A DNA stretch of 64,000 nt from Stropharia rugosoannulata (taxonomy: Eukaryota > Basidiomycota > Agaricomycetes > Agaricales > Strophariaceae), in assembly GCA_028532985.1 (NCBI GenBank), contig JANCIK010000006.1:1612001-1676000 (forward strand). Direction: 5' to 3'. Made by a program: the position numbers and the translations under genes. The first letter of the stretch is position 1. The number at the start of each line of letters is the position of its first letter. Below are positions 1-64,000 of this stretch, in pieces. The notes beneath the pieces were generated by a model. That model was given only the letters and a program-made list of their open reading frames with translations. It was not told the DNA's origin and ran no database searches.

Positions 1-1705
1 GCATATCCGCTCCTCCCTGCATCTACTATTAGTCACAAGTTTGCGTACTCAAAAACGATTGAATGCACGTATACCCTTAACTTAAATATACTGTTTGTAT
101 TTGGTCTTTTTCTTCCAATACACTTAAATTATGCAGGTGCTTGTATTGGGCTTTCAAATTTCATGTGTGGCTGGATATAGCTTGAGGTACCAACTCTGGG
201 GAGACTGTTCTAACCTTGGAGTATGTATGTGATCGAGATCCTAAATAGGCAAGTAAATAACCCGGAATGGCAACAAATTATAGTACCTGTTTAGGTAAGT
301 TTTAAATTTGGCACACCACGAGCGTTCTTGAACGCTGTAATATATAATATCACTTACTGTCAAATGCTAAAGGTTGAGGCTGTTGAACAATTAAGACTAG
401 CTAGATTTTACCTTGCAGGGGGATAATTGATTTATCCCAGGATCATAGGCCCATTGGCCTAGTTTCGCATTCAAGGCTGTGGTATCTTGGGCTATAATAT
501 GGCAATTCAGGGCGACCTGAAACCGTCGCTGTGTGCTATCCATCGGCCCACCTACAGCGTAGTCTCCGATTTTGATCGTTTAATTCGGATTACAAGGCAC
601 AGGGTTTAAGCTGTAGTACCTGTGTCAAATCACTCTTTTATTTGATTTCTACAAGAAAAGGAGACTGAACTGGAAAGCACATAGGTACTTAATAGAGAGT
701 TTTGCGCATACATCCATGCTCAGTGCATATTTCATACTTTGTTTTGAGTAAACAGGACATTATCCCTTCAAGAGCGGAAGCGATTAAGCAATGACGGCGA
801 CTACGTATCTACCTTCCGAGAGGTGTAAGCACATAAAACCTTTTGGTAAAACATATCAATACAGTTGTCCGAGCGTCCGCAATCCGTACATAACAAGCTT
901 GAGTGTATGACTTCCCGTGAGAGCATTTACTCGCTAACGTGGGGCCTAGACTGTCGCTGTTCACATCTCGTCTATTATGGTATTAAATGCGGTATGCACA
1001 TGTCATGCAGACATATGGTGGTGTACAAAACATAACCAATAGTTGGGCTTGGCAGTCGTAATTAAGTCTTTCGGAGAATAAACCTGAGGCCAACCGCGCA
1101 CTCCTATCGTCTCCGTGCTTTACACCCGCTGTCGGGCGCATCGTCATCGCCCTACCGCAGATACCACATACAGCTTCCCTGTTCTCGCAGTCACTTAGCC
1201 GAGGTGAAGCAAGCCAGGGCTCAGAGCGCGCGCGACGCTGGTTTTGTTTACTATATGTACATACATTGCGTCCGCTCGGACGGCGGGCAGACAGACGAAA
1301 ATTTGTACACTTTTTGCGTGAAACTAAAGATGCGGATCTAAGTAGAAGAAATGGATGAGTATCCTATGTGCAGTATAAATGATTGCTGGATAAACGATAG
1401 CAACTCGACAGCAGACTGATCAACTACGGCGGGGTTAAATAGGTCGATAAGTAGTAAGGTAGGGAGCGGTGTTCGTGTGCGGTAAGTAGTCTCGAGGTGG
1501 GGGTGTCAGGATTAGACGAAGATGGAGCAGCCGGGCTGGTTCTATGGCGTACATTCTTCTAATACCCATTCGGAGCCGCGCCCATGGGGAGGAAAAGCAT
1601 CGCGGACGAGGCCAGAGTGTCTGCGTTCAATCTCAGAGAAGGTGGGGATTACATGTGTTCGCAGTTGTAAGATGCTACATGCAAGGGGTATGTTAGCTCT
1701 AAGCT
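1..1705. other. no gene recognised
   Basis: I see no open frame with recognisable coding character on either strand here. Short open frames of 60-75 codons exist near 1,520-1,750 but have no family resemblance. The stretch is AT-rich in its first kilobase and carries no obvious repeat. It may contain the 3' flank of the minus-strand membrane-protein gene that follows. Confidence 0.5.
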
Positions 1706-3117
1706 TCATGGTACAGAAATGTTGCTCACACTCGACACGCTACTAGGTTCGGAATCACCAAGATTAGAGGGATTCCAACTCCAGTGTGATATCTCGGTGG
1801 TCTGAAAGTAGAGACTATTTATAATTATTATTTGTGAATGCATGCTATGCCGCACCGAAAGAATGTTATTGCGGTAGTGACACCGATGCAAGCAACGAAT
1901 GCAAAAGCTGTTAGACCTGCACAGAGCATATCTGGATTAGGACAATGTCAGAGGCCCTGCCATGGCTTGGGGCTTGCCTTGATTAACAAAGTATCGTGCC
2001 AAAGATACGTCTCGATGCCATCCTGAGTGTATACAATGCTGGAAAAAAAAGGTTAAGACAAAAATATAACGATAAAGTACTTGCACGTACGACCACAACC
2101 ACAATGAGGGATAGGAAATCCATTATGATGGCCGCGAGCTGAGATTAAATCAGCTCTATTGCATATAAGGGCAGCTAATTAGTGTTAGGTACCATAGACG
2201 CCTGCCCTTTCAATCAGCTTGAAGTTCCCACCCAGTTCAAATACATGCTTTCTACTCACCCCAATCCGTATCGCCATGACGTTGCTCCCATAGTTAGGAT
2301 AACAGCCTGTGCCGCCAAAGTAGATATCGAAAAGAGTGTAGAACGCTTGTGGAGGCAGTTCTACGGGTGTGCAGAACGCCCAAACGTCAATCCCTAAAAG
2401 GGCTACATAAAACGTTCCCAAGAGTGCCAAGATGCGCTTGCTTCGTCCCGCAAATCCATAGGCTCTCATAAGCATCACCGCTGTTGGAGCAGCCTGTCGT
2501 CAGGAATTGATATCGTGGGACAGCATCTGGCATTCATACTCACCTTGGGAAAAAAATTGCTATTCGGACAGAGAGTGACAGTTGTCAGTTGGGTACCAGG
2601 ATAAGATACATAGAAGCATTGTTATTAAAATGCTTACACATGGAGCAAGTATTGCGTGCACAGGATGGGCGACGCGACCACAGGTCTCCCCATCATGGTT
2701 TCCTATGTATGCCCACATCACGGCCAACCAGAGAGCAAGAGGGTAGTATCGGCAACAAAGGTAGAGACTCTTGATGAATGTCCATTTTGCACGATGAATC
2801 TATGTAGAGGGCGACTCAGTTGTATTTTTCTGGAAAAGAAAATCATTGCTCACCAGTTGAATTTCCTCCCGCAGTCTGCGCAAAGTGGGCGTGAGACGCT
2901 GTGAGAGGTCATCGTTTTATACCAACATGAAAGCAACATACCCAGCTATCCATTCGTAAATTTGAAGAGCAAAAATGGCCGCAATTGCATACCGCGCCTC
3001 CGACACTGTTCGCTGGGCCTGCCATATATACCCCGCGTCGGTGCTCGCATACTGCTGGGCGAGCGCGGCAATCCCGGCGAGCAAGCCGTTGATGTTTGCG
3101 GCGTCGACCAAAATCAT
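1706..3117 (-). CDS. DUF6533-like multi-pass membrane protein (spliced)
   Basis: A minus-strand gene in several short exons. The first (about 3,117-2,930) ends in a hydrophobic helix containing ALQIYEWIAGYVAF. The next holds LREEIQL and then, near 2,780-2,650, KWTFIKSLYLCCRYYPLALW, the second helix. The exon at about 2,478-2,255 has MRAYGFAGRSKRILALLGTF and a TGCYP motif. A further helix (AGLTAFAFVACIGVTTAI) lies near 1,920-1,850, and the tail is Ser-rich to the stop at 1,706. This order (helix, W-x-L/F-x-K-x-L-Y-L-x-x-R-Y-Y helix, RxYxLYGRSKRI-like loop) is the hallmark of the DUF6533 membrane proteins that are greatly expanded in mushrooms; their function is unknown. Some exon edges, especially around 1,900-2,050, are uncertain and may use a GC donor, so the exact protein is not fixed. 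Confidence 0.68.
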
Positions 3118-3781
3118 AGGCTGAAAACACCGGGAGAACGCAAAATCAGTCGGTCATGGGCGAGCAGTATGGACGGGGAGAGAGAAGTGGGGTATGTCAA
3201 CATTCATGGCAATTTCAATGGTGATATCTATAAGACGAACAGTGACTGATGGCCTTTGATGGCAATGCTGCTAAATTAAGAGGGCAATATAACCCCATGC
3301 GCTTATCATTCGCGCCACAGACGTATCTTCTCTCTTGCAGCCCGTCCCTTCACTTTCTTCAATGCTTTCTTTTTTGCCTTCTCTGGAACACATCAGAATG
3401 GCCACGCTTGTGATGACAAGGGCACTGTTAGACATGTTCCCCTGCCCTAAAAGCTAATCACAATTCAAGCATCAGAAAAGGTTGCAGCCCGGTCGTATTT
3501 ATATCGCCGAGGCGTGGAATTATCGAAGCGCTTAAATCTGTACGTTGCCCAATAAGTCCTGCCTTTCATGGCGCTATTTGGGCACTAATTATACAAAGAG
3601 GCGGGCGTCCGCGCAACACCCACTCAAGCTTAGTGCATACCTCCGCTTACTCCGCTTACTTTCGAGAACATAATGAAGTTTACATATAATTTACGTACAC
3701 GTACCTACCTAGATCTACGCTGGAGTCCGCCATTCAACTACTTACTTACCTGAGAGTCTGTACAACTACCAAAAGTTACGA
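3118..3781. other. intergenic, no gene seen
   Basis: Between the putative start of the DUF6533-like gene and the stop codon of the FAD monooxygenase I see no coding frame. It should hold the promoter of the former and the 3' UTR of the latter. Confidence 0.5.
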
Positions 3782-5945
3782 TCACAAGTTTGTGAATACA
3801 CCTCTGAAGTACTGCTCGACAGCGGACGCGTGATTGACGCGAGCCCCAATAACACCGTCTGGGCGGACAATGATGACGCAGGGCTCTGTGATATTATAGT
3901 TGGAGTATGCATGCCCTTCGCTATCCACAAAGTCCTTCTGGAACTTTTTCGCAGCACTTGGGGAGGCGTTCTCCTCTGCTCGATGGACAACGTAAGCGTT
4001 CACAGTGTTTGTCGGCTGGCGATCAATGACATGAGAGATAGCGCCGAGATCCTTGTCGGCATAATTGCTCCCAAAAACGAAAGCGGAATGGCAAGAGGGA
4101 GAGAGGAGGCCGTAGATACTGGAGATATTCCCGGAGCTGTCTACCAGATTTGGCGCTTCCGGAGCGCGGTCTCCAGCAAGTGCCGCAGTTACGCTCTCTT
4201 TATTGTAGCCAATGTTCTGGATGGATTGTTCTTCGCGGCCTTCTTGAAGGATGAGAGAGCTTCCGCGGTATGTTATGCCCAGCTGAGTCATGTCTTCCCT
4301 AAGATTTTTATGAATAGGTTGAGAAGCCACTTTGCCTAACGTTTCGTTGAGCAGCTCCGTGGTCTTGTTGAGCATTTCTGCAATGACCGGCAGACGTTCT
4401 TCAGCGTAGGTATCGAGTAAAGAATCTTTGGCATAGCCCTTCTCGACTAGAGCAAGCTTCCAACCTAGGTTGATCTGAGGAAGAATAAGTAACAACATAC
4501 ACCGTGCTTATTTGGATACTTACAGAGTCTTGAATGCTGGAGTTGAGTCCCTGTGCATCACGGGTGCGTGTTAGCCGAATTTTGTCATAGTCGAATTAGT
4601 TAGAAGTATACCTGGCCTCCAGTAGGGCTGTGACAATGAGCAGCATCTGCATAGAATGGTCAGCCATATCATACGTTATGCCATGCATAGCACTGACCGC
4701 CTGCGATGAATACCCTGCCGACTCTGGTTTGCTTGACCATACGAATATTGGGTCTGTCGGTTCTCAATCAGAGAAAACACGGAGAGTCCGGTCCATCTGG
4801 CCTACCTATACAACGACGACCATACCACTTCCTTGATACGGACATCATCGCGTCCCGATATATTGTAAAACGCATCAATCGTGGCTTGCGGAGTGGACAG
4901 GACTTGCTCAGCATCAACCTTGCCGGCTATTAAGAAATTGACAATGTCTGAATCCTGAGCCGACGGCCGCAGCATAGTGCTAATACACAAGAGCGTCGCC
5001 CAAGGGTTAATAAGATGAAAGATGGTTGACAGGGGCAAGAACGCGCACATTTTGTCTTTAGGGTCACCCCATTGCTCCCAAAACTGCAGAACACCTGTTA
5101 GTACATTGTCTTGGAACGCTATGATCAAGATTACCTCCAGTGGTTCACCTTCCATCCTAAAATCGCCTGTAACCATCGTGACGCCGTCGCGCGTCTCACC
5201 CATGAAGTCGAGTCCTAGTGTTTTGCGAACGACACTACGAGCGCCGTCCGTACCAATCAGCCACGAAGCGGTCAATGTGCGGGTTTCCTCCCTCCCATCC
5301 GTGGTCCGATGGACGACTTCAGCGGTAACCTCTTGAGCAGACTGAGTGAAGCCCCGGAGTTCTGTCCCAAATTCAACAACAGTGCCTAGTTTTTCAAGGT
5401 GTTCACGAAGGATTCTTTCGTGGTGGTTCTGTCCTAAAAACAACGGATTGGACTAATTGCAATAATATTAGGCCCAACACTGAAAGGTACGAAATAAATG
5501 CTTAACATGAGGAATTCCGGAGGTCGGCTCGAGATTGTATGTCAAGGCAGTCATCTTGAGGATCTTCTTGTTGTCCAAAGGATCGTATTCTCTCCGCAAA
5601 GGTACCGGCTTGCCGTCTCCGTATACGTCGTCAAAGGTACCGAGGATCTTATGAAGCTCAAGTGAGCGCGGCTACAGAACGTGTTTGAAAGTAAGTATGG
5701 CTGTGACATGGAGGCAGAAATGGTCTCTTACAGAAACACCGGCTCCACGTTCTCCGAGCCTGGGGCCCAATTCCTTGTCAATTATGTTTACAGGTATACC
5801 GTTCTTGCGAAGACATAACGCGAGCACAAGTCCAGACGGACCAGCACCGCTCTAAGCAAATACAACATCATCTAGGAAGTGTAGGATTACGATGTAGAGA
5901 GGGACGTACGATCAGAACCGGAGCTTTCGAAACCAAGGTGGACAT
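3782..5945 (-). CDS. FAD-dependent monooxygenase, phenol hydroxylase-like
   Basis: Eight exons join in frame to about 591 aa: 5945-5910, 5851-5732, 5671-5491, 5433-4806, 4753-4698, 4646-4612, 4550-4524 and 4474-3782. The N-terminus carries the Rossmann dinucleotide-binding motif GAGPSG, split from the start Met by the first intron. Mid-protein has the second FAD motif, seen as LIGTDGARSVVRK. Three tiny exons rebuild the third FAD motif GRVFIAGDAAHCHSPTGGQG followed by LNSSIQDSINLGWKLAL. The last exon is a thioredoxin-like C-terminal domain ending near VIIVRPDGVIGARV. This is the layout of aromatic hydroxylases of the PHBH/phenol hydroxylase class, which use NAD(P)H, FAD and O2 to hydroxylate phenolic rings. 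The substrate cannot be read from sequence. The 3/4 junction has an alternative donor at 5506; I chose 5490 because it keeps frame. No break is visible, so the gene looks functional. Confidence 0.9.
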
Positions 5946-6480
5946 TGCAAGGCCTCGACTAGAGTTGTTCTTGACGCTGGAGTAGCTTCTTACTATCCTA
6001 GTCCAAAGTAGCCTTGAGATGCCCGTTATATAGGGTGAGCTGTGCTTTGTCCAAAAGCGACCTGGGTACACAGTACTATGCATCGGCCTGGGACTGTGAC
6101 GCAAGCCAGCGGCTTGTTGGGTGTGCGAGAGATCGAAGTTAGTGAATGTTGCGAGCTACGTACATGGGCGGCTGCTTCTGGCCGATGTGATTAAAGTACC
6201 AGCTGTATCATGCCCTATAGACGCGTAAGTCGGCGCCTTTTACAGTCTGGAACAAGATGATGGGAGATAAAGAAAAAAGTTGATGAATTGAATGATAGTC
6301 TTCAAGAAGCTGAAAGCTAGTATTCTATAAATAGACCAACTGTTGTCACACCCAAACGGTCTGGATGCTTCACTTCGTACTACACAGCTATTCGCTATAT
6401 CTACAGACTTGATCTTTTCTTCTCAATCAAAGTAGACACCCCTTCGGGTAGAGAACTAAGCACAGTTTTCAAAAAGAAAA
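5946..6480. other. intergenic, promoter side of monooxygenase
   Basis: No coding frame recognised. This contains the upstream region of the minus-strand monooxygenase and the 3' end of the next minus-strand gene. Minus-strand TATA-like sequence (tatttatag-type) is present near 6,322-6,330, but at that distance it need not be the monooxygenase promoter. Confidence 0.4.
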
Positions 6481-7972
6481 TCAAATATAACTATCTCTCT
6501 GTCTATGTCTGTGAGCTTTCGCTTCCATTGCCTTTGCCTGTCCCCATGTTTGATAGCCACCATAATAAGGAGTGCTCTCATCTGCAGCTTCATCAATTCG
6601 CTCGGAAGCTGGGCCCTGACTAGGCCCTGCACTTGCCGGTGGTACATGATTATTTTGTCCGTGACTCTGCCTGCGCCTGTGAGAGGGAAATGGGTTAACT
6701 TGCGAAGGTTGCGTGCCCGAAATGTTATGACTTGTGTGGGTTGCAATGATAGCCTCTCTGCTGGTGGGATTGGGAGTGACAGAACGCTGTTGGTGAACAA
6801 AGGGAATGGGTATTATCTCTCGGAATTTGGGGTTATTGCCTTGTCGGGTCCGTTTGTAGTGCTGGTAAAACAAGTACGCAGCGATTACGCTGAGAACAAA
6901 TAGAACTGAGCCCAGCAGCCCGCCTGCAATACTGCCTGCGTCTGACTTCTTCGTTGAAATGTTCTCACTGCTATTGGGAGTGGACATAGCCGTTGGTACG
7001 GAAGACCCAGTCTGCGACGTGAAAGTGTCGTTGATAGGTTGTGTCCCGTTCTGTATCAGTAAATAATCAAGCTCCAATGGGATCGAACTTCCGCTTGCAA
7101 AAGTAACATTGATCGTATGGGGCCCGGGGGGAAGTTTTGGCGTCTGAAATATTAGTTGATTGTGCTGCGTAATGTTTGTAGAAGAAGGTAGTAGCGTTGG
7201 AAGCACAAAAGGGATGGCTGATCCATGGTCGACAGAATATGTAGCATGATATGAATCACGCGTAGCTCCTGCTGATATACTACTGTACCATTCCAACTCA
7301 GCACCTTTGGACTATATCAGTGCATGAAAAGTGTGGATTTATGATGCACAGTACCGACAAAACTAATTATTGCTTGTGCTCCAGGAGTTATCGTCGAAGT
7401 TTTGCCGTTATTTGCAACCCAAGCGGAGCTGTAACTAATAGAAGCATCCGTGTAGTCGACCCGTACCAGAGCATTGTCCAGTGGAACATTCGCTGAAGGT
7501 GTGTATTGAAGATAATCAAACAAAAACGAATGCCCGTTGCTTGTCGCTGTGACAGTAAGATTATGTAGTCCATCAACAAGATTCTGGTGGAAACAGAGGG
7601 GCCAGTTGTTCTCCGCAAACTGGTATGCTGGTGTTCGTTCTATACTGATCTCGTCGATGAAGCACTCCCAGTTTGGATCTTTCACGTCGCCTGATGTTGA
7701 ACCGTAAACAAATATCTGCGTGCCTAAACATTCAAACGAGGAGCATGAATGATGAGAGGGCAATAACGGCTCCAAATGTGCTACGCACCAGAGAAAGTAT
7801 ACTGGAAGCTGCCATTGCTCCTAGTGCCGTGTAAAGTTGATCCAAATATAGGTCCGAAATTTCCTGTTCCATCCTGACTACCCAGAGTGCTGTCGACAAA
7901 AAATGTACTGGAATAGACGAAGCCTGGATCGGTATCATCTACCACAATGCGACGGGGGGTTGGAGCCTGCAT
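6481..7972 (-). CDS. single-pass membrane protein with two galactose-binding-like ectodomain modules
   Basis: Three exons (7972-7789, 7723-7350, 7311-6481) join in frame to about 462 aa. The ectodomain starts with IVVDDTDPGFVYSS and has a second similar module beginning VRVDYTDASISYSSAW; each ends in a sequence of the type GTQIFVYGS or ELEWYSSIS. This double D-D-T/S-D-P module, then many N-glycosylation sites, then one TM helix (GSIAGGLLGSVLFVLSVIAAYLFY), then a basic and Ser/Pro-rich cytoplasmic tail, is a common mushroom architecture of unknown role (cell-surface sensor or adhesin are guesses). No clear signal peptide precedes the first module at the chosen start, so an extra upstream exon is possible. 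The second donor was set at 7349 because the closer GT would break frame. Confidence 0.75.
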
Positions 7973-8442
7973 CCCGCGACGAATGACGTGGTATTATTCC
8001 AATGATTCCAGGGCCTCCAGAAGTTATATATGTACAGACAGGCCAAGCATGAGACTCTTCATGATGGTTACATGGTGGCGGTGACCCACTGGTTGCTACT
8101 CTGGTTTATTCTTAGATGCGTACCTTGATGTCGCCTTGACTTGTTGATTCGCAAACCATATACACATGCAAGACATCTGTACAACACATGAGATACATAG
8201 TAGCGTTGAACGGCATATGCACTATGTTCATCAAGCTGTATAACTTACATTAGTTTATCTTTTTCTACATGAGAACGTATGGTTGATACATGACGACGTT
8301 GAATCTAGTCTATAGCCTCTGTCTGATGAACAAGGGGAGGAAGTAACAATAGCAAAGCTCTAACCAGGGCATGTTTAGTACGCCGACACCCAGTTGTATT
8401 GTAATACTGAAAGCTCACCATCATTATGAGTAGAAATGACTT
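7973..8442. other. intergenic, no gene seen
   Basis: No recognisable coding frame. It holds the upstream region of the membrane-protein gene and the 3' UTR of the F-box gene. Confidence 0.5.
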
Positions 8443-10086
8443 TCAGCCAAGTAAAGCCATTTGGCGGCGAGAAGTCTCGAAAGTGACATCTACTCCACCA
8501 ACACGAACGAGTAAATTTTGAAGATCATCTCCGTTAATCGTACCATCGACAACATGCAAATGGGACAACGGAGCGAGGTTGTCCAACCGGTATTTCAAAA
8601 AATCACAGACAGCAACATATAATGCGACTTCCTCAAACACCGTCCGTGTCAACTGTAAAGTGCGCAATTTGGGAAGAAGGGGAAAATCTGGCAGTGACGT
8701 TGCCTGAAGCAATGGGAGAAGGCGTAATGGCGACTGCTCTAGTAGATTTAAGGTTCGTAGTGTGGCGAATGAACCAAGCATGTCGGGCAAGACTCCAATG
8801 CGAGATAATGAGAATGTCCTCGTAAACTCTTCGTCGATCCATAAATCCAGGGTGGCGGTGGATGCATAAGTCGGCCTATACAACATAAGAAGCTGGTTAA
8901 ATAACTGAACTGTGTCTTCCGGCGTTTCTAGAGAGATGACTAGCCAAACGAGAGGGTCGTTCGTTGTCCTGAAATGATCTTCAATGATAGAGCACTCTGT
9001 CTTATCCCAGAGGTATCCAGCACGTCTGGTATTGCCGAAGTGTATGCGATTGCCACTGAGAATTTTAGCTTGAAGATAACGATCCAATGCATTTTCTGGC
9101 CAATGAGTTAGTTGGTTCTGCAGGAATGCAAGCAGTCTAGCTGTGGAGATGGTGGCACGGGTACCATCTCTGCAACCTAGCCTTAAACGCACGCTGCATT
9201 CGTCCGGAACCAGAAGGCACTGAAGTATTGCAGATCCTTCTTGAGATCTGTCCGCTCCAACAGTTAAAAAAGCGAGGTCGGGAAGTCGTGTAGCTGAGAT
9301 CATTTCATCGTCTGGCGAAATGCTTATTGCGTTGTCCAGAGTCAGATATATTAATGAAGGCATATTCTTCAGGATGTCCAGCCAGCCAGCTACAGTCGGA
9401 GCCTTTTTCAGAGGATGATCCGCTTGCCTCATGGCAAGTATACCTGGGCCTAAAATATCGGCGACCGATAACTCTGTTAAGTTATATAGGACAGGCGCAG
9501 AGAAATCAACCAAACAACGACGTAGATGCACCCTTCTCAGTTTCGGGGCACTATTTGCGAAGAGGGGACCGGGATAAAGGCAGTCGGGGAATGGACATGC
9601 GGTAATTAAGTTCAAATACTCCAGCTGCGGTGCCGGCTTCGTTAGGAAATTGGTGCAGATGTAGTTCCACGGTTTAATCCTAATTTGCAAGCTTAAGGTC
9701 CGTATGCGGCTCGACTCCACGAAAATGTGTTGCAGCACCGTCATTGTGTAGGCATGGCGAAGATGAATCTGCCGAAAAGCTGATGATTCGCCGACATCAA
9801 GAGGGGATTGCTTCGAGCGTATCAACAATTCTTTAATTCTCGATGGTGGATGACGTTGATAGTCAATAATGTTGGACCACAGAGCCGGATACGAGAGGGC
9901 AACCATGTACCATCGTTTACAGACTTGGATGATAGTTTGAGTTGTCGAGTAAGCATCGTAGGGGTTCGTTCCCTCATAAAAGCCCTTGGACGAGTTGAAG
10001 AAAAAGATGGCACTAAGTAATTCGTCTGGTAGCTGGTCGATGTAAGATTTTGACTCTTGAGTGTGACTGTAATGTTCAGGGAGCAT
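8443..10086 (-). CDS. F-box protein with leucine-rich C-terminal region
   Basis: A single uninterrupted frame of 547 codons. Residues about 17-75 form an F-box: IDQLPDELLSAIF, then IIQVCKRWYMVALSYPALW. After this come irregular leucine-rich segments (for example LRRVHLRRCLVDF, LIYLTLDNAISI, LRTLNLLEQSPLRLLPLL, LRTLQLTRTVF), as in the big expanded mushroom F-box family. F-box proteins are the substrate-selecting part of SCF (Skp1-Cullin-F-box) ubiquitin ligases; the target here is unknown. No intron is needed. Confidence 0.88.
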   Translation of the reverse strand: MLPEHYSHTQESKSYIDQLPDELLSAIFFFNSSKGFYEGTNPYDAYSTTQTIIQVCKRWYMVALSYPALWSNIIDYQRHPPSRIKELLIRSKQSPLDVGESSAFRQIHLRHAYTMTVLQHIFVESSRIRTLSLQIRIKPWNYICTNFLTKPAPQLEYLNLITACPFPDCLYPGPLFANSAPKLRRVHLRRCLVDFSAPVLYNLTELSVADILGPGILAMRQADHPLKKAPTVAGWLDILKNMPSLIYLTLDNAISISPDDEMISATRLPDLAFLTVGADRSQEGSAILQCLLVPDECSVRLRLGCRDGTRATISTARLLAFLQNQLTHWPENALDRYLQAKILSGNRIHFGNTRRAGYLWDKTECSIIEDHFRTTNDPLVWLVISLETPEDTVQLFNQLLMLYRPTYASTATLDLWIDEEFTRTFSLSRIGVLPDMLGSFATLRTLNLLEQSPLRLLPLLQATSLPDFPLLPKLRTLQLTRTVFEEVALYVAVCDFLKYRLDNLAPLSHLHVVDGTINGDDLQNLLVRVGGVDVTFETSRRQMALLG

Positions 10087-10747
10087 TATAGCTGAAGATT
10101 CGGGTTTGAATCAAATCTAAAAGTACCTTCATCACTAATGGACCATATATAATGTATTTCATGACAAACCTAGAAGTAGCAATGAAGTAGTTGGTTATAT
10201 GCGTTTCTGTGTGCCAGCGGTAACCGGGTAGATACATGGCCAGTGGGTCCATGATTAAATAGCACTTTGGGACGGCGCTTCAACGTTGCGCAGCGCAGCG
10301 TAACGCAGTCGACAGCCGGTCATGCACAGATCAGTGTCAGTAGTGAGTGTCAGCGGCAGCGTGCACACCTTGCGCCCGTCGCCGCGCACATTGACTGTGG
10401 TGCTGCGGCCGCGGGCCGGCTGCGTTCATGGTGACCTTGGCAAGCGGTGAATGATGACGCGGACGGCGAACTTGGGCTGAACTGCGAGATACCTAACTAT
10501 AATGGATTTTTGGGCCGTCAAATATACAAATATCATTACAACATACACAGCATACATGAAAAGAACAATCATGTCGACAAATCATAACACGAGCAGCGCA
10601 AAGTCAAAAATCGGATTCCACGGTTGTGACCGTCCACCCAAATCCACCCCAAATCTACCCGGCATATGTTAATCAGACGATGACGACGCAGAACACCAGT
10701 CGTCAAATTCCAGGTCGATTTCAACCTATTTAACAAGAGTATAAGCT
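10087..10747. other. intergenic, GC-rich stretch
   Basis: No coding frame recognised. Around 10,270-10,470 is noticeably GC-rich with repeated GCGCAGCG-type words, unlike its neighbours. It lies upstream of the F-box gene. Confidence 0.4.
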
Positions 10748-11704
10748 TTACCTCTTTCGACATAGCACAGAAATGTCACAAACCTTTGATACGTCTTTCT
10801 CTATTTCAACAGAGAGAACCAGAGCGAACGTTTCCAGATCTTCAGCGGCACTTTCTTTGCAGTTAGGACAAGCTTCCGCTTGTAGCTTTGCTCGTCGCAG
10901 AAGATCCCATTTGCGTATGGAGTCGCCATAAGGCTTTACTTGCAACTCCTTGGATATATTATCGATCCAGTCGGCCCACCACTTCCTGACGGGTACATGG
11001 TTCTTGTCATTCGATGAATCCCATGCTTCGGGGCATTGTCTACATGTTATCCAAGTCCAAGAGTCATGCGACTCAGCTAGGGCTGGTTGCAGCGAAACTC
11101 GCGAGCTTGCTACCTCACCGCATATACGATGATACTCCTGCAGCTTGTAAAGGGTGGCGCCAGAGATAAACTCCAGCTCTGGAAAATATGAAACATTCAT
11201 TGGGTATCGCAAAGTGTATCGCGCAGCTGTTCTAGCTTCATCATCCCATCCGTAGCGATATGCAATTGAAAAGACCCGAAAAGGCTGAGATTCAACAAAA
11301 CGTGGTGAAACAAGTTCGCTTCGTAAGTACTGTTGAATACCCTCCATTTCAAATTTGAACGCAGCCTCCTGAACTTTTTGGATTTCCTGAAGGGATACCA
11401 ATTTAGGGACTTCATGAACGCTAATCGGCAAGCAGAATCCCAAAAGAAGGCCTAGTGTGTGTTTATCTTCTGCCATCTGAACAACTGGAACGCCCGACTC
11501 GTAGCCACCCTCATCGCGATAGATGGTCGAGTTAGCATTGGACGGCTGAGGGAGAGTAAATGTCTCAGCAAAGAATTTTGAGGACAGTGAAAGTAGTAGT
11601 TTGAATGTTCGGAAGTCGGTTGGCTCCTTGTCGGAAGATCGTAGAATTACATCTGCCGCTGGGTTATCGAATGGAGAGAGCGCTACTGTCGGAGGCAGCA
11701 TCAT
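10748..11704 (-). CDS. BTB/POZ domain protein
   Basis: An open frame of 318 codons. The N-terminus has the BTB pattern ADVILRSSDKEPTDFRTFKL followed by LLSLSSKFFAETFTLPQP, a form typical of mushroom BTB proteins in which the usual H/F-x-V-H-K is replaced by F-x-T-F-K. The conserved V-x-M-x-E/D segment (VVQMAEDKHTLGLLLGFCLP) and an all-helical back half with a C-x2-C...C-x2-C set (CRQCPEAW, ACPNCKESA) follow. BTB domains mediate dimerisation and often bind Cullin-3. Nothing here shows a DNA-binding domain. The last dozen residues could instead be intron if the gene continues, but no strong downstream exon was seen. Confidence 0.82.
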   Translation of the reverse strand: MMLPPTVALSPFDNPAADVILRSSDKEPTDFRTFKLLLSLSSKFFAETFTLPQPSNANSTIYRDEGGYESGVPVVQMAEDKHTLGLLLGFCLPISVHEVPKLVSLQEIQKVQEAAFKFEMEGIQQYLRSELVSPRFVESQPFRVFSIAYRYGWDDEARTAARYTLRYPMNVSYFPELEFISGATLYKLQEYHRICGEVASSRVSLQPALAESHDSWTWITCRQCPEAWDSSNDKNHVPVRKWWADWIDNISKELQVKPYGDSIRKWDLLRRAKLQAEACPNCKESAAEDLETFALVLSVEIEKDVSKVCDISVLCRKR

Positions 11705-12290
11705 TCCTACTCTTCACCCGTGCATGTCAATTAGGTCGGTGATAAGCGTTAGGAACAAAACAGAGTAGTTGTTATGAAAGCGGCAGAGTTGACTGACACA
11801 AGACTGACGGAGGGTGGAGAGATGCGACCGGCGGCAGCGCTCGGCACCCGCCTAGATTCCGAGAACCGAAGTTCCGCGAATTGCCAAACTTAGAAAGGCT
11901 ACTTCCACTTAGGAGCTGCACACCAACTCGACACAAACAACAATGAATCTGAAGCGCTGAAGCAATCGGCAACGAATAAACAGTGTCATGTAATCACAGT
12001 ATGTTTGCTTTACGCTCCCAACAAACTCCCAACCAGCTGTACATGTGCTATTCTCGAGTACGACTTAAACTACAGATTTATTGGTGCATGATAGTTATAC
12101 AGATGATGATGACGTATAGATATGCCATAGATAAAATGATGGGTATAAGCAGTCGAAAAAGGAGGTAGTACAGTTTCTTTTTGATGAATGTCCCTGTAAA
12201 ATTTACAAACTCAAGCTTGAGGCTCCCTGAAATGCAAAGAGAAAAATATACAATGAATCAAAATGCGAGAATATGAGCGCTACTTGGTGA
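11705..12290. other. intergenic, no gene seen
   Basis: No supported gene. This is the upstream region of the BTB gene and the 3' flank of the first RING gene. Confidence 0.45.
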
Positions 12291-13291
12291 CTATGGAGAG
12301 CCCACCAGGGAATTAATGAGTGGAATCTGAAGGCTCTCTAAGGCGGAACTATCACTGGGCGTCCCAGGATCAGGACTTCCTGATTTACTGCGTTTTTCTG
12401 GCCGTTTAGGGGATGTGGATGCACTTCTTAAGCTGCTTTCATCTGATTCTGGGAGTGCACGCTTCTTCCCTCGAGATTTTGACGGAGCAACAGACTCGGA
12501 TGGGAAGCGGAACGGAGGGGCGAAGAGCAATGACGTAGGATCGGGTTTCCTGGATAAGTCGCTTTGGTCATTGGCATCGAAAAGTGGCTCGGTCAAGTCA
12601 AAGTCAGAGTACTTTGCCATTCTATCGACATGATCAGAATGGTTCACTACTGAAGATATGTGAATACTTACTGATAATCCTCTACCTTTTGCGAGAGAGA
12701 GCGACACTGCATCTCGAGCGTTTCGCGGTCGCGGGCTAGCCGTCCAGCTTGATCACGTACAGCCTTTGCGAAGTTGATCAGACCCAAGTTGGCGGCGCCG
12801 TGCATCTCTGCGCGCTTCCGCCACATGACACAGTTACTCCTTAGTGCTTCATTCTCTGCTCGTAGGCGCTGCAGCTCCGTGGTCATGGTTGCGATAGCCA
12901 ATTGACTAGCTGGCTCAACTTGTCCTTTCTCTTCGGGAGTAGGAGTGTCCAGATAAACTCGACGAATGCTAGGGGTGATAAATGGGCGAAGATTGGGAGG
13001 GACAGCCGTAGGATTAATGGGGGCTACAGAATGCACAGAATCAGTGAGGTACTTGTGGGCATGCCACGCAATTACTGACCTATCGTGTATATCGCACGAC
13101 ATATAGGACAGGGATGCAGAAACGTATTAGGCTTAACATTTTTCACAGTCTGCACAATACATTCACTGCAAAATATGTGTCCTAGTTCCAAGGAATCAGA
13201 GTCAGGAATGAGGAATCGTATAACTTCACTCACCACAAGGCAACGATACTGGCTTCCTGATGTCGTCGATACAAATTCGACAAATACTCAT
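12291..13291 (-). CDS. RING-finger / coiled-coil protein (first of a pair)
   Basis: Four exons (13291-13234, 13181-13080, 13023-12672, 12621-12291) join in frame to about 280 aa. The N-terminus is a C3HC4 RING: CRICIDDIRKPVSLPCG, then HIFCSECIV, then HPCPICRAIY. The middle is a coiled coil (LQRLRAENEALRSN and following), and the tail is acidic then Ser/Pro/Lys-rich with a likely nuclear signal (PKRPEKRSKS). RING domains recruit E2 enzymes, so an E3 ubiquitin ligase role is likely. The first intron falls after the first base of the Gly codon in the P-C-G-H core. The second RING gene at 15,644-16,993 has its first intron at the same place, marking the two as related. Confidence 0.85.
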
Positions 13292-14739
13292 TTTGAGGTA
13301 GTCCGATGGCTCGGGGTATAAAATGGATTTGCAATTGTCGTGCGGGGTCGTTGGTGGGGGTAAGGTATATATGCTTTTTGGACTGGGTGTGGGGAGGGCG
13401 CGAACGAAGAGGAACGAGGTCCGGAACGTTCAAGAATGGCACTTTGATCGTTTTTACAGGAGGCGCCAGGAATGTATAATATGTAGGTGTGTGGCCTTCG
13501 CCCGCCGAGATTAATCATGCTCGGTCGAGTAACGTCCGGACTTGGAACAAATCATGGTAACATCATGACAAGTGATACGAAAATCTAGTCAATCAAAATC
13601 TATCTCCCAGCACATGAGCGGCTATGAGCGGTCGAGAGTCGTCGGAGACTCGGAAGGACCGCCTTACAGGACCCTACAGGCTGCTCCAGGTTGGTATGCC
13701 ACACGACTGGAAGACGCTTTCTTGCGGTGAGCAGCCAGTAGTGAGACCAAAAGAATGTATTGGCTAAGCTGTTACAGATAAGTAGTCGTCATGCGCACTG
13801 GCTGTTGGCGGGCTGGCAAGGAACATGACGCAAACATCCCTGCTTCAGAGATTCTGCGGAGTTATCGTGGTCGGGGGATTTTCGACACCGACCTTTAAAA
13901 ACAGCTGACTAATGCATCAACTCTCATGTCGCTCAGCAACCGCAATGCGCCGCAATGCTGTCTATACATTTCATGGACAACTATATTTAATGGGTGTTTT
14001 AGGGTGAGAATGCTTCATGTGAAAAATCAGCCTGGTGCGATAACATCAGTAGCACACCAGAGTAAAACATTAGCCCATTGGTATTTTCGATGCTAGATTT
14101 GGATTATGAAGACCCATGAGTAAGTGTATATCCCGAGAGGTGTCCCGTACACAGAGACAATCAATGGCAAGTAGAATTGAGGCCTTCTATTTACCCATCG
14201 GTGTTCGGTCACGGGTGCCGAGTAGTCCATGATGTGAACAGAGCAAAAGACAGTAATCAGCTGTTGCCTGACATGAAGAAAATGCTGCGTTTTCGAATAT
14301 GCAATTGGGCATATAATTTATGGGATATATCCTGACAAGGGAAGACCCAGAATCCAGAAATCATACCCCTACGAATAATCGTCCGAAGGTGTCAGACAGA
14401 AATAGGTCTTGATGCAGACAGAGAAATTCCGCAGCTTCATTTATAACAACGAGGTGGAAGTTGAATATTTGAATGGGAGTCTAGAAAAAGTTCCGTGTCT
14501 ACATGGCATGAGAGCGGTTCTAGCTGCAGTGGCGGACAGGATTATGACGGAGAGATTCTCATGATTGCAGAAGCGAAAAAGCGGGGATTGAAGCGGAGTG
14601 CAAATATTGACGGCCAGTGAACAAACCTGTGCAGAACCTGAAAATAAGGTTTCAGCCACCGCGGCACGGACGTTCCCAAGCAGGAATCAGGCATTAGGCA
14701 AAAGGTAGGAAACAGTGACCAACCACGCCCGTCGATAAA
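13292..14739. other. divergent intergenic region between RING gene and RPL11
   Basis: About 1.4 kb with no supported coding frame. It separates the minus-strand RING gene from the plus-strand ribosomal-protein gene, so both promoters should be here. No clear TATA box was found close to the RPL11 start. Confidence 0.5.
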
Positions 14740-15436
14740 ATGGTCAGTGAGCAAGACCCCTATGATGTGAAATATAGTGTTCATTTGCTGTTGTCTTTAG
14801 GCCGACCAAAAAACGACTCCTACCAATGTCATGAAGGAGCCCCGTATCGAGAAGTTGGTGATCAGTGCGTCCCATTGCCCCATAATCGAAGGAACTTCAA
14901 CTTATCTGCTTTGCTAGACATTTCCGTCGGTGAATCTGGAGATCGCTTGACTCGTGCCTCGAAAGTTCTCGAGCAACTTACCGGTCAAACCCCCGTCACC
15001 TCGAAGGCCCGCTATACCGTCCGCACGTTCGGTATCCGTCGTAACGAGAAAATCGCCGTTCATGTCACCATCCGTGGACCCAAGGCCGAGGAAATCCTGG
15101 AGCGCGGCCTGAAGGTGAAGGAGTACGAGCTGAGGCGCAAGAACTTCTCGGAAACCGGAAACTTCGGTTTCGGTATCCAGGAGCACATCGATTTAGGCGC
15201 TCGTTACGATCCCGGAATCGGTATCTTTGGTATGGACTTCTATGTCGTGATGGGTCGTCCAGGTGCACGGGTAGCGAAGCGGAGACAGGCAAAGGCGAGA
15301 ATTGGCTTCTCGCACCGCATCAAGAAGGAGGATACGATGGCATGGTTCAAGCAGCGCTTCGATGGCATTATCCTTGTGCGTATAATGAGTGTTGTACTCT
15401 GGTCATGTATAACTAACGGTCGTTGTTCAGAAATAG
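14740..15436 (+). CDS. RPL11: 60S ribosomal protein L11 (uL5)
   Basis: Four exons: the ATG alone (14740-14742), 14801-14864, 14918-15375, and a last exon of one Lys codon plus stop (15431-15436). Total about 176 aa, the usual length. Near-universal uL5 sequence is visible: [74 protein letters not shown] and [15 protein letters not shown]. uL5 sits in the central protuberance of the large subunit and contacts 5S rRNA. Having the first intron directly after ATG and the last just before the stop is typical of fungal ribosomal-protein genes. The gene is convergent with the second RING gene, whose stop lies about 200 bp downstream. Confidence 0.96.
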
Positions 15437-15643
15437 ATCATTACCTATCTTCATTCTTCCATTGTCCTTGCTATCTATGTTGCCCACTCCTTCCATATAG
15501 CATGTCGACGTATGAGCACGAATTTTTCCATTGCAACAAAACCTGTTGCGTGTCTGGGTTTGGGGTTTGGTTACTTATTATCGGAAACCAGTGATGTATT
15601 GGTTTGCTGGTATATAATAATCAACATGAACGAAGAACGTCCA

Positions 15644-16993
15644 TCAACGCCGCACATGTATAATAGCTCTAGGTCCGAGTTGTACAGGTTTGGTTGGGTG
15701 CCCTTTTCTGTCCAACGCTATTGGCATTGGATTAACTACTCGCTTGTGACTACCCGATTTATGGTCATTCGCATTGTGGAACTGCCAGTCTGATTTGAAT
15801 CTTGGAGGTGCCACTCCCTGAAAATCAAGCTCGATGTCGTCACCTAGACCCGATAATTGGGTTAAGCGAGGTGAGGAAGGTTGGACAGAAGACGGAATGT
15901 CGATGTTAACGGCGCTTTGACGGAGGCCTACGGCCTGGTTTTGCTGTGGATGTCGCCGTTCAGTAGAGGATGCTTATAGTGTATCACAGAATGCTTACTG
16001 GTGGCGGATCTGGTGGAAGTTGCGAAGCCTCCAGGCGCTGGGCTTTCAGCGTAGTATATTTGGCGTAGAGTTTCTTATATCGCTCCTTGTCGGTTGCAGT
16101 CTGAGTCAAGTCAATAGTCAGTTGAAGCACCCTAAACTTGAAGGAGCATGTTTTGCCTTAGTTTTGTATTGCTCATTGGCATCTCTAAGGCGTTCATTCT
16201 CAGATTTAAGGCTGAGTATATCGGCCCTAAGCTGCTCCCCGCCCCGCCGTTCCCGCTGCAGCTCTTCGTTGCTTTTCTCGGCCAACCGAATTGCTTTTTC
16301 GGCACTGCAATCAGCGTCTTCCAGAGACCTTTTCAGAAGGGATGCCTCTTTAGCTATAGAATCGAGGTCCCTCAGTTTGGATCTTAGTACGTCTTTTTCT
16401 TGGTAGCTTTCTTGTAACTGATCTTGCAACATGTCATTTTCCTTTCTTTGCGCCTCCAGCTTGGTAAAGCCAGGAATAATCCGCTCTATGAAGTCTTTCA
16501 GTGCTTTCCGTAGTTGTATCTGGTTGTCCATAAGTAAGCATAAGTCATAGCTTTCTAGAGAACAAATCTACGAAGTAATGGCGTACCAGAGATTCCTCGG
16601 ATGCAATCCTTGCAGCATGATGTAACTTCTGCCCCGCCTTCTTGACGCTCACCAGTGGTGTATCGACGTCCATCTTCTCCAGGCCATCAATCACATTGTT
16701 GGCTACCATGGTCTCCGAATCAATGAGTTCCAGGTATACATGATGGCCTTCACGCCTTTGAAGTGGTTTGCGACAATTGGGGCACTTCGCCCTCCTGTCC
16801 GAGAACAGCTGTTCACAGCAATTGCTGCAGAATCCATGGCCTGTAGGTGCAGAGTCTCAGTAAAGCATGTGCAAGGTTTGCTCCCCATTACTATAATGGG
16901 CGCAGACTTGCCGCATGGAAATACTAGGAACTCCGTTTTGGCAGAGTCGATAGCATAGTGGTTCCAGCAGATTGCGCAACGGACGGCGGGCAT
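15644..16993 (-). CDS. RING-finger / coiled-coil protein (second of a pair)
   Basis: Starts MPAVRCAICWNHYA. The RING C3HC4 is CAIC, PCG|H, GFCSNCCEQLF, then KCPNCRKPL. The first intron (16,911-16,841) is bounded by GCAAGT...ACAG: it joins TGC-G to GC-CAT, giving CGH in frame, so it looks like a GC-AG intron. After the RING come a helical linker with MDVDTPLVSVKK, a long coiled coil (16,531-16,140: LRKALKDFIERIIPGFTKLE, then LRSKLRDLDSIAKEASLLKR), a short exon with KERYKKLYAKYTTLKAQR, and a C-terminal exon ending PRAIIHVRR before the stop at 15,644. A likely E3 ligase scaffold. Exon edges around 16,560-16,520 are less certain. It faces RPL11 tail to tail. Confidence 0.82.
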
Positions 16994-17976
16994 TAATCCG
17001 GATGTGCGTGGGCGCGGTGAGTGGAGATATGTGACAAAGTATTCGCCAAGTGGGGTCTGTTAATGGTCTGGGAATGAGAACACGCAATTTCACGCGACAT
17101 TACGTTAACTCGAATCGCTACAAGACCGCGACGCGTCGGGCTAATCAACGCGTTGCTTGTTGCTGCTTGCATGAGCTTTGGCACGTGTCGGGGGGAAACG
17201 CGCCGTCTGATTCTTTCTTGGATTGACTCTTTCTAAACCTTTTGTCCTTTTAACACTCGGAATTTTTTCTCAATGGTCTGTCTCTCTTCAAACAGACCTC
17301 AGGCACATGTCCTCCTGTAAGAGGTTTTTTGGGTGCCTGAAGTCACCACCGGACTGACTTACGGTACAATTATGGTTAAGAACGAGGCTGGTTAAGAGCG
17401 CAAACAAAACGCAAACAGCGACCATTAATATATATCTTATTTGATTTTTCGACCTCCAGCTGAGGAAATATGGTGCCCAGCCACCGTTGCGATCAAAGAT
17501 CGGCTGGCACGCTCTTTTATCTTTGTTCTCACTCTTCGCGCCGTATCATTTTGGACTGCATGCTCCCTGACCTCTTTAACCTTACAATCACATCAATTGT
17601 CAAACATTCGCCCCGTGTTTGTCCAAGAAACTCAATGATAAACCAGAAGACATGGATGAGAGTACGCTTTCACAATGGGAACTTCCTTTTGTGCAACACG
17701 TTGTGGAATTACTATTTGCTCGTAAATAATTACGCCGTCTGCCAAGTTTGTTGTTTTATTATTTTCAACATTCAATACAAACGCCACCTGCAGTGAAAAG
17801 TAGTATTACGGTTTTTATGTTTTCTGTCAAAATCTCATCGAAGTTCTGCCATATACACTGCGTATTTTAACTTCAGAGAGTAATGCTCATAGGTGAGTAA
17901 GGAGCGATTACTCTCGACAGTGATACCACTTACTTTCATGGACGCCCGCAAGGCTGCCCGGCTGCAATAAAGTTAT
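16994..17976. other. intergenic, no gene seen
   Basis: About 980 bp without a supported gene. It contains the upstream region of the second RING gene and the 3' flank of the secreted-protein gene. Confidence 0.5.
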
Positions 17977-18348
17977 TTACTGTCCGAAACCGATGGCAAT
18001 AGACTTTGTGCCAGGGGTTGCGCAGAAACCGTTGTCCAAACGCACTCCACAGCTGTCAAAACTGTTGCAAATTCCTCCGCAGTCAGGAGCGCCACAGAAT
18101 GCCACATCTCCTGTAGCTCTGAGGCAGTTGGTGTTTGGGGCGTCAATACAGATGTCGGAACCGGTGACGGTGGAGCAGGGCGAGGTGCATGTGTTCGCGG
18201 AGCGCGTGCTGCAGAAGGTAACAGTAACGCTCTGGGTGGAGCGCGCAGCGAGTGCAGCGAATGGGTCGATTCCAATGACGTTTGGAAGAGCCCAAACACT
18301 GAGAGACAGAGTTGCAATTGTCGATGCGAGTAAGCCTTGAAACTTCAT
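17977..18348 (-). CDS. small cysteine-rich secreted protein
   Basis: A single exon of 123 aa starting MKFQGLLASTIATLSLSVWA, a clear signal peptide. A longer frame runs upstream, but this Met gives the signal peptide and sits about 40 nt below a TATA box. The mature part has ten Cys (F-C, N-T-C, S-P-C, D-I-C, T-N-C, A-F-C, P-D-C, G-I-C, D-S-C, G-F-C), an even number consistent with disulfides. The spacing does not fit the hydrophobin CC pattern. Such small secreted proteins are numerous in mushrooms; role unknown. Confidence 0.78.
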   Translation of the reverse strand: MKFQGLLASTIATLSLSVWALPNVIGIDPFAALAARSTQSVTVTFCSTRSANTCTSPCSTVTGSDICIDAPNTNCLRATGDVAFCGAPDCGGICNSFDSCGVRLDNGFCATPGTKSIAIGFGQ

Positions 18349-18386
18349 GCCTGTCGATACTGTCTCATGGTTGATGTTCAGTAAGC

Positions 18387-18393
18387 TTTTATA
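18387..18393 (-). promoter_or_regulatory. TATA box of secreted-protein gene
   Basis: GCTATAAAAGC on the minus strand, about 40 nt upstream of the chosen ATG. Confidence 0.55.
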
Positions 18394-18429
18394 GCTCAAG
18401 TACAGAAGACCGGCCGGAGGTGCCAGCAC

Positions 18430-20735
18430 TCGTATTTCGTCAGTTCATTCGGAGCCTTACCAATACGCTCTTCTCAAGTTCTTCCCCGAGTAGATACCTA
18501 ACGATATTCGACTGCTTGAGTTCCAAATGAAATCACTATCTTGTATCTTGTTTGTATCATGTTTGCAAAGTTCATGGATGGGTTCAATTTTAGGCAGATC
18601 TCTGCATCGTCTTTTGTCCCAACGGATACTACTACTTTATTGTACAAGTGTACTTGTTGGGACATATTTATCTACCGAGTCAGGGGATGTACATAGGCGG
18701 AGAAACAGTAGAGTACAGAGTCATGAAGGAGGAAGGCTCCAGACGCAGTCACGGTAGTACAAATTAGTACATCAATTTACTATTTTTGGACATGGTCTTA
18801 CGCCAAGTCCATCACGGGCACTAGCTAGACCGTTTCGCCCGGGGAGGTCTACACGGACACCAAACGGGCACATATTTCACGAGAAACGACCCAAATTGGG
18901 TTGAAGGTGCATGAGGCTATTATCTGTCGAAGCATCGTCGAAGCATACAATTCCTCCCGGAGAGACCGGACTGGTCCAAGTTGGCAGGCTATATAAAAAG
19001 AGCGGCAACATCCACAGCTCTTATTGGATGAAACACAAGGACTGCCTCATCAAGTAGAAAGTAAGATGTACGTCATTATCTAGTATCGCACAGTTGAGTT
19101 TTGAGTGTGAAATGAGAATCACATCGGTCCAATGAAGTGAATGAGAATTGACGATACAACATAGTATCTCAATGCTTTGAAGAAAATGATACTCAGCAAA
19201 TAGAAAAGTTCGAATGAGAAGGTCAAGGTGCAGTTCAGTGAGCAAGAGCTCACTCCAAGACCCTCCCAACAGCTTCACAGATGCAATCAGGCGGCGTTTC
19301 CTTGAAATTGACAGGGCATGACCATATTAACACCTTCATGAGCTGCTTTAGTAGTTTTGGCCTTTCAAACGTATAGGTATGGGTTACGTCAAACCCGACC
19401 TCGTAGCACAATTTCCACTGTCATCAGGAACGACAGGTCACAATATAATGACAATATAATGGGAAGTGGTGTGGTCGAGGTCTAAGTAGCAGGAGCCCAA
19501 GCACATATCATTGGTGTGGTTCAACCGACGCAGAGGGCATACTGCACACGAGGCTTTGCACTGCTCGGATTTGTTTGAATTCTTCTGTGATAGGTAAAAG
19601 AAGAGTGGAATTGTGGATGCTAAAGGCCCGAACTTCAGTCGCAACGCTTTCATCGGACACTTGGGATTAATCCTGTAAGGTTATACAAAGCGGTATAATA
19701 GCTATAAGGTGCTACCTCTGGTATCATTTTGGCATAACGTTACAGCTGTGTTTGCATAAATATTATAGTATTTTCGGTAGGTGTCATAACTGGAATAATA
19801 ACGCAGTAACTTTAATGCCTCTTTGTATACCCACGTAATATCTGGACGTGTTCTATATATATTATTTGGTATTCTAAATTTGACAATTCCTTACATCTTT
19901 GTAGGCCTGATATACGACAATATAGCTTGATATCTAACATATTCCGTGATCCATTGAAAATTTATTCTGACTCTATAACGTATGGTAGTGTCTAATCCAA
20001 TGTTTTTATATAGGCATAAAATTTCTAGATTGCCTTTCACTTATATATAAATTTTACAGAGTAATATATTACTCTATATTCTTCGACTGAATTATAACAT
20101 TGCTTCATTACTAAATTACATATTTATGTACCACAAGTTAAGGCGTAGATTATTTTAAGTATGATACCTTTTCTATCGATGAATCTCTTTATCAGTTTTC
20201 TAGCAGTGGTATTGTTGTGGAGAAGATTATAGCATATTCCAAGCCTTCACAGATATATAACATTATTGTATTTATAGGTGGTTGTGCAGCACGGCTCTCA
20301 TATGCTCACATCTTGAAAGCCTGACTTAGGAGAGTCAATCTCCGGCCGGCCTTGTGGTCTTGGATAATACATATAATTTCTTAGAATGGCAGGCAGGAAG
20401 GATTATTGAGCTCTGATTCTTACATCCAAACAGCTCTTGATTCAGTAAGTGCTCGAGCTTAGAAGGTATCAGATGTTTTTTTTGAGCAAAATATTTTAAG
20501 AGTAGCATTATTCTATATATACAGGAGGGAATGCAGTAGGAGGCAACAACAGTGCAATTCATTATAACTCCTTATTTCTACGACTGCACTTAACACAATA
20601 ATTTAACAGGGGACTGTAACAGATATAATTGCAGACTGTAAGTTCCATATGTGACATATAAAGTGTGGCTAGTAGCAAGAAAAGTATCAGCAGTGTGAAC
20701 TAGCGAAGTCTAGTGGAAAAACATACTGGAAGTCT
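18430..20735. other. AT-rich intergenic region
   Basis: About 2.3 kb with no supported gene. From about 19,700 to 20,600 it becomes strongly AT-rich with many TATATA and TAATATATTA words, similar in style to the repeats at 23.2-23.5 kb and 50.3-51.2 kb, suggesting old repeat sequence. Confidence 0.5.
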
Positions 20736-23138
20736 TTAAAGGCCTGGGCCAACAGGGTCCTGCGACGCAAGTACGGATGTACGCGCATTTTTGCGCTTGC
20801 CGCGTCGGCGCTTGAGCGCAGGCGGCGCTGGAAGTGAAGAGTCAGTTTTAGGAAGTTGAAGGCGCAAAAGAAGGTCGGGAGCGGTGAAGGAGAAGGAACA
20901 TAATGTAGTAGAGTGGGGTGCGTCTAGCTGCCTCCCCTGGGACAGGCTGCCTCTCTGCCAGTAATCTTGTGAACGACCGTTGGCTCCTGCATAATCCCTA
21001 TCAGGTATAAAATCACATGTAACAGCTTGTCCTCCCGCAAAGCGTCTGCGCACTGCCACTGCGTCTCGAAAGAGCGTTGAACAATAATAATCTCGAAATT
21101 TCAACCAATAAATTAAACAACCACGCTCATTTGTGCGAAGGACGCGTTGAGGCGCTGCTGCCACGTCATTCAACTCGGCATTCACTTCCTCAATCCAGGC
21201 AATGACATGGCTCCATAAGAAGTTTGCCGGGAAGTTCGAGATAACTAGGCAAGTCGACTGTGTGCCTTCTGCTAATTCCAATGGAGTCTGTGGGGGGAGC
21301 GTGAAGGTAACTTGTTGTGTGGATAGGGTAGTGCTTGACGCTGCGTTCATAGTGGTAGCCGGTCCAGGTACGAATGAAAGGTCAGACCAGTCAATTCAAC
21401 GGAATAGATCCATAGTACTAGTAGGTGCTGGTGACATACTTACTTCAGCTGCCTGGTTGCCGTGTTCTGGACTTGCCGGGACCAATGCTTGCTCTACCTG
21501 TGGCGCAGTTATTGGACCTATTACTTCCGCCGCCTGGTCGCCCTGCATTGAACTTGCTGAGGGCAGCTCGTGCTCTATTTCTGGCCCTGGGAGCACAGTC
21601 ACGGGCATGGGGTCTACAGCCAAAGCACTTTGTTCTGCCCTTTCGACCTCCTCACTACTACCGGGAAAAGGAGAGAGAGAACGTTTGCGCTTACGCCCAG
21701 TCGAGGGGTACGCTGCAGAAAAAAAGACCCTACGGGAAGCATTGTCTGCGAGTTGTTCAGAGTCGCTATCGCTCACCTCCAGCATTCGGTATTGCTGGCG
21801 AACTTCCTCAAACACCGTTGATGAAGTGGATGATTGTTGACACTCATCTTTCAAGCTTTGTTTTCTTCTGTTTTGCTGATCCATCTTGGGAGAAAGTATG
21901 GGCGCATCTGTAGGCCTAAACTCGCGACCAATGTCTTGTGGTGCCGGGAATTGGGATTTATATACCCATTTTGAAGGTGCGAAACCCTCGTAAGACACCT
22001 TATGGTCGGTTTTGATGACAAAGGGAAGTATTCGTACTGGGAGGCCAAAAACATTTGCATCAGCCAGGTAGCCCCCCTCCGGGCAGATTGCAGTATCGAA
22101 GCCGAGTACTCTCCGATAGACCCTGTCGTAATATTTATAGCACCCCGCGTTGTTCTTGCTATTGTGGCCAAGCCTTTGCATACATGGAGTCTTTTCATCA
22201 TCCATAGTGCTCTCGGTCCAGTATGACCATGTCCCTGGACCCACTTTCTGAACTGGTGGAGGCATTAAACCAAAGGTGTTTCCTATTGGGAAAGAGTAAG
22301 GCGTCTGTTTAGAAACTTGGGAAACTTTCATAGGCTGTGGGCCACGATAACATCCGTTGATGTAGCCCTGAGCCGTGGAAGACGCACGCTGCTTGTCCTC
22401 TAAGGAGTATACTTCACTTGTCTTAGCTAGGCCTATATCCTTGTCTCTATGTTTTAGTTCCACTCCAGCAATGCCGAGAATCCAGTCGTACACATGAAAA
22501 TCTTTATCCAATGCTGTTATAGCTGTCGCAGTCACCCAATCCCCGTAAACATAGGAAGAACGGACGCGGCCCAGGTCTTGCTCAGAAATCACTTCAGACA
22601 GTATGAAACAAGGGACGCGATGTCGCAGCAGTTGACGTCCAACTTCCTCCTTGATGCCATTTAGCCAGACTCCAATGAGTGTGTCGTCCGCTGTTTCCAC
22701 TCTAGAGATCGATTGAAGACACTCCTCGTGGTCCTTCAAAATAAAAGAGGCCATTCTATTCCACCCGTCCATGTGCCGAAGGCTCCTCTGCACAGAAAGA
22801 AGGTTATCTACTGCTTCGTCAAAACCAAGGAGTGGTCTCAGATTCTCGATGGCTTGATAGGATATGGTAGGTCTAATGTTCCAAAGAGAGGGCTTGATGC
22901 GCTCGAGGTCTATTAGTAGATCTCTCTCTTTGAATAGTTGAGTGAGGCGTGTACGAAGTTCGGCCAGGTATTCGTTGCAAATGTACCCTCCATCCTCCGA
23001 CTTTCGCTCCCATACATCAAAGACAACTGCCCACTCCGGTTCTTGGTTGGCGGTGGAACGTTTAATATATGGAATCCACGGATGCGAAGGGGAGTACAGT
23101 TGAGGAGAGATGGTGGGGTCGAAACGGCCTAGATGCAC
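20736..23138 (-). CDS. hypothetical protein, unknown family (one or two genes)
   Basis: A long minus-strand frame (580 codons, 23,138-21,396) begins MHLGRFDPTISPQLYSPSHP. It has a globular, Trp/Tyr-rich N-terminal 400 residues (for example WAVVFDVWERKSEDGG, LIGVWLNGIKEEVGRQLLRH), then a low-complexity Ser/Glu tail with a basic patch (GRKRKRS) and an imperfect internal repeat around QGDQAAEV / HGNQAAEV. A good donor (GTAAGT) lies right after the second repeat at about 21,440. The next frame (21,350-20,736, about 200 aa) has CLVISNFPANFLWSHVIAWI, which faintly resembles an RNA-recognition fold, and a basic end (KRRRGKRKNARTS). The two may be exons of one gene, but I could not find an acceptor that keeps frame. 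I do not recognise the family. Confidence 0.6.
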
Positions 23139-23149
23139 CAGCCATTGGC

Positions 23150-23520
23150 AGAGTGATATATTACTACCCTATAACTAGAGGCAAAGTGTGATATATTATT
23201 GCCTCACACCACAAGCCCATTTTGATATATCACACCACAGGCCCATAGTCTTATTATATAAGTAATATATCAGCTAGAGGCCTACCCTGATATATCACAT
23301 CAGAGGCCTACATTCAACATGTTACATTATTATATACATAGCCTATCCTGATATATCACACAAGAGGCTCTATTCTGATGTATCACACTAGAGGCATATG
23401 GCCCCATTATATATCTATTATTCTTATGTATATGGCCTGTCTTGATATATCACACAAGAGGCTCCACCATGATACATTATACCAGAGGCCTCAATTATTA
23501 TGTTATACTACTGGGTTACA
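23150..23520. repeat. TGATATATCACA-rich degenerate tandem repeat
   Basis: Repeated units of roughly 30-60 bp built on TGATATATCACA followed by AGAGGC or AGGCCT-like words. The core GTGATATATCAC is a perfect 12-bp palindrome. It lies between the 5' end of the 20.7-23.1 kb gene and the 3' end of the KDZ transposase, and shares its core with the array at 50.3-51.2 kb. Confidence 0.75.
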
Positions 23521-23526
23521 TACTAA

Positions 23527-26500
23527 TTAAAGCTCTTGTAATGCTTTATTGCATATATCCATAAACTGTGGCACATCATTCCACAACTTGGAAAATCTAT
23601 CCCGGAGTTGTAGTCGTAATGATGCTTGCTCCAATGCATATGCTTTGATGCCTTCAGATAATTCTGCAGTACTTTCATTGGGCTTGTAGAGTGATTTGTC
23701 CCTCCAACATTGAGCATCATGTTCCAGGAACTGGAGAACCCGACGCATTTCTTCTAATAATAATTGGCACTCTTCATGGAAACGCAAACATCTGGCACGG
23801 CTCTTGCACCATTCAATCCGTAATGCTAGCAAACAATAATGATATATTGAGTATATGTTGTAGATCTTGATGAAAATACCTACCTTCATCAGAGTCTTCA
23901 TCCTGTCCATCTTCAGGGGTAGCAGAAACCGTCCAAATCCAAGAATGAGCTCGTCTTCCTTCTGAGTCACCCATCAAACCTTCTGACAATCCCCGAATAT
24001 CACCCTGATTTAGTGGACGCAATGCTGCTGCCCAATCCTTTAAGCCAGTTGCTCCCGAAAGAACATCCATTGCCTTCCAGGAGATTTGATATCGCTTTGC
24101 TGCTCTGTCAATTTTGCTCTGTACATGAGAGATTGTATGAGCAGCCCTAGTATTTTCATAAACTCCCCGACTGAAACGGTCCTTTTCCTTCAATAAATGT
24201 GCTCGGATTCGCAATTGGTGACGCATTTCATGAAGTGAGTCGTAGGCCTGTCCCTCTCGCAATTTCAATTCAAATTGATAGAGCACTGGCAAAGATAAAC
24301 CAGCAGGAAAGGCTGACGGTAGCAATAGCGGGATATCAAATACCTTTACTGCAGCCGTGCCTTCTACATCTGCCATTGCAGTGATAGCACGTTGTGTTCG
24401 TGCTTCAGGCATAAATAGAACTTGGAGCTCCATCCAAGATGTAATGCGTCGGCATAGACGATTTGAGCGTTCACTCATTACAGCAAGTTGTTTATCTGTA
24501 GGGTGAAGGCTTAGCTTTCCCAAGTCATTTGCCAATTTGCGTCTTATACCATAATTAACAAAATATCCTCATACTAATGGTAAGTCACATACTGTTCTTC
24601 CTCTAGGCTAAGTCCGGCATAGATCATTTCCGAAGGATGGGTGCTTCCAGACCATTTCGTCATTCCTGTTTTCTTCATAGCTAAAGTATCTTCCTCTTCA
24701 GCTTCTGCCGCCAATTGTGCACGAACAGATTGTTCCGTAATACCTTACTAATGTTCAGTATAAGCTTGGCAATCGAAATGGCGTAAACTTACTTCTACGA
24801 GTACTCTTGTAAGGATTTGGGCATGTTATATCCTTTTCCCAACTTTCAACTGCATTACGCCATTTTTCAGTCGACTCCGCAGAGAGTGTTGACTCAAAGT
24901 CTTGATGGCTAAGAGCTTGTTCATTCCGCATGGGGGCTGCATCCTGGATTTTACGCAAGAGTGATGCACCTGTATTTTAAACATAAGCTTTCTAATTTCA
25001 ATTACGGGTAAGGGTGTATGCGCACCGAGTTTGACAATTTTTTTATAATTATGATCATTAAAATGGTCATCAATTGTATCACGTCGATTGCCAGGACCCA
25101 TCTCCTTCGTGCTCATGGCAATAGGGTTGATATTTGCCCATCCCCGTTCCGGAGCCTCACCATCTGTACGTCCCACCCCTTTAGCCAAGTTGAAAGAGAA
25201 ATTAACATTGCAATCTTCAATGTGCGCGGGCAGATGGAACTTCGGAACCAGATATGTTATTTCCTTTACCGTTTGCGGCAGACGATTGCTTTCAGGGAAT
25301 ATCTTTGTTCTTTCCATAAGGTTTTTGTACCATTGACAAGCGATATCGTATGATACAAAAAGCTTCAATATTTTGCTACGCTGAAGGCTAGACAAAAACA
25401 TGTAGTCCGTGTTCAGGTATCTGTAGCCGAAAAGCTTAGTCCAGGACGCATGTAACAGATGTGTATTTGTTCTCACCTTTCTCCCTTCTGGAGATCCCCT
25501 ACACCGTTTGGTCGCTTCATATCGTGTCGTGCACAGTCTACTGTCACGGCACCTGTCGCAGCCAAGCCCTTGGTATCCTCCCCTTCTGGTTTGTTTACTG
25601 CGTTGTGATCAACACAAGTACTTCGCTAGAGGGTGGGTGATTAATCAGTAATATCTCATTTCGGATAGGTTTACATACTTCTTGTTTCACGTTCCAATGT
25701 TTTTCCAGATGCTCCTTATAGGTTGATTCTTCCACAAAGAAGCCCCATCCTTGACTCAGGCTTGGCTGCGCAGACTCGGAAGAAACCTTTTTTCGTTTAA
25801 GGCGAAAGTTGGCATCAATACCTAAGAATAACGCATACAGATATCTGCATTGAAGTAATAAGATACACATAAAGCTGAACAGATTTTAAACGCACCTCTG
25901 TTCTGGTAAGGCATTTTCCCATCCTGCAGGTAAGTTTATACCCGGGTGAGGGCATGCTGGACATAATAAAGCCAGTTCGCCTGGACCCGTGGTTACAATG
26001 CCATTGTAAATATGGCCACGGCCGCCCCGTTTAAGCTGCTTGAGATTGCGCCATTGTGTTATCATGCGCATAAACTCAGACGATCGGTCCTATAAGGCAT
26101 TTTGGTCAATATAAACGAACACCTAGCATATATAAACTTACTCGGACGGTATGTAACCCCGTATTGTCCGTATAGCGGGAGAGGGCCTTGTAGTAATCAT
26201 AGGCGTTACACTTTGCTTCAAAAGATAGGATTTGAAAATGCTTGAGCACGCGGAATGTTGCGGCAGTTTTGGGGTTCATGGAAGTTGCGGGGTAAAGCGA
26301 GTAATGCATGAGCTGTATCTCCTTCGAAGGAGCACGCTCGCATCCACAGAAGTCCAGCCGAACTTCATGAATGCCCGAGGTGTCGATGACAACAAAGTTG
26401 TCGTTTGAAGACGTCTTTGGATTGCTGCACAATATACCAGGCGCATGTCCTAGCTGAATTCGTAAGCCTAGAGCCTTTAGTGTTGTACCAATGAAAAAGA

Positions 26501-27199
26501 GGCCGTTCCATTTCTAATTGGTAAATGTTCAATATAATCCGCATTGTGCAGTAAGAATAGGCTCGCCTTTATACCGTGAAACGGAAGCCCGGCGTGCTCC
26601 ACAAGTAAACAGTCCTGACAGTAAAGGGCGCCTCCCAAGCAATCATCGCATCGAAATTCTGGCAAGTTCGATTTGCATTTTGCACAGCGAGTATTGTCGT
26701 ACGATCCACGGCCCTCCAAACGGATGAGTTCTATGAGAGCAGACGCCCGGGCATATTTTACCCATTCTAGCATAGGATTGTCCTGTATGCATATATTAAT
26801 GAATAATTGACGAGCACTTTACGAAGAATAAAGCCATACCGATGATGTCCTGGCCCTAGGTGGCTGAGAGACTCCATGTTCTTCATCCCAAGCAGCACTC
26901 GCTCCTGGTTCCATCAAGCCAAAGTCGGGTAAATGGTGCATGTCGTCGTCAATGCCCTCGACAGTTTCTGCGAGCCTCTGATTCGTGTCGGACAATGTCG
27001 GTGCGCTGAAGGACGTCATGTTATCGAGTCTGGTTTCAACGCCTTCTTGACTGCATGCCACAAGGGTATGCTGATGTACTGTAGGAACACGAGTGGTATC
27101 TTCATTCCCATCGTCGTCGTCGAAATATTCAACGTCGATTTTAGCATCCCGCCGCGAGCGTTTTCGTTTCATATGTCTTGATACAGAGCTGAGGTGCAA
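23527..27199 (-). CDS. KDZ (Kyakuja-Dileera-Zisupton) transposase with CxC2 cluster, copy 1
   Basis: A multi-exon gene of about 1,000 aa. N-terminus: acidic/basic leader (from MKRKRSRRD at about 27,172), then a cysteine cluster CAKC, FRCDDC, YCQDCL, and the CxC2 core with IHEVRLDFCGC and LYPATSMNPKTAATFRVLKH. The RNase H-like catalytic domain follows: GIDANFRLKRK (first Asp, near 25,800), CARHDMKRPNG, FVSYDIACQWY (second Asp, near 25,355), VPKFHLPAHI, and GRTDGEAPERGWANINP (Glu, near 25,155). The C-terminal half is helical and ends at 23,527 with IEWCKSRARCLRFHEECQL and a coiled coil. No frameshift or nonsense codon was seen in the parts I could follow, so this copy may be active. KDZ elements are DDE-type DNA transposons abundant in mushrooms. 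Terminal repeats were not identified. Confidence 0.85.
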
Positions 27200-29767
27200 A
27201 GCAGGCGTTTGGGAAGTAGCAAGATTTAACTAGTTGATAGACCACAAATAAATCGTCAGCACTGATGCTAAGGTAAGAGATAGATCTTAATAATAGATTG
27301 TTGAAAAATAAAAATACAATTTTTCACGTATGCTCCAAGCTGCAACAAAAAAGAAAGGGCGTGTATCTACAAACTATTTATGTACTGCTTCCCTCGAAAT
27401 GACCTTATGCACCTCTGACAAGACGGGGTACGCTCTTCTAAAGAATGTCAGTACTCAACGATGCGCACGCAGCAGATACTATGAATCGGCACATACTTTG
27501 TCGCATCGACTTTAATTAAAGTAAACCCCTAGCCCAATGGCTTTCTGGGGCACCATTCGCTCCTTAGCTCCAAAAATACGGGCCCTAAGTCCCTCATATC
27601 CTCCACTGGCCGCCTTCAGGTCAGAGACGAGCATATCTGTTGAATTTGGCACGGATCTTCTTCTTGGTTTGAAGTTGGCAGCGTAGCCGTTCTCCTGGCA
27701 CCCTGCGCCGTAGGAGTGGAGGTAACGGATGCCTTGTTAATATCAAGGGGCTTCGCTTCAGAGGGCGACAGTTCGGAGGGGATGGATAGGTTACTGATAT
27801 CAAGGGGCATCGTAGGGTGAAGGGCGGATTCATCTTCAAAGAGAGCGAGGGTTCGCAGCGGAACAGGTCGTCCTGCTCGAAGGCAAGCCCATCCTCGGGC
27901 AACGAGGGCATTGTGTCTTGGAGAAGGGCACCGACTTGAATATCCTGACTTGAACATCCCTGCGGCAATCGAACGGCGACATAATTGCCGCCAAAGTCAT
28001 ACTCGTCCGGCGAGATTGTGGTCCCGGAGCGTGTCTGAGCGTCATTGCGGCGTCAATTCGGAGGAACCCCGCACAAAAAATGTAGAGGGCGTACCTTTCG
28101 TCCGCACATTCGATTTAATCCGTTCAATTCTGTTTCTAGGGGAATGAGACGTCAGTTAGCTACCTCAAGACGTTCAAAAGGCCTATAAATGGCAGAGGAA
28201 AAGTGTATGATGCGCGTTGTGCAGCCCGCGGAGTCCCTGGATGAGTCCAGGCGCGCTGTGCAAGCGATCACGCGTTGCAACTGGATGCGACTGTACGCCT
28301 GGTCCCTGGAAGAGTCCGAGGCATACAACGCGCAACCGAGGCATACAATGCGCAAACTTGCGGCGCCTGAAATACGCGACACGGGCTAAGGGCTTCAAAT
28401 GCAAAGCTTACCTGATGTTTTGTGCGGGCCTGTAGCAATGGTGGGTGGTAAAATAATGCCTAGAGCCAGGGAAGAGGGGAGAAGGCAGGGAATGCTGAGG
28501 AAGGCGGAAGAAAGCAAACAGCGTGGACTAGTACTTCAGAATCAACGGACGTGATTAGTCACGCAAAGTCGCGCATGCGTCACGATGCATCACGGTATCA
28601 CAAACATCCCACCAGAAGATACTCCCGCCAGCCTTACTTGCTACATAGACGCCTAGCAAAGGCACAACAGGTTATTACCACATGTAAGCTCCCAACTCCC
28701 AACTATTTTTGTCTTTACTGAGACTTGTTGCAGTGACATACGCCATACATCACCGCTCACATACGATCACGAACATCACGCCTATCACGAACAACGCATT
28801 CTTTCCGCTCTGCAAGCTTCCACAATATGTTTCACCTTCCCATTTCTTAACCAAACTGATGCCGTTGTCATTCTCGACCGATTGATATAGGAATTTGAGC
28901 GTACATTTCGAAACAAGTAAGTATTCAAATTTGGACCGCCCCAGAACAAATGCTGTGTTGAATATCCGTACTATTCTCACTAGACGTCCGCCAAGAATGC
29001 ATCACTATCGCAAGAAATTCATGTAAGTCGTATTTCTCGATATTTACGTCGCATATATTCAACAGCGACACTTTATATCAGCTTGAGAAGGCCCCTTCAG
29101 TCAACGTTTTCCGATTCAATCCATATAAAATGCCGGTAAGTTCAATTGAAGCTTTGAATGGCGTATGTACGTTGACCTGTTTGCTACATGCTACCCATGA
29201 CAGTCCATACCAATCCCTCTCTCCCGCTCTGCTTCAGTATCCCTCGGTCCCTCTTCGCTTCGGTCTCAGGACCTCCTCACAATGTCAAAGGATTTCAAGC
29301 CCTATGTTACGCGTCCAAGCTACATCAAGCCACTGGAAGCCAAACGGGTCACTGGAAGCTCAACCCTTTCCCTCTGAAACTACGGCAGACTGAAGACCCA
29401 AGCCAATAAATAAGAGTGCGCTATAGGGCGTATAGGGCGTGTCATGGAGGATCATTCGGTCTATGGTGAGTAGGTTTTGGTTACGTGTCATTTGCTGTTG
29501 CTCATAGGAATTTCTTAGCCCATTGCGAGCATTCAACGTGGCCCATAATCGAGGACAGAGATTCTAACAAGAGAAGAGAAACAAACTCGTGCTTAAGTCG
29601 TACGTAGCTTTACGGACTATCGAGTTGTGTAGCCATGAGCGCTTATTCTACGATCTTTGCAGAGTCCTGATCTTGGCACCTACCCACAAGCATCTTGGCA
29701 ATATCTGGGCTTTGGCTCCCATAGACAACAAACACTTAGCAGCTGACATGGCTTAATTCGATCCACC
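27200..29767. other. region with decayed or uncertain coding fragments
   Basis: About 2.5 kb upstream of KDZ copy 1. Between 28,045 and 27,616 two minus-strand frames overlap and look partly coding (for example VALLQDT-type and DISNLSIPSELSPSEAKPLD segments), switching frame near 27,840, as in a decayed gene. The rest, including 28,150-28,440 and 28,700-29,400, has short open frames without recognisable features. I cannot support a gene. Confidence 0.35.
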
Positions 29768-30603
29768 ATGAAGTATACGAAGGAGCAGCGCGAATACCTT
29801 GCAGAAAGAAGAAAACCTCGCGCCCAGCAACGCCGTGAGGCCCATGCTGCTGCTCAGAGGAAATGGTATCATAAGTAATCCCCTTTTTGCACAATACTAT
29901 TGTTTGATTCTCATAAGTCCCAACTTCACACAGAAATAAGGAAACGGAACGGCCCAAAGCTAGGGAACGCATGCGGGCGAACCGAGCAAAACAAAAGTGG
30001 TCTTTCATCTGCTCCTACTACGGTACACGCAAACTAACTAACTGATGTAGGCAATTAGACCATGAAGATCTACTGCAACAGTGTCGAGCAATGGACGTGT
30101 TACTTGGGTTGCGAGATCCCGGAGCTGGCCTCGACACTGAGATGAGGGCGGATGCCGAAGATGAAGTGGAAGCTGAAGATGAGCGCGGTAGCGTATCGGA
30201 TACCAACTCGGATGACGAGGTGGGAACTGTGGGCCCTGCGCCAGGAAGCGGAAGCAGTGTAGAACGCACCTGGGAGTGTATCAAAAACGAACGCGTCTTG
30301 CAGGGCAATGGTGCAGACAAGCGTTTGGGACTCGAGAGCCTCGGAGATTTTGAAGCATTGGTGTACGTTCTTTCAACCTTATTCAAATACGGTTTGACTA
30401 ATTTTGCTGTTGGCTTGGCAGGACGGAAGTTGAGAGATTAGACCAGGACTTCACGCTCACGCGCAATGAAAGGCTGAGGTGAGTGCATTTGCTCATCGGA
30501 TGACTGGACAACCCTGATCAGAAATTACACTCGCAGAATGGCCGATGAATACTGGTTGGGTGTAATGGAGCGTTTGCGGGAGGAGGCGGAAAGGCTCTGG
30601 TAA
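29768..30603 (+). CDS. hypothetical basic/acidic protein, KDZ-neighbour type
   Basis: Begins MKYTKEQREYLAERRKPRAQ, a strongly basic, helical stretch, and continues through a basic exon (about 29,935-30,000: ERPKARERMRANRAKQK) to an acidic exon (about 30,050-30,363) with RADAEDEVEAEDERGS. The last junctions are convincing: GGT|GTACGT..GGCAG joins to TEVERLDQDFTLTRNERLR, and GAG|GTGAGT..CGCAG joins to MADEYWLGVMERLREEAERL before TAA at 30,603. Exon edges around 29,870-30,050 are not resolved. The style (basic R/K/Q-rich start, C-terminal helices) resembles the gene divergent from KDZ copy 2 at 61.8-62.6 kb. Role unknown. Confidence 0.55.
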
Positions 30604-30752
30604 ATTGTGATCGGATATTGCTCCGAGATCAGGCATACATAGCTAGCTAATACTTTAGGCTATAATGTAGATTTTCAAATGACAAACCTGGGCGTATGGG
30701 TTTTTCTTCTGCATTTTAACGTCAGCTACCATCCCCTCTCTATCAGCACTTC

Positions 30753-31409
30753 ATGGCGCCACGACCATGGACCACTGCAGTTCAGCGGGACTTCCTCACC
30801 GAGCATATACCAACGTATTGGAAATATACTCATGAGCAATGTCAACAAAAATTCTGGGACTTTATTGAGGAGAAGTGGTACGAAAAGTGGCCCGAATTGG
30901 AAGCTATGGTCAACTCGGGTGATCTTCCTGAAGATGCCTTGAATAAGGACCAGCTGTCGCCTGATGGGCTACCGCTGTATGTTTTGACCAAGGAGCAGCA
31001 ACAGCTGTATCAGGCAGCGCTCCAGAAACGATCAAAGGCATGTACATCAAGTTGGCTAAATAAACGGCGAAGCTAATGAGCATGTACAGCGTATTATTGA
31101 ATGGTACCGAAACTCACGCAAGAAAACCATGGGCACTGCAAATCTCTCTGCGTCATCTTTGGGCCCAGCAGCATTCAAATTTGGAAGTGCAGAGAAGAAA
31201 GATCGTACCTATCAAGATGAAGAGGTTTATCATTCTCTGTTCAAAAGAAAAATATACAGACGCGTCCAACCCGAGGTTAAGCAGAAAACGGGTGATCAAC
31301 CGCAGTTCCAATCCGTGGTCTGGGAAAGTGACATCGACCGTGATGATTTTCAAAGCTCAGATAGCGATGCGAGTGACACTACGTCGTTGCAAAATCAGAC
31401 CGCTGCCGC
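30753..31409 (+). pseudogene. 5' part of a host gene split by the retrotransposon
   Basis: Starts MAPRPWTTAVQRDFLTEHIP and continues WKYTHEQCQQKFWDFIEEKW, a form seen in many mushroom hypothetical proteins whose N-terminus begins 'M-x-R-x-W-T-x-x-Q'. After a poorly resolved junction near 31,040-31,075 the frame resumes at NEHVQRIIEWYRNSRKK and runs through YHSLFKRKIYRRVQPEVKQK and VVWESDIDRDDFQ to QNQTAA, where the LTR starts at 31,410. The 3' part lies beyond the element at 48,109. If one copy of the 4-bp CCGC duplication is removed, the two frames meet without a shift. Confidence 0.75.
31406..31409. repeat. target-site duplication CCGC, left
   Basis: CCGC immediately before the first LTR base. 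The same four bases follow the right LTR at 48,105-48,108. Ty3/Gypsy elements usually make 4-6 bp duplications. Confidence 0.7.
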
Positions 31410-32166
31410 TGACAGGGCTGCTTTTTGGCTACAGGTGTAAACAGTCAGAAGTTCCATTTATGGGATAGCTGCGCGCGGGAAAACACAGAGGGACTAGAGT
31501 GGAGCCTGACTCGTAGTCTATAGCTATCAGCGCGCGAGCATCATGCCTATAAGCGCCTGCGCGCACCGTATCACGAGAGGGATTGGTCAGCGAACTGTAC
31601 AGTCGAAAGTGCATAGTTTGGCCATCTCTGCGAGCGATCAGGTGTGCGTAGAACGGTTAAGCACTAGCAAAGTGCGGTGCGAGTACAGCTGAGCGAGTAC
31701 CAAGGGCGGTGTGAAGGGCTGTGCGCGCATTTCATGTGCGCGCATCGCAAAGGCAGAATTTGCCTAAGTCCACACATCATGTGACCGTGGCGGCGCGCAT
31801 CAAAAGACGCGCAAAAGCCCGAGGGAACGAAAGACGTGCGCGCAGCGAATGCCAAGGGGGCTGGAACACTAGAGGGAGGCCCGGATGCGATGCGCGGACC
31901 TTTGGTCGTGCGTTGCTAGTATTTACTTTACCTTATCATTAGTACACATGCGTGCATCGCATATAAACCTGTATCCTTGTCTATAGTAATTAAGCAATTG
32001 TCTACCCACTAGATCTGTGTGCTGGGTTCTGTCCCAGGCCGTCAGCGGGCTGTGTTTAGCTTTTGTTAGGGTTTTAACTGTGAAGTATTTGTGAATCATA
32101 GGAGTTTTGGATAGCTTCTGGCCACCGGGTCATTTGGAGAGCTCAGTGAGGAGTCAGTACAACCGT
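31410..32166 (+). repeat. 5' LTR, truncated copy (type A)
   Basis: Begins TGACAGGGCTGCTTTTTGGC and matches the first 756 bp of the 3' LTR with one difference (T for C near 31,731). It stops at ...GTACAACCG, where the second LTR starts. A TATA box (TATAAA, 31,962-31,967) could drive + strand transcription. Confidence 0.9.
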
Positions 32167-33380
32167 TGACAGGGCTGCTTTTTGGCTACGGGTGTAAACA
32201 GCCAGGAGTTCCGTTAATGGGATAGCTGCGCGCAGGAAACACAGAGGGACTAGAGTGGCGCCTGACTCGTAGTCTGCAGCTATCAGCGCGCCTTATGACG
32301 ATAAGCGCCTGCGCGCACCGTATTGCGAGAGAGATCGGTCAGCGAGCTGCACAGCCTAAAGTGCATAGTCTGGTCATCCGTGCGAGCGATCGGAGAGGCG
32401 TAGAACGGTTAAGCACCAGCAAAGTGCGGTGTGAGTACAGCTGAGCGAGTACCAAGGGCGGTGTGAAGGGCTGTGCGCGCATCTCATGTGCGCGCATCGC
32501 AAAAGGCAGAATTTGCCTAAGTCCACACATCATGTGACCGTGGCGGCGCGCATCAAAAGAGACGCGCAAAAGCCCGAGGGAACAAACGACATGCGCGCAG
32601 CGAATGCCAAGGGATCAGGACACTCGAAGGGAAGCCCGGATGCGAAGCGCGGACCTTTGGCCGCGCGTTGCTAGTATTTACTTCACCTTATTATTAGTAC
32701 ACATGCGCGCATCGCATATAAACCTGTATCCTTGTCTATAGTAATTTAAGCAATTGTCTACCCACTAGATCTGTGTGCTGGGTTCTGTCCCAGGCCGTCG
32801 GCGGGCTGTGTTTAGCTTTTGTTAGGGTTTTAACTGTGAAGTAATTGTGAATCATAGGAGTTTTGGATAGCTTCTGGCCACCGGGTCATTTGGAGAGCTC
32901 AGTGAGGAGTCAGTACAACCGTGTACGGAAACTCGCACTGTAGTGTTTAGACTGTGAGACTGCACCGCCGGGTGAAAGACTTTGGAGAGTCTTGGATTGT
33001 TGGACTTTGGAGAGTCCGCGCATCGCACGAGGTCACCGGACCCGGAAGTGCGCGCAGCGAAGCCGTTCGCTAAAAACAACTTATTTCATTTATCATTTTG
33101 CCTAGCGCACGCCACTAGCAACCGGGCTCTATTCGAGATTTACTAGAATTAAACCCCTCCTTACAAACGAATTTGCAGGCACTACTTGCTATTACAAAGA
33201 CTAGAGGACACGAGGTGCGCGCATCGCACTCCCAGAACGGGAACCAGAGCAGAGCATAGATTATACTAGCCGTTTAGTTGAGGGCGTTCGCTCGATCTAA
33301 GGGATAGGATCTCGCTCCGCTGGGTGTGCGTGTGTGTTGTGTTTCGCGATTTCGAGTCTAGCTACGCAGTAGACCTCTCA
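32167..33380 (+). repeat. 5' LTR, complete copy (type B)
   Basis: A full 1,214-bp LTR starting TGACAGGGCTGC and ending ACCTCTCA, directly followed by the primer-binding site. Compared with the truncated and 3' copies it has many substitutions in its first part (for example CGGGTGTAAACAGCCAGGAG), so it has a different history from the outer LTRs. TATA box at 32,717-32,722. Confidence 0.9.
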
Positions 33381-33382
33381 TC

Positions 33383-33400
33383 TGGAGCCCACCGCGAGGG
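33383..33400 (+). promoter_or_regulatory. primer-binding site
   Basis: TGGAGCCCACCGCGAGGG, two bases after the LTR end. TGG is the complement of a tRNA CCA tail, so a tRNA with 3' end GGTGGGCTCCA would prime minus-strand synthesis. I cannot name the tRNA. Confidence 0.7.
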
Positions 33401-33564
33401 GAAGGTTCAGAAATCTCACTTAGTGTTTCGGGAACTACGGCTTGCGCCTATTACAATAAATTACAAAAATTTCAAATAAAACGGGGACGAGTAACAAGCG
33501 AGGCAAATTTCCTGCGCCTTCATCGCTCGCCGAGCCAGAAGAAGCCAGACCATCCTTTGGAACG

Positions 33565-35515
33565 GTGCCTTCACGCGAGAGAACCACGAGGAGCAAGAAA
33601 GACGCTGAGCTGGTAGAGCCGTTGGTAATTACACCGACGCGAGACAGAAAAGCAAAGAAAAGAGCGAGGGAGGAAGCGCAGTTGCATATCGAGACTCAGG
33701 GATTAGCGCAGCGCATCCCAGGTGCGCTCACCGAAAGCGACTCGGAGTTAAGAGTAGGGACTAGTGGATTTTGGGGACCACCATCGGGCATCGAAACAGA
33801 AGACCAATTAGTGGACGGTGATATTACACTCGAAACCGCACCATTCGGTACTTCTGATAGCCAAGCTACCCAAGACACCCCTCCTCCATTCTCGGAAGTA
33901 TTTGGAACTGCTAAGACATCCGCGCAGCGCACGGCGGAAAATAGCGAAAGCGAGGCAGAGCGCGTAGCGAGAGATATATTTGGAGGAGACTTGTCAGATC
34001 TCTCAGAAAGCGAACGAAATTCACCCCCACGAGAACCAGAAACTATGCCTAAGGACATGTCCATGCCAGTACGCGGTGCGCGGCGCGCCGAGCTTCGATC
34101 CTGCTGCAGAGCGCGATGAGCTGCCGCGGTACTTCGAGGATCTGGAGGATTGGTTTAAGCGCGCGGAGGTGACGGAGGACGATGAGAAAAGAGGATATGT
34201 AATCAAATATGTACCCATGCAGACGGCGGAGGAGTGGAAGAATTTACCAGGTTATGATACCAAGGGGTACGCGGAGCTCAAGAAAATGATTCTCAACGAG
34301 TACCCGGAGGTGATCAGCATTCAGACAGGGTCCATTGCGCGGCTCAAGAAGCTCTGCAAGGAGAATCAGCGCATCTCGGAGGAAGACCTCCAGGTGTTGC
34401 TGGACTTCAAGCGCGCGTTCTTGGCCGAGGACGCTAAGCTCACGAAGTCGCCTACACTGCTCGCTAATCATACCTTGGTGACTTACTACACAAATAGTCA
34501 CCAATCTGGGTTCAGGGATCTATTATTTAATAAACTGGACATTGATTACACGACGCGCGCATCGCTCGACAAGTTCTTAACTGAGCGCAATATACAGTTC
34601 ACCGCACCTACTGGGGTGACGGTAGAAGCGCGCACTGAGGACATGTACCCTCTCAAACAAGTAGCCGAGATGGCGGAACAAATGGCCCGTACTAGGAACC
34701 CGAGCACGACGCTGAGCCTAGGGCGCGAGAGCACTGATGGACTTATGCCGGTGCCCGCCATCAAGACTGAGGCCGCGGATGTTGGTTCGCTGCGCGGAGA
34801 GATTGAGGACCTGAAAGGGTTCGTCGCCTCCTTCAAGGATACCTTGTCGTTAGTGGAGAAGACAGTGGCGAAGTCAAAGGAGTCGAGTAAGAAAGAGTTG
34901 GAGGACATTATCCGCAATGTCATGGCTGCGCGCGCCGCACCGATGTCGGTGCCTGTGCAACCAGTAGCCCCCATGATGCCCATGAGCGCACCGAGTTTTG
35001 GTGGACCGCCACCTAGGCCCTTCCAATACCAACAACGCCCGGAGCCTCGCTGCTTCTACTGCAAGCAGACGGGACATGTGGTTGCTGAGTGCATCGTACG
35101 GCAGCAAGACTTGTCAGCTGGAAGGATTGTCATCACAGAGGCGGGGCGCTTACAGTTACCTGATGGGTCGTCGATACCTTGGGACCCTTCGCGCGCGATC
35201 AAAGAGCGCGTCGACGAATGGCATAAGAAGAACGGGCCGCCCGCGCAGCAAGCGTATATGGCACCCGTCCATCCCTCGTACATGGGTATGCCTCCGAGCA
35301 TGGTATATTCGCAGATGTACCAGCCAGCCAGTTCCTTGGACGAGACCTACGAAGAACAGATACGCGCACTTCAGCAAGAGCTGGAGAGTAAGAAGGCGTT
35401 CCTGAAGGAGCGCGCATCGGCGAAGACGCCTGAGGAGGTGATAGAGGAACAGCGTCAGCTAATAGCGACTATGAAAGCCGAACGCGACGCTGCGCTCAGT
35501 CAGGGTTTCGATTGA
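33565..35515 (+). pseudogene. gag: gag polyprotein of the Ty3/Gypsy element, frameshifted
   Basis: Two overlapping frames. The first (33,565-34,119) has an acidic leader with DIFGGDLSDLSESERNS and MPKDMSMPVRGA. Near 34,070-34,090 coding moves to the second frame, which carries SFDPAAERDELPRYFEDLED and the capsid-like helical domain, and ends at 35,515. The switch lies in CGCGGTGCGCGGCGCGCC, which looks like a short tandem slip. Near 35,050 there is a CCHC zinc knuckle (CFYCKQTGHVVAEC) that would bind the RNA genome; a coiled coil closes the protein. The first frame has no ATG before 34,045, so the start is unresolved or lost. Gag would build the intracellular particle. Confidence 0.8.
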
Positions 35516-35520
35516 GTCTG

Positions 35521-36789
35521 ATGAAGGGAAACGCGGGCAGAGTTATGCGTAGCGGCTCTGATAAACCCAAGAACCCGGAGGGCGCAAACAAGAAGTTACC
35601 AATCAAGAATATACCCAGAGCATCAGTTGAGGACGCGAGTGACGATGAGGAAGATGAGTTGCGAGAGGTAGGGGAGGAGCAAGGTGCGCGCAGCGCACCA
35701 GTGAAGAAGAAAGTAGTGTTCGAGGTTCCTGCAAAAGCTGGGCCTAGTGCACGACCAGCAGCAGTGCCATATGTAATGGTACCTCTGCTGCGCGTTCCGG
35801 AGAAAGTGAAACCTAAGGTTAGGGAAGAACCCATACCTGTAGTAGAGAAGAGGAAACCTGCTTATAAGCTGCGCGCACCTATAGAAGATGAAGCGCAGGC
35901 TGACGCAGTCCTCAAACATTTAGAAAATCAGAAGATTGAGATCACGCAGGGCCAGTTGTTAGGCATATCGACTGCAGGTTTCAGAAGAAAGTTCGTTGAG
36001 CGCATAGTACCAAGAAAGGTACCATTGGATTTGAATACGATGCGCGTATTACAACTAGACTACGATGAAGAAGAGCGTGAAGTAGATGAAGCTATCGCGC
36101 GGTTAGCAGAGGAAGAAGAGGAAGAGGAGTTTATGCAGATGGATGAGCTACCAGTGGCCACTTTCCTTACGTGCTCAGATGAGCGCAGCGGACTGCAACC
36201 GGGGACCATCATCATGGAAGACCCGTACGAGCAGTACGTCTCGACTCTGCAGCCGGGCGAAAAGCCTAAGGGACTTATAGTGGCGCGCGAATCGCACCAT
36301 CTAAAGGCGGTATTTCCGCTCATCAACGGCAAGGGACACGCGGAGACGTTGCTCGACAGTGGGTCGCAGATTGTGTCAATGGCACAGGACACCGCTGAGC
36401 GTTTAGGACTTAGTTGGGACCCGGACTTCACTATACGGATGCAGAGCGCGAATAAGCAGGTGGAATCCACCAAGGGCTTAGCGCGCAACGTACCGTTTGT
36501 GTTTAACGGACTGACAGTGTATTTACAAGTGCATGTCATCAGCGCAGCGGCTTACGAGGTGCTCTTGGGCCGGCCGTTCGAGATCCTCACGGAGAGCAAT
36601 GTGAAGACGCGCGGCGATGGAACGGTTGAGCTTACGCTCACCGATCCCAACACACAGCGCAAACTGGTAGTACCCACCTATAACCGAGGGTGCGGTCCCA
36701 AGATAGTGCAGCGCGAACCTAAGTTACAGGACCCTGGCACAACGGAAAACCCTAATGCAGATCAGGATTTTCAATCCTCGATGAATTGA
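35521..36789 (+). CDS. retropepsin-type aspartic protease ORF
   Basis: A separate frame starting six bases after the gag stop. The first half is charged, with an acidic run (near 36,060-36,130). The protease domain has the active-site strand AETLLDSGSQIVSMA (D-S-G, near 36,350) and the flap-side and closing motifs, ending in AAYEVLLGRPF (near 36,550-36,590). It would cleave Gag and Pol. Its stop overlaps the pol start (TGATG), suggesting termination-reinitiation coupling rather than a frameshift between protease and pol. Confidence 0.85.
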   Translation: MKGNAGRVMRSGSDKPKNPEGANKKLPIKNIPRASVEDASDDEEDELREVGEEQGARSAPVKKKVVFEVPAKAGPSARPAAVPYVMVPLLRVPEKVKPKVREEPIPVVEKRKPAYKLRAPIEDEAQADAVLKHLENQKIEITQGQLLGISTAGFRRKFVERIVPRKVPLDLNTMRVLQLDYDEEEREVDEAIARLAEEEEEEEFMQMDELPVATFLTCSDERSGLQPGTIIMEDPYEQYVSTLQPGEKPKGLIVARESHHLKAVFPLINGKGHAETLLDSGSQIVSMAQDTAERLGLSWDPDFTIRMQSANKQVESTKGLARNVPFVFNGLTVYLQVHVISAAAYEVLLGRPFEILTESNVKTRGDGTVELTLTDPNTQRKLVVPTYNRGCGPKIVQREPKLQDPGTTENPNADQDFQSSMN

Positions 36790-39700
36790 TGCGTCAAGGA
36801 GAGGTCGCGTTGATGTTTGATAGAGATGATCGCACGGGGAAAATAGAGATAGCGGGGTACGCGCTACCAAAGAATAAGAAGCGGTTTGGGAGCGCTGAGC
36901 TCAGGGATGTATACATGGCTCAAGCAGTACATGAAGCTAAGATGGAGGATGATGAAAAGGAAAGAATATACAAATATTTTCAGCAGCGCGAATGGTGCAA
37001 AGAGGAAGTAGTCAAAGGAGAGCCTAGAGGGCAGTTCCGCGCATCGCACGAGGAACAGGTCCCTAGTAAGAGACAAGGAGTAACGCGTAAGCGCTTGACT
37101 GGTAAGAATGCCACAACCGTTACGGTGCTCGCAGGAAAGAAGTATAAGCCGGTGGCTGAGAAAGTCAGACCCGTTTATCAAGATTTACCAGAAAAGTTTA
37201 GAATAGTAAGGGAGATTAAAGGGGACCCACTAAAGGACATGCCACAATTGTCACCACATCCGCCAGAATTTGTACCTACAGGTCGGTACACCGCTGAGCG
37301 CATGGAAGGGATTGACAAGGCACATGAAGGGGATTTCCTGTGGTCCGAGGAGCGCAAGTTGGTGCATCAAGTTTTCATGCAGCAGAACGAGGCGTTCGCG
37401 TGGGATGACACGGAGAAGGGTAGATTCCGTACGGACTTCTTCCCTCCAGTAGATATCCCCACTGTAGAACACACGCCTTGGGTATTGAAGAACATTCCGA
37501 TACCACCTGGGATGTATGAGCGCGTATGTGAATTCATCGCCACCAAGATTCGCGCAGGCACGTATGAGCCCTCGAGCTCGTCGTACCGGTCGCGCTGGTT
37601 TACAGTGACTAAGAAAGACGGGGTCTCGTTCAGAATTGTGCACAGTCTCGAACCGTTAAATGCAGTAACTATTGCACATTCAGGACTACCTCCAGCAGCA
37701 GAGAGTCTAGCGGAACACTTTGCGGGGCGCGCATGTGGCGGCATCCTGGACTTGTATGTTGGGTACGATGAGCGGCTGCTAGCCGAGTCCTCTAGAGACC
37801 TGACTACATTCCAGACGCCGTTCGGTGCGCTGCGCTTAGTAACCCTACCTATGGGATGGACGAACTCCGTGCCCATCTTTCATGAGGATGTCGCATATAT
37901 ATTACGCGATGAAATACCGGAAGTTACAGAACCCTACATAGATGATGTACCTATTAGGGGACCTAAAACGCGCTATGAGTTAGAAGGAGGAGGATACGAG
38001 ACGATACCAGAGAATAAGGGAATAAGGAGATTTGTGTGGGAGCATATGTTGAATGTCAACAGGATCGTGCAGCGCATGAAGTACTCAGGAGGAACATTTA
38101 GTGGAAAGAAGTCCATACTGTGCGCGGCTGAGATAGTAGTGGTGGGGCACTTGTGCACATATGAAGGACGAAAGCCCGCACCTGATAAAGTGCATGCAAT
38201 CCTCAATTGGGGGCCATGCAAGAACATCAGTGATGTGCGCGCATTTATGGGTACAATGGGTCTGCTACGGATTTACATCTCGGATTACGCGAAGCGCGCA
38301 GAGCACATACAACGGCTATTGCGTGGGAAAGAGCCCTTTGAGTGGGGGCCCGCTCAGCAAGCTAGCATGGACTCGCTGAAAGATGGTGCGTGCAACGCAC
38401 ATTGTGTGAAACCACTGGACTACACATTACCAGGGCCGATTACTTTGGCTGTAGACACATCATGGCGAGCAGTAGGATTCTATATTTACCAACAGGACCC
38501 ACAAGATTCGAAGAAGAGGGTATATGCGCGCTTCGGATCAATACTGTTAACGGAACGCGAGCAGCGCTTCTCACAGCCGAAGCGGGAGTTGTATGGACTC
38601 TTACGTGCGCTACAAGCCTGTTATTACTGGCTCATCGGTGCGCGCAAGCTGGTGGTGGAAACAGATGCCAAATACTTGAAGGGCATGTTGGATAATCCGG
38701 GCATGGGCCCTAATGCAACTATTAACCGCTGGATAGATAAAATACTTATGTATCACTTCCAGTTGAAACATGTTGCGGGCAAAACCTTTGGTGCGGATGG
38801 TTTATCGCGTAGGGAAGGGCAACCTGGAGATGAGGCGTACGCGCACTCCGAAGAAGATGATGATCAGGAGGTGGGACCGCTCGAATATGAGAAAGTCTAT
38901 GAAGATGACCCAGATCCCCTGGACTTGGAGGAATTCAAGGAACAGATCGATGATCGCGGAGGGTATCTATATACAGGACTCCTCAACGAGTTGTTTGAAG
39001 GTCCCACTGCGCGCAAGTTACCAGAAGCGCGCTCTATAGGCTGTTTCCAGCAGGAGCTCGAGCGCGCACGGAAAGAGACGGAAGCGGAAAAGCGGGCCGT
39101 GCGGGACTTCATACAGAAAGAAAGTGTGCCGCTCGCGCAGCGCGAGTACTTAGAGAAATTCATACTAGCGCACGCGGTACCCGACTCCAGAATAGAGGAT
39201 CTGGAGGACGAGGAGTACAATGAGCGCAACAGGACGTCTGCAGGCAAAGATATGGATGAGAAATTGCCAATGATACGCTACTGGTTGCAGAATCCCACCA
39301 CTAGGCCAAAAGGCATGACGGAGCGAGAATATCAGAACTTTACGAGGAATGCTCGTAACTTCTTCTTAGACAAGGATGGGCGGATGTACAGGAGATCCAT
39401 AGATGACGCGCATAAGTTGGTGATAGATCAGGCGCAGCGGACACGCATGCTGCGCTCAGCGCATGACAGCTTGGGGCACAGAGGAGCGTACGCTACGCGC
39501 AAACTGCTAGCTGAGCGCTTCTGGTGGCCTGAGTTGGAAAGGGATGTCTACTGGTATGTGAAAACATGTCATGTCTGTCAGTTAAGGCAGAAGACAATCA
39601 TCCAGATCCCGCGCACCGAGACACACACGCCGTCTATCTTCCAGCAACTACATGCGGACACTATGCACATGTCCCCGGCCTCCAATGGGTATAATTACAT

Positions 39701-40292
39701 AGTGCACAGAAGATGTGCGCTGAGCTCATGGGCGGAAGGACGGCCATTAAAGAAAGAGAATGCCCGCGCAATAGCACAGTGGATATTCGAGGACATTATC
39801 TGCCGCTGGGGCTGTCTGCAAGAAATCATCACAGACAATGGTGGACCGTTCCGCGCAGCGCTCAAGTATTTAGAAAAGAAGTATGGGATTACAGGGATTA
39901 CCATCTCAGCGTACAATTCGCAAGCGAATGGCAAAATAGAATGTCCCCATTGGGACATAAGACAGATGTTGTGGAAAGCGTGTGGAGGGACAGAAGGCGC
40001 GCATAAGCGTTGGAGTAGATTCTTCTACCATGTGTTGTGGGCGGATCGTATCACTGTGCGACGAGGATTCGGGTGTTCCCCATTCTTCATGGTAACGGGC
40101 GCGCACCCCATACTACCATTCGACATAGCAGAAGCGACTTGGCTGGTGAAACTACCAGATCGCGTACTGACTACGGAGGAGTTAGTAGGGTATCGCGCGT
40201 GCGCACTAGCCAAACATCGCGACACAGTAGAGGAGATGCGCACACGAGTATCAAAGACGAAAAGAGAAAAGAGATGCGATCAGGGCATTTGA
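36789..40292 (+). CDS. pol: pol: reverse transcriptase, RNase H and integrase
   Basis: About 1,167 codons. RT: WFTVTKKDGVSFRIVHSLEP, GGILDLYVGYDE, FQTPFGALRLVTLPMGWTNS, and the active-site box YIDD (near 37,940). RNase H: ITLAVDTSWRAVGFYIYQQD, REQRFSQPKRELYGL, LVVETDAKYLKGM and ADGLSRR. Integrase: HHCC zinc site (RSAHDSLGHRGAY ... CHVCQLRQ), then the DDE core with LHADTMHMSP, ITDNGGPFRAAL and NSQANGKIECPHW. RT-RNH-IN order marks Ty3/Gypsy. The frame ends abruptly at 40,292 with KTKREKRCDQGI, although homologous-looking sequence continues in another frame from about 40,270, so a small indel has cut off the integrase C-terminus in this copy. Confidence 0.92.
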   Translation: MRQGEVALMFDRDDRTGKIEIAGYALPKNKKRFGSAELRDVYMAQAVHEAKMEDDEKERIYKYFQQREWCKEEVVKGEPRGQFRASHEEQVPSKRQGVTRKRLTGKNATTVTVLAGKKYKPVAEKVRPVYQDLPEKFRIVREIKGDPLKDMPQLSPHPPEFVPTGRYTAERMEGIDKAHEGDFLWSEERKLVHQVFMQQNEAFAWDDTEKGRFRTDFFPPVDIPTVEHTPWVLKNIPIPPGMYERVCEFIATKIRAGTYEPSSSSYRSRWFTVTKKDGVSFRIVHSLEPLNAVTIAHSGLPPAAESLAEHFAGRACGGILDLYVGYDERLLAESSRDLTTFQTPFGALRLVTLPMGWTNSVPIFHEDVAYILRDEIPEVTEPYIDDVPIRGPKTRYELEGGGYETIPENKGIRRFVWEHMLNVNRIVQRMKYSGGTFSGKKSILCAAEIVVVGHLCTYEGRKPAPDKVHAILNWGPCKNISDVRAFMGTMGLLRIYISDYAKRAEHIQRLLRGKEPFEWGPAQQASMDSLKDGACNAHCVKPLDYTLPGPITLAVDTSWRAVGFYIYQQDPQDSKKRVYARFGSILLTEREQRFSQPKRELYGLLRALQACYYWLIGARKLVVETDAKYLKGMLDNPGMGPNATINRWIDKILMYHFQLKHVAGKTFGADGLSRREGQPGDEAYAHSEEDDDQEVGPLEYEKVYEDDPDPLDLEEFKEQIDDRGGYLYTGLLNELFEGPTARKLPEARSIGCFQQELERARKETEAEKRAVRDFIQKESVPLAQREYLEKFILAHAVPDSRIEDLEDEEYNERNRTSAGKDMDEKLPMIRYWLQNPTTRPKGMTEREYQNFTRNARNFFLDKDGRMYRRSIDDAHKLVIDQAQRTRMLRSAHDSLGHRGAYATRKLLAERFWWPELERDVYWYVKTCHVCQLRQKTIIQIPRTETHTPSIFQQLHADTMHMSPASNGYNYIVHRRCALSSWAEGRPLKKENARAIAQWIFEDIICRWGCLQEIITDNGGPFRAALKYLEKKYGITGITISAYNSQANGKIECPHWDIRQMLWKACGGTEGAHKRWSRFFYHVLWADRITVRRGFGCSPFFMVTGAHPILPFDIAEATWLVKLPDRVLTTEELVGYRACALAKHRDTVEEMRTRVSKTKREKRCDQGI

Positions 40293-40302
40293 AAAGAAGC
40301 AC

Positions 40303-40731
40303 TTGGCTAAAATCCGTGACTATGTGTTTAAGCCAGGAGATGTGGTGCTAATGAGGAACTCGGGCATAGAATCCAGTCTGAACCGTAAGATGCTCGCACG
40401 ATGGAACGGGCCTTACATCGTTATCGCACGAAAAGACGGTGGAGCATACTTAGTGGCAGAGATGGATGGTTCTGTGTTGAAGGATAAGGTGGCGGCGTTC
40501 CGCCTCATTCCTTACTTTGCACGAAGGCAGCTGCGCTTACCGGACGGCTTGGATGATATAATTGATCAGACCAAGGAGAACCTCGCTAAAATGTTAGAGG
40601 CGCCGGATTACGAGCCAGCTATTCCCAAAGATTATATCTTTGATGAGCCTGGTGTACCCTCGGGTAGCGGTGCGCTTACAGCGGAAGAAGATGAAGAAGA
40701 CGATGATGACTGGGGCAAAGAAGACACTTAG
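40303..40731 (+). pseudogene. integrase C-terminal GPY/F-like domain, out of frame with pol
   Basis: Frame starting AKIRDYVFKPGDVVLMRNSG with LARWNGPYIVIARKDGGAYL, the GPY/F signature of Gypsy integrase C-termini, then an acidic tail (EEDEEDDDDWG). Coding character in this frame begins upstream, near 40,270 (AIRAFEKKHLAK), overlapping the end of the pol frame. It is therefore the detached end of pol. Confidence 0.82.
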
Positions 40732-40858
40732 ATGTGCGAGCACCGTAGGAAGAAAAGTGACCACAATATAATATATTGGGTAGAGAAGATGGGGAATACA
40801 AAGAGAACTCGCTACAGACGCCCCTTTAAGGCGCGCAGCGCACATGGAGCCAGGCTAT

Positions 40859-42175
40859 CTACTGGGTAGGTTTGTCCTCAGAGGCAGTAACACCAGTGAC
40901 GTCGAGGCTGCGCTGCAAGATGACAAGCTGTTCGACAAGGAGCGCGCGGCGCTTGAGAATGAAGTCGACCTTGTGGAGATCACAAATGATCTCAGCCTGT
41001 AAATCGCCAATGAGGCGGCGCGTCACTAACTCGGAAGGGTTGCCGGTGTCGAGGGGTTCCTTGAGGAGGTTAGCGGCGGCGTCAAGGCAAGCATTGACCT
41101 TGTCGTTGTCCAAAACGAGAGAAGTGCCTGAAGGAGAAGAGTTAGGAGAAATCAGTAAGAAAATGGTGCGGTGCACGTACCTTGCATAATAAAAGGAGAG
41201 TCGGGGAACGTAGGAACGCCCTCTGAGCCCAGCCTGGCTTTCTTAGGAGAGGCCTCACCTGCGGCGGCGTCACGGAATGAGCGACGGAGCTCGGTCTGAC
41301 GATAAGTCATGCCTCGACCAAGGGGACGAGAGCGGTAACCAGGCGTGTCTCCGCGCTTGCGCTGGTATTTCTATAAGAATCTAAGTGCGCGCAGCGGAGA
41401 CGGGTCAAACACACACCTGTTTAGGAGTATCAGGGGGCGCGGCGCGCTTCTTGTTAGGACTCGGCTCGGGTGTATGCTGCCTGCTGGGAGGACCTCCCTC
41501 AGTCGCGGCTTCAACTTTATCGTCAAGGGCCATCTTTTTGAGGAGCATGTAAAGTTGCATGTTAGTGATGTCTGGTAAAGAAACCAAGGTTAGCCACACC
41601 TTGTCATCGTCAGAGTCAGGAGATGTAGTACCTCCAGGCGCGGAGGCGGTCTCAAGGTCCGCAGTCGCGGAACGTGTAAGAACGCGAACGTTGCGCTGCG
41701 CGCACCAGAAAAGGGATTAAGTATAGAAAGGGTTAGGAGAGGAAGAGGAGCGCACAGGTCCAGTAGGGGTATGGGTGCGCTGACGAGAAGCGGCAGCCTT
41801 GGCCTTGAGGACTTGTTCATGCAAATTGATAAATGCGTTGGCGGCAGGGGAGAAGGAGCGAATATGGTGGTCAGCTTCGAGCGACGTATATATGGCACGA
41901 GTCTCATTAAGGATCTCGATAGCTTCATTGTTGTTTATAACGCGAGTGATACCGCCGTGCGCGTCGCGCCAGCGGTTCTGCAATCGTGCCAGACGAAGTC
42001 AGTAACATACAACAAAGGAACCGCGCGATGCGCGCACCAGATCGGTAGCAAGCAGCTCCAAGCTGCCAGTATAATTCGCAGGAGTGGCAGAGGCCAACCC
42101 ACGAATGTCCTGGATCAGTGAGAGCTGATGCTTGACATTGGTGAAGTTAAAAAGAGGAGCATGAGTGGTAGCCAT
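40859..42175 (-). CDS. antisense cargo gene 1 of the retrotransposon (about 365 aa)
   Basis: Five exons join in frame: 42175-42038, 41977-41756, 41695-41417, 41370-41181, 41127-40859. The four introns are 60, 60, 46 and 53 nt with GT..AG ends, and two have clear branch sites (TACTGAC, CTAAC). Protein: starts MATTHAPLFNFTNVKHQLSL; helical exon 2 (NNNEAIEILNETRAIYTSLE); Ser/Pro linker; DITNMQLYMLLKKMALDD; a basic segment (YQRKRGDTPGYRSRPLGRG, and PKKARLG); and a helical end (LVTRRLIGDLQAEIICDLHK). No recognised domain; the basic parts suggest nuclear localisation. Three of the splice sites fall inside the GTGCGC/GCGCGCAG words that fill the element. A TATA box lies about 65 nt upstream. Confidence 0.75.
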
Positions 42176-42235
42176 GGTAGTGGTTGAGAACAGTGGAAAT
42201 AAAGTGCGATGCACTCATACAGAAAACGGCGAGCG

Positions 42236-42244
42236 CTTATATAG
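42236..42244 (-). promoter_or_regulatory. TATA box of antisense gene 1
   Basis: CTATATAAG on the minus strand, 61-69 nt upstream of the ATG at 42,175. Confidence 0.6.
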
Positions 42245-42704
42245 TCTTCACCTGGGTCGATCAGCGCTGCGCGCAGCTGGTGACCGACCGAGCAGCAGGC
42301 CCAAGGAGTTAAGGAAGGAAGGACTCAACAAAAGGGCCAGATGGGTCATAGCACAGGGCTACACCTGTCCGACGTTACATTCACGGAGATTGAGTGGGAT
42401 GGAAGGGACCTGAATACAAGATCTCATATAGCAACAAGAAGTGAGAGGATCGTGCGTGCATCGCAGCAAAAGGGTGCGCGCATCAAGGGAGATGCAGGTC
42501 TTGCCCCGTTTGGCAAAATGATGTCTGTTTTGGGATTGATGCCGAAAATGCATAACAATGTTACCCGACAATCTTATTTCAAATACAGGGTCATGACACA
42601 TGTACCAAGGAATAGAGGCTAGCTATGATTATAGATAGTTATCAATGGAAAGACAGCATAATGTCAGTTCGGGAATTAAACATCCTAAGAAGTGATTGTC
42701 AGGG
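42245..42704. other. spacer between antisense genes 1 and 2
   Basis: No supported gene. Contains GCGCGCA words like the rest of the element. Confidence 0.45.
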
Positions 42705-43244
42705 TCAGCGCAGCGCACGAGGAGAAAGACCCACAGGAAAGAATTCCTCCTGGTAAAAGACCTGGGCGGCATAGTGGAGTTGTTGGAAGTGTTCAGAGTG
42801 AGGGAGGGTGCCGTAGCGCTCAGCATCAGTAGTACCACATAAGCGCAGGACGAGCTCGCTGTAGTGAAGCTGCGCGCACAAGTGCGAGATGCGAGGCGAG
42901 TGACAGGTAGCTTCGGTCAGCGTCAGAGCCCGCTACAAAGATGTCAGAGCCGTGCACGAAAAGGCTGAAGAATGGGGACATGCGCGCACCGCATGGTCTT
43001 GAACGTGACGCATCATGGCTAGGCAGATGGTCATGGGAAGCAGCGGTTCAGTCGCAGCCTCAAGAATAAAATGAAGGGCGCCTATGTAGATGCGGCAAAC
43101 GCGATCATGATCATTGAGTGGAATATCAGCTAGTGCCCGCTTGGGCAGAGCAGCTAAACGCAGGAAGGAAGGATCAGACCTCGCGCGCTGAAGGAGATTA
43201 CTTTCGGTATTAAGGGAGGGCATGATGATAAGAGACAGGGTCAT
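42705..43244 (-). CDS. antisense cargo gene 2 of the retrotransposon (about 153-160 aa)
   Basis: Two exons, 43244-42990 and 42932-42705. The proposed 57-nt intron has donor GTGCGC and a CTGAC branch site before TTTGTAG; without it there is one in-frame TAG. The start is either the first Met (43,244) or, more likely from its distance to the TATA box, MPSLNTESNLLQRARSDP at 43,223. The protein has RVCRIYIGALHFILEAATEP and, in exon 2, HLCAQLHYSELVLRLCGTTD and LPHSEHFQQLHYAAQVFYQE, a helical, Leu/His/Cys-rich protein with no recognised family. It lies head-to-tail with genes 1 and 3. Confidence 0.6.
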
Positions 43245-43253
43245 TGCTGGACC

Positions 43254-43262
43254 ATATATATT
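43254..43262 (-). promoter_or_regulatory. TATA box of antisense gene 2
   Basis: AATATATAT on the minus strand, about 30-38 nt upstream of the Met at 43,223. Confidence 0.45.
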
Positions 43263-43293
43263 TCAAAACCGTCCATCAGATGAGCGCACGGGC

Positions 43294-43774
43294 TCAATCG
43301 TAGCTAATATCATCTACTACAAGGGCGGCGTCAGGATCTACGTCTAGAACGGTGGTGCCTGTTGGTTCAGAAGGTGGGAGGTTGTGAAAAGGCATGCCAA
43401 GATGGCTGTACCGATCGAGAAGGTGAAGGGCGGCGTTACTGAGCATGCGCGCATCGAAATGATCATCGCTAAATCTGCGCTGAGCACGGCCTTCGTAAAA
43501 CATGATCGTCAGGACTAAAGCCAGGAATTGACGGTTGAAGTCGATAAAACGCAAAGGCAGGGTAATGCGATCCTAGAGGAAAACGTCAGCAGAGGAAGCG
43601 CTTGCATGAACATAAGGACTTTACCAGTGCGCGCACGAGGGACTGAGCAGACTGTAGAGGAAAGTGAAAAGGGCCGTTGTTGCAGTCCTCTGCGAGCTCC
43701 GCATGAACGGCGAGTTGTCTCAGTAAAACAGTAAATTGGCGAGCCACAGCGGTGCGCTGATATCGGAGAGCCAT
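43294..43774 (-). CDS. antisense cargo gene 3 of the retrotransposon (about 142 aa)
   Basis: Two exons, 43774-43625 and 43572-43294, separated by a 52-nt intron (GTAAAG..CTCTAG) that keeps phase. Starts MALRYQRTAVARQFTVLLRQ; exon 2 has LPLRFIDFNRQFLALVLTIM and ends in an acidic VVDDISYD. Helical, no recognised domain. The ATG lies about 40 nt below a TATA box, and that TATA box directly abuts the internal polypurine tract on the other strand. Only 50 nt separate its stop from the first Met of gene 2, so the two could conceivably be parts of one unit, but I found no intron joining them in frame. Confidence 0.62.
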
Positions 43775-43812
43775 AGCAGAAGGCAGAGAATCTGTCAACT
43801 GGGGACAGTTGA

Positions 43813-43819
43813 ATTTATA
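43813..43819 (-). promoter_or_regulatory. TATA box of antisense gene 3
   Basis: CTATAAATTC on the minus strand, ending about 39 nt upstream of the ATG at 43,774. Confidence 0.55.
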
Positions 43820-43832
43820 GTGGGGGGGAGAG
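43820..43832 (+). promoter_or_regulatory. internal polypurine tract
   Basis: GTGGGGGGGAGAG on the + strand, preceded by GGACAGTTGAATTTATA. This resembles the true PPT before the 3' LTR, GTGGGGGGGAGA preceded by GGACAGTCAAGATTTTA. It could serve as a second plus-strand primer site, or mark an old element end. Confidence 0.6.
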
Positions 43833-44261
43833 ATGGCCTAGCCAAGCAGACATAAATCTTGCAGCTTAAGGAGATACGGCAGAAAGATCAGAAGTGCAGG
43901 GCAGAAATGGCAGTTGGCTAGCATATATGCATAGGCATATCTTTCATATGCGCGCATCGCAATTATACTCGCCCACTGTAGAAAGACAGGAGCAGAAGTG
44001 AGTGGGCACATACAAGCAAGTGGACATTGGTCATATGTGTGCATGGCACTTGTAGCCGCTCAAAAGAAATCAGGCTATTAGACATCTTAAAAAGATAAAG
44101 CACTTAAAAATCACACAGGAGAAAGACAAGAGAATAATTAGAAGCATATAATAGTAAACAAAAACTATTCTACATATGCTAGATAGAATAGTAAGGGAGA
44201 GGACAAGAAGGGAATATAGTAAAGAGAAGATAAGCGCCAAGATGTGCGCCCCGCAGCAAGA
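43833..44261. other. spacer between antisense genes 4 and 3
   Basis: No supported gene. AT-richer than the rest of the element. It would hold the 3' UTR of antisense gene 4. Confidence 0.45.
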
Positions 44262-46346
44262 CTAAGCCTCCATATTATCACCATCTTCTTCCTCAGCAGA
44301 GGCCTCGGGATTCGAATCTTCGGCAACCACAGAGGAGGACTTGTACGAACGGGCAGGAGCTTTACCTTTCCCTTTCCCTTTTCCTTTTCCCTTGGACGAC
44401 TTGGCCTTTGAAGAACCAGCAGTAGGGACTTTGGAAGCTTTGGATGGTTGAGGGGCAGGAGTGAAGGTGGAAGGGTCCTGACGAGGATATGCGGGATTGT
44501 AAAAGGAGGACGGCGGCGCGGACTCGATAGGGTGATCAGAATCCAATGGCAGACAGAGCGCATCGTAGGAGACGCAGAGCTGCTTGAGATCCATAGACCG
44601 AAGGGCATCGAAGGTCTCACAGTCAGTAAAGCGAGAACCAATAATGACATTGGTAGGCAAAGTCACAGCCATAGCCTGCGCGAGCTGCACAAGCTGGATA
44701 AGTTCCGCAAAATAGAGGCGCTGGAGGCCTCGACGAGCCTCCTCCGCGGCGCGCGCTTGCTGACTGAAAGCGTCAAGGCGGGCGAAAGAGGCCTGTAATT
44801 CTGAAAAGAAAGAAAGGAATAAGTAATAGAAGAAAAAGAAAAGAAAAAGAGATGCGCGCACCACGAGGAGAAGTGCGGTACCAACCGGAGGTACCTTCTA
44901 GTGCGCTGTCGAGCTCAGCGCCGGTCATGGTATGCAGGCAGGGGCCCTGACCCCCTAGGCGGCAACTTGCGCACTTCCTGCCAGGACCGCGAAGGATACA
45001 GAGATGCTTGAGGGAAGGAGAGTCGGAAGACTCGTCCTGGGGGCGTCCGCAAAGGGAGCACGTAAAGCCGGGCTAAGGAAGGAAATAATAAGTAAAAAGC
45101 TAAAGAGGAGAAAACGAAGAGACAAACTATAATCGCCTCGCGCAGCGCTTCTTCAGGAGGGAGTTGGGCCATGCTTATGGCGTCGGGTAGAGGCTCGCCA
45201 GCCAACGCCAGGGACGCATGGTAGACTCCAGGAAGAAGATTGTAAATAGGGTACGTCGAGCGATATTGAGACTTAGAAGAATCGACGCCCTTCAGGCGTG
45301 GAAGCTCTTCGAGGCCGCTGGGAATGGCCTCTAAGGGGACGACCTTTGTATGCGATGCGCGCGCCTTGGGAACGTGAGGAGAGGCGCGCACGGTAGAAGG
45401 CCCCGCTACAGCCTCTTGAATCACTAAATAAAAATTAAATTAAAGGGGCGTCAGATAGATAAAGGAGGAAATAAAATACCAGTACCAGCGGTTTTGCGCG
45501 TACGTTTGGTAAGGGGGACTGGAGGGACCGGCAAAGTCGAAATTGGGACAAGCGCGGCGCGCTTGCGTTTGGAAGGGGCAACAGGCGCGGAATCAACAAC
45601 CAGAGGAGAAATAGGGTCTGGAGAAGGAGGAGGCGGGGTTGGAGAAGGCGCGGCGCGTTTGCATTTGGCAGGTATGGCGGGAGGGGGCTCGATGGGCATA
45701 GGGTCTGGAGAAGGCGGAGGCGGAGTTGGTGAAGGAGAGGCGCACCGCTCTTCGGAGGGAGGGACGGGCGGTGCTTCGATAATCCTTCCACTCTCGGTGG
45801 ACTCTCCCATCTCCACATCGGTACTGGTCGGCGCCAGCGGCACATACTCTAGGCGAGGCTCAGGCTCGCTTCCAGGGGACCAGGAGGATGGGAACGCGGT
45901 GAGAAACGCGCGCTTATAAGATGACAGCTAAGAGAGCATGAGCGCAGCGCAGCAAACAAAAAGGAATAATTACTTACGGGCTCAAGATCGGACTCCGTAT
46001 ACCATACGGGGCGCTGAGTGGGGTCTGAGATAGACCAGCCGTACACGGGGTCGTCATCCTCGAACGCGAGCAACGAGAGTAGGAGGATGAGCTCGCGCGT
46101 ACCCGCATGGTGAGAGGCATCGGTAGGGAAGGCGAGAAGGTGCTGTTCAAGAGCGAACCCGAACTGTTCGCGCACTGAGTGGAATCGAGCAGTGTCATCC
46201 GGAGACAGCTCGGTGCGCGCGCTCAGGTCCTCCAGCGTATCATAGTGGGCGAGGGCAGGGCGAAGGAGACGGAAGTGATCGGCTTGTTCGCACTCGCGAG
46301 CGGCGGTCTTCTGCTTGCGGAGGGAGCTGCGCTGGTTGAAGGCCAT
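44262..46346 (-). CDS. antisense cargo gene 4 of the retrotransposon (about 609 aa, Cys-cluster protein)
   Basis: Five exons join in frame: 46346-45978, 45927-45480, 45423-45128, 45072-44895, 44800-44262. Introns are 50, 56, 55 and 94 nt, with donors GTAAGT, GTATTT, GTTTGT and GTACCT. Protein: helical N-terminus (MAFNQRSSLRKQKTAARECE), a long Pro-rich linker with two near-identical PSPTPPPPSPDP blocks and KRKRAA/KRTRK nuclear-type signals, then a Cys cluster FTCSLCGRP ... LCILRGPGRKCASCRLGGQG followed by PCLH, then a helix (LQASFARLDAFSQQARAAEE) and a Lys/Gly tail (SKGKGKGKGKGKAPA) ending acidic. The Cys set could bind zinc. I do not recognise the family; a nucleic-acid-binding role is an inference. 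Confidence 0.75.
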
Positions 46347-46443
46347 GAAGTCACGATGAGATGCCAGGGTGAGATAGGAGAAGAAAGCAGCAGGAAGGGC
46401 AGGGTGAGAAGAGGAGAGATGGGCTGAAAAGAATTCAGGGAGG

Positions 46444-46451
46444 TTTATATA
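46444..46451 (-). promoter_or_regulatory. TATA box of antisense gene 4
   Basis: TATATAAA on the minus strand, about 100 nt upstream of the ATG at 46,346. Confidence 0.6.
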
Positions 46452-46878
46452 AGTTTGGAGAAATGGCGGAGGAAAATTCTGGAGTATGAGAGAAGCGGAC
46501 GGCGATGAGCGCATGTCGAGTAAACTTATCGGCAATATGCTAGAACAGCGTAGCGCCAAAAGGAGGTCCAGCAAGGTTCAGAAAAGGAAAAGAAAAGACC
46601 TGACTAGGCAAATGACCCAAGAAGGAAGTCGGCGGGAAGTACGGTGCGCGTATGAGTGCGGTGGCGGTTGCCTAAAATAAGCTAGTCAAGAGAAGTCGGG
46701 CGGGGATACCTGAAAAGGAAGCAAAAAGGATGGATAGAGATAGTGACTCGGGCGGAGGCGCCGTAGTAACCGCGTAAGGCAGTAGCTGAGCCGTAGTGCA
46801 GGAAAACAGGGTAATGGTGAACTGCTATCAAAGAAGAGATGCGCGCATCTAGAATTGACTGAGGACAGTCAAGATTTT
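46452..46878. other. spacer before the 3' polypurine tract
   Basis: No supported gene on either strand. It holds the upstream region of antisense gene 4. Around 46,790-46,880 the sequence weakly resembles the start region of antisense gene 3, as if both follow the same ancestral element end. Confidence 0.4.
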
Positions 46879-46891
46879 AGTGGGGGGGAGA
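46879..46891 (+). promoter_or_regulatory. polypurine tract of the 3' LTR
   Basis: AGTGGGGGGGAGA immediately before the LTR. The purine run primes plus-strand DNA synthesis in LTR elements. Confidence 0.85.
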
Positions 46892-48104
46892 TGACAGGGC
46901 TGCTTTTTGGCTACAGGTGTAAACAGTCAGAAGTTCCATTTATGGGATAGCTGCGCGCGGGAAAACACAGAGGGACTAGAGTGGAGCCTGACTCGTAGTC
47001 TATAGCTATCAGCGCGCGAGCATCATGCCTATAAGCGCCTGCGCGCACCGTATCACGAGAGGGATTGGTCAGCGAACTGTACAGTCGAAAGTGCATAGTT
47101 TGGCCATCTCTGCGAGCGATCAGGTGTGCGTAGAACGGTTAAGCACTAGCAAAGTGCGGTGCGAGTACAGCTGAGCGAGTACCAAGGGCGGTGTGAAGGG
47201 CTGTGCGCGCATCTCATGTGCGCGCATCGCAAAGGCAGAATTTGCCTAAGTCCACACATCATGTGACCGTGGCGGCGCGCATCAAAAGACGCGCAAAAGC
47301 CCGAGGGAACGAAAGACGTGCGCGCAGCGAATGCCAAGGGGGCTGGAACACTAGAGGGAGGCCCGGATGCGATGCGCGGACCTTTGGTCGTGCGTTGCTA
47401 GTATTTACTTTACCTTATCATTAGTACACATGCGTGCATCGCATATAAACCTGTATCCTTGTCTATAGTAATTAAGCAATTGTCTACCCACTAGATCTGT
47501 GTGCTGGGTTCTGTCCCAGGCCGTCAGCGGGCTGTGTTTAGCTTTTGTTAGGGTTTTAACTGTGAAGTATTTGTGAATCATAGGAGTTTTGGATAGCTTC
47601 TGGCCACCGGGTCATTTGGAGAGCTCAGTGAGGAGTCAGTACAACCGTGTACGGAAACTCGCACTGTAGTGTGTAGACTGTGAGACTGCACCACCGGGTG
47701 AAAGACTTTGGAGAGTCTTGGATTGTTGGACTTTGGAGAGTCCGCGCATCGCACGAGGTCACCGGACCCGGAAGTGCGCGCAGCGAAGCCGTTCGCTAAA
47801 AACAACTTATTTCATTTATCATTTTGCCTAGCGCACGCCACTAGCAACCGGGCTCTATCCGAGATTTACTAGAATTAAACCCCTCCTTACAAACGAACTT
47901 GCAGGCACTACTTGCTATTACAAAGACTAGAGGACACGAGGTGCGCGCATCGCACGCCCAGAACAGGAACCAGAGCAGAGCATAGATTATACTAGCCGTT
48001 TAGTTGAGGGCGTTCGCTCGATCTAAGGGATAGGATCTCGCTCCGCTGGGTGTGTGTGTGTTGTGTTTCGCAATTTCGAGTCTAGCCACGCAGTAGACCT
48101 CTCA
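46892..48104 (+). repeat. 3' LTR (type A)
   Basis: 1,213 bp, TGACAGGG...ACCTCTCA, followed by CCGC. Almost identical to the truncated left LTR over its length. Beyond that point it differs from the complete 5' LTR at several positions (for example ATCCGAG for ATTCGAG, a shorter GTGTGTG run near 48,050). TATA box at 47,444-47,449. Confidence 0.93.
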
Positions 48105-48108
48105 CCGC
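48105..48108. repeat. target-site duplication CCGC, right
   Basis: Matches 31,406-31,409. Confidence 0.7.
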
Positions 48109-50180
48109 GAGAAAGATTGGATGCAAATTATCCGGACTTACAGAGAAAGAACGTTATGCATTTGAGTCCATTCGGATGACTGTGTCGTAGGAGGTTCGGA
48201 AGGCTCTGTGGGAAAACGAAAGCGAGGCTGTAAAGAAGAGGGTACAGGAGGAGAAGGAGCGTTTGAAACAGGAAGGGAAGAAGGAGAAGGACGCTCGGGA
48301 CAGAGACTCGAATTTGGAGGGACTGAAAAGAAGTAAAGATGATCGACAAAAGTAAGTGACTTATTAATTTATCTGGTTACCAAAAACTTATACCTTGCCT
48401 ATCAAGCGCAATCGATAGCTTAGTGAACGTTTTGCAATCAACGTGTCAAGAAATTAATCGTTTGACGGGCTGGAGTACGTTGGTTATAACCGGTGGTCCT
48501 AATCCTGCGCAGAATGAGAAGATTGCTATGAGAATGTGAGGAATCTACTTAAACCTGATTCATGTGCCTTATTAATTCCGAACGTTTAGCATTACATATG
48601 GGAAGAGTGCCACTATTCCTACCTTTACAACGTCATATGCATCCTTTCGAAACAATATTGCGCAGCCGTATCTTGACTGGCTTAAACGCATATATGGTAA
48701 GGAGGCTTTAATATTGTAATGGCTTCAATCCACTTACCAGAAAATCTCAGCTGACCCATTGAGCGGCGCGTACGATAATGAACCATTGCCAAAGGAAGAA
48801 GCTGCCGCGGAACAGAAAACTATCGATCCTGATGATGCACTTTTACAGTGCTCTCCTATACAACCATCGTCGCCTTTACCCCCTTCTTCGCCCCCATTGC
48901 AAAGTTCTCTGTTGCTTGGACTAGTCGAATTAGTACCGGCACCCCCAACATCTCATATTCTGCCCACATCATCGCCACAGACTCATCGTGAATCTGAGGG
49001 CCCTCAGGGGATAAATCCGGGCCCAAGTGAACCCATGCAGATAGCATTTGCACGATCGGGACTGCCGTGGACAGGTTCCACCCCAAACATGGGCATAGTC
49101 GGTGCTGTGTTGGCAGGTGCTATCCCAGAAGAAGGCCCGGGCGTGTTGTTGCAGAATCCGGTAGCAAAGAATTACAGCCCAGTAATTGACCCCTTGTTGC
49201 TTGAGGAACCGCATCGGATCCGGGACGAAGGTTCAGCTGCCTTAAGCTTGACAACGCCCACTGCATCAGCTGCAGGCCGAGCTTCTGCGGAGACCTCTGC
49301 CCTTGATGAAAATTTGGCATCCTCGAAAGAGACGGTATCTGGCCAATCAATGATTGAGTCTCGGCCCCCAATCAAGTCAGCCGCCACACAGTCAAACCAA
49401 GGAGCAAGTAAACAGTCTAAGCCACGTAAGCAGGTCCGAATTGCCGAGAATGCAGAAGAAAATTGCACCAGCAGCAAACAGAATGTAAATTCAACAGGCG
49501 ACGAGAACCCAAGCTCAGACAGCCTCTCGGACAGCTCAGACCATGGCGTTGAGAGGCTCCAGGCCAAAAATGGTGTTGCTGTCAATAGTACCATTCCAGA
49601 GGAGGAAGATGTTAGCACGAAGCAGGCGAAGCAAGACGGTGCCCTTCCACCTGGCTGGACCATGACTATGGAAAGATCCAGGAGATCAACGACGCGTGGA
49701 CGAGGAAGCGGACGCGGAGGGAATACTAAACGTAAGCCTAGGGCAAATTTCAACCCAGACGGCACTTACCCATTGGTCACTTTCAATGGCCCAGGAACCA
49801 CATCTACAGTCCCAGCTTCTACTACAGACTTGACTCATACGAGCCGTGGCGAACTTGGTACAGGAGCACGTATCCGCAAAGCTAAGGTTCTCGACGATGG
49901 TACAATTGCAGCTGGAGTTCCTGGACTGCGCACAGAAACTAGTAGAAAGGCTGGGCCAACGATGCAGCCAGAGCAAACCAACGGTGTTTCCGAGGAGGTT
50001 TCAATCAACCGGGTACCTGTACAACGTGAAGGACTGGGTGCACGAGTACGCAAACCAAGGAAGCTTGACGATGGAACAATAGCTCAAGCCGTTGGAAGCA
50101 CAGAAAGAATACCGGTGGCAGCTAAAAGTGGTAAAAGAAAGGGAGTAGATGGAGCGGTTAAGGGTGTACCAAAGAAGTGA
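48109..50180 (+). pseudogene. 3' part of the host gene split by the retrotransposon
   Basis: Continues the frame interrupted at 31,409: ARKIGCKLSGLTEKERYAFE, then a charged helix (EVRKALWENESEAVKKRVQE). One in-frame TAG (48,188-48,190) lies between them; it is either a nonsense change after insertion or the AG of a very short intron. Three good introns follow (donors GTAAGT at about 48,350, GTGAGG at about 48,536, GTAAGG at about 48,696), joining LQSTCQEINRLTGWSTLVIT, TYGKSATIPTFTTSYASFRN and YLDWLKRIYG to a long disordered tail (to 50,180) with two copies of an ARIRKAKVLDDGTIA-like repeat. The motif GW-x(5)-GGP-x-P followed by a block ending L-x-W-L-x-x-I/V-Y is shared by many mushroom hypothetical proteins; function unknown. 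Confidence 0.72.
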
Positions 50181-50279
50181 GTCAATCTAAGTACCTAAAA
50201 GGAGTGTTTGTTTAATCAAATTTGTTTAGAAGTAAAACTTGATTAGAACATATTGTTATAACTAGTTAGACTAAGACTA

Positions 50280-51185
50280 ATATATGCTGCTAGTCCTTTA
50301 ATCTCTGTCCGCTGACTTATAATCCAAATTTAAACCAAGTGCCGTGATATATCACTGCTCACAATCCTGGGCTGTTAGTACATCCAAAAGCTTGTGAATG
50401 TGATATATCACACCCTGTAAAGACCTTTAGTCTGATATATAAGAATAACATATGCTAAGGATATCAAATAGAACCTTTGGTTGGGTATACCAGACCCTAT
50501 AGTAAACCTTTAGTAGTATATCACAAGAGAATATAGGTGCAGATATAATTGTAATGTGATATATATGCAAGTATACCTGTAAGTAATATACCACAAGAGA
50601 ATATAGGTGCAGATATGCCTGTAGAGTGATATAATATAAAAATGCCTGTGAAGTGATATATCACAAGAGAATACAGTCCAGATATACCTGTAATGTGATA
50701 TATTACAAAGGATATATGAATATGCCTGTGAAGTGATATATCACAAGAAAGTACAGTCCAGATATACCTGTAGTGTGATATATTACAAAGGATATATATA
50801 TGAATATGCCTGTGAAGTAATATATCACAAGAGAATACAGTCCAGATATACCTGTAGTGTGATATATTACAAAGGATATATATATGAATATGCCTGTGAA
50901 GTAATATATCACAAGAGAATACAGTCCAGATATACCTGTAGTGTGATATATTACAGAGGATATATATATGAATATACCTGTAATGTAATATATCACAAGA
51001 AAGTACAGTCCAGATATACCTGTAGTGTGATATATTACAAGAGGCCTGTGATGATATATCACAAGTAGGTAAATGGGTAAATATACCTGTGAAGTAATAT
51101 ATTAAAAGGGCCTTGTAAGTACAGGTAGTAATATATCACAGTAGGCCTATGATTATAGGGCTATAATATATCAGATTGACAGCTA
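50280..51185. repeat. AT-rich tandem repeat, 84-bp unit with palindromic core
   Basis: From about 50,640 to 51,040 there are about four good copies of an 84-bp unit, each with GTGATATATTACAAAGGATA, then AAGTAATATATCACAAGAGA and AGTCCAGATATACCTGTAGT. Degenerate copies extend to both sides. The core alternates between GTGATATATCAC (perfect palindrome) and one-base variants. Because 84 is a multiple of 3 it yields meaningless repetitive open frames on both strands. It shares its core with the repeat at 23.2-23.5 kb. Confidence 0.88.
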
Positions 51186-51799
51186 TGCCTGATCATGAGC
51201 CAAGTCGCACAAGAATTTGACGAGTCATATGCAGGACTGTAAATCGACATTGGCGCAACTATCGCAATTATTTGGTGAACAGCCTGCGTCAAGCTCAGAA
51301 TTATTGTCTCTTGCCTGCTCAACATAATCCATTTCTCAGCAACCTTATTCCACTATATCTCTGCGTTCATCGGCGCCATCCCACACACCCAGTGCATCCG
51401 TTGTTCCCAAACTGCTGCAAAGATTCAGATGTCCAAATAGATACGGAAATGGAACTGAGTTGGATGGTATAGGGGATCTGACGTCATAAGCCACGCAAGG
51501 AGGCTGACTCTCGCGAGTCCTTTCTATGCTACTCTGCATTTATTTCTGGCGTTACACTGACGAAGGTAGCCTGAGCTCAATTCGAGAAAGGACCACGGAC
51601 TTGCCACATACTCACAGGGGAAGACGGCAATGTGTCGAGGCAGCGCGAGTGCGATTACGTACCGTGCTAAAGCCCAATCCTGTCATTACACACATCCTAT
51701 GTTGCACGAGGGGATTGAACCAGTGCTTCTGCTCAAGCAGGGGACTAAGGACAACCTCTTTCAGTAATGGAAGCCAGCTGGATGCTACTACACGCGCTG
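51186..51799. other. intergenic, no gene seen
   Basis: No supported coding frame; short open frames only. Confidence 0.4.
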
Positions 51800-52790
51800 C
51801 TAAGCTAGCCTACTATGATGTGTCCTCCAAATTGATCTTGGACATCCCAAGCAGCAGACAAGCACTGTCGCTAACTCAGATGGGCGGATGCGTCTCCTGC
51901 ATGTTATGGTTCCAGGCAACGCCGACACCTTCGAGCGTGTTACGGGGTCCTGCAGTCTAACCGAAATTCTATTCTCAACGTCCACTCGTGAACCTGGTGT
52001 TCTCAATCGTAGCCTATCGTGCACGACCTGTATGCCTTGCTTTCCAATTCTCCCTTCACAAAGGTCGGGGCACATACAACCTTGGTGCTACGTTTCTCCA
52101 GAAGTATTGATCCGTTCTCCAGTGAAGGCCTCGATAAAATTATCTGGTTCACCAAATCTCAGTCGACTGATTTTTTGGTACTGAGAGCACTTACTTTACT
52201 TCCAATCCTGACGTACTCAGGATGAAGGCCTTCGATGAACGGGGCTCGTGTATGCACTCTTATATTTAGCGTGCCGTCGGAGACTATGAATTGGATCACG
52301 TTGGGACTTTCGTCGAACCTTGCCTCGAATGAGACCTGGATAATCTGTACCAAGAGGTGTTCGACCGTTGTTATGCTCGTGCTGTTGAGGGGCAATGAAC
52401 TTCTTTCAGTGGCAAATCCAGCTCCGTGTACGATCGAGTCGGCTAGGTTGGATGCCAAAAATTGCCAGTAGATCGATTGTATCAGATCGGCGCATTTAAT
52501 CTCCCCCCACTCGGCCTTGATATCTTTCAGTTTTTCCTCATCAGTTAGGTGCCACAGATAGCATTCCCAAAGCCAGATCTACAACATAACCAGTGTTAAA
52601 TTGTATTGTAATACCTTAGCTGCGATCTTACATCATCAATGCGACTCTGTGAACACAGTGACTTCGCCCACTTCTGTACTTTGGACCAACCGAAGAGCAT
52701 ACTTTCTTTCGTTTCATACGAAAATAATGTCGCCTCCATCACCTGGAAGAAAATAAACTTTCAAGTCGAAAATATGGAGCAATTTGAGCA
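51800..52790 (-). CDS. hypothetical spliced gene, unknown family
   Basis: The minus strand shows coding-like exons: VMEATLFSYETKESMLFGWS through SLCSQSRIDD (about 52,730-52,635), an intron GTAAGA..TTGTAG, then WLWECYLWHLTDEEKLKDIK through IQSIYWQFLASNLADS and THIRVHTRAPFIEG-like sequence to YVRIGSK (about 52,580-52,205), ended by a good donor GTAAGT. A further exon (about 52,165-52,100) reads EPDNFIEAFTGERINTSGET and meets an in-frame TAG, after which the frame continues open to about 51,800. The end and possible decay are unresolved. I do not recognise the family. Confidence 0.4.
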
Positions 52791-52830
52791 TATTCTTACC
52801 ACTGATATTGCCTGCAGACAGTCTTTATAA

Positions 52831-53239
52831 GTGAGTTAAACTAGCCCTCTGCCTACCAAGAGTTGAAGCTTATATACCAGCATAGATATGCAGTCCTTGA
52901 CTAGCTTGCCTTTCCCCCTAATTCGCGCAGCGAAGCCCACTTGCGTCGTACCTTACGCCGCCTGTGCGCCCAGTCGGCCCTATACTGCGGCGGAGCCTTT
53001 GTTAATTGTCGCATCGGTTAGGTTCATCCTCGACAGGCGCAGTGCTCTACTGCAACACTTAGTCTCTAGCAGCAATTTTGGGGTCAGGCTCAAGGGAGGA
53101 CCTTTGGTCTTGACTTTTTTTGTCACAAACCGTATCTGTTAGCTCACTATACTTCCCATCACTCCGAAAGCCTGGCCACTACAAATTCAGCTTGAGACTT
53201 TACATCTTGCATATACTGCATGCAGTAGCCGGTTTTCTT
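52831..53239. other. intergenic between hypothetical gene and Plavaka-like transposase
   Basis: No recognised gene on either strand. A divergent arrangement, so both upstream regions may be here. Confidence 0.4.
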
Positions 53240-56200
53240 ATGCCACAAGAATTTTCTTGCATCCCCCCGTGCGGAAAGTCGTTCCCTAAGTTTGGTTCAC
53301 TATCCAAGCACAAACGCGCTTGTGCGTATGTGTTGGCCAGTTGCAAACGCTCTCTATCCTCCCATCATTCCAGAACCGAACTTGCTGTAACTGCGTCGGA
53401 AGTTCGGCGTAGGCGCTTTGATGTATGTTACCAGACAGCGAAGTATGAACTGTTGATACTCACACAGACCTATGTTAGTCTCTAATGAGCGATGGACTTA
53501 GTCTCAGACCAGCTATGCAAGGCTGTGATTCCTCAGCTTGTTCTTTAACTACTGCGACTTCAAGTACCCTCGCTGAAACTTCGATAACTATCCAACAGTC
53601 GCTGTCTATGCCAGAAAGCTCCATTCCTCCTGAAGGAGATGCCGAAAATGCACCTTCACCCTTAGCATTGCCCGCCGATCCTGGCCGCCCAAGGCGCAGC
53701 TCTCGAAATCCTGCGCGATTTACGGACATGCCCCCTGAACCACTGGCTCCAGTCAGTGAAGCTGAACCTGAAGTTCCGGGGCCAGCCAGAAGGGTTTTGC
53801 TAGTTGTGCGTAATCAACTGATTACAGCGGCAAATCGTTCTGGTCTTTTTAGAACATATGAATGGTGCCCAACTTATGACCCCAGTGGACAGTTGTCCTT
53901 GGAAGAATTAGCCAACATTCCTGAAACTCATGCCTCTGACCATACTTCTTCCAGTATCAACAAGGAGTTTCGACCCTCATATTGGCCCTTCCCTAATATT
54001 ACCATTTGGCGAACAATGTCGTGGATGAACAACGGTACTACCACAAAATCAGAAGGCGAAGTCACGGCTTTCGTGAAAAGCATTATTCAACAAGCTGATT
54101 TTGATGTGCGCCATTTCGAAAATTTTGATGCTCATAGAGAAAATATCCGTTTCGACAACGCTATCACTAGCACTGACTTTATCAAGAGTCAATTCATGAC
54201 GTCTTCTGTAGACATTCTGGTACCTTCCGGTAGCCCTCACGTTCCACCTCAAACATTCAGTGTACCAGGCCTCCTTCATCGCAGCCTTATCGCTGTGATT
54301 GTCGAAGGGTTTCAGGACCGGCTTTCGCACATGCTACACTTCTCGCCATTCACATTGTTTCACCGCGATGCTCTTACTGGTCAAGCTCAGCGGGTTTATG
54401 GGGAACTGTTCACCTCAGACGCGTTTATCACTGAACATGAACAATTACAGAAATACGGAAAGCTGCCTCTGGATGCTAAAGATTGTAAGCTGGAAAAAGT
54501 TGTAGCAGCCTTAATGTTCTCATCGGACGGAACACATCTGGCAAATTTTGGGACTGCTAAAGCCTGGCCGATTTACTTAATGCTGGGAAATCTGTCTAAA
54601 TATATTCGCTGTAAACCCAAGTCAGGAGCTATGTATCATCTGGCCTACATACCATCGGTGGGTACAGTGTGAAGTTACTCTGTTATACATAATGCTTACC
54701 ACCATTGTAGCTCCCTGACTCGTTCTGCGACATGGCGTCAAACTTTCATTCAAAATGGAGAACCCAAAAGGATGAGATTCTCACGCACTGTTGAAGGGAA
54801 TTGATGCATGCAATCTGGAAAAAACTTCTCGACAACGAATTTCTGCATGGGTATCATTATGGAGTGGTCATACAGTGTAGCGATGGAGTCCGAAGAAGAA
54901 TATACCCTCGGATTTTTACATACTCAGCCGACTACCCAGAAAAGTAGGTGATTCTCTCTCTCAAGTAACTGCAACGACAAATCATATTTACGCAAAGTCG
55001 ATAAAAGGGTTCTACTTGCAACTATCCGACCTGAAGGTTTATGTCCTTGTCCGAGATGTTTAACACCCAAGAGCCGCATGGACCGTCTTGGAATGAAAAG
55101 AGATGCTAAGGCAAGGTTTTCGCTACTCAGAAAGTACATGGCCTGGAACGTAAAAACCGCTCGCGATGCTGTATATCGTTTGGCTCTTGGAATTCGCAGT
55201 CTGGCCGTAGAAAACGCACTGAAAAACTTTTCTGGCATTCCCACTACTGTAGGTCATTTATATACTTGCTAGCAATGACTTATCTTGTCCATTAGAATGC
55301 CTTCGCAGATCGATTAGGGGCCAATTACAATCCATCGGAGATGCTGGTTCCAGATCTTTTGCATGAATTCGAACTTGGTATATGGAAGACGCTGTTCGCT
55401 CATCTTATACGTCTTCTCCACGCTGCAGGCAAGGGCGTTGATGATCGTGTCATTGAGCTGGATAAAAGGTTCGCCATGAAGTAATCTACGAAATATCTTC
55501 ATCTGACGCCTCCTAAATTATGCCAGATATAGACAGATTGAGCCGTTCGGGCGTGATACCGTACGGAAGTTCTCAGATAATGTCTCTGATATGAAGAGGC
55601 TTGCGGCTCGGGACTTTGAAGATATCTTGCAGGTAAAATTATTCTCTTCCGTGAGACACACCGATGAGTTGAATTGTCTCGACAGTGTGCCATTCCAGTT
55701 TTCGAGGGACTCCTTGACCCACCGCACAACGGTCGTCTAATGAAATTACTTTACCGTACAGCTGAACTGCATTGTTTCCTAAAGCTGTGATTACATACCG
55801 AGGAAACGCTTCAACAGACGGACTACCTGATTTTTGAATTTGGGAAACTTATGCGGCAATTCCGCGATACGACTTGCAAACATTTTGAAACGGTGGAACT
55901 TGCGAAGGAGGCTGCAGCCCGCATGCGTAGGGAGGGAGCCAACGGAAACACGTTAACATTAATGCAACGGAGGAAAGGCAGTAAAAAGAAGACGCTCAAT
56001 ATATCTACTCCAAAATTTCATGCGTTAGGAGACTATGTTTATCATATTCGCAAGTATGGCACTACTGACTCGTATACAACGCAATTGGTAAGTAACTCTG
56101 ATTGACTTCACATTACAAGAAATTACTCATGATTTGATTGCGTTTAGGGGGAAGTTGCTCATGCCCCCGTCAAAAAAGCGTATGCTATGACAAATAAACG

Positions 56201-56420
56201 CAACGCACTAAAACAGATGAGCAACAAGTATATGCGGCAGCAAATACTCAAAAGCGAGGCGGAGCTGGAAGAATACGAAGAAGCAAACAAACTAGAGCAC
56301 CTATCCAAACATCATGTAATCTCACATGCACGACATAACCCCCTCAACATATTTGCATTCGTTCACAGCCGCTGGTGCCAAAATCTTGCAAAACCCTGCA
56401 CAACTGTAGACGGGATCTAA
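53240..56420 (+). pseudogene. Plavaka-like DNA transposase, inactivated
   Basis: Starts with a C2H2-like finger (MPQEFSCIPPCGKSFPKFGS). After an intron at about 53,422-53,480 comes a basic/Pro-rich leader. The transposase body follows: FRPSYWPFPNITIWRTMSWM, MLHFSPFTLFHRDALTGQAQ, VVAALMFSSDGTHLANFGTA, AWPIYLMLGNLSKYIRCKPK, then IFTYSADYPEK, LCPCPRCLTPKSRMDRLGMK, LVPDLLHEFELGIWKTLFAH, KFHALGDYVYHIRKYGTTDS and a C-terminal helix to about 56,400. This order (S-S-D-x-T, AWP-Y-x-x-x-GN, YSADYPEK, CP-RC, DLLHEFELG, K-H-LGDY-x-x-x-I) is that of mushroom Plavaka elements (CACTA-related). Two in-frame TGA codons, at 54,792-54,794 and 55,788-55,790, fall where related proteins usually have Arg, so the gene is broken. 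Confidence 0.82.
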
Positions 56421-56479
56421 TGCATGATTCTCTATGGTTGTACACTTACAATATTAGTGGTGCATAGGGGACAGACGCG

Positions 56480-56525
56480 TGTGCTGTCATGCACAAGTCA
56501 TGCATGACTTATGCATGACAGCACA
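56480..56525. repeat. 46-bp near-perfect palindrome
   Basis: Arms TGTGCTGTCATGCACAAGTC and their complement around a central CATGCATG; only one base pair fails to match. It lies just after the Plavaka-like gene and contains three overlapping copies of the GTCATGCATGAC-type word that recurs to about 62.8 kb. Confidence 0.85.
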
Positions 56526-56984
56526 GCCATTTGATCGCCGGCCATCCCAATGTAGCTCCGGCTCCAGGCTAGTCCGAAATGTGTTCTGATGCGCCTTCGG
56601 GGCCCTCTCCGGGGCAGCGTACTGATGGGCTCTGATGCGCCCTTGGCAGAATGGTTCGCTTTGGGATTGCTCTATTTATACACCGTTCAAATAGAGCGAT
56701 TCGATAATTCACGCGGCTGGCTCACTACATTGCTCTATTATTAGATTTTTATTCTGCATGAAAGCTGGTCCCAGCCGTAATAAAACTACAGCCTGAACTA
56801 CGGGCTAATAATGCTCTGGTCCATGGGTTGTACATCATTACACGACAGTAATTTAGAACATAACAGTCAAAGCAGGTTTCGGTTGGGTTGCTCAACAGCG
56901 GCCAGATTTATGCACCCTCACCACCCACCCGCGCGCACCATCAGGGCTTGTAGTCATGCAAAACTCTCTCCCTCGAGATGTGGG
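56526..56984. other. intergenic, no gene seen
   Basis: No supported gene between the palindrome and the tandem array. Confidence 0.4.
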
Positions 56985-57540
56985 CGAAAAGGTTATGCAT
57001 AACTGTCCCCCAAGCGCCCGCCAGCCCGGGGGGTTACTTGGGAGATAGTCATGCATAACTGTCTCCCTCAAGGCGGCGTACACCCGGGCAAGAGTCATGC
57101 ATAACTGTCCCCCAAGCGCCCGCCAGCCCGGGGGATTAATTGGGAGACAGTTATGCATAACTGTCTCCCTCGAGGCGATGTACACCCGGGCGAAAAGGTC
57201 ATGCACAACTGTCCCCCGAGCGCCCGCCAGCCCGGGGGTTACTAGGGAAACAGTTATGCATAACTGTCTCACTCGAGGCATGCGGACGAGAGTCATGCAT
57301 AACTGTCCCCCAAGTGACCCCCTGGGCTGGCGGGCGCTTGGGGGACAGTTATGCATGACTGCGGGCGAAAAGGTCATGTATAACTGTCCCCGGGGGTTAC
57401 TAGGGAGATAGTCATGTATAACTCTCCCTCGAGGCAGCGTACATGCGGACGAGAGTCATGCATAACTGTCCCCCAAGTAACCCACCGGGCTGGCGGACGC
57501 CCAGGGGACAGTTATGCATGACTGTCTCCCTCGAGGCGGC
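56985..57540. repeat. tandem array of TATGCATA palindromes, unit about 100 bp
   Basis: Five or so degenerate units. Each has TCATGCATAACTGTCCCCCA, then CGCCCGCCAGCCCGGGGG, then a second inverted TATGCATAACTGTCTCCCTC site and ACACCCGGGC. One site near 57,141-57,168 is a perfect 28-bp palindrome centred on TATGCATA. Some units are in reverse orientation (near 57,315-57,355 and 57,480-57,520). Open frames crossing it are repeat artefacts. Confidence 0.85.
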
Positions 57541-57835
57541 GGTATACGGGAGAGAGAGTGTGTGTTATGTTATGACTGTGTGTACGCACGGGCTTGCAAT
57601 ACAGACAAGCTAAATACTTATAGTCAGTCAGTCAGCAAGCAGTTTTGTGACTAATTAACCCATACTACAGTTGAGAACTTTTGCATGAGGCCTTCGACGT
57701 GCATGCCAAAGCTCTATCTACACAGACAAGCCTTATTATGCATGACTTCAAAATGCATGTTGACTTCACACGAGTCTTCATGCATCATAGCTAGCACATT
57801 TATTAGACGCCAATGTCAAATACACAACATTTGTT
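57541..57835. other. intergenic, 3' flank of KDZ copy 2
   Basis: No gene seen. It contains further ATGCATGACTT and AAATGCATGTTGACTT words. Confidence 0.45.
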
Positions 57836-60800
57836 CTACTTATTATATTTTGATCTCGACTCCGCAACAGAATCTAACTCGCCTGGATTCGCAAGCAATG
57901 GATTTTCTATAATCATCTCCATTCGACTGATATACACCGGGATATGTCTCCATTGATCTTCACATGTCGTCATCATGTCGCGATACATTTGTGCTTGCCG
58001 TTCCGCATACGCAATTCGACCTTCAGTATTGAGGAGATACTGCCTGTTTTCTGGCCAAACCTTGTCGGAGCACTTGCTTTGCCAGTCATTTGCCTTCCAT
58101 TCGAAGTAGCGGCAGACGCGCATCATCTCCTCTTTCAGCAACGCAACCTCCTCCTGTAATCGAAGAGCCCGGGCTCTTGACTTGCACCATTCAGAACGCA
58201 TTCCTGTATGACTGAGCATTACATATATAGGCGATGATTAAGATAATAGACGTACGGTCAGTTAAGTACCCATCATCTTCAAGGTTCTCGACTGGTACCT
58301 TCTTCCAGATCCATGATAACGTCCGTTTACCTTCAGACTCTTTACCCTTTTTTGTCGTTTTTCTTTCGGATATATCGCGAATATCCTCTGGAAGTAACGG
58401 AAGGAGCTCATTCTTCCACCTAACTTCGTTCAAGGAAGGAGCGAGCAAGACAAGAGCATTGAAGGCTGCTCTGTACTCCTCTGCCGCAGCGTCAATCTTG
58501 GCGTTAGTCCCATTGATTGTGTTTCTTGCTCTGGTATTTGCCCCTTGTCCGCGTATAAATCTATCCTTGAATTTGTATAGATGCGCGCGAATTTGGAGCT
58601 GAGTTTGTAGGGTATCTAGCGCCTCATGAGCCTGCGAGTATCTAATCTTCCACTCAATGCGCTTAAGATGAACGGATACGTCTGTCATCCCGTTGATCTG
58701 AGATGGTAACCAAAGATCGATTTCATGCACCTTGAGCTGAGGTAATGGAGTCGTAGATTCAGAACGCTTGGTCTCTGTGAGATGACGTAGCCTTTGAACG
58801 CCAGGGATGTACAACTGCTGGTATGTAATCCAATGATCAATCTTGCGTTGTAGTGTATTCACTTGAAGCTGATGTTTCGTTTTCTGGCGGTCGAGCGCGT
58901 GATCCCACAATTTTTGTGCTGACAACTTCATTCGCCGCCTGCATGAAATCGTAGTTAGTTATGCATGACTCCTCGATATCGTACAATACTATACATACTG
59001 TTACCGCTCTAATTCTATCCCGAGGGTGATCAGGACAGAAGACGTTATCTTGTCATCGAGACTCATATCCCTAGATGCCGCAATATCGCGGGCTTCATCT
59101 TCCGCCAATTCCCGAAGAACCGCAGCCTGTGTAGGCCCTGATGTATGTCATGCATGAGTGCCAATTGGTAGAAGAATGACGTGATAGGACATACCGGAGG
59201 CGGTAACTTCGTAGGGATTCGACTCAGAGTGATTAGCCTCCCACGCCTGCACAGTTTCTGTCCATCGTTCAATAGTAGCAGGAGCAATAGTTGAAGACAA
59301 TTCCGCATGCGAAATCGCTTGTTCAGCCATGTCCCTGCCGCGGCTTCCACCTTTCGTGCCAGGCTTCGTCCTAAATGCGCGAAGTTATATGTTTTATGTG
59401 AGAAATTGGCAACGACATTGGATCCTCTAGGCACTCACCTATACCGCTCACTTTCTTCCAATTCTCATCGCCCATGTGACAGTCTAAGGTATCATAACGG
59501 CTCCCGGGTCCCATCTCCCGAGTACTGGTGGCTAATCCATTGATATATACCCATCCTCGCTCTGGAGCCTCTCCATCAGTGCGTCCTGTATCACGAGCAT
59601 AATTGAAAGAATATGCCTCACGGCATTTGGCGACATGAGCAGGGAGGTGAAACCGGGACCAAAAAGCGCATGTCTGTGTGTTTGTCCATGAGGAATGATG
59701 TGGGGTCAATGTGAGATATCCGTTCGTGCAAGTTAATCGACCACTGGCATGCAATGTCGTACGACACAACATACTTCCTAATGCGATTTTCAGGAGAATA
59801 GCGTTTCATGGTTTCAAGAAATATGTAGTCCATATTGCAGTATCTAATTGTAACCGTTTGTCAGTGTTATTACGACTACAAGAGCGACTAACTCACCGCT
59901 CTCCGCGCTGCAAATCTGCCACACCACTGGGCCGTTTCATATCGTGGCGAGCACATACGCAAGCTGCAATACCTGTGGCAGCATGACCCTGTCCCGACTT
60001 CTCGGACAAATTAACGGCGTCATGTCGAGAGCATGTACTTTTCTGATCAAGGAATTATGCATTAGTATTGCATGACTCCGTAGCTTGCGTAGAGTACTTA
60101 CAGGTTCTTTTTCATCTTTGAATTGCTCTAGGTGTTCCTTATACTTATTTTCCTCTACAAAGTATGCCGCCCCTCTGATAAGGCCTGGATCAGCTACACT
60201 GTTGGAAATGTTCTTTCGCTTGAGTCGGAAGTTAGCGTCGAGAGCTATGTAGATGGTGTGGAGGTACCTGCAGTGATATAAGTAGACGTGAATGCAACAT
60301 TTGGACTTGTTAACGTACTGGAACTCGTCCTTATCAGACTCCCAGCCTGGCGTCATGTTTATCCCTGGTTGTGGACAAGCTGGGCATAAAACTGCACAAT
60401 CCCCGTCTCCTATATTTTCTGCTCCTTCGCTTGTATGAGCACGACCTGCTCTCTTCATCATTTTCAAGTAGCGCCATTCATGTATCATCCGGAGGACTTC
60501 GGGGTAACGGTCCTATAACAAGTGAAAGTTATCGAAGCAATCATGACTTAGAAATAATTTGCATACCTTAACCTTTATATTGCCCGTATTGTTTGTACAA
60601 CGGACCAACGTCTGTACAAACTCGAACGTAGATACCTTTGACTCGTATGCAAGAATTTCGAGGAACTTCAAACATCGGAAAGTGGCCGCTGTTTTCGGGT
60701 TGACGACGGTAGCAGGGAAGAGGCGGGCACGGAGGAGCTGGATAACGTGACTATATGGAGCGTTCCCACATCCGCAGTAGTTTACGGAGACTTCATGAAC

Positions 60801-61615
60801 GGCATCAATGTCAACGACCACAAAATCGTCCCCGCGAACCGTCTCTGGGTTCAAGCAAGTATCGCGGTACTGGTGACCAAGCTGTACCCTAAGTCCTAGT
60901 TCCTTCAAAGACGTCCTTTCATAATATTGGCCGTTCCATTTCTTGAACATACCGTCAGTAAGTTTGGCATATAATCTCATGATTCACCACTTACCAAAAT
61001 GCGATGTAGGAAGAGATGAGAGTGTGCTTCAACGATACAATCCTTACATGACATCTCACGACCCAAGCACTCTTCACACTCATATTCAGCAGCTTGATTC
61101 TTGCACGTATGACAAATGCCATTTTCTAGAGGAGATCGACCTTCCACGCCGATCATTTCTTCAAGGAATAAGCCCTTCTGAGACATAAAGTGATGCAAAG
61201 CTTCGTCCTGGAGGTATGGCATGGATCAGTATAGGTATTCTTCTCTCAATTTTACACATACCCCTTGTTTCCGGATGCGTTTGATTTTTTCAGGTTCCTG
61301 TTTCGGATCGTTCAAGGCAAGGAAGGACAGATAGGCTTCGTCTATAGGTATATCCAAAGTATTATTAACCTGTTCTTCTTGCTGATTTGAAGCCTTGTCT
61401 AGCTCCATAGCAGAAGGCATATCTACAGGCATATCATTGCTGTCGTCACGGTTTACTTTGGTCTCCACCTTCGATAGAGCTGCCGAAATCTTCGTTCCTG
61501 TGGACTCATTGGAAACACTGTATTGGACATAGCGGTGGTTGGTTGTCCTTGCTCCTGACTTGGCGTTTCGATGGAAAATCACAGTGGCCCCGAGTTTTTT
61601 GGACTTTCGCGCCAT
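57836..61615 (-). pseudogene. KDZ transposase with CxC2 cluster, copy 2 (one frameshift)
   Basis: Same plan as copy 1. Start MARKSKKLGATVIFHRNAKS; Cys cluster CHTCKNQAAEYECEECLGRE and CKDC; CxC2 core VHEVSVNYCGC and LFPATVVNPKTAATFRCLKF; ACPQPGIN. Catalytic strand 1 IALDANFRLKRK (near 60,240); CARHDMKRPSGVADLQRGER; strand 2 YVVSYDIACQW (near 59,760); FHLPAHVAKC; GRTDGEAPERGW (Glu, near 59,570). C-terminal helices include MRSEWCKSRARALRLQEEVA and end at 57,836. Near 59,653 the frame of MRFLVP does not continue into FHLPAHV: one base appears to be missing between the second Asp and the Glu, so this copy is probably dead unless the break is an assembly error. Copy 1 and copy 2 are clearly diverged, not recent duplicates. 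Palindromic ATGCAT words sit in several introns. Confidence 0.83.
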
Positions 61616-61811
61616 GAGCGGAACGTGCTATGGGAGAGACACTGCAATGAGGGATGAAGTTCGAGGAAGAGGTGCAGGTCATGCATGAGTGGTGCAGTGC
61701 CGTATTGTTCTGTCAAGGTCAGTGCTTCTTAGAACAGGTGGAACGTTGATGTCTTCTCGCGGTTCACATAGTTATAACACCCGTTCAAAAATACCCTGTC
61801 TCTCTCCAAAA
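61616..61811. promoter_or_regulatory. divergent promoter region, KDZ copy 2 / partner gene
   Basis: About 200 bp separate the two divergent starts. It contains GTCATGCATGAGTGGTGC (about 61,677-61,694), one of the recurrent palindrome-type words. No clear TATA box was seen. Confidence 0.45.
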
Positions 61812-62623
61812 ATGGGCCGTCGAGCAAAGTATCTTACATCTCAAGAGCGAGAGCACGCCAAGGAACAGAAACGGGGCGAGTACTCTGTGTCTTTGCGGTA
61901 AGTCTTTTTTGCTTAATGTATCGACCGTGCTCATACATAAAGTGTAGGGGAAAGGAAATGCGTTCTGCTCAGAACAAGCGAGCCTATCAGAAACGAGTAG
62001 CACAGGCTCGTGTGGTAGAGCCGGAAAAGTCTACACTGTACAAAATTGTGCCGACATCCACTGAACGTGTCCTATCCGACCACACGCCCTCCTTGCTGCT
62101 TCCTCTCATTCCGTCCAAACTTAAGCGACATGCCAGGGAACAATTACCTAGACATTCAGAGTTTTTCCTCAAAGAGGCTCGAAGCTTCGACCCAATTGAC
62201 GATGACGATGACGATTATTGGTACAAGTACTGGGATAGTCCTCCCTACTGCGAGCCAATGAAACACATTCCAAGATGCGGTTCTCAAGCACATGCTGTTG
62301 CGGTCATTGGACGGAGGACTCGACTTCAGCGGGACAGTGCACGCGCTCGTTTGCATGCTTACAATGATGCCGACAACGACAACGAAGTACTCAGCGAATT
62401 GCATACCAAGATTTGTCAACTCTTACAGGAATGGCAGGATATTCGACACATAATCTCTGACAATACTTTCAAGCGTGATTCGCTTTCGCGGAATATGGGA
62501 AAGGACCTACTCTACGGAAAAGCCAGGCATGTAATGGATCTTGTAGATGAGTGGAATGCGATCAATATGGGTAGAGAAGAATCTCGACTGCAACTTTTGT
62601 TCTCTGATAAATATCATTTCTAA
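61812..62623 (+). CDS. KDZ-linked hypothetical protein (about 253 aa)
   Basis: Two exons (61812-61897, 61948-62623) join in frame. Starts MGRRAKYLTSQEREHAKEQK, and the basic R/K/Q-rich stretch continues across the intron (RSAQNKRAYQKRVAQAR). The middle has LPRHSEFFLKEARSF and an acidic IDDDDDDYWYKYW; the end is helical (LHTKICQLLQEWQDIRHIIS, VMDLVDEWNAINMGREESRL). It is divergent from KDZ copy 2 with a short shared intergenic region. Proteins with this 'M-x-R-x-x-x-Y-L/T' basic start often lie beside mushroom transposases. The gene at 29,768-30,603, upstream of KDZ copy 1, has the same style. A DNA-binding accessory role is inference. Confidence 0.72.
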
Positions 62624-62639
62624 ATACAAGCGCCTTCAT

Positions 62640-63270
62640 ACACCCCCTCCTTTGCAGTCATCTCAACCCCAGGTCCACCCTTCATAAAATCAAGAGCTTT
62701 TGCGATGGCCGCTGAAATTCCACACGCGCCAACGGAGTGCGTTGCGCAGGTGCTTCAAGTCATGCATGAGTATACGGCTAGTAACGAAGTCATGCACAAC
62801 TTACCCTTTTCCTAGATTCCAAAATCTTCTTCCATTCCTCCGGCCCCGTATCAATGCCTCGGTAAACTGGACACCAGTCGAACCATACGAAGTAGGATCG
62901 CTCGAGGCAATTTTGGATCTTGTTCACGTTGCCCGTTTGTACAGCCGCGCGGTAGTACGGTAGGATCTCACGGATTGCCCTGCGCTCATCCTGTTTTGTA
63001 AATTCCAGCATGTACTTGAAAGTAGGCTTGGCGGACTTTTTGGTGCCTTTCCTACCATATATATTTTATGTCAGTATATAGAAACATAGACAATAGACAA
63101 TGTAAAATTCACATTTTCGATTCTGTCGAAGCTGGGTGACTGATCTTTCTGCAGCTTAGCGATAGCTACACAGATTTCATAGAAGTAATAAACTGTACAG
63201 TTTATACCTTCTACATTGACAGCCGGGGGGAGGCCGTTGAGGATCTCTAGACGTGGGTGATAGAACTATT
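62640..63270 (-). CDS. hypothetical gene, partly resolved
   Basis: The clearest exon (about 63,050-62,808) reads FKYMLEFTKQDERRAIREIL, YYRAAVQTGNVNKIQNCLER and IDTGPEEWKKILESRKR, a pattern shared with other mushroom hypothetical proteins. It ends at a good donor GTAAGT. Upstream, LEILNGLPPAVNVEG (about 63,245-63,205) and AIAKLQKDQSPSFDRIEN look like earlier exons. Downstream, a possible last exon (LDFMKGGPGVEMTAKEG, about 62,680-62,630) does not join in the right phase. The intron after the clear exon contains two ATGCATGA-type words. The family is unrecognised and the gene may be decayed. Confidence 0.42.
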
Positions 63271-64000
63271 TAGGGTTTGTTTGCAACCAATAGCAAGCGA
63301 TATAAATACCTACTGAAAAAGAGATAAACATGAATTTTGTCACCTCCTGCTAAGAGTTATAATACAGAAATAGGATTCGGGACAGGTTACACATATATAA
63401 TGTACCCTACAAGTTTTCATAGCCGGTCTGTAAACTCAAATTGCATGCAGCGGTATATATCTGACCGGGGATATAAATAGCATGCGCTACCATCCAATCA
63501 GATTTAACATAAATGTATGCTGAAACGAGCGTCAAAAACATGTATTTTCTATAAACCATGCTTTAAGCAGCAGATTCAGACAATGTAGTATGTAGAATGA
63601 TTAAAAAGTAGATACTCTACCAGAATCTGAAGTTGTTTCAAGGTATACTTGACATAATGAGCTGGAATATCAATTATACCGAAGATGTGCACCGTTCGCA
63701 TCGGCCTTGAACCCAATTCCCTAGCATACATTACATACAGTTCAGTAAATCCGAGGTTTTGTGAACTTTCGAGTTATTATCTTTGTATTTAAAAAACAGA
63801 CACTACGTAGCTCGTATATCAGAGAGTCTATGGCTGTAACAATTCATGCAGTTACATCGCGTTTATAAGTTGAAATTTATATGTTTCACAAGTATTCCGT
63901 TCACCTTAGGGACGTCTATTTTTAGTACACTATGGTCGCGTCGAGCAGCATTTCAATGAAGTCTTGACGAGGTGATGAGCTCATAGCATAACCGTATGTT
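63271..64000. other. AT-rich, no gene recognised
   Basis: No supported coding frame to the window end. Confidence 0.45.

Follow-up and report, generated by a model that had tools for sequence, protein, structure and literature searches.

Four spliced antisense genes and subfamily-specific dispersed words in a Ty3/Gypsy retrotransposon of Stropharia rugosoannulata

A Ty3/Gypsy LTR retrotransposon of ~16 kb in the genome of Stropharia rugosoannulata carries four spliced genes, A–D, between pol and its 3' LTR, all antisense to gag-pol, and comparison of genomic copies makes it nearly certain that these are real gene models under selection. Each subfamily of the element also carries its own short word, coding regions included: TGCGCGCA in the subfamily of the copy described here, TCCGCTGAG in a sister subfamily, and TCGGAAAC/T in a third Gypsy family, so that gene module and private word are found together in two subfamilies and one further family. 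By analogy, the antisense module may be a self-recognition or anti-silencing system acting like the VANDAL–VANC system of plants, a reading that we hold tentatively and at slightly less than an even chance. Positions refer to the window, the whole 64,000 nt stretch analysed (JANCIK010000006.1, 1,612,001–1,676,000, forward strand), and are collected in Table 1.

The carrier has the LTRs, polypurine tract and gag of a Ty3/Gypsy element, followed by aspartic protease, RNase H and integrase H2C2 in that order (Pfam); the reverse transcriptase of the window copy gave no Pfam match, though RNase H and integrase were detected. The 5' LTR is composite, with identities to the 3' LTR of 99.87% over its first 756 nt, 94.5% over 32166–33380 and 97.8% over the tail at 32919–33380. 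The pol frame of the window copy is broken near 40.23–40.29 kb; an open pol frame of 1316–1346 aa is listed in 33 of 38 other copies, and seven of these 33 contain an internal stop.

Table 1. Features of the retrotransposon and its antisense module, in window positions
Feature	Position	Strand	Remarks
4-bp flanking repeat CCGC	31406-31409 and 48105-48108		read by eye
5' LTR, composite	31410..33380	+	31410-32166 near-identical to 3' LTR, then complete diverged LTR copy 32167-33380
Dispersed motif TGCGCGCA	31410..48104	.	35 sites with extra 5' LTR piece; 31 in 32166-48108
gag ORF with CCHC zinc-knuckle-like stretch	33968..35515	+	zf-CCHC match weak (E 0.0022), below cut-off
pol	35434..40731	+	protease 35434-36789; RNase H and integrase 36756-40292
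Gene A	40859..42175	-	5 exons, 365 aa, dN/dS 0.11
Gene A exons	42175-42038, 41977-41756, 41695-41417, 41370-41181, 41127-40859	-	
Gene A TATA box TATATAAG	42236..42243	-	TATATAAG or TATATAAA in 13/13 copies; 68 nt upstream of ATG
Gene B	42705..43244	-	2 exons, 160 aa or 153 aa, dN/dS 0.20
Gene B exons	43223 or 43244 to 42990, 42932-42705	-	
Gene B TATA-like box	43254-43261	-	TATA-like in 16/16 copies covered; 38 nt upstream of second ATG
Gene C	43294..43774	-	2 exons (43774-43625, 43572-43294), 142 aa, dN/dS 0.21
Gene C TATA box	43812-43819	-	TATAAATT in 20/20 copies; 45 nt upstream of ATG
Internal polypurine tract copy TAGTGGGGGGGAGA	43818..43831	+	edge of exchanged D cassette
Putative D cassette, exchanged between lineages	43840..46800	.	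boundaries approximate
Gene D	44262..46346	-	5 exons, ~607 aa, dN/dS 0.16
Gene D exons	46346-45978, 45927-45486, 45423-45128, 45072-44895, 44800-44262	-	
Gene D Cys-rich exon 4	44895-45072	-	
Gene D TATA box	46444-46451	-	TATA-like in 7/7 copies covered; 105 nt upstream of ATG
Terminal polypurine tract	46878..46891	+	unchanged in 14/15 copies shown
3' LTR	46892..48104	+	from LTR comparison

An earlier note on this DNA had proposed four spliced antisense genes at this place, each with a TATA-like box upstream. All four genes were found, and their boxes are kept in every copy covered. The same note had counted eleven introns; their GT..AG ends on the antisense strand and lengths of 46–94 nt stand, and their number is ten. 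Introns in this orientation persist through retrotransposition, since in the genomic RNA, which has the sense orientation, they read CT..AC. Gene B offers two starts, the first ATG and the ATG at 43223, and the latter is probably the one used, since the first ATG and the TATA box are separated by only 17 nt and similarity to the sister protein begins at residue 8. Protein D has 607 aa, or 609 aa with a donor 6 nt downstream. Basic NLS-like stretches were seen by eye in protein A, and none of the four proteins matched a Pfam family at E up to 1.

Comparisons among copies provide several lines of evidence for these models. First, splice dinucleotides are kept in all aligned copies, the window included, for A (13/13), B (15/15) and C (17/17); of the four introns of D, two have GT..AG ends in 9/9 copies and two keep their GT donor in 7/9. 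Second, at the projected sites the genes are in frame and free of internal stops in 12/13 copies for A, 9/15 for B and 14/17 for C, the broken genes belonging to single copies (1/13, 6/15 and 3/17). Among nine copies of D, those of the window and L009 are fully intact, L025 is stop-free with its start not matched, four (L013, L014, L016 and L028) are stop-free, with lengths not divisible by three when the splice sites of the window are applied, and L011 and L015 contain stops. Third, dN/dS is 0.1–0.2 for all four genes, indicating purifying selection, and exceeds 1 in none of the 188 pairs scored; conservation of this kind was the check that the earlier note had suggested. The outcome that it had named against itself, copies that lack the region or have frames broken at random, did not occur: exon 5 of gene A lies antisense within 2.5 kb downstream of pol in 39/39 pol copies scored.

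A regulatory or protective role, as first suggested for the module, is plausible and is sharpened by the dispersed motifs. Under the VANC-like reading, the antisense strand would bear an accessory regulatory module belonging to the element itself, and the products of A–D would act in the nucleus on the element's own DNA. The Cys-rich, metal-binding-like domain of D, followed by a probably helical region, would read the short word of its subfamily, which would have accumulated along the whole element, TGCGCGCA in the window's subfamily and TCCGCTGAG in its sister. D may then coat the element's own copies and counteract host silencing, with A, B and C acting alongside it. Between subfamilies, a change of word would be accompanied by a change in the Cys-rich exon of D, and the D segment, which lies between the internal and terminal polypurine tracts, may be swapped between co-packaged genomes during plus-strand synthesis; such cassette exchange would account for the variation in the remainder of D.

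The window element holds 31 TGCGCGCA sites in 15.9 kb, against none in 47 kb of flanks and against means of 2.0, 3.8 and 6.2 (maxima 7, 9 and 15) in Markov simulations of order 2, 3 and 4, with 200 simulations each. Genome-wide, TGCGCGCA occurs 2784 times versus 633 for the reversed word, and TCCGCTGAG 1471 times versus 280; the third-family word shows no such enrichment (1988 versus 2216). Codon-preserving shuffles (500 each) gave a mean of 2.5 and a maximum of 8 for window pol, which has 12 sites of GCGCGCA or its reverse complement, and a mean of 2.3 and a maximum of 8 for sister pol, which has 17. The two ORFs of the third family contain their own word 7 and 6 times (means 1.35 and 0.64), counts reached in 0/500 shuffles. 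The exact word is absent from, or not above codon shuffles in, the gag, A, B and D exons, and the exonic site at 42871 is present in 0/15 other copies. Within introns and intergenic DNA, 94.6% of cells at motif positions match the window, against 87.6% elsewhere; within the LTR, where the motif is also dense, its positions are conserved no better than their surroundings (94.5 versus 94.4%). Substitutions at motif sites are CpG transitions in 108 of 138 cases, with the highest rates in CpG-poor copies. The sites in sister pol fall on both strands and in several frames, which points to double-stranded DNA as the likely target.

These distributions bear on a different explanation, in which A–D serve the replication cycle through nuclear import, RNA export or particle assembly, like retroviral accessory proteins, and the motif is an unrelated host-factor site, insulator or chromatin boundary. 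DNA binding is not required of the well-conserved proteins A–C; GENE23, an antisense protein of the plant element Grande, is described as nuclear in the portion of PMC7264820 available; and a dispersed word of its own, ACCGGCGG, also occurs in a KDZ DNA transposon that shows no sign of these genes. However, different words within one host nucleus are more than a single host factor could explain, the motif in pol exceeds codon shuffles, and L034 and L035, neither of them a complete element, yielded no such word in their 2-kb Gypsy part. We consider this explanation unlikely, but it has the best prospects of the alternatives.

Protein D consists of a helical N-terminal domain, a Pro/Ser-rich basic middle, Cys-rich exon 4, a helical-looking exon 5 and a GKGKGK tail, described by eye except for the helices predicted by AlphaFold. 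Among 11 protein segments, exon 4 shows the largest difference between subfamilies relative to that within them (a within/between contrast of 0.47), and it co-varies with the motif between the subfamilies, a correlation drawn from two subfamilies and hence from one change. The fungal Zn2Cys6 binuclear cluster has the spacing CX2CX6CX5-12CX2CX6-8C. An antisense protein of the third family carries CX2CX7CX11CX2CX6C in 6/6 loci (L039 being the same place as L036), with no Pfam match, and D has a different Cys spacing. Neither Cys-rich domain matched a zinc-cluster family, their likeness to Zn2Cys6 being one of pattern only, and AlphaFold models with fold searches yielded no DNA-binding fold.

Synonymous divergence of D is 3–5-fold above that of the other genes, with dS up to 1.7 versus means of 0.19–0.26 for A–C, and D lineages within one backbone differ by dS 0.22–1.7 at w 0.10–0.28. 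The internal polypurine tract that borders the presumed cassette is unchanged in 19/20 copies (L023 differs), with local identity of 0.98–1.00. Many old D lineages in one backbone under purifying selection are what type-specific regulators would show, and a self-control circuit is a further alternative: A–D would repress or tune how their own family is transcribed and integrates, with the motif, dense in the LTR as well, serving kin recognition and the D lineages acting as incompatibility types. However, exon 4 is alike across D lineages (within the window's subfamily, 88% on average), and the motif is shared by copies whose D lineages differ, so the D types seem not to read different words; a motif spanning the whole element also exceeds the needs of promoter control. 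A circuit of this kind is rather improbable.

The earlier note had viewed the genes as cargo, a term that finds no support here if it means captured passengers. Spliced and equipped with their own promoters, they do resemble ordinary host genes, and capture for the benefit of the host might be supposed. Yet when gene A, gene C and exon 5 of A were searched for in the same genome, the matches listed and the places inspected included no recognisable copy outside an element. The 96 matches to A exon 5 comprise 56 of window type, 32 of sister type and 8 partial, and the module is common to the 88 near-complete copies. It is likewise common to subfamilies with saturated dS (14 of 16 A–D rows undefined): the sister subfamily, with pol 90–91% identical to the window's, keeps all four genes in the same order. 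The third Gypsy family has antisense gene candidates of its own in an analogous module. Host cargo is thus very unlikely, and A–D look like part of the element's core gene set. That only the antisense RNA matters, through dsRNA regulation, with the ORFs incidental or due to chance, can hardly be right, even though other elements have antisense transcripts with possible regulatory roles (as described in part of PMC7264820), as it is strongly contradicted by the dN/dS values and by gene A, in which codon position 3 varies like the introns (0.107 versus 0.099) and positions 1 and 2 are held at 0.026 and 0.016.

Extending the VANC-like reading, LTR retrotransposons of this genome may run a sequence-specific self-recognition in which spliced antisense genes supply a DNA reader that binds metal, along with its partners, the family word is written along the element's length partly via synonymous pol changes, reader domain and word switch together at the subfamily split, the reader is swapped as a cassette bounded by a second plus-strand primer, and the design has arisen or diverged repeatedly. 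This wider scheme is possible, but we would sooner doubt than assert it. An internal polypurine tract at the cassette edge would explain how one gene is reshuffled while the rest is kept. In the portions of the open-licence literature available, including PMC5408684, no account was recognised of a fungal LTR element with several antisense genes that are spliced, nor of a link between antisense genes and dispersed motifs. Most known examples of additional antisense genes come from Gypsy elements of plants. The four spliced genes described here are maintained under strong selection in dozens of copies within a single genome, where their dN/dS, promoters and introns can be measured, and a tie to family-specific words would provide a direct experimental handle on what antisense genes do.

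The closest structural parallels, as far as the available passages of each source go, are the plant Ty3/Gypsy elements Grande, RIRE2 and Retand, which have additional antisense ORFs between pol and the 3' LTR in most copies (PMC7264820, PMC11963269); gene23 of Grande has its own promoter (PMC7264820). Location, orientation and presence in most copies are shared. In contrast to the four spliced genes here, no introns are described there (the word is absent from the accessible text of PMC11963269), and family-specific dispersed motifs set the present element apart. TRP28 (PF04195), the domain that marks the antisense proteins of the Retand lineage, was not among the Pfam results for A–D, which argues against membership in the Retand lineage. 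Boty of Botrytis cinerea is likewise a fungal LTR element with an additional antisense ORF (PMC7264820); the description given there mentions no set of four genes, no introns and no motif. Sireviruses, which are plant Copia elements, carry repeated motifs with a CGG-CCG core in their LTRs and upstream of env (PMC2829016), and resemble this element in being LTR retrotransposons with element-specific, CpG-containing words in high copy. The passages seen mention no antisense genes, and the motif here is not of that confined type, as it spans the whole element, including pol, introns and some antisense exons. Fungal DNA transposons bear TET/JBP dioxygenases thought to counter DNA methylation (PMC12730594, in part), and so are also mobile fungal elements with putative anti-methylation genes; their enzyme is identifiable, whereas A–D have no Pfam domain.

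In Arabidopsis VANDAL elements, related families differ in short motifs, and the element-encoded VANC and its motif evolve together (PMC5735166, in the part available). Related families with different enriched short motifs are likewise found here. VANDALs are DNA transposons (PMC12730594, same part), and an LTR retrotransposon does not belong to the MuDR/VANDAL family; their motifs are tandemly repeated in non-coding regions, whereas those here are dispersed and also occupy pol codons. The anti-silencing function of VANC, with binding of the motif by a protein of the element and loss of DNA methylation, is experimentally shown and that of A–D is inferred, with sequence relation to VANC compared by Pfam alone. 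If the VANC-like reading is true, anti-silencing by sequence-specific self-recognition would have been reached independently by fungal retrotransposons and plant DNA transposons.

The strand opposite to gag-pol carries four gene models between pol and the 3' LTR of the window's Ty3/Gypsy element, A (365 aa), B (153–160 aa), C (142 aa) and D (~607 aa), and all close in frame, as the earlier note had proposed. Their introns are all GT..AG and 46–94 nt long, also as described there, but number 10 rather than the eleven then counted. Comparisons among copies support maintenance of these genes; the set comprises 20 further copies of 8.1 kb, the best 20 of 40 matches to D exon 5 (72–100% identity, window included). 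First, splice dinucleotides at sites projected from the window are unchanged throughout the aligned copies, which number 13 for A, 15 for B and 17 for C with the window counted in, and frames at the projected sites are intact in 12/13, 9/15 and 14/17, respectively. Two D introns have deviating donors in two of nine copies; at the window's sites two of nine are fully intact, two contain stops, and the remainder are stop-free yet incomplete or out of register. Second, mean dN divided by mean dS among intact copies is 0.106 for A (66 pairs), 0.203 for B (36) and 0.211 for C (91), with dN/dS above 1 in none of 188 scored pairs. Purifying selection, proposed earlier as a check, is seen for all four genes when the window is compared exon-wise with all copies (A 0.09, B 0.21, C 0.15, D 0.16; pol tail 0.25). 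Third codon positions of A vary like introns and positions 1–2 do not; in C, intron variation (0.058) is below third-position variation (0.096). Third, the upstream TATA boxes of A–D already noted are retained in all copies covered. Fourth, A exon 5 lies antisense within 2.5 kb downstream of pol in all 39 pol copies scored (from 454 first-look candidates), contrary to the prospect that other copies lack the region; as a query it returns 96 matches, 56 of window type, 32 of sister type and 8 partial. Judged from sequence, the conservation of splice sites, frames and TATA boxes, the low dN/dS and the presence of A exon 5 beside every scored pol copy make A–D selected parts of the element. Antisense introns survive retrotransposition because splicing of the sense genomic RNA cannot see them, the same logic as in retrotransposition-detecting marker genes carrying an antisense intron.

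The element has the 4-bp repeat CCGC on both sides (read by eye) and encodes protease, RNase H and integrase domains, in that order, on the + strand. Its pol frame is broken near 40.23–40.29 kb; 33 of 38 other scored copies have an open pol frame of 1316–1346 aa, with a stop inside in seven of the 33. The genome searched comprises 48.0 Mb in 20 contigs; its small introns, its KDZ transposons and the kinds of element present are suggestive of a basidiomycete. Within the 5' LTR sits ~753 nt of additional sequence from a diverged LTR lineage, resembling the outcome of template switching or recombination.

Coordinates of the element, its parts and other repeats (window positions unless a locus is named)
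Feature	Position	Remark
Ty3/Gypsy element	31410-48104	~16 kb
Composite 5' LTR	31410-33380	31410-32166 99.87% identical to 3' LTR, then complete diverged LTR copy (94.5%)
Internal polypurine tract (PPT)	43818-43831	TAGTGGGGGGGAGA
Terminal PPT	46878-46891	exact match of internal copy
3' LTR	46892-48104	
AT-rich tandem array	50632-51040	~80-84-nt units, GTGATATATCAC-like words; comparable words also near 23.3 kb
Repeat cluster, possibly a MITE-like element	56992-57552	repeats of ~80-100 nt, some direct and some inverted, with ATGCATAACTGTC words
Apparent extra intron, sister gene A	L029:4927-4971	~45 nt, TACTAAC branch site (by eye)
KDZ DNA transposon	L034:2240-7501	Pfam KDZ E 6e-44

All four genes recur in the same order in a sister subfamily (loci L029, L030, L032 and the decayed L031), whose pol shares 90–91% protein identity, and 78% DNA identity over 4698 positions, with that of the window. 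By matched piece, sister-to-window identity is 44–78% for A, 53–79% for B, 52–74% for C and 32–58% for D; 14 of the 16 between-subfamily comparisons of A–D show saturation at synonymous sites, and the module is therefore old. At the position of the apparent extra intron in sister gene A, the window gene reads through in frame and may have lost an intron through exonisation. Another Gypsy family (L036/L037), young given LTRs 99.9% identical over 968 nt, carries three antisense intron-bearing gene candidates with a TATA-like box at each (by eye); searches with A–D find no similarity there at E 0.01.

Side-by-side comparison of copies reveals that the window element is dotted with the word TGCGCGCA and the sister with TCCGCTGAG. 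There are 31 TGCGCGCA sites in 15.9 kb of the window element versus none in 47 kb of flank; Markov expectations of order 2, 3 and 4 are 2.0, 3.8 and 6.2, with maxima of 7, 9 and 15 (200 runs each). Coding sequence (pol, exons of B and C) as well as LTRs, introns and intergenic DNA contain sites, within unrelated surrounding sequence; gag contains the core GCGCGC nine times and the full TGCGCGCA not once. Genome-wide, TGCGCGCA has 2784 sites versus 633 for the reversed word, and TCCGCTGAG 1471 versus 280. TCCGCTG or its complement occurs 25–29 times per 6.4–6.5 kb of sister module, 12 times in a 1.1-kb segment of locus L017 with a nested sister-type LTR, and, in 4.8 kb of pol, 23 times in the sister versus twice in the window element. 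Against 500 shuffles of synonymous codons preserving protein and codon usage, the sister word is found 17 times in sister pol (mean 2.3, maximum 8) and seven times in the preceding ORF (mean 1.05, maximum 4). GCGCGCA or its reverse complement appears 12 times in window pol (mean 2.5, maximum 8), five and four times in the two ORFs ahead of it (means 1.25 and 1.1; reached by 5 and 9 of 500 shuffles) and four times in gene C (mean 0.32), with no clear excess in A, B and D. Occurrence on both strands and in several frames points to recognition at the level of double-stranded DNA. In the two ORFs of the third family (L036/L037), TCGGAAA or its reverse complement occurs seven and six times (means 1.35 and 0.64; reached by none of 500 shuffles), and its 8-base form has no genome-wide enrichment. 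The Gypsy parts of L034 and L035, neither a full element, have no comparable word; the former occupies the first 2 kb of its locus, with no space for an antisense module ahead of its LTR (by eye). The KDZ transposon beside it has its own dispersed word, ACCGGCGG/ACCGCCGG (ACCGGCGG 15 copies versus 0.33 expected), and a 480-aa acidic ORF with no Pfam match. Words private to one family may be widespread among this genome's transposons.

In introns and intergenic DNA, copies match the window at 1018 of 1076 motif cells (94.6%) versus 27414 of 31278 elsewhere (87.6%), cells that are not independent of one another; CpG agreement is 90.4% inside motifs versus 84.3% elsewhere. LTR motif positions are no better kept than the remainder of the LTR, and one exonic site is found in the window copy only. 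CpG transitions account for 108 of 138 substitutions within motifs, and the substitution rate peaks in four CpG-poor loci (L010, L012, L023 and L026, taken as whole 8.1-kb loci including flanks). These four and L031 have CpG observed/expected ratios of 0.43–0.73 with raised TpG/CpA, a pattern which, with the motif transitions, is consistent with methylated, decaying silenced copies.

Gene D behaves as a cassette. Its synonymous divergence within the window's subfamily averages 0.89 (0.22–1.7), versus 0.19 for A, 0.20 for B, 0.26 for C and 0.11 for the pol tail. Except in L009, identity drops between the 300-nt blocks at 43550 (88–98%) and 43850 (77–86%), rising again at the LTR. The internal PPT copy, which overlaps gene C's TATA region and is unchanged in 19 of 20 copies, coincides with the edge of the exchanged segment: identity is 98–100% across 18–19 copies at 43800–43839 and down to 62% by 43900. 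In the sister, the conserved block starts at L029:2696 (at 2758 against L031), and a PPT-like tract lies at 2758. By analogy with retroviral replication, two plus-strand starts would allow co-packaged genomes to exchange the 3' segment.

Among 11 protein segments, the Cys-rich D exon 4 exhibits the largest contrast within versus between subfamilies, with mean identities of 0.88 (window's subfamily), 0.77 (sister) and 0.41 (between). The next contrasts are the D exon 3 end (0.35), D exon 5 (0.32) and B exon 1 (0.30); D exon 1 is also variable within subfamilies (0.60 and 0.53; between 0.36). A third-family antisense protein contains CX2CX7CX11CX2CX6C followed by an acidic stretch, reminiscent by Cys pattern of fungal Zn2Cys6 proteins, and a Pfam search with it gives no match. 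Of the three Gypsy words, two include CGG, the usual Zn2Cys6 half-site. This single subfamily split is suggestive of D, through exon 4, as a candidate reader of the word, and it is plausible that such a system shields the element from silencing.

Several known systems share parts of this arrangement. The antisense ORFs of plant elements, as presented in PMC7264820 and PMC11963269, have place and orientation in common with A–D, and the Sirevirus motifs presented in PMC2829016 are likewise private, CpG-containing words. The closest working parallel, with no claim of membership, is VANC, where, in the account of PMC5735166, related elements carry different words and the protein diverges alongside.
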